38,175 nucleotides of DNA from Bacillus sp. (in: firmicutes) (GTDB taxonomy: Bacteria > Bacillota > Bacilli > Bacillales > Bacillaceae). A program made the position numbers and the translations under genes. The stretch spans positions 12,418 through 50,592 of the forward strand of contig JAPSLL010000029.1 in NCBI GenBank assembly GCA_031180805.1, in the 5' to 3' direction. Within the stretch, counting starts at the first letter, position 1. Every line of letters starts with the position of its first letter. The notes under the pieces are model-generated. The model was not told the DNA's origin and made no database searches. It was given only the letters and a program-made list of their open reading frames with translations. Shown piece by piece: positions 1 through 38,175 of the stretch.

Positions 1-40
1 AAGGTGAGATTTAAGTACTAACATTTGCTAACTTAAAGGA

Positions 41-80
41 GGCTTCCCAGTAATTCTCGAATTACTGGGAAGCCTTTTTA
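41..80 (+). terminator. Intrinsic terminator of a gene left of the window
   Basis: A perfect 15-bp inverted repeat (arms 41-55 and 60-74, 4-nt loop) is followed by a T tract at 75-80. It presumably ends a plus-strand gene whose coding part lies outside the window. Bases 1-40 show no recognisable coding sequence, and 81-187 hold nothing I can identify. Confidence 0.9.
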
Positions 81-187
81 TAGTTTACTAGATAGACGCC
101 AATCAAAACAAAATAAAACACTTTTTAGATAATGAATCTCTGTCCTCATGGCCCCTATTAAATACTTTGTGATAACTTGAAATTATA

Positions 188-250
188 TTGACAATAAGAT
201 GCTCCAACTCTAATATTGATAATAGTTATCATTATCAATATTAGAGGAGC
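188..250 (+). promoter_or_regulatory. Promoter with overlapping Fur box for the nik operon
   Basis: A near-consensus sigma-A promoter is visible: TTGACA at 188-193, a 17-bp spacer, TAATAT at 211-216. A 19-bp Fur-like box, GATAATAGTTATCATTATC, at 218-236 starts directly after the -10 and matches the classic Fur consensus at about 16 of 19 positions. Around it is a longer palindrome with perfect 14-bp arms (210-223 and 231-244) and flanking GCTCC (201-205) / GGAGC (246-250). The right edge contains the ribosome binding site of the next gene. The layout predicts repression of the nik operon by Fur when iron is plentiful. Fur rather than a relative such as PerR is inferred from the sequence match only. 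Confidence 0.85.
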
Positions 251-256
251 ATATTT

Positions 257-1882
257 ATGGCAAACCCAATAAATAATAAACGATTTTTAGTTATATTTGT
301 AATTATTCTTATTTTATCTATGGTTTTACTTGGATGTTCAAATGAATCAGTAGAAAATCCAAATTCTACAGGTAGAAGTGACAATATGATTACTTTTGCT
401 TGGCCTAGAGATATAGGTGAATTGAATCCACATATCTATAATCCATCTCAATTATTTGCTCAATCCATGGTATATGAACCTTTAGTTAGCTACCAGGATG
501 GAGGAGAGTTAAAGCCACATTTAGCAGAGTCATGGGAGATTTCCGAAGATGGGAAAGAATATTTGTTCAACTTACGTCAAGATGTGAAATTTACTGATGG
601 CACAAATTTTAATGCAGAGATTGTGAAGAAGAACTTTGATGCTATATTAGCAAATATCGATTTACACAGTTGGTTAGGATTTATTTCGAAGATTGCTCAA
701 ACAGAGGTCATCGATGAGTATACCTTTAAATTAACTCTAACAGAACCATATTACCCTACTATTCAGGAGCTAGCTGTTGTACGCCCAGTTCGATTCCTAG
801 GGGAAGCTGGTTTCCCTCAAGATGGTGACACTTCAAAAGGTGTAGAAAAGCCAGTTGGGACAGGCCCATGGGTATTAGATGAATACAAAGCAGATGAATA
901 TGCTGTATTTAAACGTAACGAAAATTATTGGGGAGAACTCCCAAGTATAGAGAAAATTAAAGTTAAAGTCATTCCAGATGCTGAAACACGTGTACTTGCT
1001 TTCGAAAAAGGGGACTTAGATGTTGTTTATGGTGAGGGTGTTATCGGTATAGATTCTTTTAAGCAATTAGAATCTACAGATTCATATGGGAGCAGCATTT
1101 CTGAACCGGTTGCTACTAGGCAGCTAGTTATGAATTCGAATAAAGAACAGCTCTCAGATGTACGTGTTCGTCAAGCATTACATTATGGATTTAATAAACA
1201 AGCAATGGTTGAGGGCGTGACATCTGGTTTGGAAGAGAAGGCTGACTATATCTTACCAACGAACTTCCCTTACACTTCAAATGTTGAGGCAACCAAGGTC
1301 GATTATAATGTTGAGAAAGCGAAACAATTATTGGATGAAGCAGGCTGGAAGTTGCCAAAAGGTAAAAATATTCGTGAAAAAGATGGGAAACCACTAGAAA
1401 TCGAGTTAATGTATAACTCTGCTGAATCCATTCAAAAAACAATGGCTGAAACATTACAATCCGAGTGGGCAGGATTAGGCGTAAAATTAAATATTGTTGG
1501 AGTTGAGCTTACCACTCAAGTTGAAAGATTCAAAGCGAATGAGTTTGATATGAACTTCTTCAGTAACTATGGCGCTCCATATGACCCACATACTTTCGTA
1601 AATATAGTTGCTACAGAAGGATTTGGATTTAGAGAGGCTATTTCAGCTTATTCTAATAAAGAGGAGTTACTGAACCAAATAGCTGAGGTTACACAAACAA
1701 CAGATGAAAATGAACGCCAAAAACTATACACGAAAATTTTAGGTTCACTACAAGAGCAGGGTGCCATTGTGCCTATTTCGTATATTAAGAAAATAGCAGT
1801 TTATCAAAAGAATGTTTCTAATTTTACATTCCCTGCTAACCGAGATGAACATCCATTTACAGGAATTAGTATTAAGAAGTAA
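257..1882 (+). CDS. nikA: Nickel-type (NikA/CntA family) ABC transporter substrate-binding lipoprotein
   Basis: Extracytoplasmic binding protein of a NikABCDE-type importer, in the SBP_bac_5 (peptide/nickel) family. The N-terminus is a lipoprotein signal: a hydrophobic stretch at residues 9-25, then the lipobox LLGC with lipidated Cys27. The mature part follows E. coli NikA closely along its length: FAQSMVYEPLV near 67-77, GTGPW near 200-204, NYWGE near 222-226, GAPYDPH near 438-444. Trp139 and Arg176 fall where E. coli NikA has Trp100 and the chelate-binding Arg137. The position of NikA Trp398 is Tyr437, and the loop holding NikA His416 (here about 448-464) has no histidine. The ligand is therefore more likely a metal-chelate or metallophore than free nickel. 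ATG start with GGAG 246-249. First gene of a five-gene operon under a Fur box. Sure of the family, less of the metal. Confidence 0.9.
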   Translation: MANPINNKRFLVIFVIILILSMVLLGCSNESVENPNSTGRSDNMITFAWPRDIGELNPHIYNPSQLFAQSMVYEPLVSYQDGGELKPHLAESWEISEDGKEYLFNLRQDVKFTDGTNFNAEIVKKNFDAILANIDLHSWLGFISKIAQTEVIDEYTFKLTLTEPYYPTIQELAVVRPVRFLGEAGFPQDGDTSKGVEKPVGTGPWVLDEYKADEYAVFKRNENYWGELPSIEKIKVKVIPDAETRVLAFEKGDLDVVYGEGVIGIDSFKQLESTDSYGSSISEPVATRQLVMNSNKEQLSDVRVRQALHYGFNKQAMVEGVTSGLEEKADYILPTNFPYTSNVEATKVDYNVEKAKQLLDEAGWKLPKGKNIREKDGKPLEIELMYNSAESIQKTMAETLQSEWAGLGVKLNIVGVELTTQVERFKANEFDMNFFSNYGAPYDPHTFVNIVATEGFGFREAISAYSNKEELLNQIAEVTQTTDENERQKLYTKILGSLQEQGAIVPISYIKKIAVYQKNVSNFTFPANRDEHPFTGISIKK

Positions 1883-1900
1883 CCGACAGGAGCGTTGTTC

Positions 1901-2845
1901 ATGGGTACTTATGTCTTGAAACGAATAATCACCATTGTTCCAATCTTTCTTTTGGCCACTCTGCTTACATTTGGAATGATAAACCTATCACCAGTGGACC
2001 CGGCAGAGGCATATTTTACTGCTGCACATATCCAGGCAACAGATGAAATGCTGGAACAAAAAAGACTTGAGTTCGGTTTAGATCAGCCTCTCTTTATCCA
2101 ATATGTGAATGCCCTTATTAAGATTTGCCAATTTGATTTAGGCATATCTTATGTTACGAATAAACCTGTCTTGGAGGAGATATCCTCCCGAATGCCAGCA
2201 ACTATTCAGTTAACTATAAGCAGTCTTTTGATTGCAATCTTAGTAAGTGTTCCTATTGGATTTTTAGCAGGTATAAAGAAAAACAGCGTAATTGACCATT
2301 TTAGTAGATTCCTCTCTTTTATAGGGGCATCCATCCCATCATTTTGGTTAGGTTATTTATTCATTTTTTTCTTTTCTGTAAAACTAGACCTTTTACCAGT
2401 AGAAGGTACAGGAACCTGGCAACATTTAATTTTACCTTCAGTCACGCTGGCTTTCCCGTTAATAGCTTTATATACCCGACTGCTACGTGCAAGCGTTCTA
2501 GAAAATTTACAAGAGTCTTATGTGCTCTTTGCACGGACGAGAGGGATTCATGAAAAAGCCATAATGGGAAAGCATGTATTAAGAATTGCCATTTCCCCTA
2601 TGATTACCGGACTTGGAATGAATTTAGGAAACTTAATGACTGGAGCTGTAATTGTAGAGGCAGTCTTTTCATGGCCAGGGTTTGGGCGATTTTTTATTGA
2701 GGCTATTTTTAATCGTGATGTTCCTGTTATTCAAGGCTATGTGCTATTAGCAGCGGGATTATTCCTTATAAGCAACTTAATTGTCGACCTTATCCAAATG
2801 TATATTGATCCGCGTATTTCTAGAAAAGGAAGGCAGTACCAATGA
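1901..2845 (+). CDS. nikB: Nickel-type ABC transporter permease, NikB family
   Basis: First membrane subunit of the importer (BPD_transp_1, DppB/NikB type), 314 aa with about six membrane helices. A helix near residues 7-27 is followed by an outside loop with the typical LGLDQP-like segment (FGLDQPLFIQY). The cytoplasmic EAA-type loop that contacts the ATPases is the segment around FARTRGIHEKAIMGKH. The end, ending near YIDPRI, is typical of the family. I choose ATG 1901 over the in-frame TTG at 1895 because the Shine-Dalgarno AGGAG at 1888-1892 is 8 nt from the ATG and only 2 nt from the TTG. The gene follows nikA by 18 nt and overlaps nikC by 4 nt. Confidence 0.92.
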   Translation: MGTYVLKRIITIVPIFLLATLLTFGMINLSPVDPAEAYFTAAHIQATDEMLEQKRLEFGLDQPLFIQYVNALIKICQFDLGISYVTNKPVLEEISSRMPATIQLTISSLLIAILVSVPIGFLAGIKKNSVIDHFSRFLSFIGASIPSFWLGYLFIFFFSVKLDLLPVEGTGTWQHLILPSVTLAFPLIALYTRLLRASVLENLQESYVLFARTRGIHEKAIMGKHVLRIAISPMITGLGMNLGNLMTGAVIVEAVFSWPGFGRFFIEAIFNRDVPVIQGYVLLAAGLFLISNLIVDLIQMYIDPRISRKGRQYQ

Positions 2846-3672
2846 AAGCAAAGTTTTGTGATATGTTAAAAAGTCAAAAAGTTATTGTCATTTGTTCTTT
2901 AATACTGTGCGTTTTATTTTTGATCACTATCTTTGCTCCGTGGATTGCACCTAATGACCCTATCGCTGTCAATTTAACTCATAAACTACAGCAGCCTTCA
3001 TTGGATTACCCATTAGGAACAGATCATTTAGGTCGATGTACATTTTCGCGTATCTTATATGGTGCACGAATTTCAATAGGGTTTGCTATGCTAATATTTA
3101 TTTCAGCTTTAAGTATTGGTTTGATTATTGGTATCATTGCTGGGTATAAAGGTGGTTGGGTTGATCAATTGTTAATGAGATTCGGTGATGGTCTGATGGC
3201 GATCCCAAGCCTTTTGTTTGTTCTTGGTTTTGTTGGTATTTGGGGAGCTGGTCTTAAACAAGTCATTTTAGGATTAATTCTCGTACAATGGGTTTATTAC
3301 GCAAGGGTAATTCGAGGAATGGTTCTAAGCTTGAAAGAACAGAACTATATTACTGCAGCTAAAATCAGTGGTTCTTCTACATGGTCCATCATGAAGAAAC
3401 ATATTATTCCTAATGTTCTTCCATCACTGGCTGTAATGGGAACATTAGAAATGGGCTGGGCAATTATGAATTTATCATCCATGTCCTTTTTAGGCTTAGG
3501 TGTACAACCCCCTATACCAGAGTGGGGGGCGATGATTCTTGAAGGGAAGTCATATATCAGAACACATCCAGCTTTAATGATTTATCCAGGTCTAAGTATT
3601 ATGCTAGTCGTTGTTACCTTTAATTTACTAGGTGAATCACTATCAGAACGCTTTGGGGTTAAACGCCGCTAA
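2842..3672 (+). CDS. nikC: Nickel-type ABC transporter permease, NikC family
   Basis: Second membrane subunit, 276 aa (DppC/NikC type). An N-terminal helix at about 14-34 precedes the family motif PLGTDHLGR near residues 57-65. Here the motif continues with Cys, where the family usually has Asp (GRD). The EAA loop is around AAKISGSSTWSIMKKHIIPN, and LGLGVQPPIPEWGAM near 216-230 is diagnostic of this permease class. The start ATG overlaps the nikB stop in an ATGA arrangement, which implies translational coupling and equal amounts of the two permeases. It should form a heterodimer with NikB in the cytoplasmic membrane. Confidence 0.92.
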   Translation: MKAKFCDMLKSQKVIVICSLILCVLFLITIFAPWIAPNDPIAVNLTHKLQQPSLDYPLGTDHLGRCTFSRILYGARISIGFAMLIFISALSIGLIIGIIAGYKGGWVDQLLMRFGDGLMAIPSLLFVLGFVGIWGAGLKQVILGLILVQWVYYARVIRGMVLSLKEQNYITAAKISGSSTWSIMKKHIIPNVLPSLAVMGTLEMGWAIMNLSSMSFLGLGVQPPIPEWGAMILEGKSYIRTHPALMIYPGLSIMLVVVTFNLLGESLSERFGVKRR

Positions 3673-3692
3673 TGAAAAAGGACTGTTGAAAA

Positions 3693-4523
3693 ATGGAAGC
3701 AAATGATCGAGATATTTTAAATGTAAAAGACTTACATGTACACGTAAAAACCGTTGAGGGTTTATCTACACTTGTTCAGGACATTAATTTTGGAATTAAA
3801 AAAGGGAAGATACTAGGTCTTGTTGGGGAAAGTGGTAGTGGAAAAACGGTTACAAGTATGTCTATCATGCAGCTGCATGATAAGAAGAATATGGATATTA
3901 GAGGGAGTGTTACACTGAAAGGCAGGGAATTGAATGGTCTAGAAAACAAAGAAATGCGGAAAATTCGAGGGAAAGATATTGCTTTTATTATGCAAAATCC
4001 GATGAATGCTTTTACCCCAGTTTTTACGATTGGCCATCAATTTATTGAAACAATTAAATCTCATACTTCATTAAATAAAAAGCAGGCAAGAAAGCTTGCG
4101 ATTGATGTGATGGAGAATGTAAATTTGCCAGATCCCTATAAATTGTTAAGAAACTATCCTTTTCAGTTAAGTGGAGGTATGCTTCAACGAGTAATGATTG
4201 CCATGGCTGCATGCTTACAGCCATCTGTTATTATTGCCGATGAGCCAACTACAGCACTTGATCTTCATAGTCAATTATTAGTATTGCGTCTATTAGATAA
4301 AGTTCGCTCAGAATATGGAACATCTATTTTACTTATTTCTCATGATCTTGGAGTTATTTCAGAGTTAGCTGATGATGTAATTGTAATGCAACATGGGAGA
4401 ATAGTAGAAACTGCAAATGTGTTAGAATTATTTGATAATCCACAACATGAGTACACGAAGAAGCTATTAAGGACAAGACCAACCTTATATTCTCAAAAAC
4501 AACCCTATACCTATAGGTTGTGA
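3693..4523 (+). CDS. nikD: Nickel-type ABC transporter ATP-binding protein, NikD family
   Basis: First ATPase of the importer, 276 aa. All ABC motifs are present: Walker A GESGSGKT (about residues 47-54), Q-loop in FIMQNPMNAFTPVFTIGHQ, signature LSGGMLQR, Walker B VIIADEPTTALD, and H-loop ISHDLG. FTPVFTIGHQ and a C-terminus with PQHEYTKKLL are typical of the NikD/DppD/OppD branch. The C-terminus lacks the four-cysteine iron-sulfur segment seen in some DppD proteins. RBS AAAGGA lies shortly before the ATG, 20 nt after nikC. An imperfect inverted repeat (CAACC...GGTTG, about 4499-4520) covers the last codons but has no T tract. Confidence 0.92.
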   Translation: MEANDRDILNVKDLHVHVKTVEGLSTLVQDINFGIKKGKILGLVGESGSGKTVTSMSIMQLHDKKNMDIRGSVTLKGRELNGLENKEMRKIRGKDIAFIMQNPMNAFTPVFTIGHQFIETIKSHTSLNKKQARKLAIDVMENVNLPDPYKLLRNYPFQLSGGMLQRVMIAMAACLQPSVIIADEPTTALDLHSQLLVLRLLDKVRSEYGTSILLISHDLGVISELADDVIVMQHGRIVETANVLELFDNPQHEYTKKLLRTRPTLYSQKQPYTYRL

Positions 4524-4556
4524 TAGACCGATTTAATTTTCCGAGGGGTGAAACCA

Positions 4557-5378
4557 TTGAGCTTATTACAGGTAAAACAAGTAAATCTTAGCTTTAAATC
4601 TAAGAAGCTTTTTATAGGGAAGGATCTATCAAATAAAGTTCTTAATGATATTTCCTTTTCAATTGAAGAAGGAACATGTTTAGGTTTAATTGGAACAAGT
4701 GGAGCCGGTAAAAGTACCTTAGGAAAAGTAATTCTCGGGATCCAACGTCCACAGCAAGGTCAGGTGCTGTTTCAAGGATATGACATTTATAATGCGGATA
4801 AAGCAACCCGACAAAAACTACGTCGCGATCTACAAGTTGTATTTCAGGACTCCTATTCAGCTGTTAACCCACGGATGACTGCCGAGCGTATTATCAGCGA
4901 GCCATTAGAGAACTATGAAAAACTAACCGTAGCAGAACAAAGAAAAAGGGTTATTGAGCTATTGGAAAGAGTAGGATTGAGCGAAAAGGATTTAACAAAA
5001 TATCCACATCAATTTAGCGGCGGACAATTACAAAGGATTAACATATCTAGAGCAATCGCTCTTAAACCGAAGTTAATCGTCCTTGACGAATCGGTAAGTA
5101 GTTTAGATATGGTTACACAAAGCTTAATTTTAGAACTATTAAGAGAATTAAAAACTGACTTTGGCTTATCTTATCTTTTTATTACTCACGATATTAAAGC
5201 GGCTTTTTCGATTTCTGATAAAATTGGTGTCCTTGAAAAAGGTAACTTAATTGAGCTTTACAATTCTAAAGAACAGTTTTTTTCCTCGAAACATCCTGTT
5301 GTTAAAAGGATGAGAGACTCTATTCTTGCTGAACATCCACGTTTTCGTACAATTACGACGGGACCAAACATAGTATAA
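4557..5378 (+). CDS. nikE: Nickel-type ABC transporter ATP-binding protein, NikE family
   Basis: Second ATPase of the importer, 273 aa. Walker A is GTSGAGKST, the signature is FSGGQLQR, Walker B is LIVLDESVSSLD (Ser-Val where DEPT is usual, seen in NikE/OppF-type proteins), and the H-loop is ITHD. I place the start at TTG 4557, since the strong Shine-Dalgarno GAGGGGTG at 4543-4550 is 6 nt upstream. The alternative GTG at 4548 lies inside that Shine-Dalgarno and would add three residues. It should pair with NikD as the motor of the complex. Last gene of the operon, followed by a hairpin terminator. Confidence 0.9.
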   Translation: MSLLQVKQVNLSFKSKKLFIGKDLSNKVLNDISFSIEEGTCLGLIGTSGAGKSTLGKVILGIQRPQQGQVLFQGYDIYNADKATRQKLRRDLQVVFQDSYSAVNPRMTAERIISEPLENYEKLTVAEQRKRVIELLERVGLSEKDLTKYPHQFSGGQLQRINISRAIALKPKLIVLDESVSSLDMVTQSLILELLRELKTDFGLSYLFITHDIKAAFSISDKIGVLEKGNLIELYNSKEQFFSSKHPVVKRMRDSILAEHPRFRTITTGPNIV

Positions 5379-5434
5379 TCTGAAGAACTTAATCGACGAC
5401 CTAAATCGTGAAGTCAAAATAAAAACGAATATCT

Positions 5435-5476
5435 AAAGTCACAATATATCAAAAATGCTGTGACTTTGTTTTGTTT
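5435..5476 (+). terminator. Intrinsic terminator of the nik operon
   Basis: A 9-bp stem, AAAGTCACA (5435-5443) with TGTGACTTT (5459-5467), has a 15-nt loop and is followed by a T-rich run to 5476. It lies 57 nt after the nikE stop. The rest of 5379-5548 shows no gene. Confidence 0.75.
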
Positions 5477-5548
5477 AAAGGAAATAATATCAGTTTACAA
5501 AGTTCTACGTCTTTAAGAACTATAAATACATCTTTAACAAATAAATAA

Positions 5549-5655
5549 TACAAGGTTTTAGCCCTTCCCATTGTTATATCTCAGATGACCACAGCACTCC
5601 AAGGAACCATTGATACTGCGGTAGTTGGTCAACTTCCTAATCCAATCTTTAAATG
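5549..5655 (+). pseudogene. Remnant of a MATE-family multidrug exporter
   Basis: One frame from 5549 reads KVLALPIVISQMTTALQGTID and then TAVVGQLPNPI. This is the hallmark of the first membrane segment of MATE (NorM/DinF-type) exporters, where ALPI(V/I)...DTAVVG is strongly conserved. A stop lies just upstream (5546-5548), there is no start codon, and family resemblance ends at about 5655, roughly 33 codons into a normally 450-residue protein. It is therefore a leftover of a deleted gene. The overlapping minus-strand open frame at 5558-5791 is a shadow of this remnant. Confidence 0.7.
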
Positions 5656-5656
5656 T

Positions 5657-5689
5657 AAAAAAATGAATACTGTACGATACAGTATTCAT
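5657..5689 (-). terminator. Terminator of the small membrane protein gene (minus strand)
   Basis: A perfect 12-bp inverted repeat (5663-5674 and 5678-5689, 3-nt loop) is followed on the minus strand by seven T (complement of 5657-5663). It lies about 90 nt downstream of the 5778-6089 gene. On the plus strand it abuts the MATE remnant. Confidence 0.8.
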
Positions 5690-5777
5690 TTCCATTAGGA
5701 TGTTACATTTTTTATTAGAGTTTGCAAAGCCGCTGTTTGAAGGTTGCTTTGTTAACATATTTAAAGGCGTTAACCGT

Positions 5778-6089
5778 TTAATTAAAATCAAAATCCATTA
5801 AATATCTTCCGGTATTCACAAGATATAAAGGTAATGCATAAATATTAGTAGCAATTGCTCCGGAAATGATAGCTAAAACCCAAAAGAATATTTTATTACT
5901 TAAAGGCAAATCGGAAAAAGTCAGCACAATTGCCCCGAAAAATATAATTGCAGTTAAAATATTCATTAAAATGCTTGAAACGGACGCAAGTATTATTATA
6001 CCTTGTCCTAAGATTACTAATAATAAACCAACAATGTTAAATATAAGTTTTATTACTATTTTCATTATCACATTTAATACGTTTATCAT
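5778..6089 (-). CDS. Small hydrophobic membrane protein of unknown function
   Basis: A 103-aa protein that I do not recognise. It is strongly hydrophobic, with predicted membrane segments at about residues 8-30, 33-58 and 65-90, and ends in a polar tail, NTGRYLMDFDFN. There is no signal peptidase site and no Cys or His cluster. The start ATG at 6089 is preceded by GAGG at a normal distance (GAGGATATAAAC-ATG on the minus strand), and a strong terminator follows, so it is probably a real single-gene unit. No neighbour suggests a role. The opposite-strand open frame at 5866-6129 is its shadow. Confidence 0.6.
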   Translation of the reverse strand: MINVLNVIMKIVIKLIFNIVGLLLVILGQGIIILASVSSILMNILTAIIFFGAIVLTFSDLPLSNKIFFWVLAIISGAIATNIYALPLYLVNTGRYLMDFDFN

Positions 6090-6717
6090 GTTTATATCCT
6101 CTTTTTTAAATAATATGTTTTTCTACTAGAACTGTCAGACTCAATAAAATAACCATTGACCGGGAACTAACAGCAAATATTGAAAACATATACTCAAGAA
6201 TTTTTCTAAGAGATTTATAGTATACACATAATTAGATAAAGAAAATTAATTTAGTGTAAAAAAATCTTCATACTTTCGGCTAGTGGTATCTCTTTATAGA
6301 GAATATCCAGAACTATTTCATAGTGTAACATTTTCCAGAATGTTGTAAATAGTAATAATATCCTATTTATGTTTAAATATGGTAATACTGTTGATTATCT
6401 TTGCTAAAAGGACCAAAGAGGTAATTGAACATGGCAACCCAACAATAATTATAATAAAAATATATTCAAATTGAACTTATCCCATTTCTCTGAAATTACA
6501 TCTTTAAGGGTTGTTGCTTCACTAAATATTTGATAGTGCCTCCAAAATGAAATAAGATTTTTAAATTGTTCCCTATCTTCAGGCGGTATGGTAATGAAGA
6601 TTTTTATCATTTCGGATACAATACCCTAAAACAAGTTGATAAAGAGGGATTTAATCAAAATATTTGGTAGACCTAGTTCGTAGTGTAATTTGGACAAAGA
6701 TCCATAGAGCTAATTAG
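6090..6717. other. Long AT-rich intergenic stretch, mostly without recognisable features
   Basis: About 630 bases between the small membrane protein and the symporter terminator. I see no complete gene, RNA motif or mobile-element end here. The only coding-like signal is the short minus-strand frame at 6449-6610, listed separately. With the MATE remnant nearby, this stretch may be the decayed interior of former genes. Confidence 0.5.
6449..6610 (-). CDS. Possible small or truncated ORF, 53 aa
   Basis: A minus-strand frame starting at ATG 6610 encodes MIKIFITIPPEDREQFKN followed by about 35 more residues (…FWRHYQIFSEATTLKDVISEKWD…) to a TAA at 6449-6451. The composition (charged, Trp-containing, soluble) looks like genuine protein rather than random AT-rich translation. 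There is no good ribosome binding site at normal distance; the nearest purine stretch is about 16 nt upstream. It could be a decayed fragment. I do not recognise the family. Confidence 0.3.
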   Translation of the reverse strand: MIKIFITIPPEDREQFKNLISFWRHYQIFSEATTLKDVISEKWDKFNLNIFLL

Positions 6718-6757
6718 TAATAAAAAGAGCACAATTAGCTAGAAAAACTAATTGTGC
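6718..6757 (-). terminator. Terminator of the arabinosidase-symporter operon (minus strand)
   Basis: A perfect 10-bp stem (6729-6738 with 6748-6757, 9-nt loop) is followed on the minus strand by a T-rich tail (complement of 6718-6728). It sits 30 nt after the symporter stop codon. Confidence 0.85.
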
Positions 6758-6786
6758 CTATCTTAGAAATTGATATATTCATAAAC

Positions 6787-8040
6787 TTATCTACTTGCAA
6801 CCAATTGTTCGTTAACGCTAGGCTGATGATGTCTTTCACTCTTCATAATTAACGCACCAATGGTAACGAATACAATTACCATCAATGACATGATAACATA
6901 CGAGTTTTGGAATCCCATAGTCTTATATAAGGAGCCCATTACATAAGAGAAGATGGTGATACCAATTTGTTTTGCGAAGTTAAATCCAAGCATATAGACG
7001 GTTGCTGATAGTCGAACATCGAATACACCTGTAATATATTTCATGATTGAAATGAGCATTAATGGCATTTCGATAGATGCAAGGATTCTCCAGAGTGACA
7101 GCATCCAAATCTCTGTGAAAAATGCGGAGCCTAGGATACGGATGAATAAAATAATTCCTGCTAGAATAAGTCCGTTTTTAGCTCCTATTTTGTTAATAAA
7201 CCATGGTGTTAACACCATAAATCCTGCTTCGATAAAGACTTGTATCGAGGCAATACGGCTAAATACGAGTTCTCCTCTAGATGCGTCATCAAAAAAACTA
7301 GTAAAGTAATTCGGGAATTGTTGATCAAAGACGTCAAACATTGTTGCGATCCCAATCATCATGATACAAAATCCCCAAAAGCTTCTGTTTTTAAAGACGT
7401 TCATGATATTTTCTTTTGTAACAGGAGTTTCATCATCCTCTTGAGAATCTTCACTACTAGTATCCTCATTTTTGACACGAAGTGCCCATAAGAGTACACC
7501 TAGAACAATGGCAGAAACCGTACATGCCCAGAAAATACTATAAGGGTTACGTACAAACATGATTCCACCAATAAATGCAGCTGTACCACCAGCTAATGAA
7601 CCGAAAAGACGAACATGCCCATATTCATAATTACTTGCCCGTGTAGAACGTTCAATATATGCTTCGACAACGCCGACACCACCGTTTAAACACAAGCTTA
7701 AGAATGCTCCACCAACAATTGCGCCGAATACAGCATTAATTTGAAGGAGTGGAATAAAAGCAAATTGAACGAAAGGCCCAATAAATAACAGGCATAAAAC
7801 AACGAAACCGAATAAATATTTCTTTAAGCCTAGCTTATCCTGGATTAATCCATAAAGCGGTTCCAAGATAAGGGCAGTTACAGCCATTGCTGAGAATACT
7901 AAACCTGAAACACTCGTATCCAGATGTGCTGTTTTATTTAGCCAAAATGGCAAGAAGGCAAATATTAAAGCCCAGATCATGAAGTAAAAATAGTACATAC
8001 CGCCGAAGTTCCAGAATTTAAGTTGTTTTAAGTTACTCAT
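6787..8040 (-). CDS. LacY-like oligosaccharide:H+ symporter (MFS)
   Basis: A 417-aa, 12-helix major facilitator of the LacY/CscB/RafB oligosaccharide:proton family, imported sugar unproven. Several landmarks align with E. coli LacY: DKLGLKKY after helix 2, VEAYIER with Glu126, GHVRLFG with Arg144, INKIGAKNGLILAG, Glu271 (LacY Glu269), Arg301 (Arg302), Glu324 (Glu325), KYITGVFDVRLSATVY. LacY His322 is replaced by Ala321 and Lys319 by Arg. The middle loop (about 190-208) is unusually acidic. It follows the GH43 gene by 16 nt with RBS AAAGGA, under an AraR-type promoter. I infer uptake of arabinose-containing oligosaccharides from pectin or arabinan. Confidence 0.85.
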   Translation of the reverse strand: MSNLKQLKFWNFGGMYYFYFMIWALIFAFLPFWLNKTAHLDTSVSGLVFSAMAVTALILEPLYGLIQDKLGLKKYLFGFVVLCLLFIGPFVQFAFIPLLQINAVFGAIVGGAFLSLCLNGGVGVVEAYIERSTRASNYEYGHVRLFGSLAGGTAAFIGGIMFVRNPYSIFWACTVSAIVLGVLLWALRVKNEDTSSEDSQEDDETPVTKENIMNVFKNRSFWGFCIMMIGIATMFDVFDQQFPNYFTSFFDDASRGELVFSRIASIQVFIEAGFMVLTPWFINKIGAKNGLILAGIILFIRILGSAFFTEIWMLSLWRILASIEMPLMLISIMKYITGVFDVRLSATVYMLGFNFAKQIGITIFSYVMGSLYKTMGFQNSYVIMSLMVIVFVTIGALIMKSERHHQPSVNEQLVASR

Positions 8041-8056
8041 GTTAGTTAATTCCTTT

Positions 8057-9043
8057 CTATTTTAAAACCTCTGGTGTCTTAGGAGTCCATCTTTTATCGG
8101 GAACAGGTACACCAAATATTGGATTTCCTTGTTCATCCCACTCAATTTTTTGCGCGCGTGCTTGGCGGTTAGGTTCATAGAGGGGATCTCCGACTAATTC
8201 TGTATAGTTACGAGCATGATAGACGAGTATAGTATCTTTGCCATCAGGAGACTCTGTAAAGCAATTATGTCCTGGTCCATACTGACCATTTTCAGGGCAG
8301 CTTTGGAATACTGGTTCCTGACTTTTCGTCCATGAATCTGGATTTAATAAATCAGCATCTTCACTTGCAGTTAAAAGTCCCATACAGTAATCTACACCGG
8401 TAGCACTTCCTGAATATGTAAGGAATACTTTTCCGTTTTTAATTAAAACAGCAGGCCCTTCATTTACCCAAAAGCCTTTGATTTCCCATGGGAGCTCAGG
8501 CTTGGTTAGCATGACTGGTTTAGTAGATAATGTCCAAGGGTTTTCCATTTTTGCAATATATAGATTAGAGTGTCCTTCAATATTTAAGTCCTGTTGTGCC
8601 CAGACGTAATATTGTTCACCTTTATGGAAAAATGTCGTAGCGTCAAGAGAAAACGTTGACATTTCAGTTTTAACTTCACCCTTTTCAACCCAAGTCCCTT
8701 CAAGTGGATTATCGGATGCGTTTTCAAGAACGTACATTCTATGGTTGAACGTATCATCGTCGATATTAGTATCAGGTGCTGCAGCAAAGTAAATATACCA
8801 CTTTCCATTTGCCCGATGAATTTCTGGAGCCCATATTAACTCACTTAAAGGTCCGCTTTCATGCTTCCACCAAACAGCTACTTCTTTAGCCTCTTGTAAA
8901 TCATTTAACGATTTTGCTCTTCTTAGAACAATGCGATCATAGAGAGGGTGAGAGCCTGTAAAATAATAATAGCCATCCGTATGTTTATAGACGAAAGGAT
9001 CTGCACGTTGTAATACAATTGGATTTAATATTTCTTCTGTCAT
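8057..9043 (-). CDS. Glycoside hydrolase family 43, probable alpha-L-arabinofuranosidase
   Basis: A 328-aa five-bladed beta-propeller hydrolase. The three GH43 acidic residues are visible: general base Asp15 (RADPF), pKa-modulating Asp134 (FSLDATTF) and general acid Glu195 (VNEGPAV). WAPEIHRANGKWYIYF at 71-86 is a family hallmark. There is no signal peptide or export motif, so it should act in the cytoplasm on short oligosaccharides. Its partner is the symporter encoded directly downstream. The start ATG has the strong RBS AAGGAGTG. AraR boxes in its promoter point to an arabinose-containing substrate. A beta-xylosidase of the same family is the main alternative. Confidence 0.85.
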   Translation of the reverse strand: MTEEILNPIVLQRADPFVYKHTDGYYYFTGSHPLYDRIVLRRAKSLNDLQEAKEVAVWWKHESGPLSELIWAPEIHRANGKWYIYFAAAPDTNIDDDTFNHRMYVLENASDNPLEGTWVEKGEVKTEMSTFSLDATTFFHKGEQYYVWAQQDLNIEGHSNLYIAKMENPWTLSTKPVMLTKPELPWEIKGFWVNEGPAVLIKNGKVFLTYSGSATGVDYCMGLLTASEDADLLNPDSWTKSQEPVFQSCPENGQYGPGHNCFTESPDGKDTILVYHARNYTELVGDPLYEPNRQARAQKIEWDEQGNPIFGVPVPDKRWTPKTPEVLK

Positions 9044-9073
9044 CTTAAAACACTCCTTAATAATAATAATGCG

Positions 9074-9087
9074 TGATAACGCTTAAA
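9074..9087 (-). promoter_or_regulatory. Catabolite-responsive element (cre) in the GH43 leader
   Basis: Read on the minus strand, TTTAAGCGTTATCA matches the cre consensus TGWAARCGYTWNCW at 13 of 14 positions. It lies between the promoter and the GH43 start codon, where a bound CcpA would block elongation. A site with the same core (TGATAACGCTTA) precedes the pectate lyase gene. Confidence 0.65.
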
Positions 9088-9185
9088 TTGATAATGGAAT
9101 TGGTTGAATTACTCTATGAATCTGCTAATTCAACTATAAAGGGGTTTCATTTCTGAAAATTCATAAGAAACTGTTGATGTATAAA

Positions 9186-9240
9186 ATCTTAGCAATTGAA
9201 CGTACATCTGTCAATTATAAATTTATTTGTTCGTATAAAT
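9186..9240 (-). promoter_or_regulatory. Promoter of the arabinosidase operon with two AraR boxes
   Basis: On the minus strand: TTGACA (9214-9209), 17-bp spacer, TAAGAT (9191-9186). AraR-type box 1, AATTGAACGTACATCT (9194-9209), fills the spacer. Box 2, ATTTGTTCGTATAAAT (9225-9240), lies upstream and is close to the B. subtilis AraR consensus ATTTGTACGTACAAAT. The centres are 31 bp apart, about three helical turns, so cooperative binding is plausible. The regulator gene is next door (araR). Predicted: repression without arabinose. Confidence 0.8.
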
Positions 9241-9758
9241 TTATTGATAAGTAATAAGTGATTGAATATAATAATATCATCCGGATGGTAGACATAATGA
9301 ACTGTTCAGAATTTTAATGAGTTCCTGTAAAATAGATGATATATGAAGAATTATTCAATGATTAAGAAGGGGTAGAAGAACCTGGTTGATTATGTTTATA
9401 TAATTAAATTGAAAATATCCTTTAAGTTGTTAGGTGTTGAAATGAAAAAATTGTATGGACAAATATTCGGGAGGATCTTCATTTTACAATATTACTTGTA
9501 TTGCCATTCCCATTATTGTAAGAATCAATATGGTATAGCTGATTTCTAAATTAGTTCATTATTTATATTTAGCCGAAAATCCATATAGTTGAGGTAACAG
9601 AGCCACTTACTATTGAAATCCAATATTTAAGGCTTCCCAATTAAATTATTTTTTGAGAAGCCTTTTAGAGTGTAGTAAATTGATTTCTGTCAACTAATGT
9701 AGGAGGGTCATGTGAGTAATTGGAAGGGGGATGTTTTTTTAACTATAAAAGGTCAAAA
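9241..9758. other. Intergenic stretch between the arabinosidase promoter and araR, with a terminator-like hairpin
   Basis: About 520 AT-rich bases without a convincing gene. The one clear structure is an inverted repeat, AAGGCTTC (9629-9636) with GAAGCCTT (9657-9664), followed by TTTT on the plus strand. It could be the terminator of a vanished plus-strand gene or a distal hairpin of araR. A 35-codon frame starting near 9441 has no ribosome binding site and no family resemblance. Confidence 0.4.
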
Positions 9759-10850
9759 CTACTGTTTATTTAGCTCTTTAACAGTTTCACCCTCAATTAA
9801 CTCTGGTTGGTAATAGTTTTCATTAGGTAAATCCTTTTTGCCCTGCAACTTTTTGATGACCCAATCAGCTGCATCTCTCCCCATTTTTTCTTGTGGGTGT
9901 GTTAATGTTGTTAGTTTAATATTAGCGTTTTTGGCAATATAAGAATTATCTTGGCCAATAATAGATATATTTTCAGGAACAGCAATATCAAGTTGTCTGC
10001 ATACATTTACTAGTTCTAATCCTACCTCATCGTTATAACAAACAATGGCAGTTAATACATTTCGATTTTTAGTAAGAAGCTCTTTTAAGTTAGTATATAA
10101 GTCAAGCTTTGTTTCTGTATCATACAAAAGCACATGCTCTGGTTGAAAACGTAATTTTGCTTCTCCTAGTGCCTTGATATATCCCTTCATTCGGTACTTT
10201 CCTTGTAAATCATCTATTTTTGAAATTAGGCCGATTTGTGTGTGCCCTTTTGATATCAATTCTTTTGTTGCAAGATAGCTAGACTCCGCGTCGTTCAGAC
10301 GAAAGAAAGGAACATCCAGCTCTTCATAATAAGCATTGATCATGACAAATGGTACATCCTGTTCCTTAAATGATAAGTAGTAAGCGATATTTGGATTATA
10401 TATATTGCTTTTTGTAGGTTCCACAATTAAGCCATCCACACCAAATGATAACATCATCTCCAATGCTTTCTTTTCCTGTTCGACATCATTATTTGTACTA
10501 GCTAATAGTAGTGAATAATTATCTTCGTTTAGTCTTCTTTCAATTCCACGAATAATTGAAGGGAAAATATAATCAGAAATGTAGGTTGTGATGACACCAA
10601 TTGTTTTTTTATTGGACTTTCCACCTGATTTTGCTTGATATTGGCTTTTTACATAAGTACCTGATCCTTTTTCACTTCTTAAAAATCCCTCGTTTGATAG
10701 TTCTAATATTGCCTTTCGAACTGTATGACGGCTTACATTATATGTTTCTTGCAGGACAGATTCAGTAGGGATTTGCTCTCCTACACTGTAATCACCTGAA
10801 AGTATCTTGCTTTTTATATCATCAATAAGGACTTGATATTTTGGTTTCAT
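9759..10850 (-). CDS. araR: Arabinose operon repressor AraR (GntR-type HTH plus LacI-type sensor domain)
   Basis: A 363-aa chimeric repressor. Residues 1-68 form a GntR winged helix (YNVSRHTVRKAILELSNEGF, then GSGTYV). Residues about 77-360 form a LacI/periplasmic-binding-like effector domain opening with KTIGVITTYISDYIFPSIIRG, a segment essentially shared with B. subtilis AraR. GLIVEPTKS and AIVCYNDEVGLELV are further shared landmarks. I choose ATG 10850; the longer GTG start at 10859 would place the GTGAGTGA-like Shine-Dalgarno inside the gene. It should release DNA on binding L-arabinose. Targets visible here are the boxes at 9194-9240 and probably one at 10902. The araABD genes are not in the window. 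Confidence 0.92.
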   Translation of the reverse strand: MKPKYQVLIDDIKSKILSGDYSVGEQIPTESVLQETYNVSRHTVRKAILELSNEGFLRSEKGSGTYVKSQYQAKSGGKSNKKTIGVITTYISDYIFPSIIRGIERRLNEDNYSLLLASTNNDVEQEKKALEMMLSFGVDGLIVEPTKSNIYNPNIAYYLSFKEQDVPFVMINAYYEELDVPFFRLNDAESSYLATKELISKGHTQIGLISKIDDLQGKYRMKGYIKALGEAKLRFQPEHVLLYDTETKLDLYTNLKELLTKNRNVLTAIVCYNDEVGLELVNVCRQLDIAVPENISIIGQDNSYIAKNANIKLTTLTHPQEKMGRDAADWVIKKLQGKKDLPNENYYQPELIEGETVKELNKQ

Positions 10851-10901
10851 TTCACTCACTCACTTCAAAGTTGTTCGCATTCAAATTTTGCTAGTAGGAT
10901 T

Positions 10902-10917
10902 ATTTGTATGGACATAC
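10902..10917 (-). promoter_or_regulatory. Possible AraR autoregulatory box
   Basis: ATTTGTATGGACATAC matches the AraR consensus ATTTGTACGTACAAAT at about 12 of 16 positions, 52 nt upstream of the araR start. It fits autoregulation, but no clear -35/-10 pair could be assigned around it. Confidence 0.45.
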
Positions 10918-11047
10918 TTTACCATACCTTAGAAATGTTGAAAAGAATAATAGACTTTTCATAGGGGCTGTTTTTTATGCTTGTTATGGAAAGAAATTTT
11001 AAATAAATATATCGGGGTCTAGAAAAAACTTGTATTTATCAGATATG

Positions 11048-11081
11048 TTGATTAAAATATAAATCGTAACTATTACGATTT
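11048..11081 (+). promoter_or_regulatory. Promoter with Zur box for the oxidoreductase gene
   Basis: TTGATT (11048-11053), 17-bp spacer and TATTAC (11071-11076) make a plausible promoter. A near-perfect 21-bp Zur box (11061-11081; half-sites AAATCGTAAC and ATTACGATTT about one T) covers the spacer and -10. It differs from the B. subtilis Zur consensus by about one base. Predicted: expressed under zinc limitation. The remaining bases from the araR upstream region to 11047 show nothing else. Confidence 0.9.
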
Positions 11082-11100
11082 ATTTTATAGGAGGAAGTAA

Positions 11101-12267
11101 ATGCTAGATTGGTTAGTTATTGTCGGTGGTATTCACGGATGTACTATTTCTACCTATTTAATTAAACATAAAAAAGTCGAACCATTAAAGCTTTGTATAG
11201 TCGATCCACATAGCGAACCTATGGCTAGATGGAAGCGAAATACTGCTAAAATATCAATGTCCTATCTTCGTTCGCCGTCAGTTCATCACATTGATATTAA
11301 TCCTTTCAGTTTACAGCAGTTTGAAAGGAAAGTATCAAATGTACATAAAGATTTCTATGGGATTTATAAACGTCCTTCAATAGAATTGTTTAATGAGCAT
11401 TGCGATAAAGTAATTTTCGAAGCAGGCTTAAAGAAATGCTGGCATAAAGGATTAGTTGGAAAGGTTCAAAGAGGAAAGGACTTTTGGGAAGTGTATACGG
11501 AAAGCGGAGAAATGTTTAAATCCAAAAATGTCGTTATTGCCATCAGCGTGAATGAACAGCTTTTGATTCCTACTTGGGCAGAGGAGCTTGCTGTCAATTG
11601 TACGAAAAGGGTTCATCATATATTTGATGATAACATGAAGGATGTTTCAAAGCTGAAGGCACCTATTGCGATTATTGGTGGAGGGATTACCGCTGCTCAT
11701 CTAGCTATTAAGCTATCTCAACAGTTTCCTGGGAAAGTATTTTTAATAAAACGTCATCCATTTCGCGTGCATGACTTTGATAGTGATCCTGGTTGGTTAG
11801 GGTTAAAGCGTCAGGGACCTTTTAGTAAGGTGAAGGATTATCGAATACGCAGAGAGCAAATTAAACAAGCTAGATTCAAAGGCTCTGTTCCAAGAGATGT
11901 GTTATATGCAATGAAGAGACTAGAGGCAAAAGAGAAGCTACATATTATTGATGGTGAAGTTACTTCATATACTTTAGATAAGGAAACATTGACTCTTAAC
12001 GTAAGCTCGAATTCACTTCAAGTTAGAAATGTATTACTTGCAACAGGTTTTTTACCAACAAGACCTGGTCATCGATGGATAGAGAGACTAATTGAAGAGG
12101 AACATTTAACATGTGCCCATTGCGGCTATCCAATTGTAAATAAAGCCCTAGAGTGGTGTCCTCATTTATATGTGATGGGCCCGTTGGCAGAGTTGGAGAT
12201 GGGCCCTATAGCTAGAAATATTTCCGGTGCTAGGCAGGCAGCGGAGAGAATAGTGGCTAGCCTATGA
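11101..12267 (+). CDS. FAD/NAD(P)-dependent oxidoreductase under Zur control, function unknown
   Basis: A 388-aa flavoprotein. Residues 1-20 hold the FAD-binding Rossmann start (VIVGGIHG), 187-205 a second dinucleotide motif (AIIGGGITAAHLA), and LLATGFLPT at 312-320 the ATG motif. This layout is that of flavin monooxygenases and pyridine-nucleotide oxidoreductases (SidA/IucD-like or Pyr_redox_3-like). The C-terminus carries an unusual set: CAHC (338-341), Cys353 and His355, a possible metal or redox site, followed by the conserved-looking GPLAELEMGPIARNI. RBS AGGAGG precedes the ATG. Gene 1 of a Zur-controlled block with zagA and a Nik-type importer, so it may modify or unload an imported zinc chelate. 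Substrate not predictable; sure only of the fold. Confidence 0.8.
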   Translation: MLDWLVIVGGIHGCTISTYLIKHKKVEPLKLCIVDPHSEPMARWKRNTAKISMSYLRSPSVHHIDINPFSLQQFERKVSNVHKDFYGIYKRPSIELFNEHCDKVIFEAGLKKCWHKGLVGKVQRGKDFWEVYTESGEMFKSKNVVIAISVNEQLLIPTWAEELAVNCTKRVHHIFDDNMKDVSKLKAPIAIIGGGITAAHLAIKLSQQFPGKVFLIKRHPFRVHDFDSDPGWLGLKRQGPFSKVKDYRIRREQIKQARFKGSVPRDVLYAMKRLEAKEKLHIIDGEVTSYTLDKETLTLNVSSNSLQVRNVLLATGFLPTRPGHRWIERLIEEEHLTCAHCGYPIVNKALEWCPHLYVMGPLAELEMGPIARNISGARQAAERIVASL

Positions 12268-12272
12268 ATTTT

Positions 12273-12293
12273 AAATCGTAATGAATACGAACT
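12273..12293 (+). promoter_or_regulatory. Second Zur box, between oxidoreductase gene and zagA
   Basis: Half-sites AAATCGTAAT and AATACGAACT around a central G match the Zur consensus at about 17 of 20 positions. It occupies the 39-nt gap before zagA and overlaps its Shine-Dalgarno region, so it could control a local promoter or block read-through. No clear -35/-10 is seen. Confidence 0.75.
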
Positions 12294-12306
12294 AGGAGGA
12301 GATTAG

Positions 12307-13491
12307 ATGAAAAGAAAGGTACCAGTAACGGTTCTAAGTGGTTATTTAGGATCAGGGAAAACGACTTTATTAAATCATGTATTACAGAACAGAGAAAACT
12401 TAAAGGTTGCGGTGATTGTTAACGATATGAGTGAGGTTAACATAGATGCCACAATGGTGAAAAAAGGAGGCTTTAGCCGAACTGACGAAAAGCTAGTTGA
12501 AATGCAGAACGGCTGTATTTGTTGCACGTTACGTGAGGATTTGATTGTAGAAGTGGAGCGACTTGTTAAAGCTGGTGACATTGATTATATCCTAATTGAA
12601 TCATCAGGTATTTCTGAGCCTATACCAGTTGCTCAAACGTTTACCTATATTGATGAAAACTTAAGGATCAACCTCCCTGAATACTGCGAGCTTGATACGA
12701 TGGTCACAGTAGTTGATGCAAATCGTTTCTGGCATGACTTTGCTTCTGGGGAAAGTCTGCTAGATCGAAAGCAGGGAAATGATGAAACGGATTCTAGAGA
12801 AATAGTTGATTTACTCATTGATCAAATTGAATTTGCTAATGTTCTTGTTTTAAATAAAATTGATTTAGTTGATCGAGAAAGTATTGAGGAATTGAAACTA
12901 ATCTTACAAAAATTGAATCCTGAAGCAAAGATAATTGAAAGTGCATATTCTGTTGTGGCGTTATCGAGTATTTTGAATACAGGTTTATTTGACTTTGAAC
13001 GTGCTAGTCAAGCTGCTGGTTGGATTAAGGAGTTGAACGAAGAGCATACTCCCGAGACAGAGGAATATGGGGTTTCCTCCTTTGTTTATCGAAGAAGAAA
13101 ACCATTTCATCCAGAAAGATGGTTAAGATGGCTAGAAAACTGGCCAGTGGAAGTTGTCCGTGCGAAAGGATTCTTTTGGCTAGCAACCCGTAATAATATG
13201 ACAGGCTTACTTTCACAAGCTGGACCATCAATTATATTTCAAGGAGCTGGTGAATGGATTGCTGCAGCATCTAAGCAGGAGCAAGCTAAGCTTCTTGAAG
13301 AAGAACCTGAATTGCTCGAACGTTGGGATGATGTTTATGGAGATCGAATGAATGAACTTGTTCTCATTGGAATAGATTTAAATAAAGAACAAATTGAAGC
13401 GGCCTTAGATGAATGCCTTCTAACAGACGAAGAGATGATTCAAGACTGGAGCAAATTTCACGACCCACTCCCACCGTTTATTGTTGAGTAG
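12307..13491 (+). CDS. zagA: COG0523 GTPase, ZagA/YciC-type zinc metallochaperone
   Basis: A 394-aa G3E-family GTPase. The P-loop is GYLGSGKT (12-19), the family metal-binding motif CxCC is GCICC (69-73), and the guanine-specificity motif is NKID (183-186). It matches B. subtilis YciC/ZagA over most of its length: [58 protein letters not shown], and HTPETEEYG before the C-terminal CobW domain. ZagA is known to be Zur-repressed and to deliver zinc to FolE under zinc limitation. The RBS AGGAGGA lies next to a Zur box. The genomic partners here (flavoprotein upstream, importer downstream) differ from the B. subtilis yciABC operon. Confidence 0.92.
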
Positions 13492-13571
13492 TTACAAATA
13501 ATTTAAAAAGCAAGTATTTATAAACAATCAGGGATCAATACTAAAAGATTTAGAAAAAATCAATTTACCAC

Positions 13572-13623
13572 TTGTCAAATCGTAATGGTTACGATAAAAT
13601 TCAAATCGAAATCATTACGGTTT
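13572..13623 (+). promoter_or_regulatory. Promoter with two Zur boxes for the second Nik-type importer
   Basis: TTGTCA (13572-13577), 17-bp spacer and TAAAAT (13595-13600) form a good promoter. Zur box A (13577-13597; half-sites AAATCGTAAT and GTTACGATAA) covers it. Box B (13603-13623; half-sites AAATCGAAAT and ATTACGGTTT) covers the expected transcription start. The centres are 26 bp apart. Two boxes suggest tight, possibly graded repression by zinc-loaded Zur. Confidence 0.9.
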
Positions 13624-13656
13624 TTTGTGAAAGAAATAATAGTATGGAGGAATATA

Positions 13657-15255
13657 ATGAAATTATGGAAAAGCAATAATTCGACCAGCTTTTTAGTATT
13701 TAGTAGTTTCGGAAAATACATAAAAACTCACTTACTAAAATTAAGTATTTTACTAGTTTGTGTTAGCTTGTTAAGTGCTTGTACAGAGGCATCTGAAAGT
13801 ACTGTTAAGAAAAACGCAGAAGATAAGCATATTCATTTTCTTTATAATTTCTCTACTAATTCTCTAGATCCTCATGTTGATTCAAGTTATGTCCCACTTA
13901 GAGCGGGCATAACAGAAACGCTAGTGCGATTAGATGAGGAAAATTTAACGGTTGCACCATGGCTAGCAGAAAGCTGGGAAGGTGAGGATGGGCAACATTG
14001 GACAATTAAGCTTCGTGAAGATGTTACGTTTCAAAATGGTAAACAAATGGATGCAAAAGCGGTGAAGGCTTCTCTTGAACGAGCGCTAAAGGAGAGTGTT
14101 GCAATACAGAATGCACTTAAAATCGAGAAAATTGAAGCAGATGGTTATACATTACATATAACAACAAAGGAGCCTTTTCCAGAATTTGTTTCAGAACTTG
14201 TTAATCCAAATGTTTCGATCATTGATGTAACAGAAGAGGATATTGTAGGTAAACCGATCGGGACAGGACCTTTTGCGTTAAAATCATTTACACCTGGAAG
14301 CAAGCTAGAACTCGTACGTTACGATAATTATTGGGATGGAGCCTCAAAACTCGATTCGGTGACTTTCTCCTTTAATGAGGATGCAAATGCCCGTTCGCTT
14401 GCGCTGAAATCTGGGGAAGTAGATATTGTATATCGCCCTGAGGTAGAGAGCTTGGAATCATTAAGGGCACAAGAGGGGATTAAAGTTGAATCAACTGCGA
14501 CATTCCGCGTACATCAAATGACGATGAATATGGAACGTAAAAGTTTGCAGGATATCAACGTACGTCGTGCTGTAGACGCATTGATTGACCGCCAAAGGAT
14601 CGTTGATACGATTTTATTAGGTTACGCGGAACCTGCTGTCGGTCCATTTTTACCTTCATTACCATTTGCACCAACGTATGAGCAGAGTGAAACTGGAAGT
14701 GATATAGCGGTTAAATTTTTAGAGGAAGCGGGCTATACACTTGAAAACGGAAAAATGCAAAAAGACGGAGAGCAGCTTAAGTTTACCCTTTTAACCTATA
14801 GTGCGCGAGCAGACTTGCCTTTAATTGCCCAAGTTTTTCAATCGGATGCGAAAAAAATTGGAATTGATGTAGAGATTCGCCAAATTGATATTCCAGAGGA
14901 ATACATGGCGTCAAACCGTGACTGGGATTTAGCTACGTATAGTAATTTAACAGCTCCTCGTGGGGATGCTGGCTATTATTTAAATGCAACCTATCATCCA
15001 ACTGGTGCTCTTAACTTTAGTGGTGCCCAGGAGCCTGAATTGACGGCGATTATTGACAAGCTTAATCAAACAGTCAATCAAGAGGAGCGGGCTACTTTAG
15101 CAGAACAGGCGGCTGATTATGTCCATGACAATGTGATTAATTCATTTGTTTTGCATCCATCGACGATTGTTGCATACAACGAAAACAAGGTTAAAAATTG
15201 GCTAACAACGCAAAGTGAGTATTACATGATTACTAACGATTTGGATGTGAAGTAA
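13657..15255 (+). CDS. Zur-controlled Nik/Opp-family substrate-binding lipoprotein
   Basis: A 532-aa SBP_bac_5 binding protein with a long N-region, a hydrophobic stretch at about 26-40 and the lipobox LSAC (Cys42). Family landmarks include LAESW, NGKQMDAKAVKASLERAL, GKPIGTGPF, YDNYWDG, DINVRRAVDALIDRQRIV and FLEEAGY. It is divergent from the nikA product of this window and lacks its RPVRF segment, so the ligand differs. ATG 13657 with GGAGG at 13646-13650 is the start. The frame stays open back to an ATG at 13585, but that codon lies between and inside Zur boxes upstream of the likely transcript start. Ligand by context: a zinc chelate or metallophore; a peptide cannot be excluded. Confidence 0.85.
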   Translation: MKLWKSNNSTSFLVFSSFGKYIKTHLLKLSILLVCVSLLSACTEASESTVKKNAEDKHIHFLYNFSTNSLDPHVDSSYVPLRAGITETLVRLDEENLTVAPWLAESWEGEDGQHWTIKLREDVTFQNGKQMDAKAVKASLERALKESVAIQNALKIEKIEADGYTLHITTKEPFPEFVSELVNPNVSIIDVTEEDIVGKPIGTGPFALKSFTPGSKLELVRYDNYWDGASKLDSVTFSFNEDANARSLALKSGEVDIVYRPEVESLESLRAQEGIKVESTATFRVHQMTMNMERKSLQDINVRRAVDALIDRQRIVDTILLGYAEPAVGPFLPSLPFAPTYEQSETGSDIAVKFLEEAGYTLENGKMQKDGEQLKFTLLTYSARADLPLIAQVFQSDAKKIGIDVEIRQIDIPEEYMASNRDWDLATYSNLTAPRGDAGYYLNATYHPTGALNFSGAQEPELTAIIDKLNQTVNQEERATLAEQAADYVHDNVINSFVLHPSTIVAYNENKVKNWLTTQSEYYMITNDLDVK

Positions 15256-16200
15256 ATGGTCCAAATTCTTGCTCGGAAATTTTTTGAAGTATTATTTTTT
15301 ATGTTATTTATTACATTTGTTAGTTTTCTATTTGTACGAATGGCACCTGGTGATCCTGTTTTAACGATATTGAATGTTGATGAGTTATCTGTTAGTCAGG
15401 AGCAAGTAGAGACTTTAAGGGAAGAGATGGGATTTAATAAGCCATTGCTCGTTCAGTACGGGCTTTGGCTCCTTAAATTTATCCAACTTGATTTTGGGGC
15501 GTCATATGTCACTGGCCAACCTGTTATGGATATGATTTTAATGGGATTGCCTGCTACGCTCGAACTAGCAGCCGGCGCATTAATTGTTATGCTCATCGTA
15601 TCCGTTCCACTTGGCTCTTTATCTGCCCTATATAGAGATAGTTGGATCGATCAAGTTAGCCGAGTATTATCAATTATTGGTGCTGCAATTCCAAGTTTCT
15701 GGCTAGGCCTTATTTTAATTGATTTATTCGGTGTCCGCTTTAACTGGCTTCCAACTATGGGGAGAGAAGGGTTTGTTTCTTTGATCTTACCATCATTGAC
15801 ACTTGGCTTGGCCATTTCCAGCGTATATGTTCGTTTGCTTCGTTCAAGCTTACTTGATTCGCTTAGTCAGGAGTTTATTCGGGCAGCAAGAGCGCGCGGG
15901 CTATCAGAACGGCGAATTTTTCTAGTACATGCATTTCGCCATAGTCTGCCGCCTGTTATTACTGTATTTGGAGTCAGCTTAGGAAGCTTAATCGGTGGTG
16001 TAGTGGTGATTGAAGTATTGTTTGCGTATCCAGGGATCGGAAAGCTTGTTGTTGATGCGATACGTCAACGGGATTATCCGCTTATTCAAGGGTATATATT
16101 AATCATGGCCATTATCGTTTTTGTTGTAAATACATGTGTTGATTTATCTTATAGGTATTTAAATCCTGAAATGAAACTAAAAGAAAGGAGAACCAACTGA
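15256..16200 (+). CDS. Zur-controlled Nik/Opp-type ABC permease (B subunit)
   Basis: A 314-aa DppB/NikB-type permease with about six helices. Visible landmarks are MAPGDP near residues 30-35, FGASYVTGQPV, the EAA-type loop RAARARGLSERRIFLVHAFRH split over about 212-232, and FAYPGIGKLVVDAIRQRDYPLIQG near the end. The ATG directly abuts the stop of the binding-protein gene, without a spacer, so the two are translationally coupled. It pairs with the permease encoded next. Confidence 0.9.
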   Translation: MVQILARKFFEVLFFMLFITFVSFLFVRMAPGDPVLTILNVDELSVSQEQVETLREEMGFNKPLLVQYGLWLLKFIQLDFGASYVTGQPVMDMILMGLPATLELAAGALIVMLIVSVPLGSLSALYRDSWIDQVSRVLSIIGAAIPSFWLGLILIDLFGVRFNWLPTMGREGFVSLILPSLTLGLAISSVYVRLLRSSLLDSLSQEFIRAARARGLSERRIFLVHAFRHSLPPVITVFGVSLGSLIGGVVVIEVLFAYPGIGKLVVDAIRQRDYPLIQGYILIMAIIVFVVNTCVDLSYRYLNPEMKLKERRTN

Positions 16201-17048
16201 TGAGACAAGTGTCGATACATTTGCCCAAGGTAAAAAAGAATAGCTGGCAAGCGATATTGGCTATGATTTGCGGAGGCGTTGTTATTGTAATGGCTATTTA
16301 TGCCTTCTTTTATTTGCGGTACGACCCAACATTAACAAATCTCGATGGACGACTTCAAGGCATGAGTCTTCAGCATCCACTTGGAACAGACCAACTAGGG
16401 CGTGATGTACTAACAAGGCTTTTGCTAGGTGGGCAACAGACAATTGGTTATAGCTTGCTTGCGCTAGTTGCTGCGCTTATCATTGGAATCCCTTTTGGTC
16501 TTATTTCCGGATATAAGCGAGGAATTGTTGATCGGATCTTTATGCGAATTGCCGATGCATTTTTAGCTTTCCCCGATATGATTGTTGCAATTGTTCTGAG
16601 TGGTTTACTTGGACCAAGCATCGGCAACCTTGTCCTCGCTATTGTGATGGTCAAATGGGTTAGTTATGCGCGTCTTGTTCGAAGCACGGTTCTATCAGAA
16701 TCCCAAAAAGAATATGTGTTGATTGCCCGTACAAATGGTTTATCTTCTATGAAAATTATCCGTAAGCATTTATTTCCGCATATTGTTGGGCATGTCCTCG
16801 TTTTGGCAAGCCTTGATCTTGGCAAAATTATTTTGCTCATTTCTGCTTTTTCTTACATTGGGCTAGGAGCACAGCCGCCAACTCCTGAATGGGGGGCAAT
16901 GCTAAATGACTCTCGCCCATACTTTCAGTCAAGGCCTGAATTAATGATTTATCCTGGGTTAGCTATTGTAATAGTTGTGTTACTAACAAATATGCTTGGG
17001 GATTATTTACGCGACTATTATGATGTGAAGAAAGAGGTGCAGCAATGA
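16200..17048 (+). CDS. Zur-controlled Nik/Opp-type ABC permease (C subunit)
   Basis: A 282-aa DppC/NikC-type permease. An N-terminal helix at about 17-40 is followed by the family motif HPLGTDQLGRD near 60-70. The EAA-type loop around ARTNGLSSMKIIRKHLFPH and the diagnostic LGAQPPTPEWGAML are present. The start codon overlaps the upstream stop by one base (TGATG). Unlike NikC of the Fur-controlled importer, it keeps the usual Asp after LGR. Confidence 0.9.
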   Translation: MRQVSIHLPKVKKNSWQAILAMICGGVVIVMAIYAFFYLRYDPTLTNLDGRLQGMSLQHPLGTDQLGRDVLTRLLLGGQQTIGYSLLALVAALIIGIPFGLISGYKRGIVDRIFMRIADAFLAFPDMIVAIVLSGLLGPSIGNLVLAIVMVKWVSYARLVRSTVLSESQKEYVLIARTNGLSSMKIIRKHLFPHIVGHVLVLASLDLGKIILLISAFSYIGLGAQPPTPEWGAMLNDSRPYFQSRPELMIYPGLAIVIVVLLTNMLGDYLRDYYDVKKEVQQ

Positions 17049-17845
17049 CTTTAACGATTGACGATGTATCCATTAGTAGTAAAGAAAAGAAAATCGTTCA
17101 GAACGTATCACTTTCCATCCATGAAGGAGAATGGTATGCATTGGTTGGGCAGAGCGGGAGCGGCAAAAGCATCCTCTCACAAGCAATTGGACAAATGCTT
17201 TCTCCTAATTTGCGGGTTGAGGGAAAGATTCTTTTTAAAGGAGAAGATTTGCTGTCATTGCCAGCAAAACAAATGAGGAATATTCGCGGTAAAAAACTTT
17301 CCTATATTTTTCAGGATTATCAGGGTTCTTTTACACCGTTCAGAACGATTGGTCAGCATTTTGACGAATACGAGAGAACTCATGGTATTCTCGATGCAAA
17401 AACAAGACGAAACAAGTCAATGGAGGCACTTGAATCAGTTGGATTGGATGACGCATTGTACAATCAATACCCATTTCAGCTTAGTGGTGGACAACTCCAG
17501 CGCGTTTCAATCGCAATAGCCCTTTTATTATCTCCGGATTTATTGATTGCTGATGAGATAACAACGGCACTTGATAGTGTTTCAGGGCACAGGATTTTAG
17601 AGTTACTTGCAAAACGGCAAAAAGAAACAGGCTGTGCGATTTTATTCATCACACATGATTGGCGTCATGTCAGACGCTATGCGACTCGTTTAGCTGTTAT
17701 GAAAGAGGGGCAAATCGTTGAATCAGGTGGAAAGCATCGTATACTTGACCACCCGCAGCATGAATATACTAAGAAGCTGATTGAAGCGGCGCCTATACTT
17801 GGACGAGGTCTCCCATCAGGGTTACAGGAGGTCAAAAACGGATGA
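17045..17845 (+). CDS. Zur-controlled Nik/Opp-type ABC ATPase (D subunit)
   Basis: A 266-aa ATPase with Walker A GQSGSGKS (about 34-41), the Q-loop in IFQDYQGSFTPFRTIGQHF, signature LSGGQLQR, Walker B LLIADEITTALD and H-loop ITHDW. Ile replaces the usual Pro in DEPT. The ATGA overlap with the preceding gene and the C-terminal PQHEYTKKLIEAAP are typical of the NikD branch. It should work as a heterodimer with the next ATPase. Confidence 0.9.
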   Translation: MTLTIDDVSISSKEKKIVQNVSLSIHEGEWYALVGQSGSGKSILSQAIGQMLSPNLRVEGKILFKGEDLLSLPAKQMRNIRGKKLSYIFQDYQGSFTPFRTIGQHFDEYERTHGILDAKTRRNKSMEALESVGLDDALYNQYPFQLSGGQLQRVSIAIALLLSPDLLIADEITTALDSVSGHRILELLAKRQKETGCAILFITHDWRHVRRYATRLAVMKEGQIVESGGKHRILDHPQHEYTKKLIEAAPILGRGLPSGLQEVKNG

Positions 17846-18603
17846 ATCTCCTTACTGTGAAACAGCTATCAAAATCATATCAAGGTAGTAAAGCTGCAGT
17901 GAGTAACCTTTCATTTGAGCTAAACAAAGGGGAATGTCTTGGACTTGTCGGTGAAAGTGGCTGTGGTAAAAGTACATTAGCTCGTTGCTTGTTAAGAATT
18001 GAACCAATTGATAGCGGATCAATTCAATTTAAGGGTGAACCGATTGAGAAGCTTAATGAACGTCAGCTGTTACCATATCGAAAAAAGATACAAATCGTGT
18101 TTCAAAATCCATCTGCTGCATTAAACCCAAAATTAAAAATAAAAGATTCCTTGATTGATCCATTTGTTCAATATAGGAAGGAGCTTAATATTAGCCATTT
18201 TTCCTATACTTCTAAGGATGCTTTTGTAAAGCAACTTCTTGAAGCTGTTGAATTGACTCCTGATTTAGCGAATCGATATCCCCATGAATTAAGTGGCGGC
18301 CAACGGCAACGTGTCACAATTGCCCGTGCTATCAGTATTGAGCCTGAGCTTATCGTTCTTGATGAGCCAACTGCTAGCCTTGATGTCATTTCGCAAGGAG
18401 CAGTACTTTCATTATTGACAGAGCTTCGAGAAACTTTAAATCTATCTTACTTGTTTATCTCACATGATCTTGCCGCTGTCAGTCAAATGAGCCAGAGAAT
18501 TATGGTGATGAAGGACGGTAAGCTTGTTGAACAATTTAACCGTGATCAGTTATTTAGTAAGGAACGTCATTCTTATACAAAAGAGCTTATTTCAATTTTT
18601 TAG
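17842..18603 (+). CDS. Zur-controlled Nik/Opp-type ABC ATPase (E subunit)
   Basis: A 253-aa ATPase with Walker A GESGCGKST (about 36-44), the Q-loop IVFQNPSAALNPK, signature LSGGQRQR, Walker B LIVLDEPTASLD and H-loop ISHDLA. It overlaps the preceding gene by 4 nt (ATGA) and completes a standard five-component importer. Termination is unclear: a weak stem pairs 18579-18587 with 18611-18619 and has no strong T tract. Confidence 0.9.
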   Translation: MNLLTVKQLSKSYQGSKAAVSNLSFELNKGECLGLVGESGCGKSTLARCLLRIEPIDSGSIQFKGEPIEKLNERQLLPYRKKIQIVFQNPSAALNPKLKIKDSLIDPFVQYRKELNISHFSYTSKDAFVKQLLEAVELTPDLANRYPHELSGGQRQRVTIARAISIEPELIVLDEPTASLDVISQGAVLSLLTELRETLNLSYLFISHDLAAVSQMSQRIMVMKDGKLVEQFNRDQLFSKERHSYTKELISIF

Positions 18604-18642
18604 ATGAAAGAGCTCTTTTCTAAAACATAGTTATTTTTTAGC

Positions 18643-18810
18643 TAAACTTTGTAAAGGTTGATTGTAGTGTAAGTCGAAACTCCTGCAGGATGCGTGGTAT
18701 AGGTGAGACCCCGCAGTGTTTACAACAAATGCTCGCCGCCCACCCCCGCGGAAAGTGGGCACTGCAGCGCAAATACCTAAACAACTACTAATTAAACGAA
18801 ACAAAGTTTA
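18643..18810. repeat. GC-rich Bacillaceae-type intergenic repeat with terminal inverted repeats
   Basis: A GC-rich island inside AT-rich DNA. Its motifs (ACTCCTGCAGG, GAGACCCCGCAG, CCCGCGGAAAG, CTGCAGCGCAAA) resemble a short interspersed element that I recall from many Bacillus-related genomes. It is bounded by a perfect 10-bp inverted repeat, TAAACTTTGT (18643-18652) and its complement (18801-18810), and contains a GCCCAC/GTGGGC hairpin (18738-18760). No coding frame is seen. The surrounding gap 18604-18931 otherwise holds only the promoter at 18846. Confidence 0.65.
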
Positions 18811-18845
18811 CAGACATCCTTGTCTTAAAATAAAAATACAATTAT

Positions 18846-18875
18846 TTGACACTATCCCACTTACTAGTTTAAAAT
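18846..18875 (+). promoter_or_regulatory. Promoter of the first nitroreductase gene
   Basis: TTGACA (18846-18851), 18-bp spacer and TAAAAT (18870-18875), about 57 nt before the start codon. No clear operator palindrome is seen around it. Confidence 0.65.
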
Positions 18876-18931
18876 AATCCTTGTTTCAAGATATTTAATT
18901 TAAAGACATTATTTTTGGAGGGATACATATT

Positions 18932-19531
18932 ATGTCAAAGGATTTTTACTCTGTTCTTAAAGAAAGACGTTCTTATTATGCAATTAATAAAGACGTACAA
19001 GTAACTGATGAGAAAATTAAAGAAATTGTTGAGTTTGCTGTGAAGCATACACCTTCTTCTTTTAACTCACAATCTGCGCGTATTGTTGTATTAACTGGTG
19101 AAGCTCATGATAAATTATGGGATATTACAACCGAAACTTTACGCAAAGTAGTTGGCGAAGGAGACTTCTCTGGAACTCAACAAAAGATGGACTCTTTTAA
19201 AGCAGGATATGGAACAGTTTTATTCTTTGAAGATGAAGCAGTCATTAAATCTCTTCAAGAACAATTTGCTTTATATGCTGAAAACTTCCCAATCTGGTCA
19301 AACCAAGCTTCTGGAATGCACCAATTAGTTGTTTGGGCTGGATTAGAGGCAGAAGGATTAGGAGCATCATTACAGCATTACAATCCACTTATCGATGATG
19401 AAGTGAAAAAGGAATGGAATATCCCAGCTGAATGGAAATTGATTGCACAAATGCCTTTCGGTAACCCTACTGCAGAGCCTGGTGATAAAGAATTCCAGCC
19501 ACTTGAAGATCGAGTGAAATTTTATAATTAA
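18932..19531 (+). CDS. Nitroreductase-family oxidoreductase, CinD-like
   Basis: A 199-aa FMN-dependent nitroreductase-family protein. KERRSYYAINKDV (about 10-22) and HTPSSFNSQSARIVVL (about 41-56) are the FMN-phosphate and flavin-binding segments of the subgroup that includes the copper-induced CinD of Lactococcus, as I remember it. LGASLQHYNP near 148-157 contributes to the active site. The RBS GGAGG lies 10 nt before the ATG. The gene has its own promoter and terminator. A role in reducing quinones or nitro compounds under stress is inferred from the family. A broken partial copy lies at 20960-21074. Confidence 0.85.
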   Translation: MSKDFYSVLKERRSYYAINKDVQVTDEKIKEIVEFAVKHTPSSFNSQSARIVVLTGEAHDKLWDITTETLRKVVGEGDFSGTQQKMDSFKAGYGTVLFFEDEAVIKSLQEQFALYAENFPIWSNQASGMHQLVVWAGLEAEGLGASLQHYNPLIDDEVKKEWNIPAEWKLIAQMPFGNPTAEPGDKEFQPLEDRVKFYN

Positions 19532-19560
19532 GGATAAGGAAATCGTTTAAATCTTAACAA

Positions 19561-19590
19561 AAAGGTCTGATAATGCATCAGATCTTTTTT
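19561..19590 (+). terminator. Terminator of the nitroreductase gene
   Basis: GGTCTGAT (19564-19571) pairs with ATCAGATC (19577-19584), including one G-U pair, extended by flanking A/T pairing and followed by six T. The next 228 nt (19591-19818) show nothing recognisable. Confidence 0.85.
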
Positions 19591-19818
19591 GTTTATAAAT
19601 AACAATGTGAAAAGCATAGTAATCATTTCGTTAGGTGCCTACATTTTTTATTGAATGAAAAGTCATATATAATCATTCCTAGTTTCCTTGATCACCTGTA
19701 ATAGTCCTACTTAATGCATAGTCCAGTCTTAGGAAAAAAACGGAGATTTGAGAAGGATTTTAGTTATTGTGGTAATTTTTTACTTAAATACTCAACATCT
19801 GATGTAATGATTATTTTA

Positions 19819-19832
19819 TGATAACGCTTACG
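19819..19832 (+). promoter_or_regulatory. cre-like site upstream of the pectate lyase gene
   Basis: TGATAACGCTTACG matches the cre consensus at about 12 of 14 positions and shares its first 12 bases with the site in the GH43 leader. It suggests carbon catabolite repression of the lyase. The lyase promoter itself could not be assigned with confidence. Confidence 0.55.
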
Positions 19833-19930
19833 TGTTATGATTTCATTAATCCTAATAGGAAGGAGGGTAGACAATTTGCATCTAGAATTTGCTTGAAAAG
19901 ATAAATTAAATAAAGGACGTGAGGAGAAAG

Positions 19931-20932
19931 ATGAAAACAAAATTATTAAAGATGTTTATTGCAAGTATCTCAATGATAATTTTAGTTGTTGGTTTGTCTT
20001 TTCAATCTGTTTCTGCTGCTACTCCTGATTTCAGTATGAAAGGCTTTGCTACTTCTAATGGTGGAACAACTGGCGGCGCAGGTGGAGATACGGTCACTGT
20101 TCAGACTGGAGATGAAATCATCCAAGCTTTAAATAATAAGGATGCTAATACACCTTTAACGATTTATGTGAATGGAACGATTACACCTGATAACACCTCT
20201 GATAGCAAAATCAACCTCAAAGATGTTTCTGATGTTTCCATATTAGGCGTTGGTACAAACGGTGAATTTGATGGAATTGGCATCAAAGTATGGAGAGCAA
20301 ATAATATCATCATTCGTAACCTCACTATCCACGAAGTTAGAGCTGGCGATAAAGATGCCGTAACGATTGAAGGCCCTTCTAGTAATATTTGGGTCGATCA
20401 TAATGAGATTTACGCTAGCCTAAATGTAGACAAAGATTATTATGACGGGCTTTTCGATGTGAAACGTGACGCTTATAATATAACCTTCTCTTGGAACTAT
20501 GTACATGATGGGTGGAAGGCAATGTTGATGGGCTCATCAGATAGCGATAATGCCGATCGAAATATCACATTCCATCATAATCATTTTAAGAACTTAAACT
20601 CCCGTGTTCCTAGCTTCCGTTATGGTAAAGGACATCTTTATAACAACTATTATGAAGGAATTGTTGGTTCAGGTATTAATGCACGAATGGGTGCGGAACT
20701 TCTTGTCGAAAACAATGTATTTGAAAATTCACATAACCCATTAGGCTTTTGGTATAGCGATGAGACAGGTTATTGGAATGTTTCAAACAATCTTTATATT
20801 AATAGCACAGGCAGCCAACCAACATCATCCACTACAAATTACACAGTCCCATACAATTATACGCTAACCCCTGTTGAGGATGTAAAATCAATAGTCACTC
20901 AATATGCAGGTGTTGGAGTCGTTCAACCGTAG
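19931..20932 (+). CDS. Secreted pectate lyase, polysaccharide lyase family 1
   Basis: A 333-aa exported enzyme that cleaves polygalacturonate by beta-elimination in a calcium-dependent way. A signal peptide covers residues 1-29, with probable cleavage after VSA. The rest is a right-handed parallel beta-helix: [12 protein letters not shown], Ca-ligand-type Asp142 (KDAVTIEG), WVDHNEIY (154-161), Asp172/Asp176 in YDGLFD, and NITFHHNHF. The catalytic region SRVPSFRYG holds Arg225 and Arg230. ATG 19931 with GAGGAG just upstream is preferred over an in-frame GTG at 19919. With the GH43 enzyme and LacY-like importer it suggests growth on plant pectin. Confidence 0.92.
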
Positions 20933-20959
20933 ATATGATTATTGTTAAAAATAAATAGT

Positions 20960-21074
20960 CAGTTTTATACTTTGAAGCTGTAATCTCATCAAGAACAATT
21001 TGCGATATATTCTAAAAACTAAGCTGGTCAAACCAAGCATTTGGAATGCACCAATTAGTTGTTTGGGCTGGGTT
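20960..21074 (+). pseudogene. Decayed partial copy of the neighbouring nitroreductase gene
   Basis: This stretch aligns with 19215-19344 of the nitroreductase gene. It begins with a CAGTTTTAT...CTTTGAAG block, then TCAAGAACAATTTGC, then an almost unbroken 51-base block (21024-21074 against 19294-19344) with 3 mismatches. Two small deletions separate the blocks and stops interrupt the frame. It is a truncated duplicate lying just after the pectate lyase gene, so the lyase is flanked by the intact gene and its broken copy in the same direction. Confidence 0.85.
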
Positions 21075-21088
21075 CAGCCCTTTTTTTT
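21065..21088 (+). terminator. Pectate lyase terminator built on the nitroreductase remnant
   Basis: GGGCTG (21065-21070), loop GGTT, CAGCCC (21075-21080) and eight T. The left arm is still the nitroreductase-derived sequence; the right arm and T tract are not. The following 21089-21314 stretch holds a short GGGTC/GACCC palindrome near 21151 but no gene. Confidence 0.85.
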
Positions 21089-21314
21089 ATTATGAACAAT
21101 ATGAAAAACTCCACCATCCTTTTAACTCTAGTTTCTTAATTCTAGGTGAGGGGTCTGACCCTTTGGTTTTGAGTCATTCACTTTTGCTAAAGCACATTGT
21201 TTTTAAAATTTAAGATTTTACTTTCAAGAGCAAATGATACAATTAGGTAAATGGAGAATAAAGGAATATTTTAGTTAATAAATAATTGATAATTTTATGA
21301 TAGGTGGAGTTTAC

Positions 21315-22205
21315 ATGTTTTTTTTCAAAAAGAAAGCCAAAATAACTGAAGAGAAAATACAAGAACTTATACAACAGCTGGAAAGGGCATATATGGAAAA
21401 AGATATTGATCAGATGACTGATATGTTCCATCCAGATAACAGGGAAATCTCCTTTTTGAATCATCATAGCTTGATGATGAACTTTCAAATTTACAATATT
21501 CAATCTGAAATTTTAAATCATGAAATTGTGGACTTATCCGAGAAAGAAGCAACGTTTACATATACGCGAAAACATTTATATACATGTGTAAATAAAAATG
21601 ATGAAAATGGAGAAAACCCAAATAATATTTCAAGTTACTATGTACAAATTCAAGCTGAGGGTAGTCAAATTTGGATTACAAAGTATTCGAGGTTTAGTGA
21701 ACTATTTTTAAATACGGAAGGTGAAATTCTCCCTTATGAGCAAGCGGTTGTACCTGCTGCCGCTCAGTACTATGAAAATATGAAAAGGTTTATTGAACCA
21801 TTTACGTTAGATGGTTTTTTGCCAGCGACATACTATCTATATAGTGATAGTGAATTTATTGGTTACTATCCTGAGAAAGAGAGATTTTTGTTTGTGACTT
21901 CAGAGAGATTTACCGTCGATTATTTTACGGAAATGAATGCGGATTCGATTGCTGAGCATACAAATATATATTTAAGTGAGAATAATCTTGAATACGGAGC
22001 TATTATTGAACAGGAAGAAAATCATTCTATTATCGAAACAAAAATAATAAATAATGACCGTTTATTACATGAAATTGTGTTGAGTATATTGGCATCTGAT
22101 GGATTTTATATGATTCGTTATTTTAAAAATAATAACAGTCCAATTGAAAATGAAGTACGCCAAAGCTGGATTGAGCAAATGAGAGCCTCAGCTACAAAAA
22201 TTTAA
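21315..22205 (+). CDS. Uncharacterised soluble protein, 296 aa
   Basis: I do not recognise this protein. It begins MFFFKKKAKITEEKIQEL with no real signal peptide. Residues about 15-135 (an opening helix, QLERAYMEKDIDQMTDMF, then beta-rich strands) look like an NTF2/SnoaL-type fold, as judged from pattern only. The second half, from about 170 (YLYSDSEFIGYYPEKERF onward), is a separate alpha-beta domain ending IRYFKNNNS. It is acidic, with no transmembrane segment and no catalytic motif I can name. ATG 21315 is chosen over 21297 because AGGTGGAG (21302-21309) lies directly upstream of it. It is a single gene with a bidirectional terminator behind it. Confidence 0.75.
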   Translation: MFFFKKKAKITEEKIQELIQQLERAYMEKDIDQMTDMFHPDNREISFLNHHSLMMNFQIYNIQSEILNHEIVDLSEKEATFTYTRKHLYTCVNKNDENGENPNNISSYYVQIQAEGSQIWITKYSRFSELFLNTEGEILPYEQAVVPAAAQYYENMKRFIEPFTLDGFLPATYYLYSDSEFIGYYPEKERFLFVTSERFTVDYFTEMNADSIAEHTNIYLSENNLEYGAIIEQEENHSIIETKIINNDRLLHEIVLSILASDGFYMIRYFKNNNSPIENEVRQSWIEQMRASATKI

Positions 22206-22220
22206 TAATGGAGAAAAATT

Positions 22221-22250
22221 AGGAAAGAGAGGGTTCACTCTCTTTCCTTT
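22221..22250. terminator. Bidirectional terminator between convergent genes
   Basis: A perfect 10-bp stem (22222-22231 with 22238-22247, 6-nt loop) is followed by TTT on the plus strand and by a T-rich tail on the minus strand. It serves the 296-aa gene and the convergent EthD-like gene. Confidence 0.85.
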
Positions 22251-22265
22251 AGAGTAAAGCTTATT

Positions 22266-22568
22266 TTATTGTGTAATCATAATAATTGGTGGCTCATTTA
22301 AAAACTTTTCTAAGTTTTTAGCATCCTCCATAACAGCCTTCCATTCCGGGGAAGCCATGGCACTTTGAAGTGTCGGAAGATCTGCAAATTCAATTACTAC
22401 AATCATATATAGATTTAAGGTAGTATTTTGCGATTGGATGACACGATCAATACTACTTGCCTTAATGTTTGGAACGTTCTTGGCAAGGGGCATATGTGTA
22501 TTAAGATAGTACTCATCAAATTCTGCTTTGTCCTTTGGTTGTTGATATTGAATATATAATTTAGCCAT
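22266..22568 (-). CDS. EthD-like dimeric alpha-beta barrel protein
   Basis: A 100-aa protein of the EthD/ferredoxin-like dimeric barrel type: AKLYIQYQQPKDKAEFDEYY followed by the family motif THMPLAKNVP (about 29-38) and a C-terminal NEPPIIMITQ strand. EthD-like proteins often accompany oxidation or degradation of aromatic compounds, but the biochemical role is usually unknown. ATG 22568 with GTGAGG at 22583-22578 is the start; an in-frame GTG at 22583 is part of that Shine-Dalgarno. It lies 125 nt downstream of the second nitroreductase on the same strand and may be co-transcribed with it. Confidence 0.8.
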   Translation of the reverse strand: MAKLYIQYQQPKDKAEFDEYYLNTHMPLAKNVPNIKASSIDRVIQSQNTTLNLYMIVVIEFADLPTLQSAMASPEWKAVMEDAKNLEKFLNEPPIIMITQ

Positions 22569-22693
22569 TTTTATTGCCCTCACTTTAATTAAGTAATGTA
22601 AAAAAGCTTCTTGTTGCTCTAATGAGACTTAGCTAATAGAACAACATCCTTTAACTGAAAACGCTGCATCTGTACTATCCTTTACTTCTCTTA

Positions 22694-23323
22694 TTAAATA
22701 AATTCAATAATTTCTTTAAGCGGAATTCGAGTTGTTTGGTATGCTGGTGCTGCAGCCTTCCCTATTGCAATTAAAACGATAGGCATATATCGATCACTAA
22801 TATTAAATTTCTTTATGAATTTTTCCTTATCAAAGCCACCCATTGTAACGGTATCATATCCTTTAGCCTTGGCAATAAGCATCAGCTGCATTGAGACTAA
22901 ACCAGTATCAAAGGAAGCAATGTTTTTACGAATTTCTTCTGATGCTTGGGTATAAACATTTTTTGAATTTTGAATAATCTGTTCAACTGTTTCTAAATTC
23001 ATGAAACCAGCCTCATAGTTGCTTCTATATACTTTTTCAATATTATGATACATTTCCTTATCACCTAATACAGCAATGATTGCTGAAGATGTTTCAACCT
23101 GTTCCTGATTGTTGGCGATTTGACGAAGCTCTTTTTTTACCTCTTGATCATCGATTACAATGAAGCGCCATGGTTGAAGATTACTTGATGACGGAGCTAA
23201 AATAGCTTCACTTAGAATTTCTTCGATTTCTTCTCTAGGTATTTTAAAACTTGCATCGTATTTCCTTACAGAATGGCGCTCTCTAATAATTGTAGATAAA
23301 TCTTGTTTTATTAATGAATTCAT
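22694..23323 (-). CDS. Nitroreductase-family NAD(P)H oxidoreductase, YdgI-like
   Basis: A 209-aa FMN-dependent nitroreductase. RERHSVRKYD (about 14-23) and APSSSNLQPWRFIVID (about 43-58) are the flavin-binding motifs, GLVSMQLMLIAKAKGYDT (about 141-158) the dimer and active-site helix, and GKAA near the end is also typical. It resembles B. subtilis YdgI from memory. RBS AGGAGGT precedes the ATG. The promoter lies within a double palindrome of the HxlR-regulator type, which points to induction by quinones, diamide or hypochlorite. It is not a close copy of the CinD-like gene at 18932. Confidence 0.88.
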   Translation of the reverse strand: MNSLIKQDLSTIIRERHSVRKYDASFKIPREEIEEILSEAILAPSSSNLQPWRFIVIDDQEVKKELRQIANNQEQVETSSAIIAVLGDKEMYHNIEKVYRSNYEAGFMNLETVEQIIQNSKNVYTQASEEIRKNIASFDTGLVSMQLMLIAKAKGYDTVTMGGFDKEKFIKKFNISDRYMPIVLIAIGKAAAPAYQTTRIPLKEIIEFI

Positions 23324-23347
23324 TTTTTTGAACCTCCTAAAAAATGT

Positions 23348-23402
23348 ACTTACTTTTTGTAAGTTATATTAGAAACTTACAAAAAGTAAGTGTGAGTGTC
23401 AA
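23348..23402 (-). promoter_or_regulatory. Promoter and HxlR-type double operator of the YdgI-like gene
   Basis: Perfect 18-bp inverted arms (23348-23365 and 23374-23391, 8-nt gap). Each arm is itself a palindrome, ACTTAC-N5-GTAAGT. This resembles operators of HxlR-family redox regulators such as YodB, CatR and HypR. On the minus strand, TTGACA (23402-23397), 17-bp spacer and TAAGTT (23379-23374) form the promoter, with the upstream palindrome in the spacer. The regulator gene is not in the window. Confidence 0.75.
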
Positions 23403-23529
23403 GTAAAAGGAATTGGAGAAAAAGAATGAAGAAGAGGAATCTAGAATAGATGGAAAGTAAGTGAAATTTGGTTGCGTTTTCAAGGTGGTAAAATTTTTAA
23501 TTATATGAAAATTCAATCAACGATAAGTT

Positions 23530-23605
23530 ATTCCCGAACAATGATGATTTTTTAAAAAGAAACATTCGTCTTTTTCTTGACGGACGGAATGACTGATGAT
23601 AAGAT
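23530..23605 (+). promoter_or_regulatory. Promoter of the nup operon with a possible PurR box pair
   Basis: TTGACG (23577-23582), 17-bp spacer and TAAGAT (23600-23605) are a good promoter. Upstream, ATTCCCGAACAAT (23530-23542) fits the PurR box consensus at 12 of 13 positions, and a weaker inverted partner with TTCG (23565-23568) follows at close to the usual spacing. PurR control is tentative. The stretch 23403-23529 shows no gene. Confidence 0.6.
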
Positions 23606-23629
23606 GAACTTGTAAAAATTAAATAACGT

Positions 23630-23788
23630 TCTCGTATAATTTTGGGGATATGGTCCATAAGTTTCTACCAAGCTGCCATAAATAGCTTGACTACGAGGTT
23701 GTATATATATTGTAAGGGGAAAATGCATGCATCATTCTCTTTATATATCTACCAAAAAGTCAAGCTCCGGTGTATACGGGGCTTTTTT
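23630..23788 (+). promoter_or_regulatory. Guanine riboswitch upstream of the nup operon
   Basis: The aptamer (about 23630-23698) shows all purine-riboswitch landmarks: P1 CTCGTA with TACGAG, TATAAT, loop GGATATGG, core GTTTCTACC, CTGCCATAAA and GACTACGAG. The discriminating base in GACTAC is C, the guanine/hypoxanthine class. An expression platform follows: stem AAGCTCC (23762-23768) with GGGGCTT (23778-23784) and a T run to 23788, so ligand should stop transcription. Confidence 0.95.
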
Positions 23789-23843
23789 CATTATTTACAA
23801 CAAAATATAAGACTATTTTAAAAGATATATAGGGGGAAAGAGT

Positions 23844-24989
23844 ATGTTGAATAAGAAAATGCTAATGGTATTATTTACTGCTTTAATGGTTGTTTTCATG
23901 GCTGCTTGTGGAAATAATGAAGCAAAAGATAATGAATCAGGATCTGAAGAAGGTAAAAATGGGTTAAAGATTGCAATTGTAACAAGTCCTTCTGGTGTAG
24001 ATGATGGAAACTTCAATGAAGATAACTACAATGGAATTTTAAGTTTTATTGAAAAAAATTCAGATGCGACTGTAAAGGCTATTCGTGAAGAAACAGGTGA
24101 CCCTGCAGCTGCCGTTCAAGCTGTTGCTGATATCGTGGCAGATTATGATGTCATTGTAACTCCAGGCTTTCAATTTGCAGGTATTTCAAGCATTGCTTTA
24201 GAAAATCCTGATAAGAAATTTATTTTAATTGACTCAGAACCAGCTGCTCAAGGTGAACAAAAGGAATTCGATAATATTTACGCGATGACATTTGCTGAGC
24301 AGGAAAGTGGATTTTTCGCAGGAATGGCTGCTGCATTAGAAACAAAGTCAAATAAAGTAGCGGTTGTAAACGGAATTGCATATCCTTCAAATGTAAACTA
24401 CCAATTTGGTTTTGAATCTGGTGTGAATTATGTAAATGCAGTATATGATAAAAAAGTTGAGGTTGTTGAACTACCAGCTTATGCAGGTGTAGATGTTAAT
24501 AACAAGGATGTTGGCGGAAACTATGTAGGAACGTTCTCAGATGAAGCGACAGGTAAGGTTGTTGGTAATGCTTTAATCGATGCAGGTGTAGATATTATCT
24601 TCGTCGCTGCAGGTGGATCAGGTAATGGTGTTTTCACAGCAGCAAAAGAGGCTGGTGGAGATGTAAAAGTAATTGGTTGTGATGTTGACCAATTTGATGA
24701 CGGTGTAAATGGTTCAGAAAATATCGTGTTAACGTCTGGATTAAAGGTTATGAGCACTAATGTTGAGAAATCATTAAACTCAATTGTTGATGGAAGCTTT
24801 AAAGGTGGAAACGTTGTTCTTCAAGCAGATACTGATTCTACTGGTTATGTAAAAGAAGAAGGGCGTCATCAGTTATCAGAGGATACAATTTCAAAAATTG
24901 ATGAAGCTTATAAATTAGTTAAAGAAGGTAAAGTTGTACCTGCATCTAATTTCAATGGGCATACTCCAGATAAGTTTCCAGGGTTATAA
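23844..24989 (+). CDS. nupN: Nucleoside-binding lipoprotein of the BMP family (NupN/YufN)
   Basis: A 381-aa binding protein of the BMP/Med family, which binds purine nucleosides. The signal ends in the lipobox MAAC (Cys22). Family landmarks are KIAIVTSPSGVDDGNFNE near 43-60 (ligand site Asp and Asn residues), VTPGFQFAG, FAEQESGFFAGMAAAL, VAAGGSGNG and IGCDVDQFD. It is the first gene of a nupNOPQ-type operon (B. subtilis guanosine importer) and, unlike what I know of that operon, is preceded by a guanine riboswitch. RBS AGGGGGAAAG precedes the ATG. A 15-bp tandem repeat covers the stop codon. Confidence 0.92.
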   Translation: MLNKKMLMVLFTALMVVFMAACGNNEAKDNESGSEEGKNGLKIAIVTSPSGVDDGNFNEDNYNGILSFIEKNSDATVKAIREETGDPAAAVQAVADIVADYDVIVTPGFQFAGISSIALENPDKKFILIDSEPAAQGEQKEFDNIYAMTFAEQESGFFAGMAAALETKSNKVAVVNGIAYPSNVNYQFGFESGVNYVNAVYDKKVEVVELPAYAGVDVNNKDVGGNYVGTFSDEATGKVVGNALIDAGVDIIFVAAGGSGNGVFTAAKEAGGDVKVIGCDVDQFDDGVNGSENIVLTSGLKVMSTNVEKSLNSIVDGSFKGGNVVLQADTDSTGYVKEEGRHQLSEDTISKIDEAYKLVKEGKVVPASNFNGHTPDKFPGL

Positions 24990-25016
24990 AATCCAGGGTT
25001 ATAAAATCCAGAGTTA
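24978..25016 (+). repeat. 15-bp tandem repeat across the nupN stop codon
   Basis: CCAGGGTTATAAAAT occurs at 24978-24992 and 24993-25007, followed by a partial third unit with one change. Each unit contains an in-frame TAA, so the C-terminus is unaffected. It looks like replication slippage. Confidence 0.85.
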
Positions 25017-25041
25017 AGAGACTATGATGAAATGAACCTAT

Positions 25042-25093
25042 AGAAGTTTATCATTTCCTAATTTATGTTTGTAGGGTATGGTAAACTTCTTTT
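25042..25093 (+). terminator. Internal hairpin between nupN and nupO
   Basis: A 13-bp stem (25042-25054 with 25078-25090, one G-U pair, 23-nt loop) is followed by TTTTCTGTTTTT. It probably acts as a partial terminator or 3' stabiliser, giving more binding protein than ATPase and permeases. Confidence 0.65.
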
Positions 25094-25128
25094 CTGTTTT
25101 TCAATCACTATGATAAAGGGGACGCAAA

Positions 25129-26661
25129 ATGTCTGATTATATTGTAGAAATGAAGCATATTACTAAACGATTTCCTGGAATTGTGGCTAATGATGATGTA
25201 ACAATTCAAATTAAAAAAGGGGAAATTTTTGCTCTTCTTGGAGAAAATGGAGCGGGAAAATCAACTCTTATGAGTATTTTAGGCGGAATGTATGAACCTG
25301 ATGAAGGCGAAATTTACATTCGTGGTGAAAAGGTCCAAATAAGCTCACCAAATCATGCGGCGAAGCTTAACATTGGGATGGTGCATCAGCATTTTAAGCT
25401 AGTTGAGGATTATACAATAACAGAGAATATCATTTTAGGTGTTGAACCGATTAAAAAATTTGCTGGCATTTTTCCATATGTTGATATTCGAAATGCAAAT
25501 CGGATAATCAAGGACCTATCGAAGGATTATGGGTTAGAGGTAGACCCTACAAAGAAAATAGAAGACCTTAATGTTTCGATGCAACAGCGGGTAGAAATTT
25601 TAAAGGTGCTTTATCGTCAAGCGGAAATTCTTATTTTTGATGAACCGACTGCTGTCTTAACTCCTCAAGAAATAGATTACTTGCTTACTATTATTGAAGG
25701 TTTACGAAAAGCTGGAAAAACAATCATTTTAATAACACATAAGCTTGATGAAATCAAAAAGGTAGCAGATCGTTGTGCAGTTTTAAACAAGGGAAAATTA
25801 ATAGAGGTAATGGATGTAAAGACAACATCTACAAAGCAAATGGCTCAGCTTATGGTAGGTCGAGAAGTAACATTTGAATCTGAAAAGCGCCCAGCTGAAT
25901 TTAAAGAGGAAGTATTGAAGGTAGACCATCTAACAGTAAAAAATGAAGATGGTTTTGAAGTTGTAAAGGATGTTTCTTTTTCTATTCGTGGTGGTGAAAT
26001 CTTTGCAATTGCCGGTGTGGCAGATAATGGACAAGTTGAATTGGCAGATGCAATTGCTGGATTAACAAAGGTAAGCAGTGGGAATATTTTCTTGAATGGT
26101 AAGGATATAACGAATGAAAGTGTAAGAAAAAGAACAGAAAGCGGAATTTCTTATATCCCTGAAGATCGACAAAGCTATGGACTAGTGTTGGACTTTGATT
26201 TGGCGACGAATATAGGGTTGAAAGAGTATTATCGTGAGCCTTTTTCTAAAGGTGGAATTTTAAATAAAGAAGCTTTTCATGAGCATGGCGGTAGGTTAAT
26301 AGAGAAATATGATATACGAAGCGGACAAGGCATTAAGACACAAGTTCGTTCAATGAGTGGTGGTAATCAGCAAAAGGCTATTATTGCCCGAGAAATTGAA
26401 TTACAATCACCATTAATGATTTTTGTTCAACCAACGCGTGGATTGGATATTGGGGCAATTGAAAATATTCATAAGATGATGATTCAAGAACGAGATAATG
26501 GAAAAGCAATTCTTCTTGTATCATTAGAGCTAGATGAGATTATGAATGTTGCAGATACCATTGGTGTTATATATAACGGCCAACTTCAAAAAATTGCAAG
26601 TAGAGATACGTTAACGAATAATGAAGTAGGCGAGTATATGATGGGGGCAAAACATGAGTAA
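25129..26661 (+). CDS. nupO: Nucleoside ABC importer ATPase with two nucleotide-binding domains (NupO/YufO)
   Basis: A 510-aa fused ATPase of the sugar/nucleoside (MglA/RbsA-like) type. Domain 1: Walker A GENGAGKST (about 37-45), signature in LNVSMQQRVEIL, Walker B ILIFDEPTAVLTP, H-loop ITHKLDE. Domain 2 (from about 262): degenerate P-loop GVADNGQVEL, signature MSGGNQQK, and FVQPTRGLDIGA where Gln replaces the Walker B Glu/Asp region. This asymmetry is normal in the family: only one ATP site hydrolyses well. RBS AAGGGGA precedes the ATG. The end overlaps nupP by 8 nt. Confidence 0.92.
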   Translation: MSDYIVEMKHITKRFPGIVANDDVTIQIKKGEIFALLGENGAGKSTLMSILGGMYEPDEGEIYIRGEKVQISSPNHAAKLNIGMVHQHFKLVEDYTITENIILGVEPIKKFAGIFPYVDIRNANRIIKDLSKDYGLEVDPTKKIEDLNVSMQQRVEILKVLYRQAEILIFDEPTAVLTPQEIDYLLTIIEGLRKAGKTIILITHKLDEIKKVADRCAVLNKGKLIEVMDVKTTSTKQMAQLMVGREVTFESEKRPAEFKEEVLKVDHLTVKNEDGFEVVKDVSFSIRGGEIFAIAGVADNGQVELADAIAGLTKVSSGNIFLNGKDITNESVRKRTESGISYIPEDRQSYGLVLDFDLATNIGLKEYYREPFSKGGILNKEAFHEHGGRLIEKYDIRSGQGIKTQVRSMSGGNQQKAIIAREIELQSPLMIFVQPTRGLDIGAIENIHKMMIQERDNGKAILLVSLELDEIMNVADTIGVIYNGQLQKIASRDTLTNNEVGEYMMGAKHE

Positions 26662-27823
26662 ACGAAATGAAACACAAAACGAAAAGTTTATACAAAAAGT
26701 CGGTAGGGTTCTTGCGTGGCCAATTAGTCATGAAAAATGGCAATCAATTTCTATTCCGTTATACTCCATCTTACTTAGCTTTATTGCAGCTGCAATTGTT
26801 ATTCTATTAATTGGGAAAAACCCGTTGCAGGCATTCTTTAACCTTCTGCAAGGAGCCGGAATCATGCCGAAGCCTTCTTATGCAGCCTATAAGAGCATGT
26901 TTACTGATTTCTTAAGTCTATTAAATGCAATGACACCGCTAGTCTTTGCGAGCTTGGCGGTTGCTGTTGCCTTTAAAGCAGGGCTGTTTAATATCGGTGT
27001 TTCTGGGCAAATGCTCTTTTCAGGATTTTTGGCAACGATTATTGTTGGCTATAGCGGCTTAGATGCTATGATTGCAAAGCCTCTTGTCTTAATCATCGGG
27101 ATAGCTGCTGGAGCATTAATGGGTGGATTAGTTGGCTGGTTAAAATATAAGTTTAATATTAATGAAGTAGTATCAACGATTATGTTGAATTATATTACTC
27201 AATATGTTGTCAGCTTTTTTATCCAAATGTATTATATTGACCCTGTTTCAAGACAATCTCGTTATATTACGGAGGAGTCGAGATTAACGTTAGTAAATGT
27301 TGAAATGGGCAATTTGAAAATGGATATTCCGTTAGGTTTTATTTTGGCTATTATCGTTGCGATTCTATTGAAGTTTGTGATGGATAAGACAGTACTTGGC
27401 TATGAAATTAAAACAGTAGGGACAAATCGGAATGCAGCAAAATATGCGGGAATGAATGTTGGGAAAAATACAGTGCTAGCAATGGTTCTATCAGGTGGTC
27501 TTGCAGGCTTAGCAGGTGTTACCTATTATTTAGGCTATTTTTCTTCCATTCAACCGAAAGTGTTATCAAGCATTGGATTCGATTCAATTGCCGTGTCATT
27601 ATTAGGGAACTCGAACCCAATCGGTGTTATTTTTTCGTCATTTTTAATATCAGTCATTAACCAAGGTAATACGTACATGAGTTCAATGGCGGGAATTAGA
27701 CAAGAAATTGCTTCCGTTATCGTCGGTTTAATACTATTGTTTAGTGCTTGTGGTGCTTACTTGAAATACAAGGTGAGTCGAATGAAAGAAAAAGATGCGG
27801 AGCGAAAGGAGGGGCAAGAATAA
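26654..27823 (+). CDS. nupP: Nucleoside ABC importer permease NupP (YufP)
   Basis: A 389-aa BPD_transp_2-type permease with about eight to ten helices after a 30-residue cytoplasmic N-terminus. VAFKAGLFNIGVSGQM near 104-119, KYKFNINEVVSTIMLNYI, the EAA-like segment VGTNRNAAKYAGMN and GFDSIAVSLLGNSNPIG are typical of the nucleoside/BMP-associated branch. The start ATG lies within the last codons of nupO. It forms the membrane channel with NupQ. Confidence 0.92.
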   Translation: MSKRNETQNEKFIQKVGRVLAWPISHEKWQSISIPLYSILLSFIAAAIVILLIGKNPLQAFFNLLQGAGIMPKPSYAAYKSMFTDFLSLLNAMTPLVFASLAVAVAFKAGLFNIGVSGQMLFSGFLATIIVGYSGLDAMIAKPLVLIIGIAAGALMGGLVGWLKYKFNINEVVSTIMLNYITQYVVSFFIQMYYIDPVSRQSRYITEESRLTLVNVEMGNLKMDIPLGFILAIIVAILLKFVMDKTVLGYEIKTVGTNRNAAKYAGMNVGKNTVLAMVLSGGLAGLAGVTYYLGYFSSIQPKVLSSIGFDSIAVSLLGNSNPIGVIFSSFLISVINQGNTYMSSMAGIRQEIASVIVGLILLFSACGAYLKYKVSRMKEKDAERKEGQE

Positions 27824-28782
27824 TGGATACAGTAATTATAGATGGATTATCCTTTGCGCTGCCTCTTTTTATCATGGCCATTGGAGGCATCTATAGCGAA
27901 AAGAGCGGAATTACAAACTTAGCTATTGAAGGCTTCCAAGGTTTTGGTGCTTTTATTGGGGCTTTATCAGTCGTTTTAATTGCAAATTTCTCTGGAACAG
28001 ATGTGCAAAATTTGTTTTACCTCGCTTTATTGTTTTCAATGATAGGAGGAATGGTGTTTTCCGTTCTTCATGCATTGCTAAGTATAAAGTTTAAGGCGAA
28101 TCAAGTCATAAGTGGTGTCGTCATTAACATTTTGGCATTAGCTTTGACGACATTTTTAACAACACAAATAAACAGTCTTGTGTTTGGTGCTACTTCTGAC
28201 AAGTTTCAATTAGGCGTATCAGAGCGTTTTACGATCGAAGGTTTAGCAAATATACCTGTAATTGGTGCGGTGTTTACAAATATTTATCCATTTGAAATTA
28301 TTATCATCGTGATTGCCGTCTTAGCATGGTATGTTTTATATAAAACAAAATATGGAATGCGTTTAAGAGCGAGTGGGGATAATCCGCATTCAGTTGATGC
28401 TGCAGGAGTAGATGTAGCAAAAATTAGATTTGGTGCGGTTTTAATATCTGGTGTTTTATCAGGTCTAGGCGGTATGTGTTTTGCTTATTCGATCTCTGCT
28501 AACTTTTCTTCAAGCATTTATATGGGGTATGGATATTTAGCTATCGCAGCGCTAATTTTCGGTAACTGGAAGATTTTGCCTACGCTTGCTGCCTGCTTAC
28601 TATTCGGATTTGCAAGATCAGGGGGAACGTATATCGGTCAGTTAATGGAGTTGCCGAGCAGCTACACTGATTTATTTATGATTTTACCTTATGTTTTAAC
28701 TTTATTCCTTTTAATCTTTTTCTCTAAATCAAACCGTGCGCCAAGAGCGTTAGGTGAAATTTACGATAAAGGAAAGAGATAA
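27823..28782 (+). CDS. nupQ: Nucleoside ABC importer permease NupQ (YufQ)
   Basis: A 319-aa BPD_transp_2-type permease. GIYSEKSGITNLAIEGFQGFGAF is interrupted only by the usual helix breaks and marks the conserved membrane core near residues 23-45. The EAA-like segment is RASGDNPHSVDAAGVDV, and ALIFGNW follows near the end. I set the start at ATG 27823, which overlaps the nupP stop (TAATG) and has a strong RBS, AAAGGAGGGG (27806-27815). The frame is open 75 nt further upstream, inside nupP. Confidence 0.92.
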   Translation: MDTVIIDGLSFALPLFIMAIGGIYSEKSGITNLAIEGFQGFGAFIGALSVVLIANFSGTDVQNLFYLALLFSMIGGMVFSVLHALLSIKFKANQVISGVVINILALALTTFLTTQINSLVFGATSDKFQLGVSERFTIEGLANIPVIGAVFTNIYPFEIIIIVIAVLAWYVLYKTKYGMRLRASGDNPHSVDAAGVDVAKIRFGAVLISGVLSGLGGMCFAYSISANFSSSIYMGYGYLAIAALIFGNWKILPTLAACLLFGFARSGGTYIGQLMELPSSYTDLFMILPYVLTLFLLIFFSKSNRAPRALGEIYDKGKR

Positions 28783-28791
28783 AGATATTAT

Positions 28792-28833
28792 AAAAGGGCT
28801 TTTCGTGCTTTGGAGCATGAAAAGCCCTTTTTA
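28792..28833. terminator. Strong terminator shared by nupQ and the convergent RDD gene
   Basis: A long, nearly perfect stem (about 28792-28809 with 28814-28831, TTGG loop) is flanked by A and T runs, so it can end transcription from both sides. Confidence 0.92.
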
Positions 28834-28842
28834 ATAGTTAAG

Positions 28843-29301
28843 TTAAAGATTTAAATCATTTGTACTTTGAAGTTGACTTTGCTTCTTCTTTACAACATAT
28901 GTATTTGCAATAATATCATGGAGCCCTCTTTTTCTTTCTGTGAAAGCAACCATAAGGTAGCCGACATAAGCAATCATAGCACTTAAGATATAAGAAAAGG
29001 CACGACCCCATGACTGGCCTGCTGTTATCTTTTCTCCTTGTTCATTTATAATCTTTAACCCTAAAAAATGTTTTCCGAAGGTTGCCTGATATTTAGTAAG
29101 TGGCATTAACGCTAAATAACAAATTGGTCCCGCAATCATATAGATAAGAGTAATTAGTGAAACGATATATTGAAGCGCACTTGAGACAAATTGCGTCATA
29201 AATGCTAAAAGTACGAGAATAAGATAAATACCGGAAATAATCAGACCATCTATTATCGAAGCCGCAACTCTTATCCAAAAGCCAGCACTACTTTGTTCCA
29301 T
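28843..29301 (-). CDS. RDD-family membrane protein
   Basis: A 152-aa membrane protein with the RDD signature: helix 1 FWIRVAASIIDGLIISGIYL (R, D and D at their usual places), a second helix, and TFGKHFLGLKIINEQGE, the conserved GK..LGLKI loop. Three membrane segments are predicted. The family is often linked to transport or stress but has no settled function. ATG 29301 has AAGGGGTGA at good distance; an in-frame GTG (29310) is part of that Shine-Dalgarno. Confidence 0.85.
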   Translation of the reverse strand: MEQSSAGFWIRVAASIIDGLIISGIYLILVLLAFMTQFVSSALQYIVSLITLIYMIAGPICYLALMPLTKYQATFGKHFLGLKIINEQGEKITAGQSWGRAFSYILSAMIAYVGYLMVAFTERKRGLHDIIANTYVVKKKQSQLQSTNDLNL

Positions 29302-29936
29302 ATCTATCACCCCTTTCCGCTGGTAAAAGATAACATTTTTTATTTTAACATGTTTGTTTTAATAGTTGACGGGGAATTATCCCTAAATACATATGTGACC
29401 AAAGTTGTGATTCTTATTGATTTGCTTTTACTATTTTTGAGCTTCGCAAAAGTTTATTAATACTATAAATGGCTTGAATAGAAATTATTATTTTTAAATT
29501 AATAAACTGAAAATCCCTATATGAGAAGAATTAAAAATTCAATCTATTAAAAAAAGCTGTTTTTCTTACAAAAGAAAAAAACTAGTAAAAAGTGATATAA
29601 TAAGAAAGAAGTATGAATTAAAATTGCAGAATATTCGAAATATTATTTTGTCAATAGTTAATCCACGTGTTTAGTGAGTCATCTTGAACGAACTGCATAC
29701 CTTAATCAGCTCTTATTAAGGTCGATTCTATCTTTTCAACCTTGCTTTGTTTATTTTTTAAATCTCCAATCATAGAAAAACAATTAGAATCATTACAATG
29801 ATATATTTAGGTTAAAAAGCTTGATATGTCTAAAGTATTGATGATATAAATTGGTAGAATAAGTGTTTTTAGAGAGATGTTGGAATATACAGATTATCAA
29901 TTAATTTAACGTATGAATTGGAAATACAAAAGGGTT
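29302..29936. other. AT-rich intergenic stretch between divergent genes
   Basis: About 635 bases with no credible gene. A hairpin ACCTTAAT (29699-29706) with ATTAAGGT (29715-29722) is followed by only a weakly T-rich tail. I see no RNA motif or operator beyond this. Confidence 0.5.
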
Positions 29937-29965
29937 TTGATAAAACTATCAGAATACTATAATAG
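29937..29965 (+). promoter_or_regulatory. Promoter of the moxR-DUF58-transglutaminase operon
   Basis: TTGATA (29937-29942), 17-bp spacer and TAATAG (29960-29965), 31 nt before the start codon of the first gene. Confidence 0.7.
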
Positions 29966-29995
29966 TAAATATAGAATCCAACTAGGAGGAAAAGT

Positions 29996-30961
29996 ATGTC
30001 TCAAACTGAAGCGATGCATCCAAAACTCGGTCGAGTTATTGATAATATAGATAAAGTTATAATAGGGAAAAGAGATATAAGCATTTTAAGTCTAGTCGCT
30101 TTACTAGCAAACGGCCATGTGTTGCTTGAGGATGTGCCAGGCGTTGGGAAGACAATGATGGTACGTGCACTAGCTAAATCAGTAGGAGCTGAGTTTAAAC
30201 GGATTCAGTTTACTCCTGATTTATTGCCATCAGACGTAACAGGGGTCTCGATCTATAATCCAAAGGAGCTAAGGTTTGAATTTCAAGAAGGTCCAATTTT
30301 TGGGAATATTATTCTTGCAGACGAAATCAATCGAACGTCTCCGAAAACGCAGTCAGCCTTATTAGAAGGAATGGAAGAAGGCAGTATTACAGTTGATGGG
30401 ACAACTCGGATTCTTGCAAAGCCTTTCTTTGTTATGGCAACGCAGAATCCTGTTGATTATGAAGGGACCTATCCATTGCCAGAAGCGCAGCTAGATCGAT
30501 TCTTGTTTAAGCTAAGAATGGGCTATCCGACAAAGGCTGAGGAATTTGAAGTGCTTACTCTAGCAGAAAAGGAAAGGCCTATTTATCAATTAGATAGTGT
30601 AATAACAAAAGAGGAATTGGCGGATCTTCAAAATGAGATCCAACATGTATATGTAGATGAAACAATTAAACATTTCATTATAGAATTAACGGGGAAAACG
30701 CGAAAGCACCCGTCTATTTATTTAGGTGCTAGCCCGCGTGCATCTATTGCATTAATGAAAGCTGCGCAAGCTTATGCGTTTCTTTATGGAAGAGATTATG
30801 TAATCCCGGATGATATTCAATATTTAGCACAATATGCTCTCCCACATAGGATTATTTTAAGGTCTGAAGCTCGGTTTGAGGGGAATTCTGTAGAGAAAAT
30901 TATTCATGAAATCATTAGTCAAACAACTGTTCCTGTTCAAAGGACGTTAAGTCATAAATGA
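29996..30961 (+). CDS. yeaC: MoxR-family AAA+ ATPase (YeaC)
   Basis: A 321-aa MoxR-type AAA+ chaperone-like ATPase. Walker A PGVGKT (48-53), Walker B IILADEINRTSPKTQSALL with the sensor arginine, FVMATQNP (sensor 1) and LGASPRASIALMKAAQA (sensor 2 region) are all visible. MoxR proteins usually act with a DUF58 protein and help assemble or activate partner complexes. The next two genes (DUF58 and transglutaminase) overlap in ATGA fashion, as in B. subtilis yeaC-yeaD-yebA. RBS AGGAGGA precedes the ATG. Confidence 0.9.
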   Translation: MSQTEAMHPKLGRVIDNIDKVIIGKRDISILSLVALLANGHVLLEDVPGVGKTMMVRALAKSVGAEFKRIQFTPDLLPSDVTGVSIYNPKELRFEFQEGPIFGNIILADEINRTSPKTQSALLEGMEEGSITVDGTTRILAKPFFVMATQNPVDYEGTYPLPEAQLDRFLFKLRMGYPTKAEEFEVLTLAEKERPIYQLDSVITKEELADLQNEIQHVYVDETIKHFIIELTGKTRKHPSIYLGASPRASIALMKAAQAYAFLYGRDYVIPDDIQYLAQYALPHRIILRSEARFEGNSVEKIIHEIISQTTVPVQRTLSHK

Positions 30962-32163
30962 ATAGATTTTTGCAGAAAATTCGTATCGGTTGGAAGTTTA
31001 TTTCCCTCTTATTGCTTACGTTAGCGGCCTTTAGCTATGCGATGTTTCAAGGCGGTTTTGTAAGCTGGTTTCTATTCTATAGCTTTATGCCCTTTGCGAT
31101 TTATTCATTATTATTATTGATTTATCCAGTTCGTTCCTTTGAAGTAACGAGAAAGGTAAATCAAGAACAATTCACCTATGGTCAAAGGTTTGTGGCAACA
31201 ATTACAGTTAAACGAAAAATTCCGTTTCCGTTATTTTATTTAATTGTTGAGGATGAGTTAACAGATAGATTACAAGGCAGCAGGAAACTTTCTGAGCCGA
31301 AGGAAATGTTTTTCCCGTGGTTTAGGAGAGAGCTTTCATATGAGTATGTTTTGCAGCAAATACCGCGTGGGGAGCATCATTTATCAACAATTCGATTACG
31401 AACAGGTGACCTTTTCGGACTAATCGAAAAAGAGGTATTTGTACATGTTGAGCATCGTTTTCTTGTGTACCCTTCTACAATTGATATAACTTACAAGCCA
31501 AAGCAAAGACAATTTGAACAAGGGATGTCTTCTAACAAAGCTAGATACTTACAAGATTCAACGATAGCTGTTGGAATAAGGGAATATCAGCCAGGTGACA
31601 AATTTGCCTGGATTGATTGGAAAGCAACGGCTAGAAGAGATTCGTTAATGACAAAGGAATTTGAGCAACTGCAAAGCCATGATGTTGTCATTATTATGGA
31701 CCGTGTTCAATCTGATGTTTTTGAGAGAATTGTTTTATATTCAGCATCATTAGTACGCTCGCTACTTAAAAGTGGGGCAAGGGTTGGTTTTATTTCAATT
31801 GGAAGCCAAAAACACATTTTTCCCTTAAAGGCTGATGACCAACATTTAAAAAATATCTTTTACCACTTAGCGAAGGTTGACTGTGATACAAGAAAACCTC
31901 TTTCTTCACTATTAGAAGGCGGGTTATTGAATACGGAGATGAAGCAGGTAACGAACATCATTATCACAGGCCATATAACGCTTGATTTTGTAAGAAGAGT
32001 TGAATACCTTGGTGGAGGTCAGCAAATGTTTGTTGTCTTTGTCATAAAACAGGATGCTATGACAAAAGAGGAGCAAGTGTTAATTGAACGGCTAACTAAA
32101 CGTCACATCGCGGTAAATGTAGTAACGGGGCATACCAGCCATAAAGAGGTGATGAGCTCATGA
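30958..32163 (+). CDS. yeaD: DUF58-domain membrane protein (YeaD)
   Basis: A 401-aa protein with two membrane segments at about 14-32 and 36-55, followed by a cytoplasmic part. The DUF58 core is marked by GIREYQPGDKFAWIDWKATAR (interrupted here; about residues 202-222) and LMTKEFEQ, followed by a von Willebrand A-like stretch (DVVIIMDR). It overlaps yeaC and yebA by 4 nt each. It is probably the partner of the MoxR ATPase; the molecular role is unproven. Confidence 0.9.
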   Translation: MNRFLQKIRIGWKFISLLLLTLAAFSYAMFQGGFVSWFLFYSFMPFAIYSLLLLIYPVRSFEVTRKVNQEQFTYGQRFVATITVKRKIPFPLFYLIVEDELTDRLQGSRKLSEPKEMFFPWFRRELSYEYVLQQIPRGEHHLSTIRLRTGDLFGLIEKEVFVHVEHRFLVYPSTIDITYKPKQRQFEQGMSSNKARYLQDSTIAVGIREYQPGDKFAWIDWKATARRDSLMTKEFEQLQSHDVVIIMDRVQSDVFERIVLYSASLVRSLLKSGARVGFISIGSQKHIFPLKADDQHLKNIFYHLAKVDCDTRKPLSSLLEGGLLNTEMKQVTNIIITGHITLDFVRRVEYLGGGQQMFVVFVIKQDAMTKEEQVLIERLTKRHIAVNVVTGHTSHKEVMSS

Positions 32164-34382
32164 CAACTCAAACTTCGTATGTTGAGAAATCGGCTGCAGT
32201 AATCTATTATCTTTTTGCCTTTTTATTGTTATGGGAGTGGCTAAGGCCTTTGAACGTATTTAGTAATACAGCTAATACGTTTGTCTTCATATTCTTTATA
32301 GCAGTAAGTTTTTTGCTTATTTTATTTAGAGCTCGCTGGTATTTATCCTTTCCAATGAAAATTATTATCATTCTATTTATCTTACATGGAATGTTTTATC
32401 AAGGAGTGTTTTTAAGCTTTGGTTGGGTAACCGATTTGATAGAGGATACCGTAAATAATATTCAATTAATTCCAACTGCAAATTGGATGAGTATGACTGC
32501 ATCCTATCGAACATTACTATTTTTTATTTTATTATGGCTTCTTGTTTATTTAATTCATTATTGGGTACTGATCCAAAAAAGAATCTTGATATTCTTTGTT
32601 TTAACCTTACTTTATATAACGGTTTTAGACACCTTTACTCAGTATGATGCTACATTTGCAATTGTTCGGACTGTAGTAATTGGATTTTTTATGTTGGGGA
32701 TGCTTTACTTTGACCGACTAAAAAAAATCGAGAATTTGCAAATGAAAGGCTTAGCTTTCTTTCGCTGGTTATTACCACTTTTTGCTTTTATCGTGCTATC
32801 GATGGTTGTAGCGATGTTAGCCCCGAAGGCATCACCACAATGGCCTGACCCTGTTCCTTATTTAACCGCCGTAGGAAATGGAGAAGAGGGAATTGGAGGG
32901 AGGAAAAAAATCGGCTATAGTGAGAGTGACGAAAATCTTGGTGGTGGTTTTGTTGAAGATGATACAGAAGTATTCACACATATTTCAAGTGAACGGCATT
33001 ATTGGAGAATTGAAACAAAGGATGTTTATACAGGTAAGGGTTGGATAGCATCAGAACAAGAGAGTGACTTTGAGGAAATTACCAATATTCAAGATGAATT
33101 GTTTTGGACAGATGAGTCAGTAAAAACGAAGCAGCTTGAATCAACTGTAACCTTTAACAAAGATTATCGTCATTTTCATCTCATGTATCCTTTAGGAGTA
33201 ACTTCAATTCAAACTGAAAACAATTTAGATTTCTATTTAAAGCCAAATACACAGTTAATAACGCCATTTCCTGAAAATAATGGATCAAGAGAGCAGTTTA
33301 AGAGCTACAAGGTAACCTATAATCTGCCTACGTACTCATTGGATGTAATGAGAAAGGTACAGAATTTACCTGAGTCTGATCCGATTCATCAACGTTATAC
33401 ACAGTTGCCGGACTCCTTGCCTAGCCGTGTAAGAGATTTAGCAATCCGTCTTACAATGAATGAGACGAATCAATATGATAAAGCAAAAGCGATAGAAGAA
33501 TATCTTGGTTCAACTGAGTTCACTTACGATAAGGATGATGTGGCAATTCCTGAGGGGGAGCAGGATTATGTTGATCAATTTCTTTTTGAAACATTAAAAG
33601 GATATTGTGATAATTTCTCAACTTCTATGATTGTCTTGCTCAGAGCTGTCGATATCCCTGCTAGATGGGTTAAAGGTTATACCGAAGGAGATTTTGTTGA
33701 CGTTGTTAATGAAACAGAAAGAGAATATAAGGTGACGAATAATAATGCACATTCATGGGTTGAAGTTTATTTTGAAGGTGTTGGCTGGGTGCCGTTTGAG
33801 CCTACGAAAGGGTTCATAAATCCATATACAGTAACGAATGAAACACAATCAAGTGAAACAGAAGAGGTGCCTGAGCAGCAACAACAAACGCCTGAGGAAG
33901 AAACACAACAAGCTGAAGCAGAAAAGGAAGAACAAGAAAAGCAAGCGGAAAAAGAGGTAGAAGAAACTACAGCCTCTGCAGAAAATCAGGAGTCTTCTCT
34001 TTTAAATATGCGAATCGGCAGTGCATTCGTTTATAGCCTGCTAGTTATTATTCTTATTGCTAGCTTTGTTTTATATAAAACAAGATTGAAGTGGTTTGCA
34101 CATTTTATTGTTCGAAAATATAAAAATCGCCATGATGAGGAAGTGTTTTTCCAAGCATTTCATTCCTTGCTAAAGCAGTTGGAACGGAAGGGAATGAAAC
34201 GTAAGGAAAGCCAAACGCTTCGTGAATATGCTCACACGATTGATCATTTATTCCAGGATAAGTCGATGACCATTTTAACAGAAAACTATGAGAGAGCATT
34301 GTATCGTCGTACAGATGCTGAAAAGGAATGGAGTAAATCGGCGGAATTGTGGGAAAATTTAATCAAAAAGACATCGTCTTGA
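32160..34382 (+). CDS. yebA: Membrane-anchored transglutaminase-like protein (YebA)
   Basis: A 740-aa protein. About seven membrane helices lie within residues 12-222, followed by an extracytoplasmic region with a transglutaminase-like core. Cys483 (GYCDNFSTSM) and His531 (NNNAHSWVEVYF) are the catalytic pair, and Glu547 (WVPFEPTKGF) stands where many relatives have Asp. A Gln/Glu-rich low-complexity linker (about 561-612) leads to another helix (about 621-640) and a cytoplasmic DUF4129-like tail (HSLLKQLERKG). It probably modifies or cleaves cell-envelope proteins, with the MoxR and DUF58 partners. Substrate unknown. Confidence 0.9.
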   Translation: MTTQTSYVEKSAAVIYYLFAFLLLWEWLRPLNVFSNTANTFVFIFFIAVSFLLILFRARWYLSFPMKIIIILFILHGMFYQGVFLSFGWVTDLIEDTVNNIQLIPTANWMSMTASYRTLLFFILLWLLVYLIHYWVLIQKRILIFFVLTLLYITVLDTFTQYDATFAIVRTVVIGFFMLGMLYFDRLKKIENLQMKGLAFFRWLLPLFAFIVLSMVVAMLAPKASPQWPDPVPYLTAVGNGEEGIGGRKKIGYSESDENLGGGFVEDDTEVFTHISSERHYWRIETKDVYTGKGWIASEQESDFEEITNIQDELFWTDESVKTKQLESTVTFNKDYRHFHLMYPLGVTSIQTENNLDFYLKPNTQLITPFPENNGSREQFKSYKVTYNLPTYSLDVMRKVQNLPESDPIHQRYTQLPDSLPSRVRDLAIRLTMNETNQYDKAKAIEEYLGSTEFTYDKDDVAIPEGEQDYVDQFLFETLKGYCDNFSTSMIVLLRAVDIPARWVKGYTEGDFVDVVNETEREYKVTNNNAHSWVEVYFEGVGWVPFEPTKGFINPYTVTNETQSSETEEVPEQQQQTPEEETQQAEAEKEEQEKQAEKEVEETTASAENQESSLLNMRIGSAFVYSLLVIILIASFVLYKTRLKWFAHFIVRKYKNRHDEEVFFQAFHSLLKQLERKGMKRKESQTLREYAHTIDHLFQDKSMTILTENYERALYRRTDAEKEWSKSAELWENLIKKTSS

Positions 34383-34424
34383 TTATTACCTTAGAGATTG
34401 ATAGAATAGAAAAAATTATATTAA

Positions 34425-34563
34425 CCTTCATATATCCTCGATAATATGGTTCGAGAGTCTCTACCGGGTAACCGAAAATTTCCTGACTATGAAGGCAGAA
34501 ATGTACGTTTTTAAAACTAGAATTCTGCCTTCTTATTGTGAAGGCAGGGATCTAGTTTTTTTT
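34425..34563 (+). promoter_or_regulatory. Guanine-class purine riboswitch upstream of guaA
   Basis: P1 is CCTTCATA (34425-34432) with TATGAAGG (34488-34495). Further landmarks are loop AATATGG, core CTCTACC, L3 CCGAAAA, and GACTAT with the guanine-type C. The shape resembles the pbuE adenine aptamer except for that base. The platform is a strong terminator: arms 34513-34521 and 34525-34532 pair with 34540-34547 and 34551-34559, then a T run. TTCTGCCTTC can instead pair with GAAGGCAGAA (34491-34500), which overlaps P1, giving an antiterminator. Ligand should switch guaA off. Confidence 0.9.
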
Positions 34564-34674
34564 CTAGCTTTTTATGTTGTAAAACAATGAACTGGCTAGA
34601 CTATCGACGGGCTTGCGTTTTGATAGATGTATACGTAATAATATTGCTTGATAACTACGGATGAGGTGACAAAA

Positions 34675-36213
34675 TTGGCAAACGTTCATGAAATGGTAGT
34701 GGTTTTAGATTTTGGAAGTCAGTATAATCAATTAATTACAAGAAGAATCCGTGAGTTTGGTGTGTACAGTGAGCTACACCCTCATACATTAACGGCAGAC
34801 GAAATAAAAAAAATGAACCCAAAAGGTATTATTCTTTCAGGCGGGCCTAATAGTGTTTATGGAGAAAATGCCTTTACTTGTGATGATGCGATTTTTGATT
34901 TAGGTATCCCGGTTTTAGGGATTTGTTATGGAATGCAGCTAATGACACATAAGCTTGGTGGTGTTGTTGAAGCGGCTGACCATCGTGAGTATGGAAAAGC
35001 AACGATTGAGATTCAAGGACAGCACGGCTTATTTAAAGATTTACCTAACCAACAAGTAGTTTGGATGAGTCATGGTGACCTTGTAAAGGAAATTCCAGAA
35101 GGTTTCCAAGTTGATGCAACAAGCACATCTTGCCCGTACGCTGCAATGAGTAATAATGAGCGTAAGTTTTACGGTGTTCAATTCCACCCAGAAGTACGCC
35201 ATTCTGAATACGGTAATGACTTATTAAAGAATTTTGTGTTTGAAGTATGTGATTGCTCAGGAAATTGGTCAATGGAAAATTTCATTGAGATGGAAACAGA
35301 AAAATTAAAGCAAAAAGTCGGCGATAAAAGGGTTTTATGTGCATTAAGTGGCGGAGTTGATTCATCAGTAGTTGCTGTGCTAATTCATAAAGCAATTGGT
35401 GACCAACTAACATGTATTTTCGTCGATCATGGTCTACTCCGTAAAGGTGAAGCGGAAGGCGTTATGAAAACGTTCAGTGAAGGCTTTAGCATGAACGTAA
35501 TTAAAGTCGATGCTAAAGATCGCTTCTTAACTAAACTAAAAGGTGTTTCTGATCCAGAACAAAAGCGTAAAATTATAGGAAATGAATTCATTTATGTTTT
35601 TGATGATGAATCTGCAAAGCTAGAAGGAATTGATTTCTTAGCGCAAGGAACACTTTACACAGATATCATTGAAAGTGGAACAGCTACAGCTCAAACAATT
35701 AAATCACACCATAATGTTGGTGGTCTTCCAGAAGATATGGAATTCGAGCTAATTGAGCCGTTAAGCACATTATTTAAAGATGAGGTTCGCGCATTAGGGA
35801 CTGAACTAGGAATTCCTGATGAAATTGTATGGAGACAACCATTCCCTGGACCTGGTCTTGGTATTCGTGTATTAGGCGAAATAACTGAAGAGAAACTTGA
35901 AATCGTCCGTGAATCAGATTATATTCTTCGTGAGGAAATCAGAAAAGCTGGCTTAGAACGTGATATTTGGCAATACTTCACTGTTCTACCTGATATCCGC
36001 AGCGTAGGGGTAATGGGGGATGCTAGAACGTACGATTATACAATTGGAATTCGTGCGGTTACATCTATTGATGGGATGACATCTGATTGGGCAAGAATTC
36101 CTTGGGATGTATTAGAGGTCATTTCGACACGGATTGTAAATGAAGTTAAACACATTAACAGAGTTGTTTATGATATTACAAGTAAGCCACCTGCAACAAT
36201 TGAGTGGGAATAA
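34675..36213 (+). CDS. guaA: GMP synthase (glutamine-hydrolysing)
   Basis: A 512-aa enzyme converting XMP, ATP and glutamine to GMP. The N-terminal class I glutamine amidotransferase has its nucleophile Cys84 in GICYGMQ and the His/Glu partners in GVQFHPEV. The ATP-pyrophosphatase domain has the P-loop ALSGGVDSS, and the C-terminal dimer domain ends in PPATIEWE. The protein is almost colinear with B. subtilis GuaA. The start is TTG 34675 (reading [17 protein letters not shown] after the initiator) with the Shine-Dalgarno GAGGTGA (34663-34669) 5 nt upstream. An upstream in-frame TTG at 34648 has no such site. Predicted control: guanine riboswitch attenuation. Confidence 0.96.
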
Positions 36214-36224
36214 AAAACACGAAC

Positions 36225-36260
36225 AAAACGAACATTATTCAAAATAATGTTCGTTTTTTT
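36225..36260 (+). terminator. guaA terminator, possibly overlapping a PurR box
   Basis: A 15-bp perfect stem (36225-36239 with 36243-36257, 3-nt loop) with a T run to 36260. The CGAACATT/AATGTTCG arms also resemble PurR half-boxes; a further CGAA at 36220-36223 lies 26 nt before TTCG 36250-36253, near the usual PurR box spacing. Confidence 0.92.
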
Positions 36261-36261
36261 A

Positions 36262-36290
36262 TTGACTGTGTGACAATAGACTGATAAGAT
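36262..36290 (+). promoter_or_regulatory. pbuG promoter
   Basis: TTGACT (36262-36267), 17-bp spacer and TAAGAT (36285-36290), immediately after the guaA terminator and 26 nt before the riboswitch aptamer. The -10 is identical to that of the nup promoter. Confidence 0.8.
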
Positions 36291-36315
36291 AAAAAAGAAG
36301 GAAACAGTCGAAATA

Positions 36316-36463
36316 CGTCGTATAATCTTGGGGATATGGCCCAAAAGTTTCTACCAAGCTGCCGTAAATAGCTTGACTACGAGTGTTAATATTCAGGAAT
36401 AATATTCCTATGTATTGATGATTTGTTAGTCAAGTGCTCAACTTTTATGGTGGGCACTTTTTT
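36316..36463 (+). promoter_or_regulatory. Guanine riboswitch upstream of pbuG
   Basis: The aptamer (about 36316-36383) is nearly the same as the nup one: TCGTATAATC, GGATATGGCCC, GTTTCTACC, CTGCCGTAAA, GCTTGACTACGA, with the guanine-type C. The terminator platform is AAGTGCTC (36432-36439) with GGGCACTT (36452-36459) and a T run to 36463. Ligand should reduce pbuG transcription. Confidence 0.95.
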
Positions 36464-36546
36464 ATTTGTTCTAGCACTTTATACAACTTATTATAGTAAA
36501 TTCCCAAATATACGACTTAAATACTTGTTAGGGAGGCACTACCTTA

Positions 36547-37869
36547 ATGAAAAAATATTTTCAATTTAATGAATTGGGAACAACTTATCGTCGAGAAATA
36601 ATTGGTGGATTAACTACATTCTTATCCATGGCATATATCTTGTTTGTTAACCCAGCAACATTGTCAATGAGTTCAATTACTGACTTGCCAGATGAATTGA
36701 GAATGGATCCGAATGCGGTTTTTGCTGCAACGGCTATTGCAGCAGCGATCGGTTCGTTGTTAATGGGGTTAATTGCTAGATATCCTGTTGCACTTGCACC
36801 AGGAATGGGTTTAAACGCGTTTTTCTCTTATACAGTTGTATTAACAATGGAGATACCATGGCAAACAGCTCTTTCTGGTGTATTAATTTCAGGTCTCGTA
36901 TTCATTGTTTTAACATTAACAGGTCTTCGTGAAAAAATAATTAACAGCATACCTGCTGAATTAAAATTTGCTGTAGGTGCTGGTATTGGTCTTTTCATTA
37001 CATTTGTTGGTTTGCAAAACGCAGGAATTATAGTAAATAATGATGCGACACTAGTAGGATTAGGGGATTTAACAAATCCACAAACATTACTAGCTGTCTT
37101 TGGGATTGTCGTTACGGTTATTTTAATGGTTAAAGGTGTTAAGGGCGGTATTTTCTATGCTATGGTTATCACAGCTATTGTCGGAATGTTCTTAAACCAA
37201 ATCCCTTTTCCGGAAAGAATTGTCGATACAGTGCCGAGTCTAGCTCCAACATTTGGCCAGGCATTTATGAATCTTGACCAAATTTTTACGGTTCAAATGT
37301 TAGTTGTTATATTAACTTTCTTATTTGTTGATTTCTTTGATACTGCTGGTACATTAGTTGCTGTCGCAAATCAAGCAGGTTTGATGAGGGATAACAAATT
37401 ACCACGTGCAGGAAAAGCATTATTTGCTGATTCGGCTGCAACTGTTGCTGGTTCTATATTAGGAACATCTACAACAACTTCTTATGTTGAATCAACAGCT
37501 GGTGTTGCTGCTGGTGCTAGAACAGGATTTGCATCTGTAGTCACAGGAATTCTATTCTTGTTAGCATTATTCTTCTCTCCATTATTAGAAGTAGTGACAT
37601 CAGCAGTAACAGCTCCGGCATTAATTATAGTAGGTGCATTAATGGTTGCATCACTTGGAAAAATAGAATGGAATCGTTTTGAAATTGCAGTACCAGCTTT
37701 TCTTACGATTATCATAATGCCATTAGCCTATAGTATTGCTACAGGTATTGCTGTCGGATTTATCTTCTATCCAATAACAATGGTTTTAAAAGGTAAGGCT
37801 AAAGAAATTCATCCAGTCATGTATGGCTTGTTTGTAATATTCATTCTATACTTTATATTCTTAGCATAA
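36547..37869 (+). CDS. pbuG: Hypoxanthine/guanine permease PbuG
   Basis: A 440-aa purine permease of the AzgA-like (NCS2) family with 12-14 helices. Landmarks are the N-terminal FQFNELGTTYRREIIGGLTTFLSM split over residues 5-28, the substrate-site segment APGMGLNAFFSYTVV (about 87-101), FVDFFDTAGTLVAVANQAG (about 262-280) and GTSTTTSYVESTAGVAAGAR (about 306-325). Its length equals that of B. subtilis PbuG. RBS GGGAGG is upstream of the ATG. Regulation by the guanine riboswitch in its leader fits import of hypoxanthine and guanine. Confidence 0.95.
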   Translation: MKKYFQFNELGTTYRREIIGGLTTFLSMAYILFVNPATLSMSSITDLPDELRMDPNAVFAATAIAAAIGSLLMGLIARYPVALAPGMGLNAFFSYTVVLTMEIPWQTALSGVLISGLVFIVLTLTGLREKIINSIPAELKFAVGAGIGLFITFVGLQNAGIIVNNDATLVGLGDLTNPQTLLAVFGIVVTVILMVKGVKGGIFYAMVITAIVGMFLNQIPFPERIVDTVPSLAPTFGQAFMNLDQIFTVQMLVVILTFLFVDFFDTAGTLVAVANQAGLMRDNKLPRAGKALFADSAATVAGSILGTSTTTSYVESTAGVAAGARTGFASVVTGILFLLALFFSPLLEVVTSAVTAPALIIVGALMVASLGKIEWNRFEIAVPAFLTIIIMPLAYSIATGIAVGFIFYPITMVLKGKAKEIHPVMYGLFVIFILYFIFLA

Positions 37870-37886
37870 AAATGTTTGTTGAGGGG

Positions 37887-37912
37887 AGAGGGCAGAAATG
37901 CCCTCTTTTATT
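37887..37912 (+). terminator. pbuG terminator
   Basis: AGAGGGCA (37887-37894), GAAA loop, TGCCCTCT (37899-37906) and a T-rich tail. The 70 bases after it, up to the rRNA-type promoters, show nothing else. Confidence 0.88.
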
Positions 37913-37981
37913 TATTTGAGTAAGAACAAGGGTGCTTTCTTTATAAGAAAGATTTTTCCTGGATTTGGAATGTATTATTTG

Positions 37982-38175
37982 TTGACTCTATATAAAAATA
38001 CTGATATAGTTATACAAGTCAGCAAGAGAGGAAAACACAACTTACTTTTTAAAGAAAAAAGTTGTTGACTTGTGCTGGTTGATGTGATACATTAATAAAG
38101 TCGCTTCTGAAAAGAAGTTGCGAAATGAATGTTCTTTGAAAACTAAACAAAACCAAGCGTGCCAACGTTAATTTT
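37982..38175 (+). promoter_or_regulatory. Tandem rRNA-operon promoters and start of the rRNA leader
   Basis: P1: TTGACT (37982-37987), 17-bp spacer, TATAGT (38005-38010). P2: TTGACT (38065-38070), 17-bp spacer, TACATT (38088-38093). Their spacing of 83 bp and the following GTTCTTTGAAAACTAAACAA (a boxA-like leader element that precedes Bacillus 16S genes) identify an rRNA operon. The window ends before the mature 16S sequence begins. Confidence 0.85.

Follow-up and report, generated by a model that had tools for sequence, protein, structure and literature searches.

In a 38,175-nt stretch of a Bacillus sp. genome (the window), a flavoprotein gene, a gene for a ZagA-type COG0523 GTPase and a five-gene importer operon follow one another, each preceded by sequences of the type recognized by the zinc repressor Zur (Table 1). 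The account that we favor, and hold to be somewhat better than an even bet, is that they form a zinc-starvation block of two modules answering to a single repressor. As zinc falls, Zur would come off its boxes and the three units would be transcribed. One module, the flavoprotein with ZagA, would be cytosolic: ZagA would pass what little zinc there is to proteins of high priority, and the flavoprotein would back that branch, most likely as a class B monooxygenase that uses NADPH and FAD on a small substrate. The other, an Opp5A-type lipoprotein with two permeases and two ATPases, would import zinc on a histidine-type ligand. In opine-making relatives the ligand would be an opine zincophore; here, with no cntL or cntM, it would be a zincophore from other organisms, or histidine itself.

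Table 1. Features of the block, in window coordinates
Feature	Position	Strand	Remarks
Zur box, 5′ of flavoprotein gene	11061..11081		21-base palindrome with 1 mismatch; matrix score 30.7
Flavoprotein, 388 aa	11101..12267	+	predicted fold like that of class B / N-hydroxylating monooxygenases, with a FAD and an NADPH domain
Zur box, flavoprotein/zagA gap	12273..12293		3 mismatches; matrix score 18.1, lowest of the four
COG0523 GTPase, ZagA/YciC/ZigA type, 394 aa, GCICC motif	12307..13491	+	
Zur box 1 of importer operon	13577..13597		3 mismatches; matrix score 24.5; within promoter-like site 13572-13600
Zur box 2 of importer operon	13603..13623		2 mismatches; matrix score 25.6
Substrate-binding protein (SBP), Opp5A/NikA type, lipobox LSAC	13657..15255	+	ORF open from 13585
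Opp2B-type permease	15256..16200	+	NCBIfam Opp2B 444.5 bits, cut-off 350
Opp2C-type permease	16200..17048	+	NCBIfam Opp2C 354.6 bits, cut-off 300
Importer ATPase 1	17045..17845	+	Pfam ABC_tran 99.7 bits
Importer ATPase 2	17842..18603	+	Pfam ABC_tran 120.3 bits

Zur boxes and their conservation

An earlier, sequence-only reading had placed four Zur boxes ahead of the three units. All four are there, and the Bacillus-type palindrome AAATCGTAATNATTACGATTT is present upstream of the flavoprotein gene, zagA and the importer. Chance would give 0.01 matches to the 21-base palindrome, and four were reached in none of 100 shuffles. The 15-base core was rejected as sole evidence: it has five matches in the window, a count reached by 11 of 100 shuffles. 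A weight matrix was built from 20 boxes of other genomes lying ahead of rpsN2, znuA and folE2, all preselected at two or fewer mismatches to the consensus and some also facing a flavoprotein gene. With it, the next best site in the window scores 7.2 and the maximum over 40 random 38-kb sequences is 16.3, the box at 12273 lying slightly below the lowest-scoring training site (18.4). Neither the palindrome nor the matrix scan gave a further strong box elsewhere in the window. Promoter-like sites are not enriched in the region (18, shuffle mean 23.1). The start of the SBP is taken as the ATG at 13657, served by the ribosome-binding site GGAGG at 13646-13650; the first codon of the open frame falls within a Zur box.

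In relatives, 37 of 46 flavoprotein loci have a box between -300 and +60 of the gene; among background ORFs the count is 22 of 727, in a set from which 17 clusters judged zinc-type, the flavoprotein cluster included, had been removed. Ahead of the importer SBP the figure is 38 of 52 loci, or 37 of 51 distinct places. At the two-mismatch level, the organism's own genome has 42 matches to the forward motif and 58 to a reversed control. Eight of its 10 sites with no or one mismatch adjoin zinc-type genes and the other two (C93, C106) fall within ORFs that have no obvious part in zinc biology. The boxes preceding a MATE gene (C117) and another znuA (C99) are weak, with two mismatches each. The genome has three Fur-family genes; one of them, L287, presumably resembles Zur, and no NCBIfam regulator model is above cut-off for it. 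Zur control of the block is thus backed by the boxes here and by their conservation, and the three units are predicted to be switched on when zinc runs out.

The importer and its cargo

The gene identities first given to the block (a FAD/NAD(P) flavoprotein, a COG0523 GTPase, an SBP, two permeases and two ATPases) proved right against Pfam and NCBIfam, and the importer genes are tightly packed in the order SBP, permeases, ATPases. The SBP reaches 751 bits with NCBIfam Opp5A_nikA (cut-off 600) and both permease models are also above cut-off, which makes this an Opp5A/Opp2 (Nik) importer; for its two ATPases, the best 25 matches out of 190 and out of 188, respectively, include no NCBIfam model above cut-off. 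The SBP's closest solved chain is 3t66, the next Staphylococcus aureus NikA (E 5e-78). Identity with CntABCDF was rejected, the window proteins giving 143.4 bits with CntA (cut-off 800) and 232.3 with CntC (cut-off 440). A true Cnt importer is encoded elsewhere in the genome (C111, locus L016), with CntA at 975.7 bits (cut-off 800), CntC at 492.8 (440) and the exporter CntE at 679.9 (235).

Of the suggestion that this is a metal-chelate importer like CntABCDF, the chelate part has gained indirect support and the likeness in type has not stood. Among relatives of the SBP (SBP5), 10 of 51 distinct places have cntM within 6 kb and cntL adjoining, and for that reason the importer plausibly takes up metal complexes of histidine-type zincophores; SBP5 is also present in 17 of the 19 cntM genomes among 150 compared. 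The 10 places look like opine zincophore cluster 5 of bacilli, which in the part of the source available comprises an Opp-type importer, an EamA exporter and CntM (PMC7438024). The block here differs from that cluster in being without synthesis genes and in having an SBP of the Opp5A type, and the flavoprotein goes unmentioned in that part of the text. Of the cntKLM-like synthesis genes at first suspected nearby, cntL and cntM were found nowhere in this genome, an assembly of 119 contigs with a stated completeness of 100. CntK resembles DapF, and its name, like yciB and ycgR, is used here as we presume it to apply; the labels FolE2, S14, L31, ZnuA and TIGR03943 were confirmed by model. The genome may exploit chelators produced by other organisms.

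The flavoprotein and its genomic company

The flavoprotein matches Pfam NAD_binding_9 and Pyr_redox_2 above cut-off. Its AF2 model (pLDDT 93.8) has over the whole length the fold of N-hydroxylating monooxygenases, with both the FAD and the NADPH domain, and its best structural matches, PvdA, KtzI, DesB and SidA, all belong to that class. It differs from these four in sharing only 12-18% identity with them, in being shorter, in staying under the Pfam gathering cut-off for PF13434 (20.2 bits, cut-off 21.3) and in its own motifs, LRSPxVHH, DSDPGWLG and GxLAELxxGPxxRN. Assignment of the invariant Arg57 as the substrate-binding residue of ornithine hydroxylases was abandoned, as two alignments pair it with different residues. 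A disulfide reductase based on the CAxCGYP motif was also abandoned: the first Cys is absent in some Bacillales and both are absent in archaea. From the predicted fold we tentatively assign it as a class B monooxygenase dependent on NADPH and FAD and acting on a small substrate, and give this somewhat less than an even chance. Distinctly more speculative is the idea of an uncharacterized family of NADPH-dependent monooxygenases within a zinc-starvation kit common to bacteria and archaea, which would hydroxylate an amino-acid-like molecule or residue to give a cytosolic zinc ligand or a substrate for ZagA-type GTPases.

The neighboring GTPase has both CobW domains above cut-off (Pfam cobW 196.6 bits, CobW_C 84.4) and a CxCC motif, and reaches 537.6 bits with NCBIfam ZigA, under the cut-off of 600. 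Given what the family is known to do, allocation of zinc by this ZagA is a reasonable expectation. ZagA is present in all 46 flavoprotein genomes of the 150 compared, and the flavoprotein was never found in these without it. (Three of the 46 have pieces only; they come from 52 matches at E <= 0.001, six weak ones having been excluded as other flavoproteins.) The association with SBP5 is weaker (27/46 with the flavoprotein, 24/104 without), and with cntM there is none (8/46 and 11/104, Fisher p = 0.29). These Fisher tests are not corrected for kinship; after one over-sampled genus is dropped, the flavoprotein–ZagA, flavoprotein–SBP5 and SBP5–cntM associations survive and that of the flavoprotein with cntM is still nil.

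Further afield, 14 of 18 plasmid matches were examined (H7, H12, H17 and H18 were left out), and in 11 of the 11 cyanobacterial and haloarchaeal plasmid records examined the flavoprotein relatives adjoin zinc-type genes. The linkage of this flavoprotein to zinc across bacteria and archaea appears to be new; in the open-licence literature, among the matches listed, no paper treats it together with Zur in Bacillales, and the word 'oxidoreductase' is absent from the main text of the Bacillus anthracis Zur regulon paper (PMC6336718).

Comparison with known systems and alternative explanations

Box and GTPase are both of the types known from the Bacillus subtilis Zur regulon, which includes yciC/zagA, folE2, znuABC and rpsNB (PMC5007448). 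Seven Bacillus-type loci have the flavoprotein gene set between a folE2 and L,D-transpeptidase gene pair and zagA. To our knowledge, B. subtilis strain 168 is without the flavoprotein, and its Zur regulon is without a described Opp5A importer. Corynebacterium glutamicum offers a precedent: its oxidoreductase cg0795 is Zur-repressed and paired with cg0794, a COG0523 gene, and a functional link between them has been suggested (PMC2823685). There, unlike here, the two genes are divergent; the likeness to the flavoprotein drawn here is one of genomic context. Opp-type importers likewise have their precedent in the zincophore clusters.

Each half of the block can be read otherwise. The flavoprotein could do the work of a zinc enzyme without needing zinc itself, comparable to FolE2 and the zinc-free ribosomal proteins, with its adjacency to ZagA reflecting shared regulation only. 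Zinc-free paralogues are frequent Zur targets (PMC6103462, in the part available). An S14 gene lies near the flavoprotein in 13 of 46 loci (38 of 80 in the best 80 of 328 relatives, a set that thereby leans to close relatives) and folE2 in 11 of 46, while on three cyanobacterial plasmids its relative is beside hemB and folE. Yet a substitute would require no chaperone, and in the 46 genomes that have the flavoprotein it always comes with ZagA; we know, too, of no zinc enzyme with its chemistry. We therefore consider such a substitution unlikely, though it deserves to be taken seriously. Decidedly improbable is the earlier proposal that the flavoprotein frees the metal by reduction or cleavage of the chelator brought in. 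In its favor, the flavoprotein gene precedes the importer both here and in the close relatives L050 and L051, in L075 it immediately follows an operon of importer and MATE genes, and Nik-type genes are near in two haloarchaeal records; its co-occurrence with SBP5 is above expectation. However, SBP5 is near it in only 6 of 46 loci and in 4 of 80 among the best 80 of 328 relatives, and an SBP5 match occurs in only one of the 11 cyanobacterial and haloarchaeal records, at 28% identity. Its nearest folds are N-hydroxylases, IruO, which we take to be a siderophore reductase, being a poorer structural match, and zinc has no redox release step. The lack of a cntM association, the constant presence of ZagA and the setting of the plasmid relatives all tell against chelator processing, and a tie to the ZagA branch, with zinc being allocated or spared inside the cell, is more probable.

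The kinship of its nearest folds to siderophore pathways invites a further reading, that the flavoprotein hydroxylates an amine to make a new zinc chelator, which a Zur-boxed MATE protein would export and the Opp5A importer return. The 52 SBP5 loci hold 26 MATE ORFs, and in the genome studied here two weaker Zur-like boxes precede a MATE homologue (L017:1111-2475). However, neither an acyltransferase nor a synthetase was noted next to the flavoprotein, the seven loci just described set it among folE2/L,D-transpeptidase genes and zagA, and the scarcity of nearby SBP5 counts here as well; this is the least probable of the readings considered. The importer, for its part, could be an ordinary nickel (nickel-histidine) importer on which the Zur boxes have little effect, as the NCBIfam names of its SBP, Opp2B and Opp2C matches, all nickel transporters, would have it. 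The S. aureus Opp2/Opp5A importer, which the window proteins match in these models and in the solved NikA, is known for nickel, and its NikA is said to bind nickel-histidine. Unlike that system, the importer here is under Zur boxes, two of them with one over a promoter-like site, and beside zagA. The conserved boxes of its relatives and the SBP5 loci with cntL-cntM argue likewise against plain nickel uptake, and a separate NikA (window 257-1879, above the NikA cut-off) is without a Zur box, so that the nickel reading is improbable.

Implications

The importer points to a frequent wiring of Opp5A-type systems, annotated for nickel import, to zinc and opine zincophores. With two importers of this kind, an exporter of the CntE type and neither cntL nor cntM, the genome offers a testable case of zincophore piracy. 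We know of no small-molecule enzyme with ties to COG0523 chaperones, and the flavoprotein, as a probable partner of ZagA, would give a direct handle on how these chaperones work.

Zur control of the block

Positions 11061-18603 hold three units, all in the same direction. A weight matrix trained on 20 boxes lying 5′ of rpsN2, znuA and folE2 genes in other genomes finds only four strong Zur sites in the 38-kb window, scoring from 30.7 down to 18.1 for the box at 12273, against a next-best score of 7.2 and a maximum of 16.3 in 40 random sequences of the window's length. The importer's first box falls within a promoter-like site, and the ORF of its SBP opens inside a Zur box, at 13585; since the ATG at 13657 is preceded by a ribosome-binding site, that start is preferred. 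The SBP's LLSAC lipobox points to a lipoprotein at the cell surface.

The Zur wiring proposed in the sequence-only reading is supported by comparison across relatives, with boxes conserved 5′ of both the flavoprotein and the SBP genes. The flavoprotein is full-length in 43 of 150 genomes, with fragments in 3 more (its nearest named relative among the matches listed, at 95% identity, is from Metabacillus niabensis). It has an ORF at 46 loci, 45 of them outside the window, and at 37 of these a box is present at -300 to +60, versus 22 of 727 ORFs outside clusters judged zinc-type; for the best 80 of 328 relatives the figures are 60 of 80 versus 42 of 941 unassigned ORFs. Some of the 9 box-less loci have the gene behind a same-direction S14 gene or importer; in some the ORF start is extended. 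The SBP (E <= 1e-120) is present in 51 of 150 genomes, own genome counted, and outside that genome its gene has a box (at most 2 mismatches, same interval) at 38 of 52 loci, or 37 of 51 distinct places, one having been extracted twice (L071, L233); the four other subunits have none (0/52, 0/51, 0/53, 0/56 ORFs).

Features of the window, the own genome and related loci (coordinates without prefix, window; C, own-genome contigs; L, extracted loci)
Feature	Location	Remarks
Flavoprotein	11101-12267	
COG0523 GTPase (ZagA type)	12307-13491	
Importer	13657-18603	SBP-permease-permease-ATPase-ATPase
Zur boxes, n=4	starts 11061, 12273, 13577, 13603	scores 30.7, 18.1, 24.5, 25.6
NikABCDE-type operon	257-5378	third SBP operon; NikA above cut-off; without Zur box
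LacY-type transporter, GH43 glycosidase, pectate lyase genes	6787-9043, 19919-20932	
Zur-type site	C59	5′ of S14 gene; 0-1 mismatch to 15-base core
Zur-type site	C110	between second zagA (then another COG0523 gene) and divergent dCTP deaminase gene
Zur-type site	C110	between further COG0523 gene (permease genes after it) and znuA-type gene
Zur-type sites, n=2	C111	5′ of operon: CntA, Opp1B permease, CntC, two ATPases, CntE
Cnt importer and CntE operon	L016:4418-10806 (C111:118000-134000)	two Zur boxes
Zur-like sites, 1 mismatch each	C93:23849, C106:17532 (L005, L006)	inside ORFs without evident zinc role
dCTP deaminase gene	L015:3796-4434 (C110)	behind Zur box; TIGR02274 above cut-off
MATE transporter	L017:1111-2475 (C117)	two Zur-like boxes upstream, 2 mismatches each
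SufU-like/MoaB-like genes	L015:4951-5229; L265:1889-2149; L267:1868-2128	
Small protein without Pfam match	L059:10273-10671, L060:12082-12447, eight more loci	121-132 aa in L059 and L060
S. aureus flavoprotein relative	L257:7004-8158 (CP052031)	FAD-dependent oxidoreductase

The flavoprotein and its partners

That the flavoprotein processes a chelator, as had been proposed, is not borne out, for the gene tracks ZagA and not metallophore synthesis. ZagA occurs in all 46 flavoprotein genomes (3 with fragments only) versus 57 of 104 others, SBP5 (the importer's SBP and its relatives) in 27 of 46 versus 24 of 104, and cntM, with no association, in 8 of 46 versus 11 of 104, all uncorrected for kinship. 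SBP5 is rarely near the flavoprotein gene (within 7.5 kb at only 6 of 46 loci and 4 of the best 80 of 328). Within that distance are zinc reference-set genes at 41 of 46 and 76 of 80, and ZagA-type genes at 29 and 61, immediately downstream at 23 and 41. Seven Bacillus-type loci have the order folE2 and L,D-transpeptidase gene, flavoprotein, zagA. The small proteins without a Pfam match form a cluster of ten from ten flavoprotein loci, frequently adjoining an S14 gene.

Precedents exist for parts of the block. A Zur-repressed oxidoreductase of C. glutamicum pairs with a COG0523 gene (PMC2823685), and zincophore clusters of bacilli contain Opp-type importers (PMC7438024). No report of cross-domain zinc linkage of the flavoprotein family appears among the open-licence papers listed.

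A tblastn search of plasmids matched 18 records, and 13 of the 14 examined have neighbours annotated as zinc-type (GTP-binding protein, S14, znu-type ABC, hemB with folE): cyanobacteria 4/4, haloarchaea 7/7 and Bacillales 2/3. The sole exception, from S. aureus, has a Zur-type box, AAATCGTAACGATTACGCTTT, 20 bases upstream of the start, and is a candidate Zur target. GTP-binding neighbours in six of seven haloarchaea and Leptolyngbya are 33-49% identical to ZagA; two haloarchaeal records additionally have Nik-type transporter genes. SufU-like (37% identity) and MoaB-like (33-35%) genes recur in zinc-type loci of Bacillales and two haloarchaeal plasmids. Such recurrence across lineages points to a zinc-type kit that would be common to bacteria and archaea.

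The importer and the own genome

The SBP scores 751 bits against the Opp5A model (cut-off 600) and the permeases exceed the Opp2B and Opp2C cut-offs, with scores against CntA and CntC far under cut-off; among solved chains, the SBP is closest to 3t66 and S. aureus NikA. A cntM gene with cntL adjoining lies within 6 kb at 10 of the 51 distinct places (in L230 an EamA-type protein is encoded between cntM and the SBP), and 17 of 19 cntM genomes have SBP5. In the SBP tree the window copy belongs to a 16-row clade, all without cntM inside 6 kb, and opine-linked SBPs fall outside it, with 4-5 label changes required; two members, L059 and L218, do come from islands where genes of cntK and cntL type are present and cntM is a few kb further on. 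From the Zur boxes, these neighbours and the tree, the Opp5A-type class is tied to zinc and partly to opines. The metal-chelate importer of the sequence-only reading gains comparative support, its ligand in the window copy being putative. The 52 loci also contain 26 MATE ORFs.

The own genome (draft, 4.58 Mb, 119 contigs) has three Fur-family genes and 10 sites matching the 15-base core at 0-1 mismatch, three within the block. Those on C93 and C106, in ORFs of a peptidase-like and a glycine-betaine-transporter-like protein, are chance or unexplained. Genes similar to the Zur-boxed dCTP deaminase occur in L054, L062 and L072; because dUMP supply in Bacillus uses a zinc-dependent dCMP deaminase, it may be a zinc-free bypass. 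The sugar and pectin genes of the window suggest use of plant matter.

CntA, CntC and CntE of the C111 operon are each above NCBIfam cut-off, while neither staphylopine dehydrogenase (PF10100) nor CntL has a match in the 119-contig draft. The genome therefore has two Zur-boxed importers of the class and a CntE-type exporter but lacks the opine synthesis genes cntL and cntM, making this Bacillus a candidate zincophore pirate.
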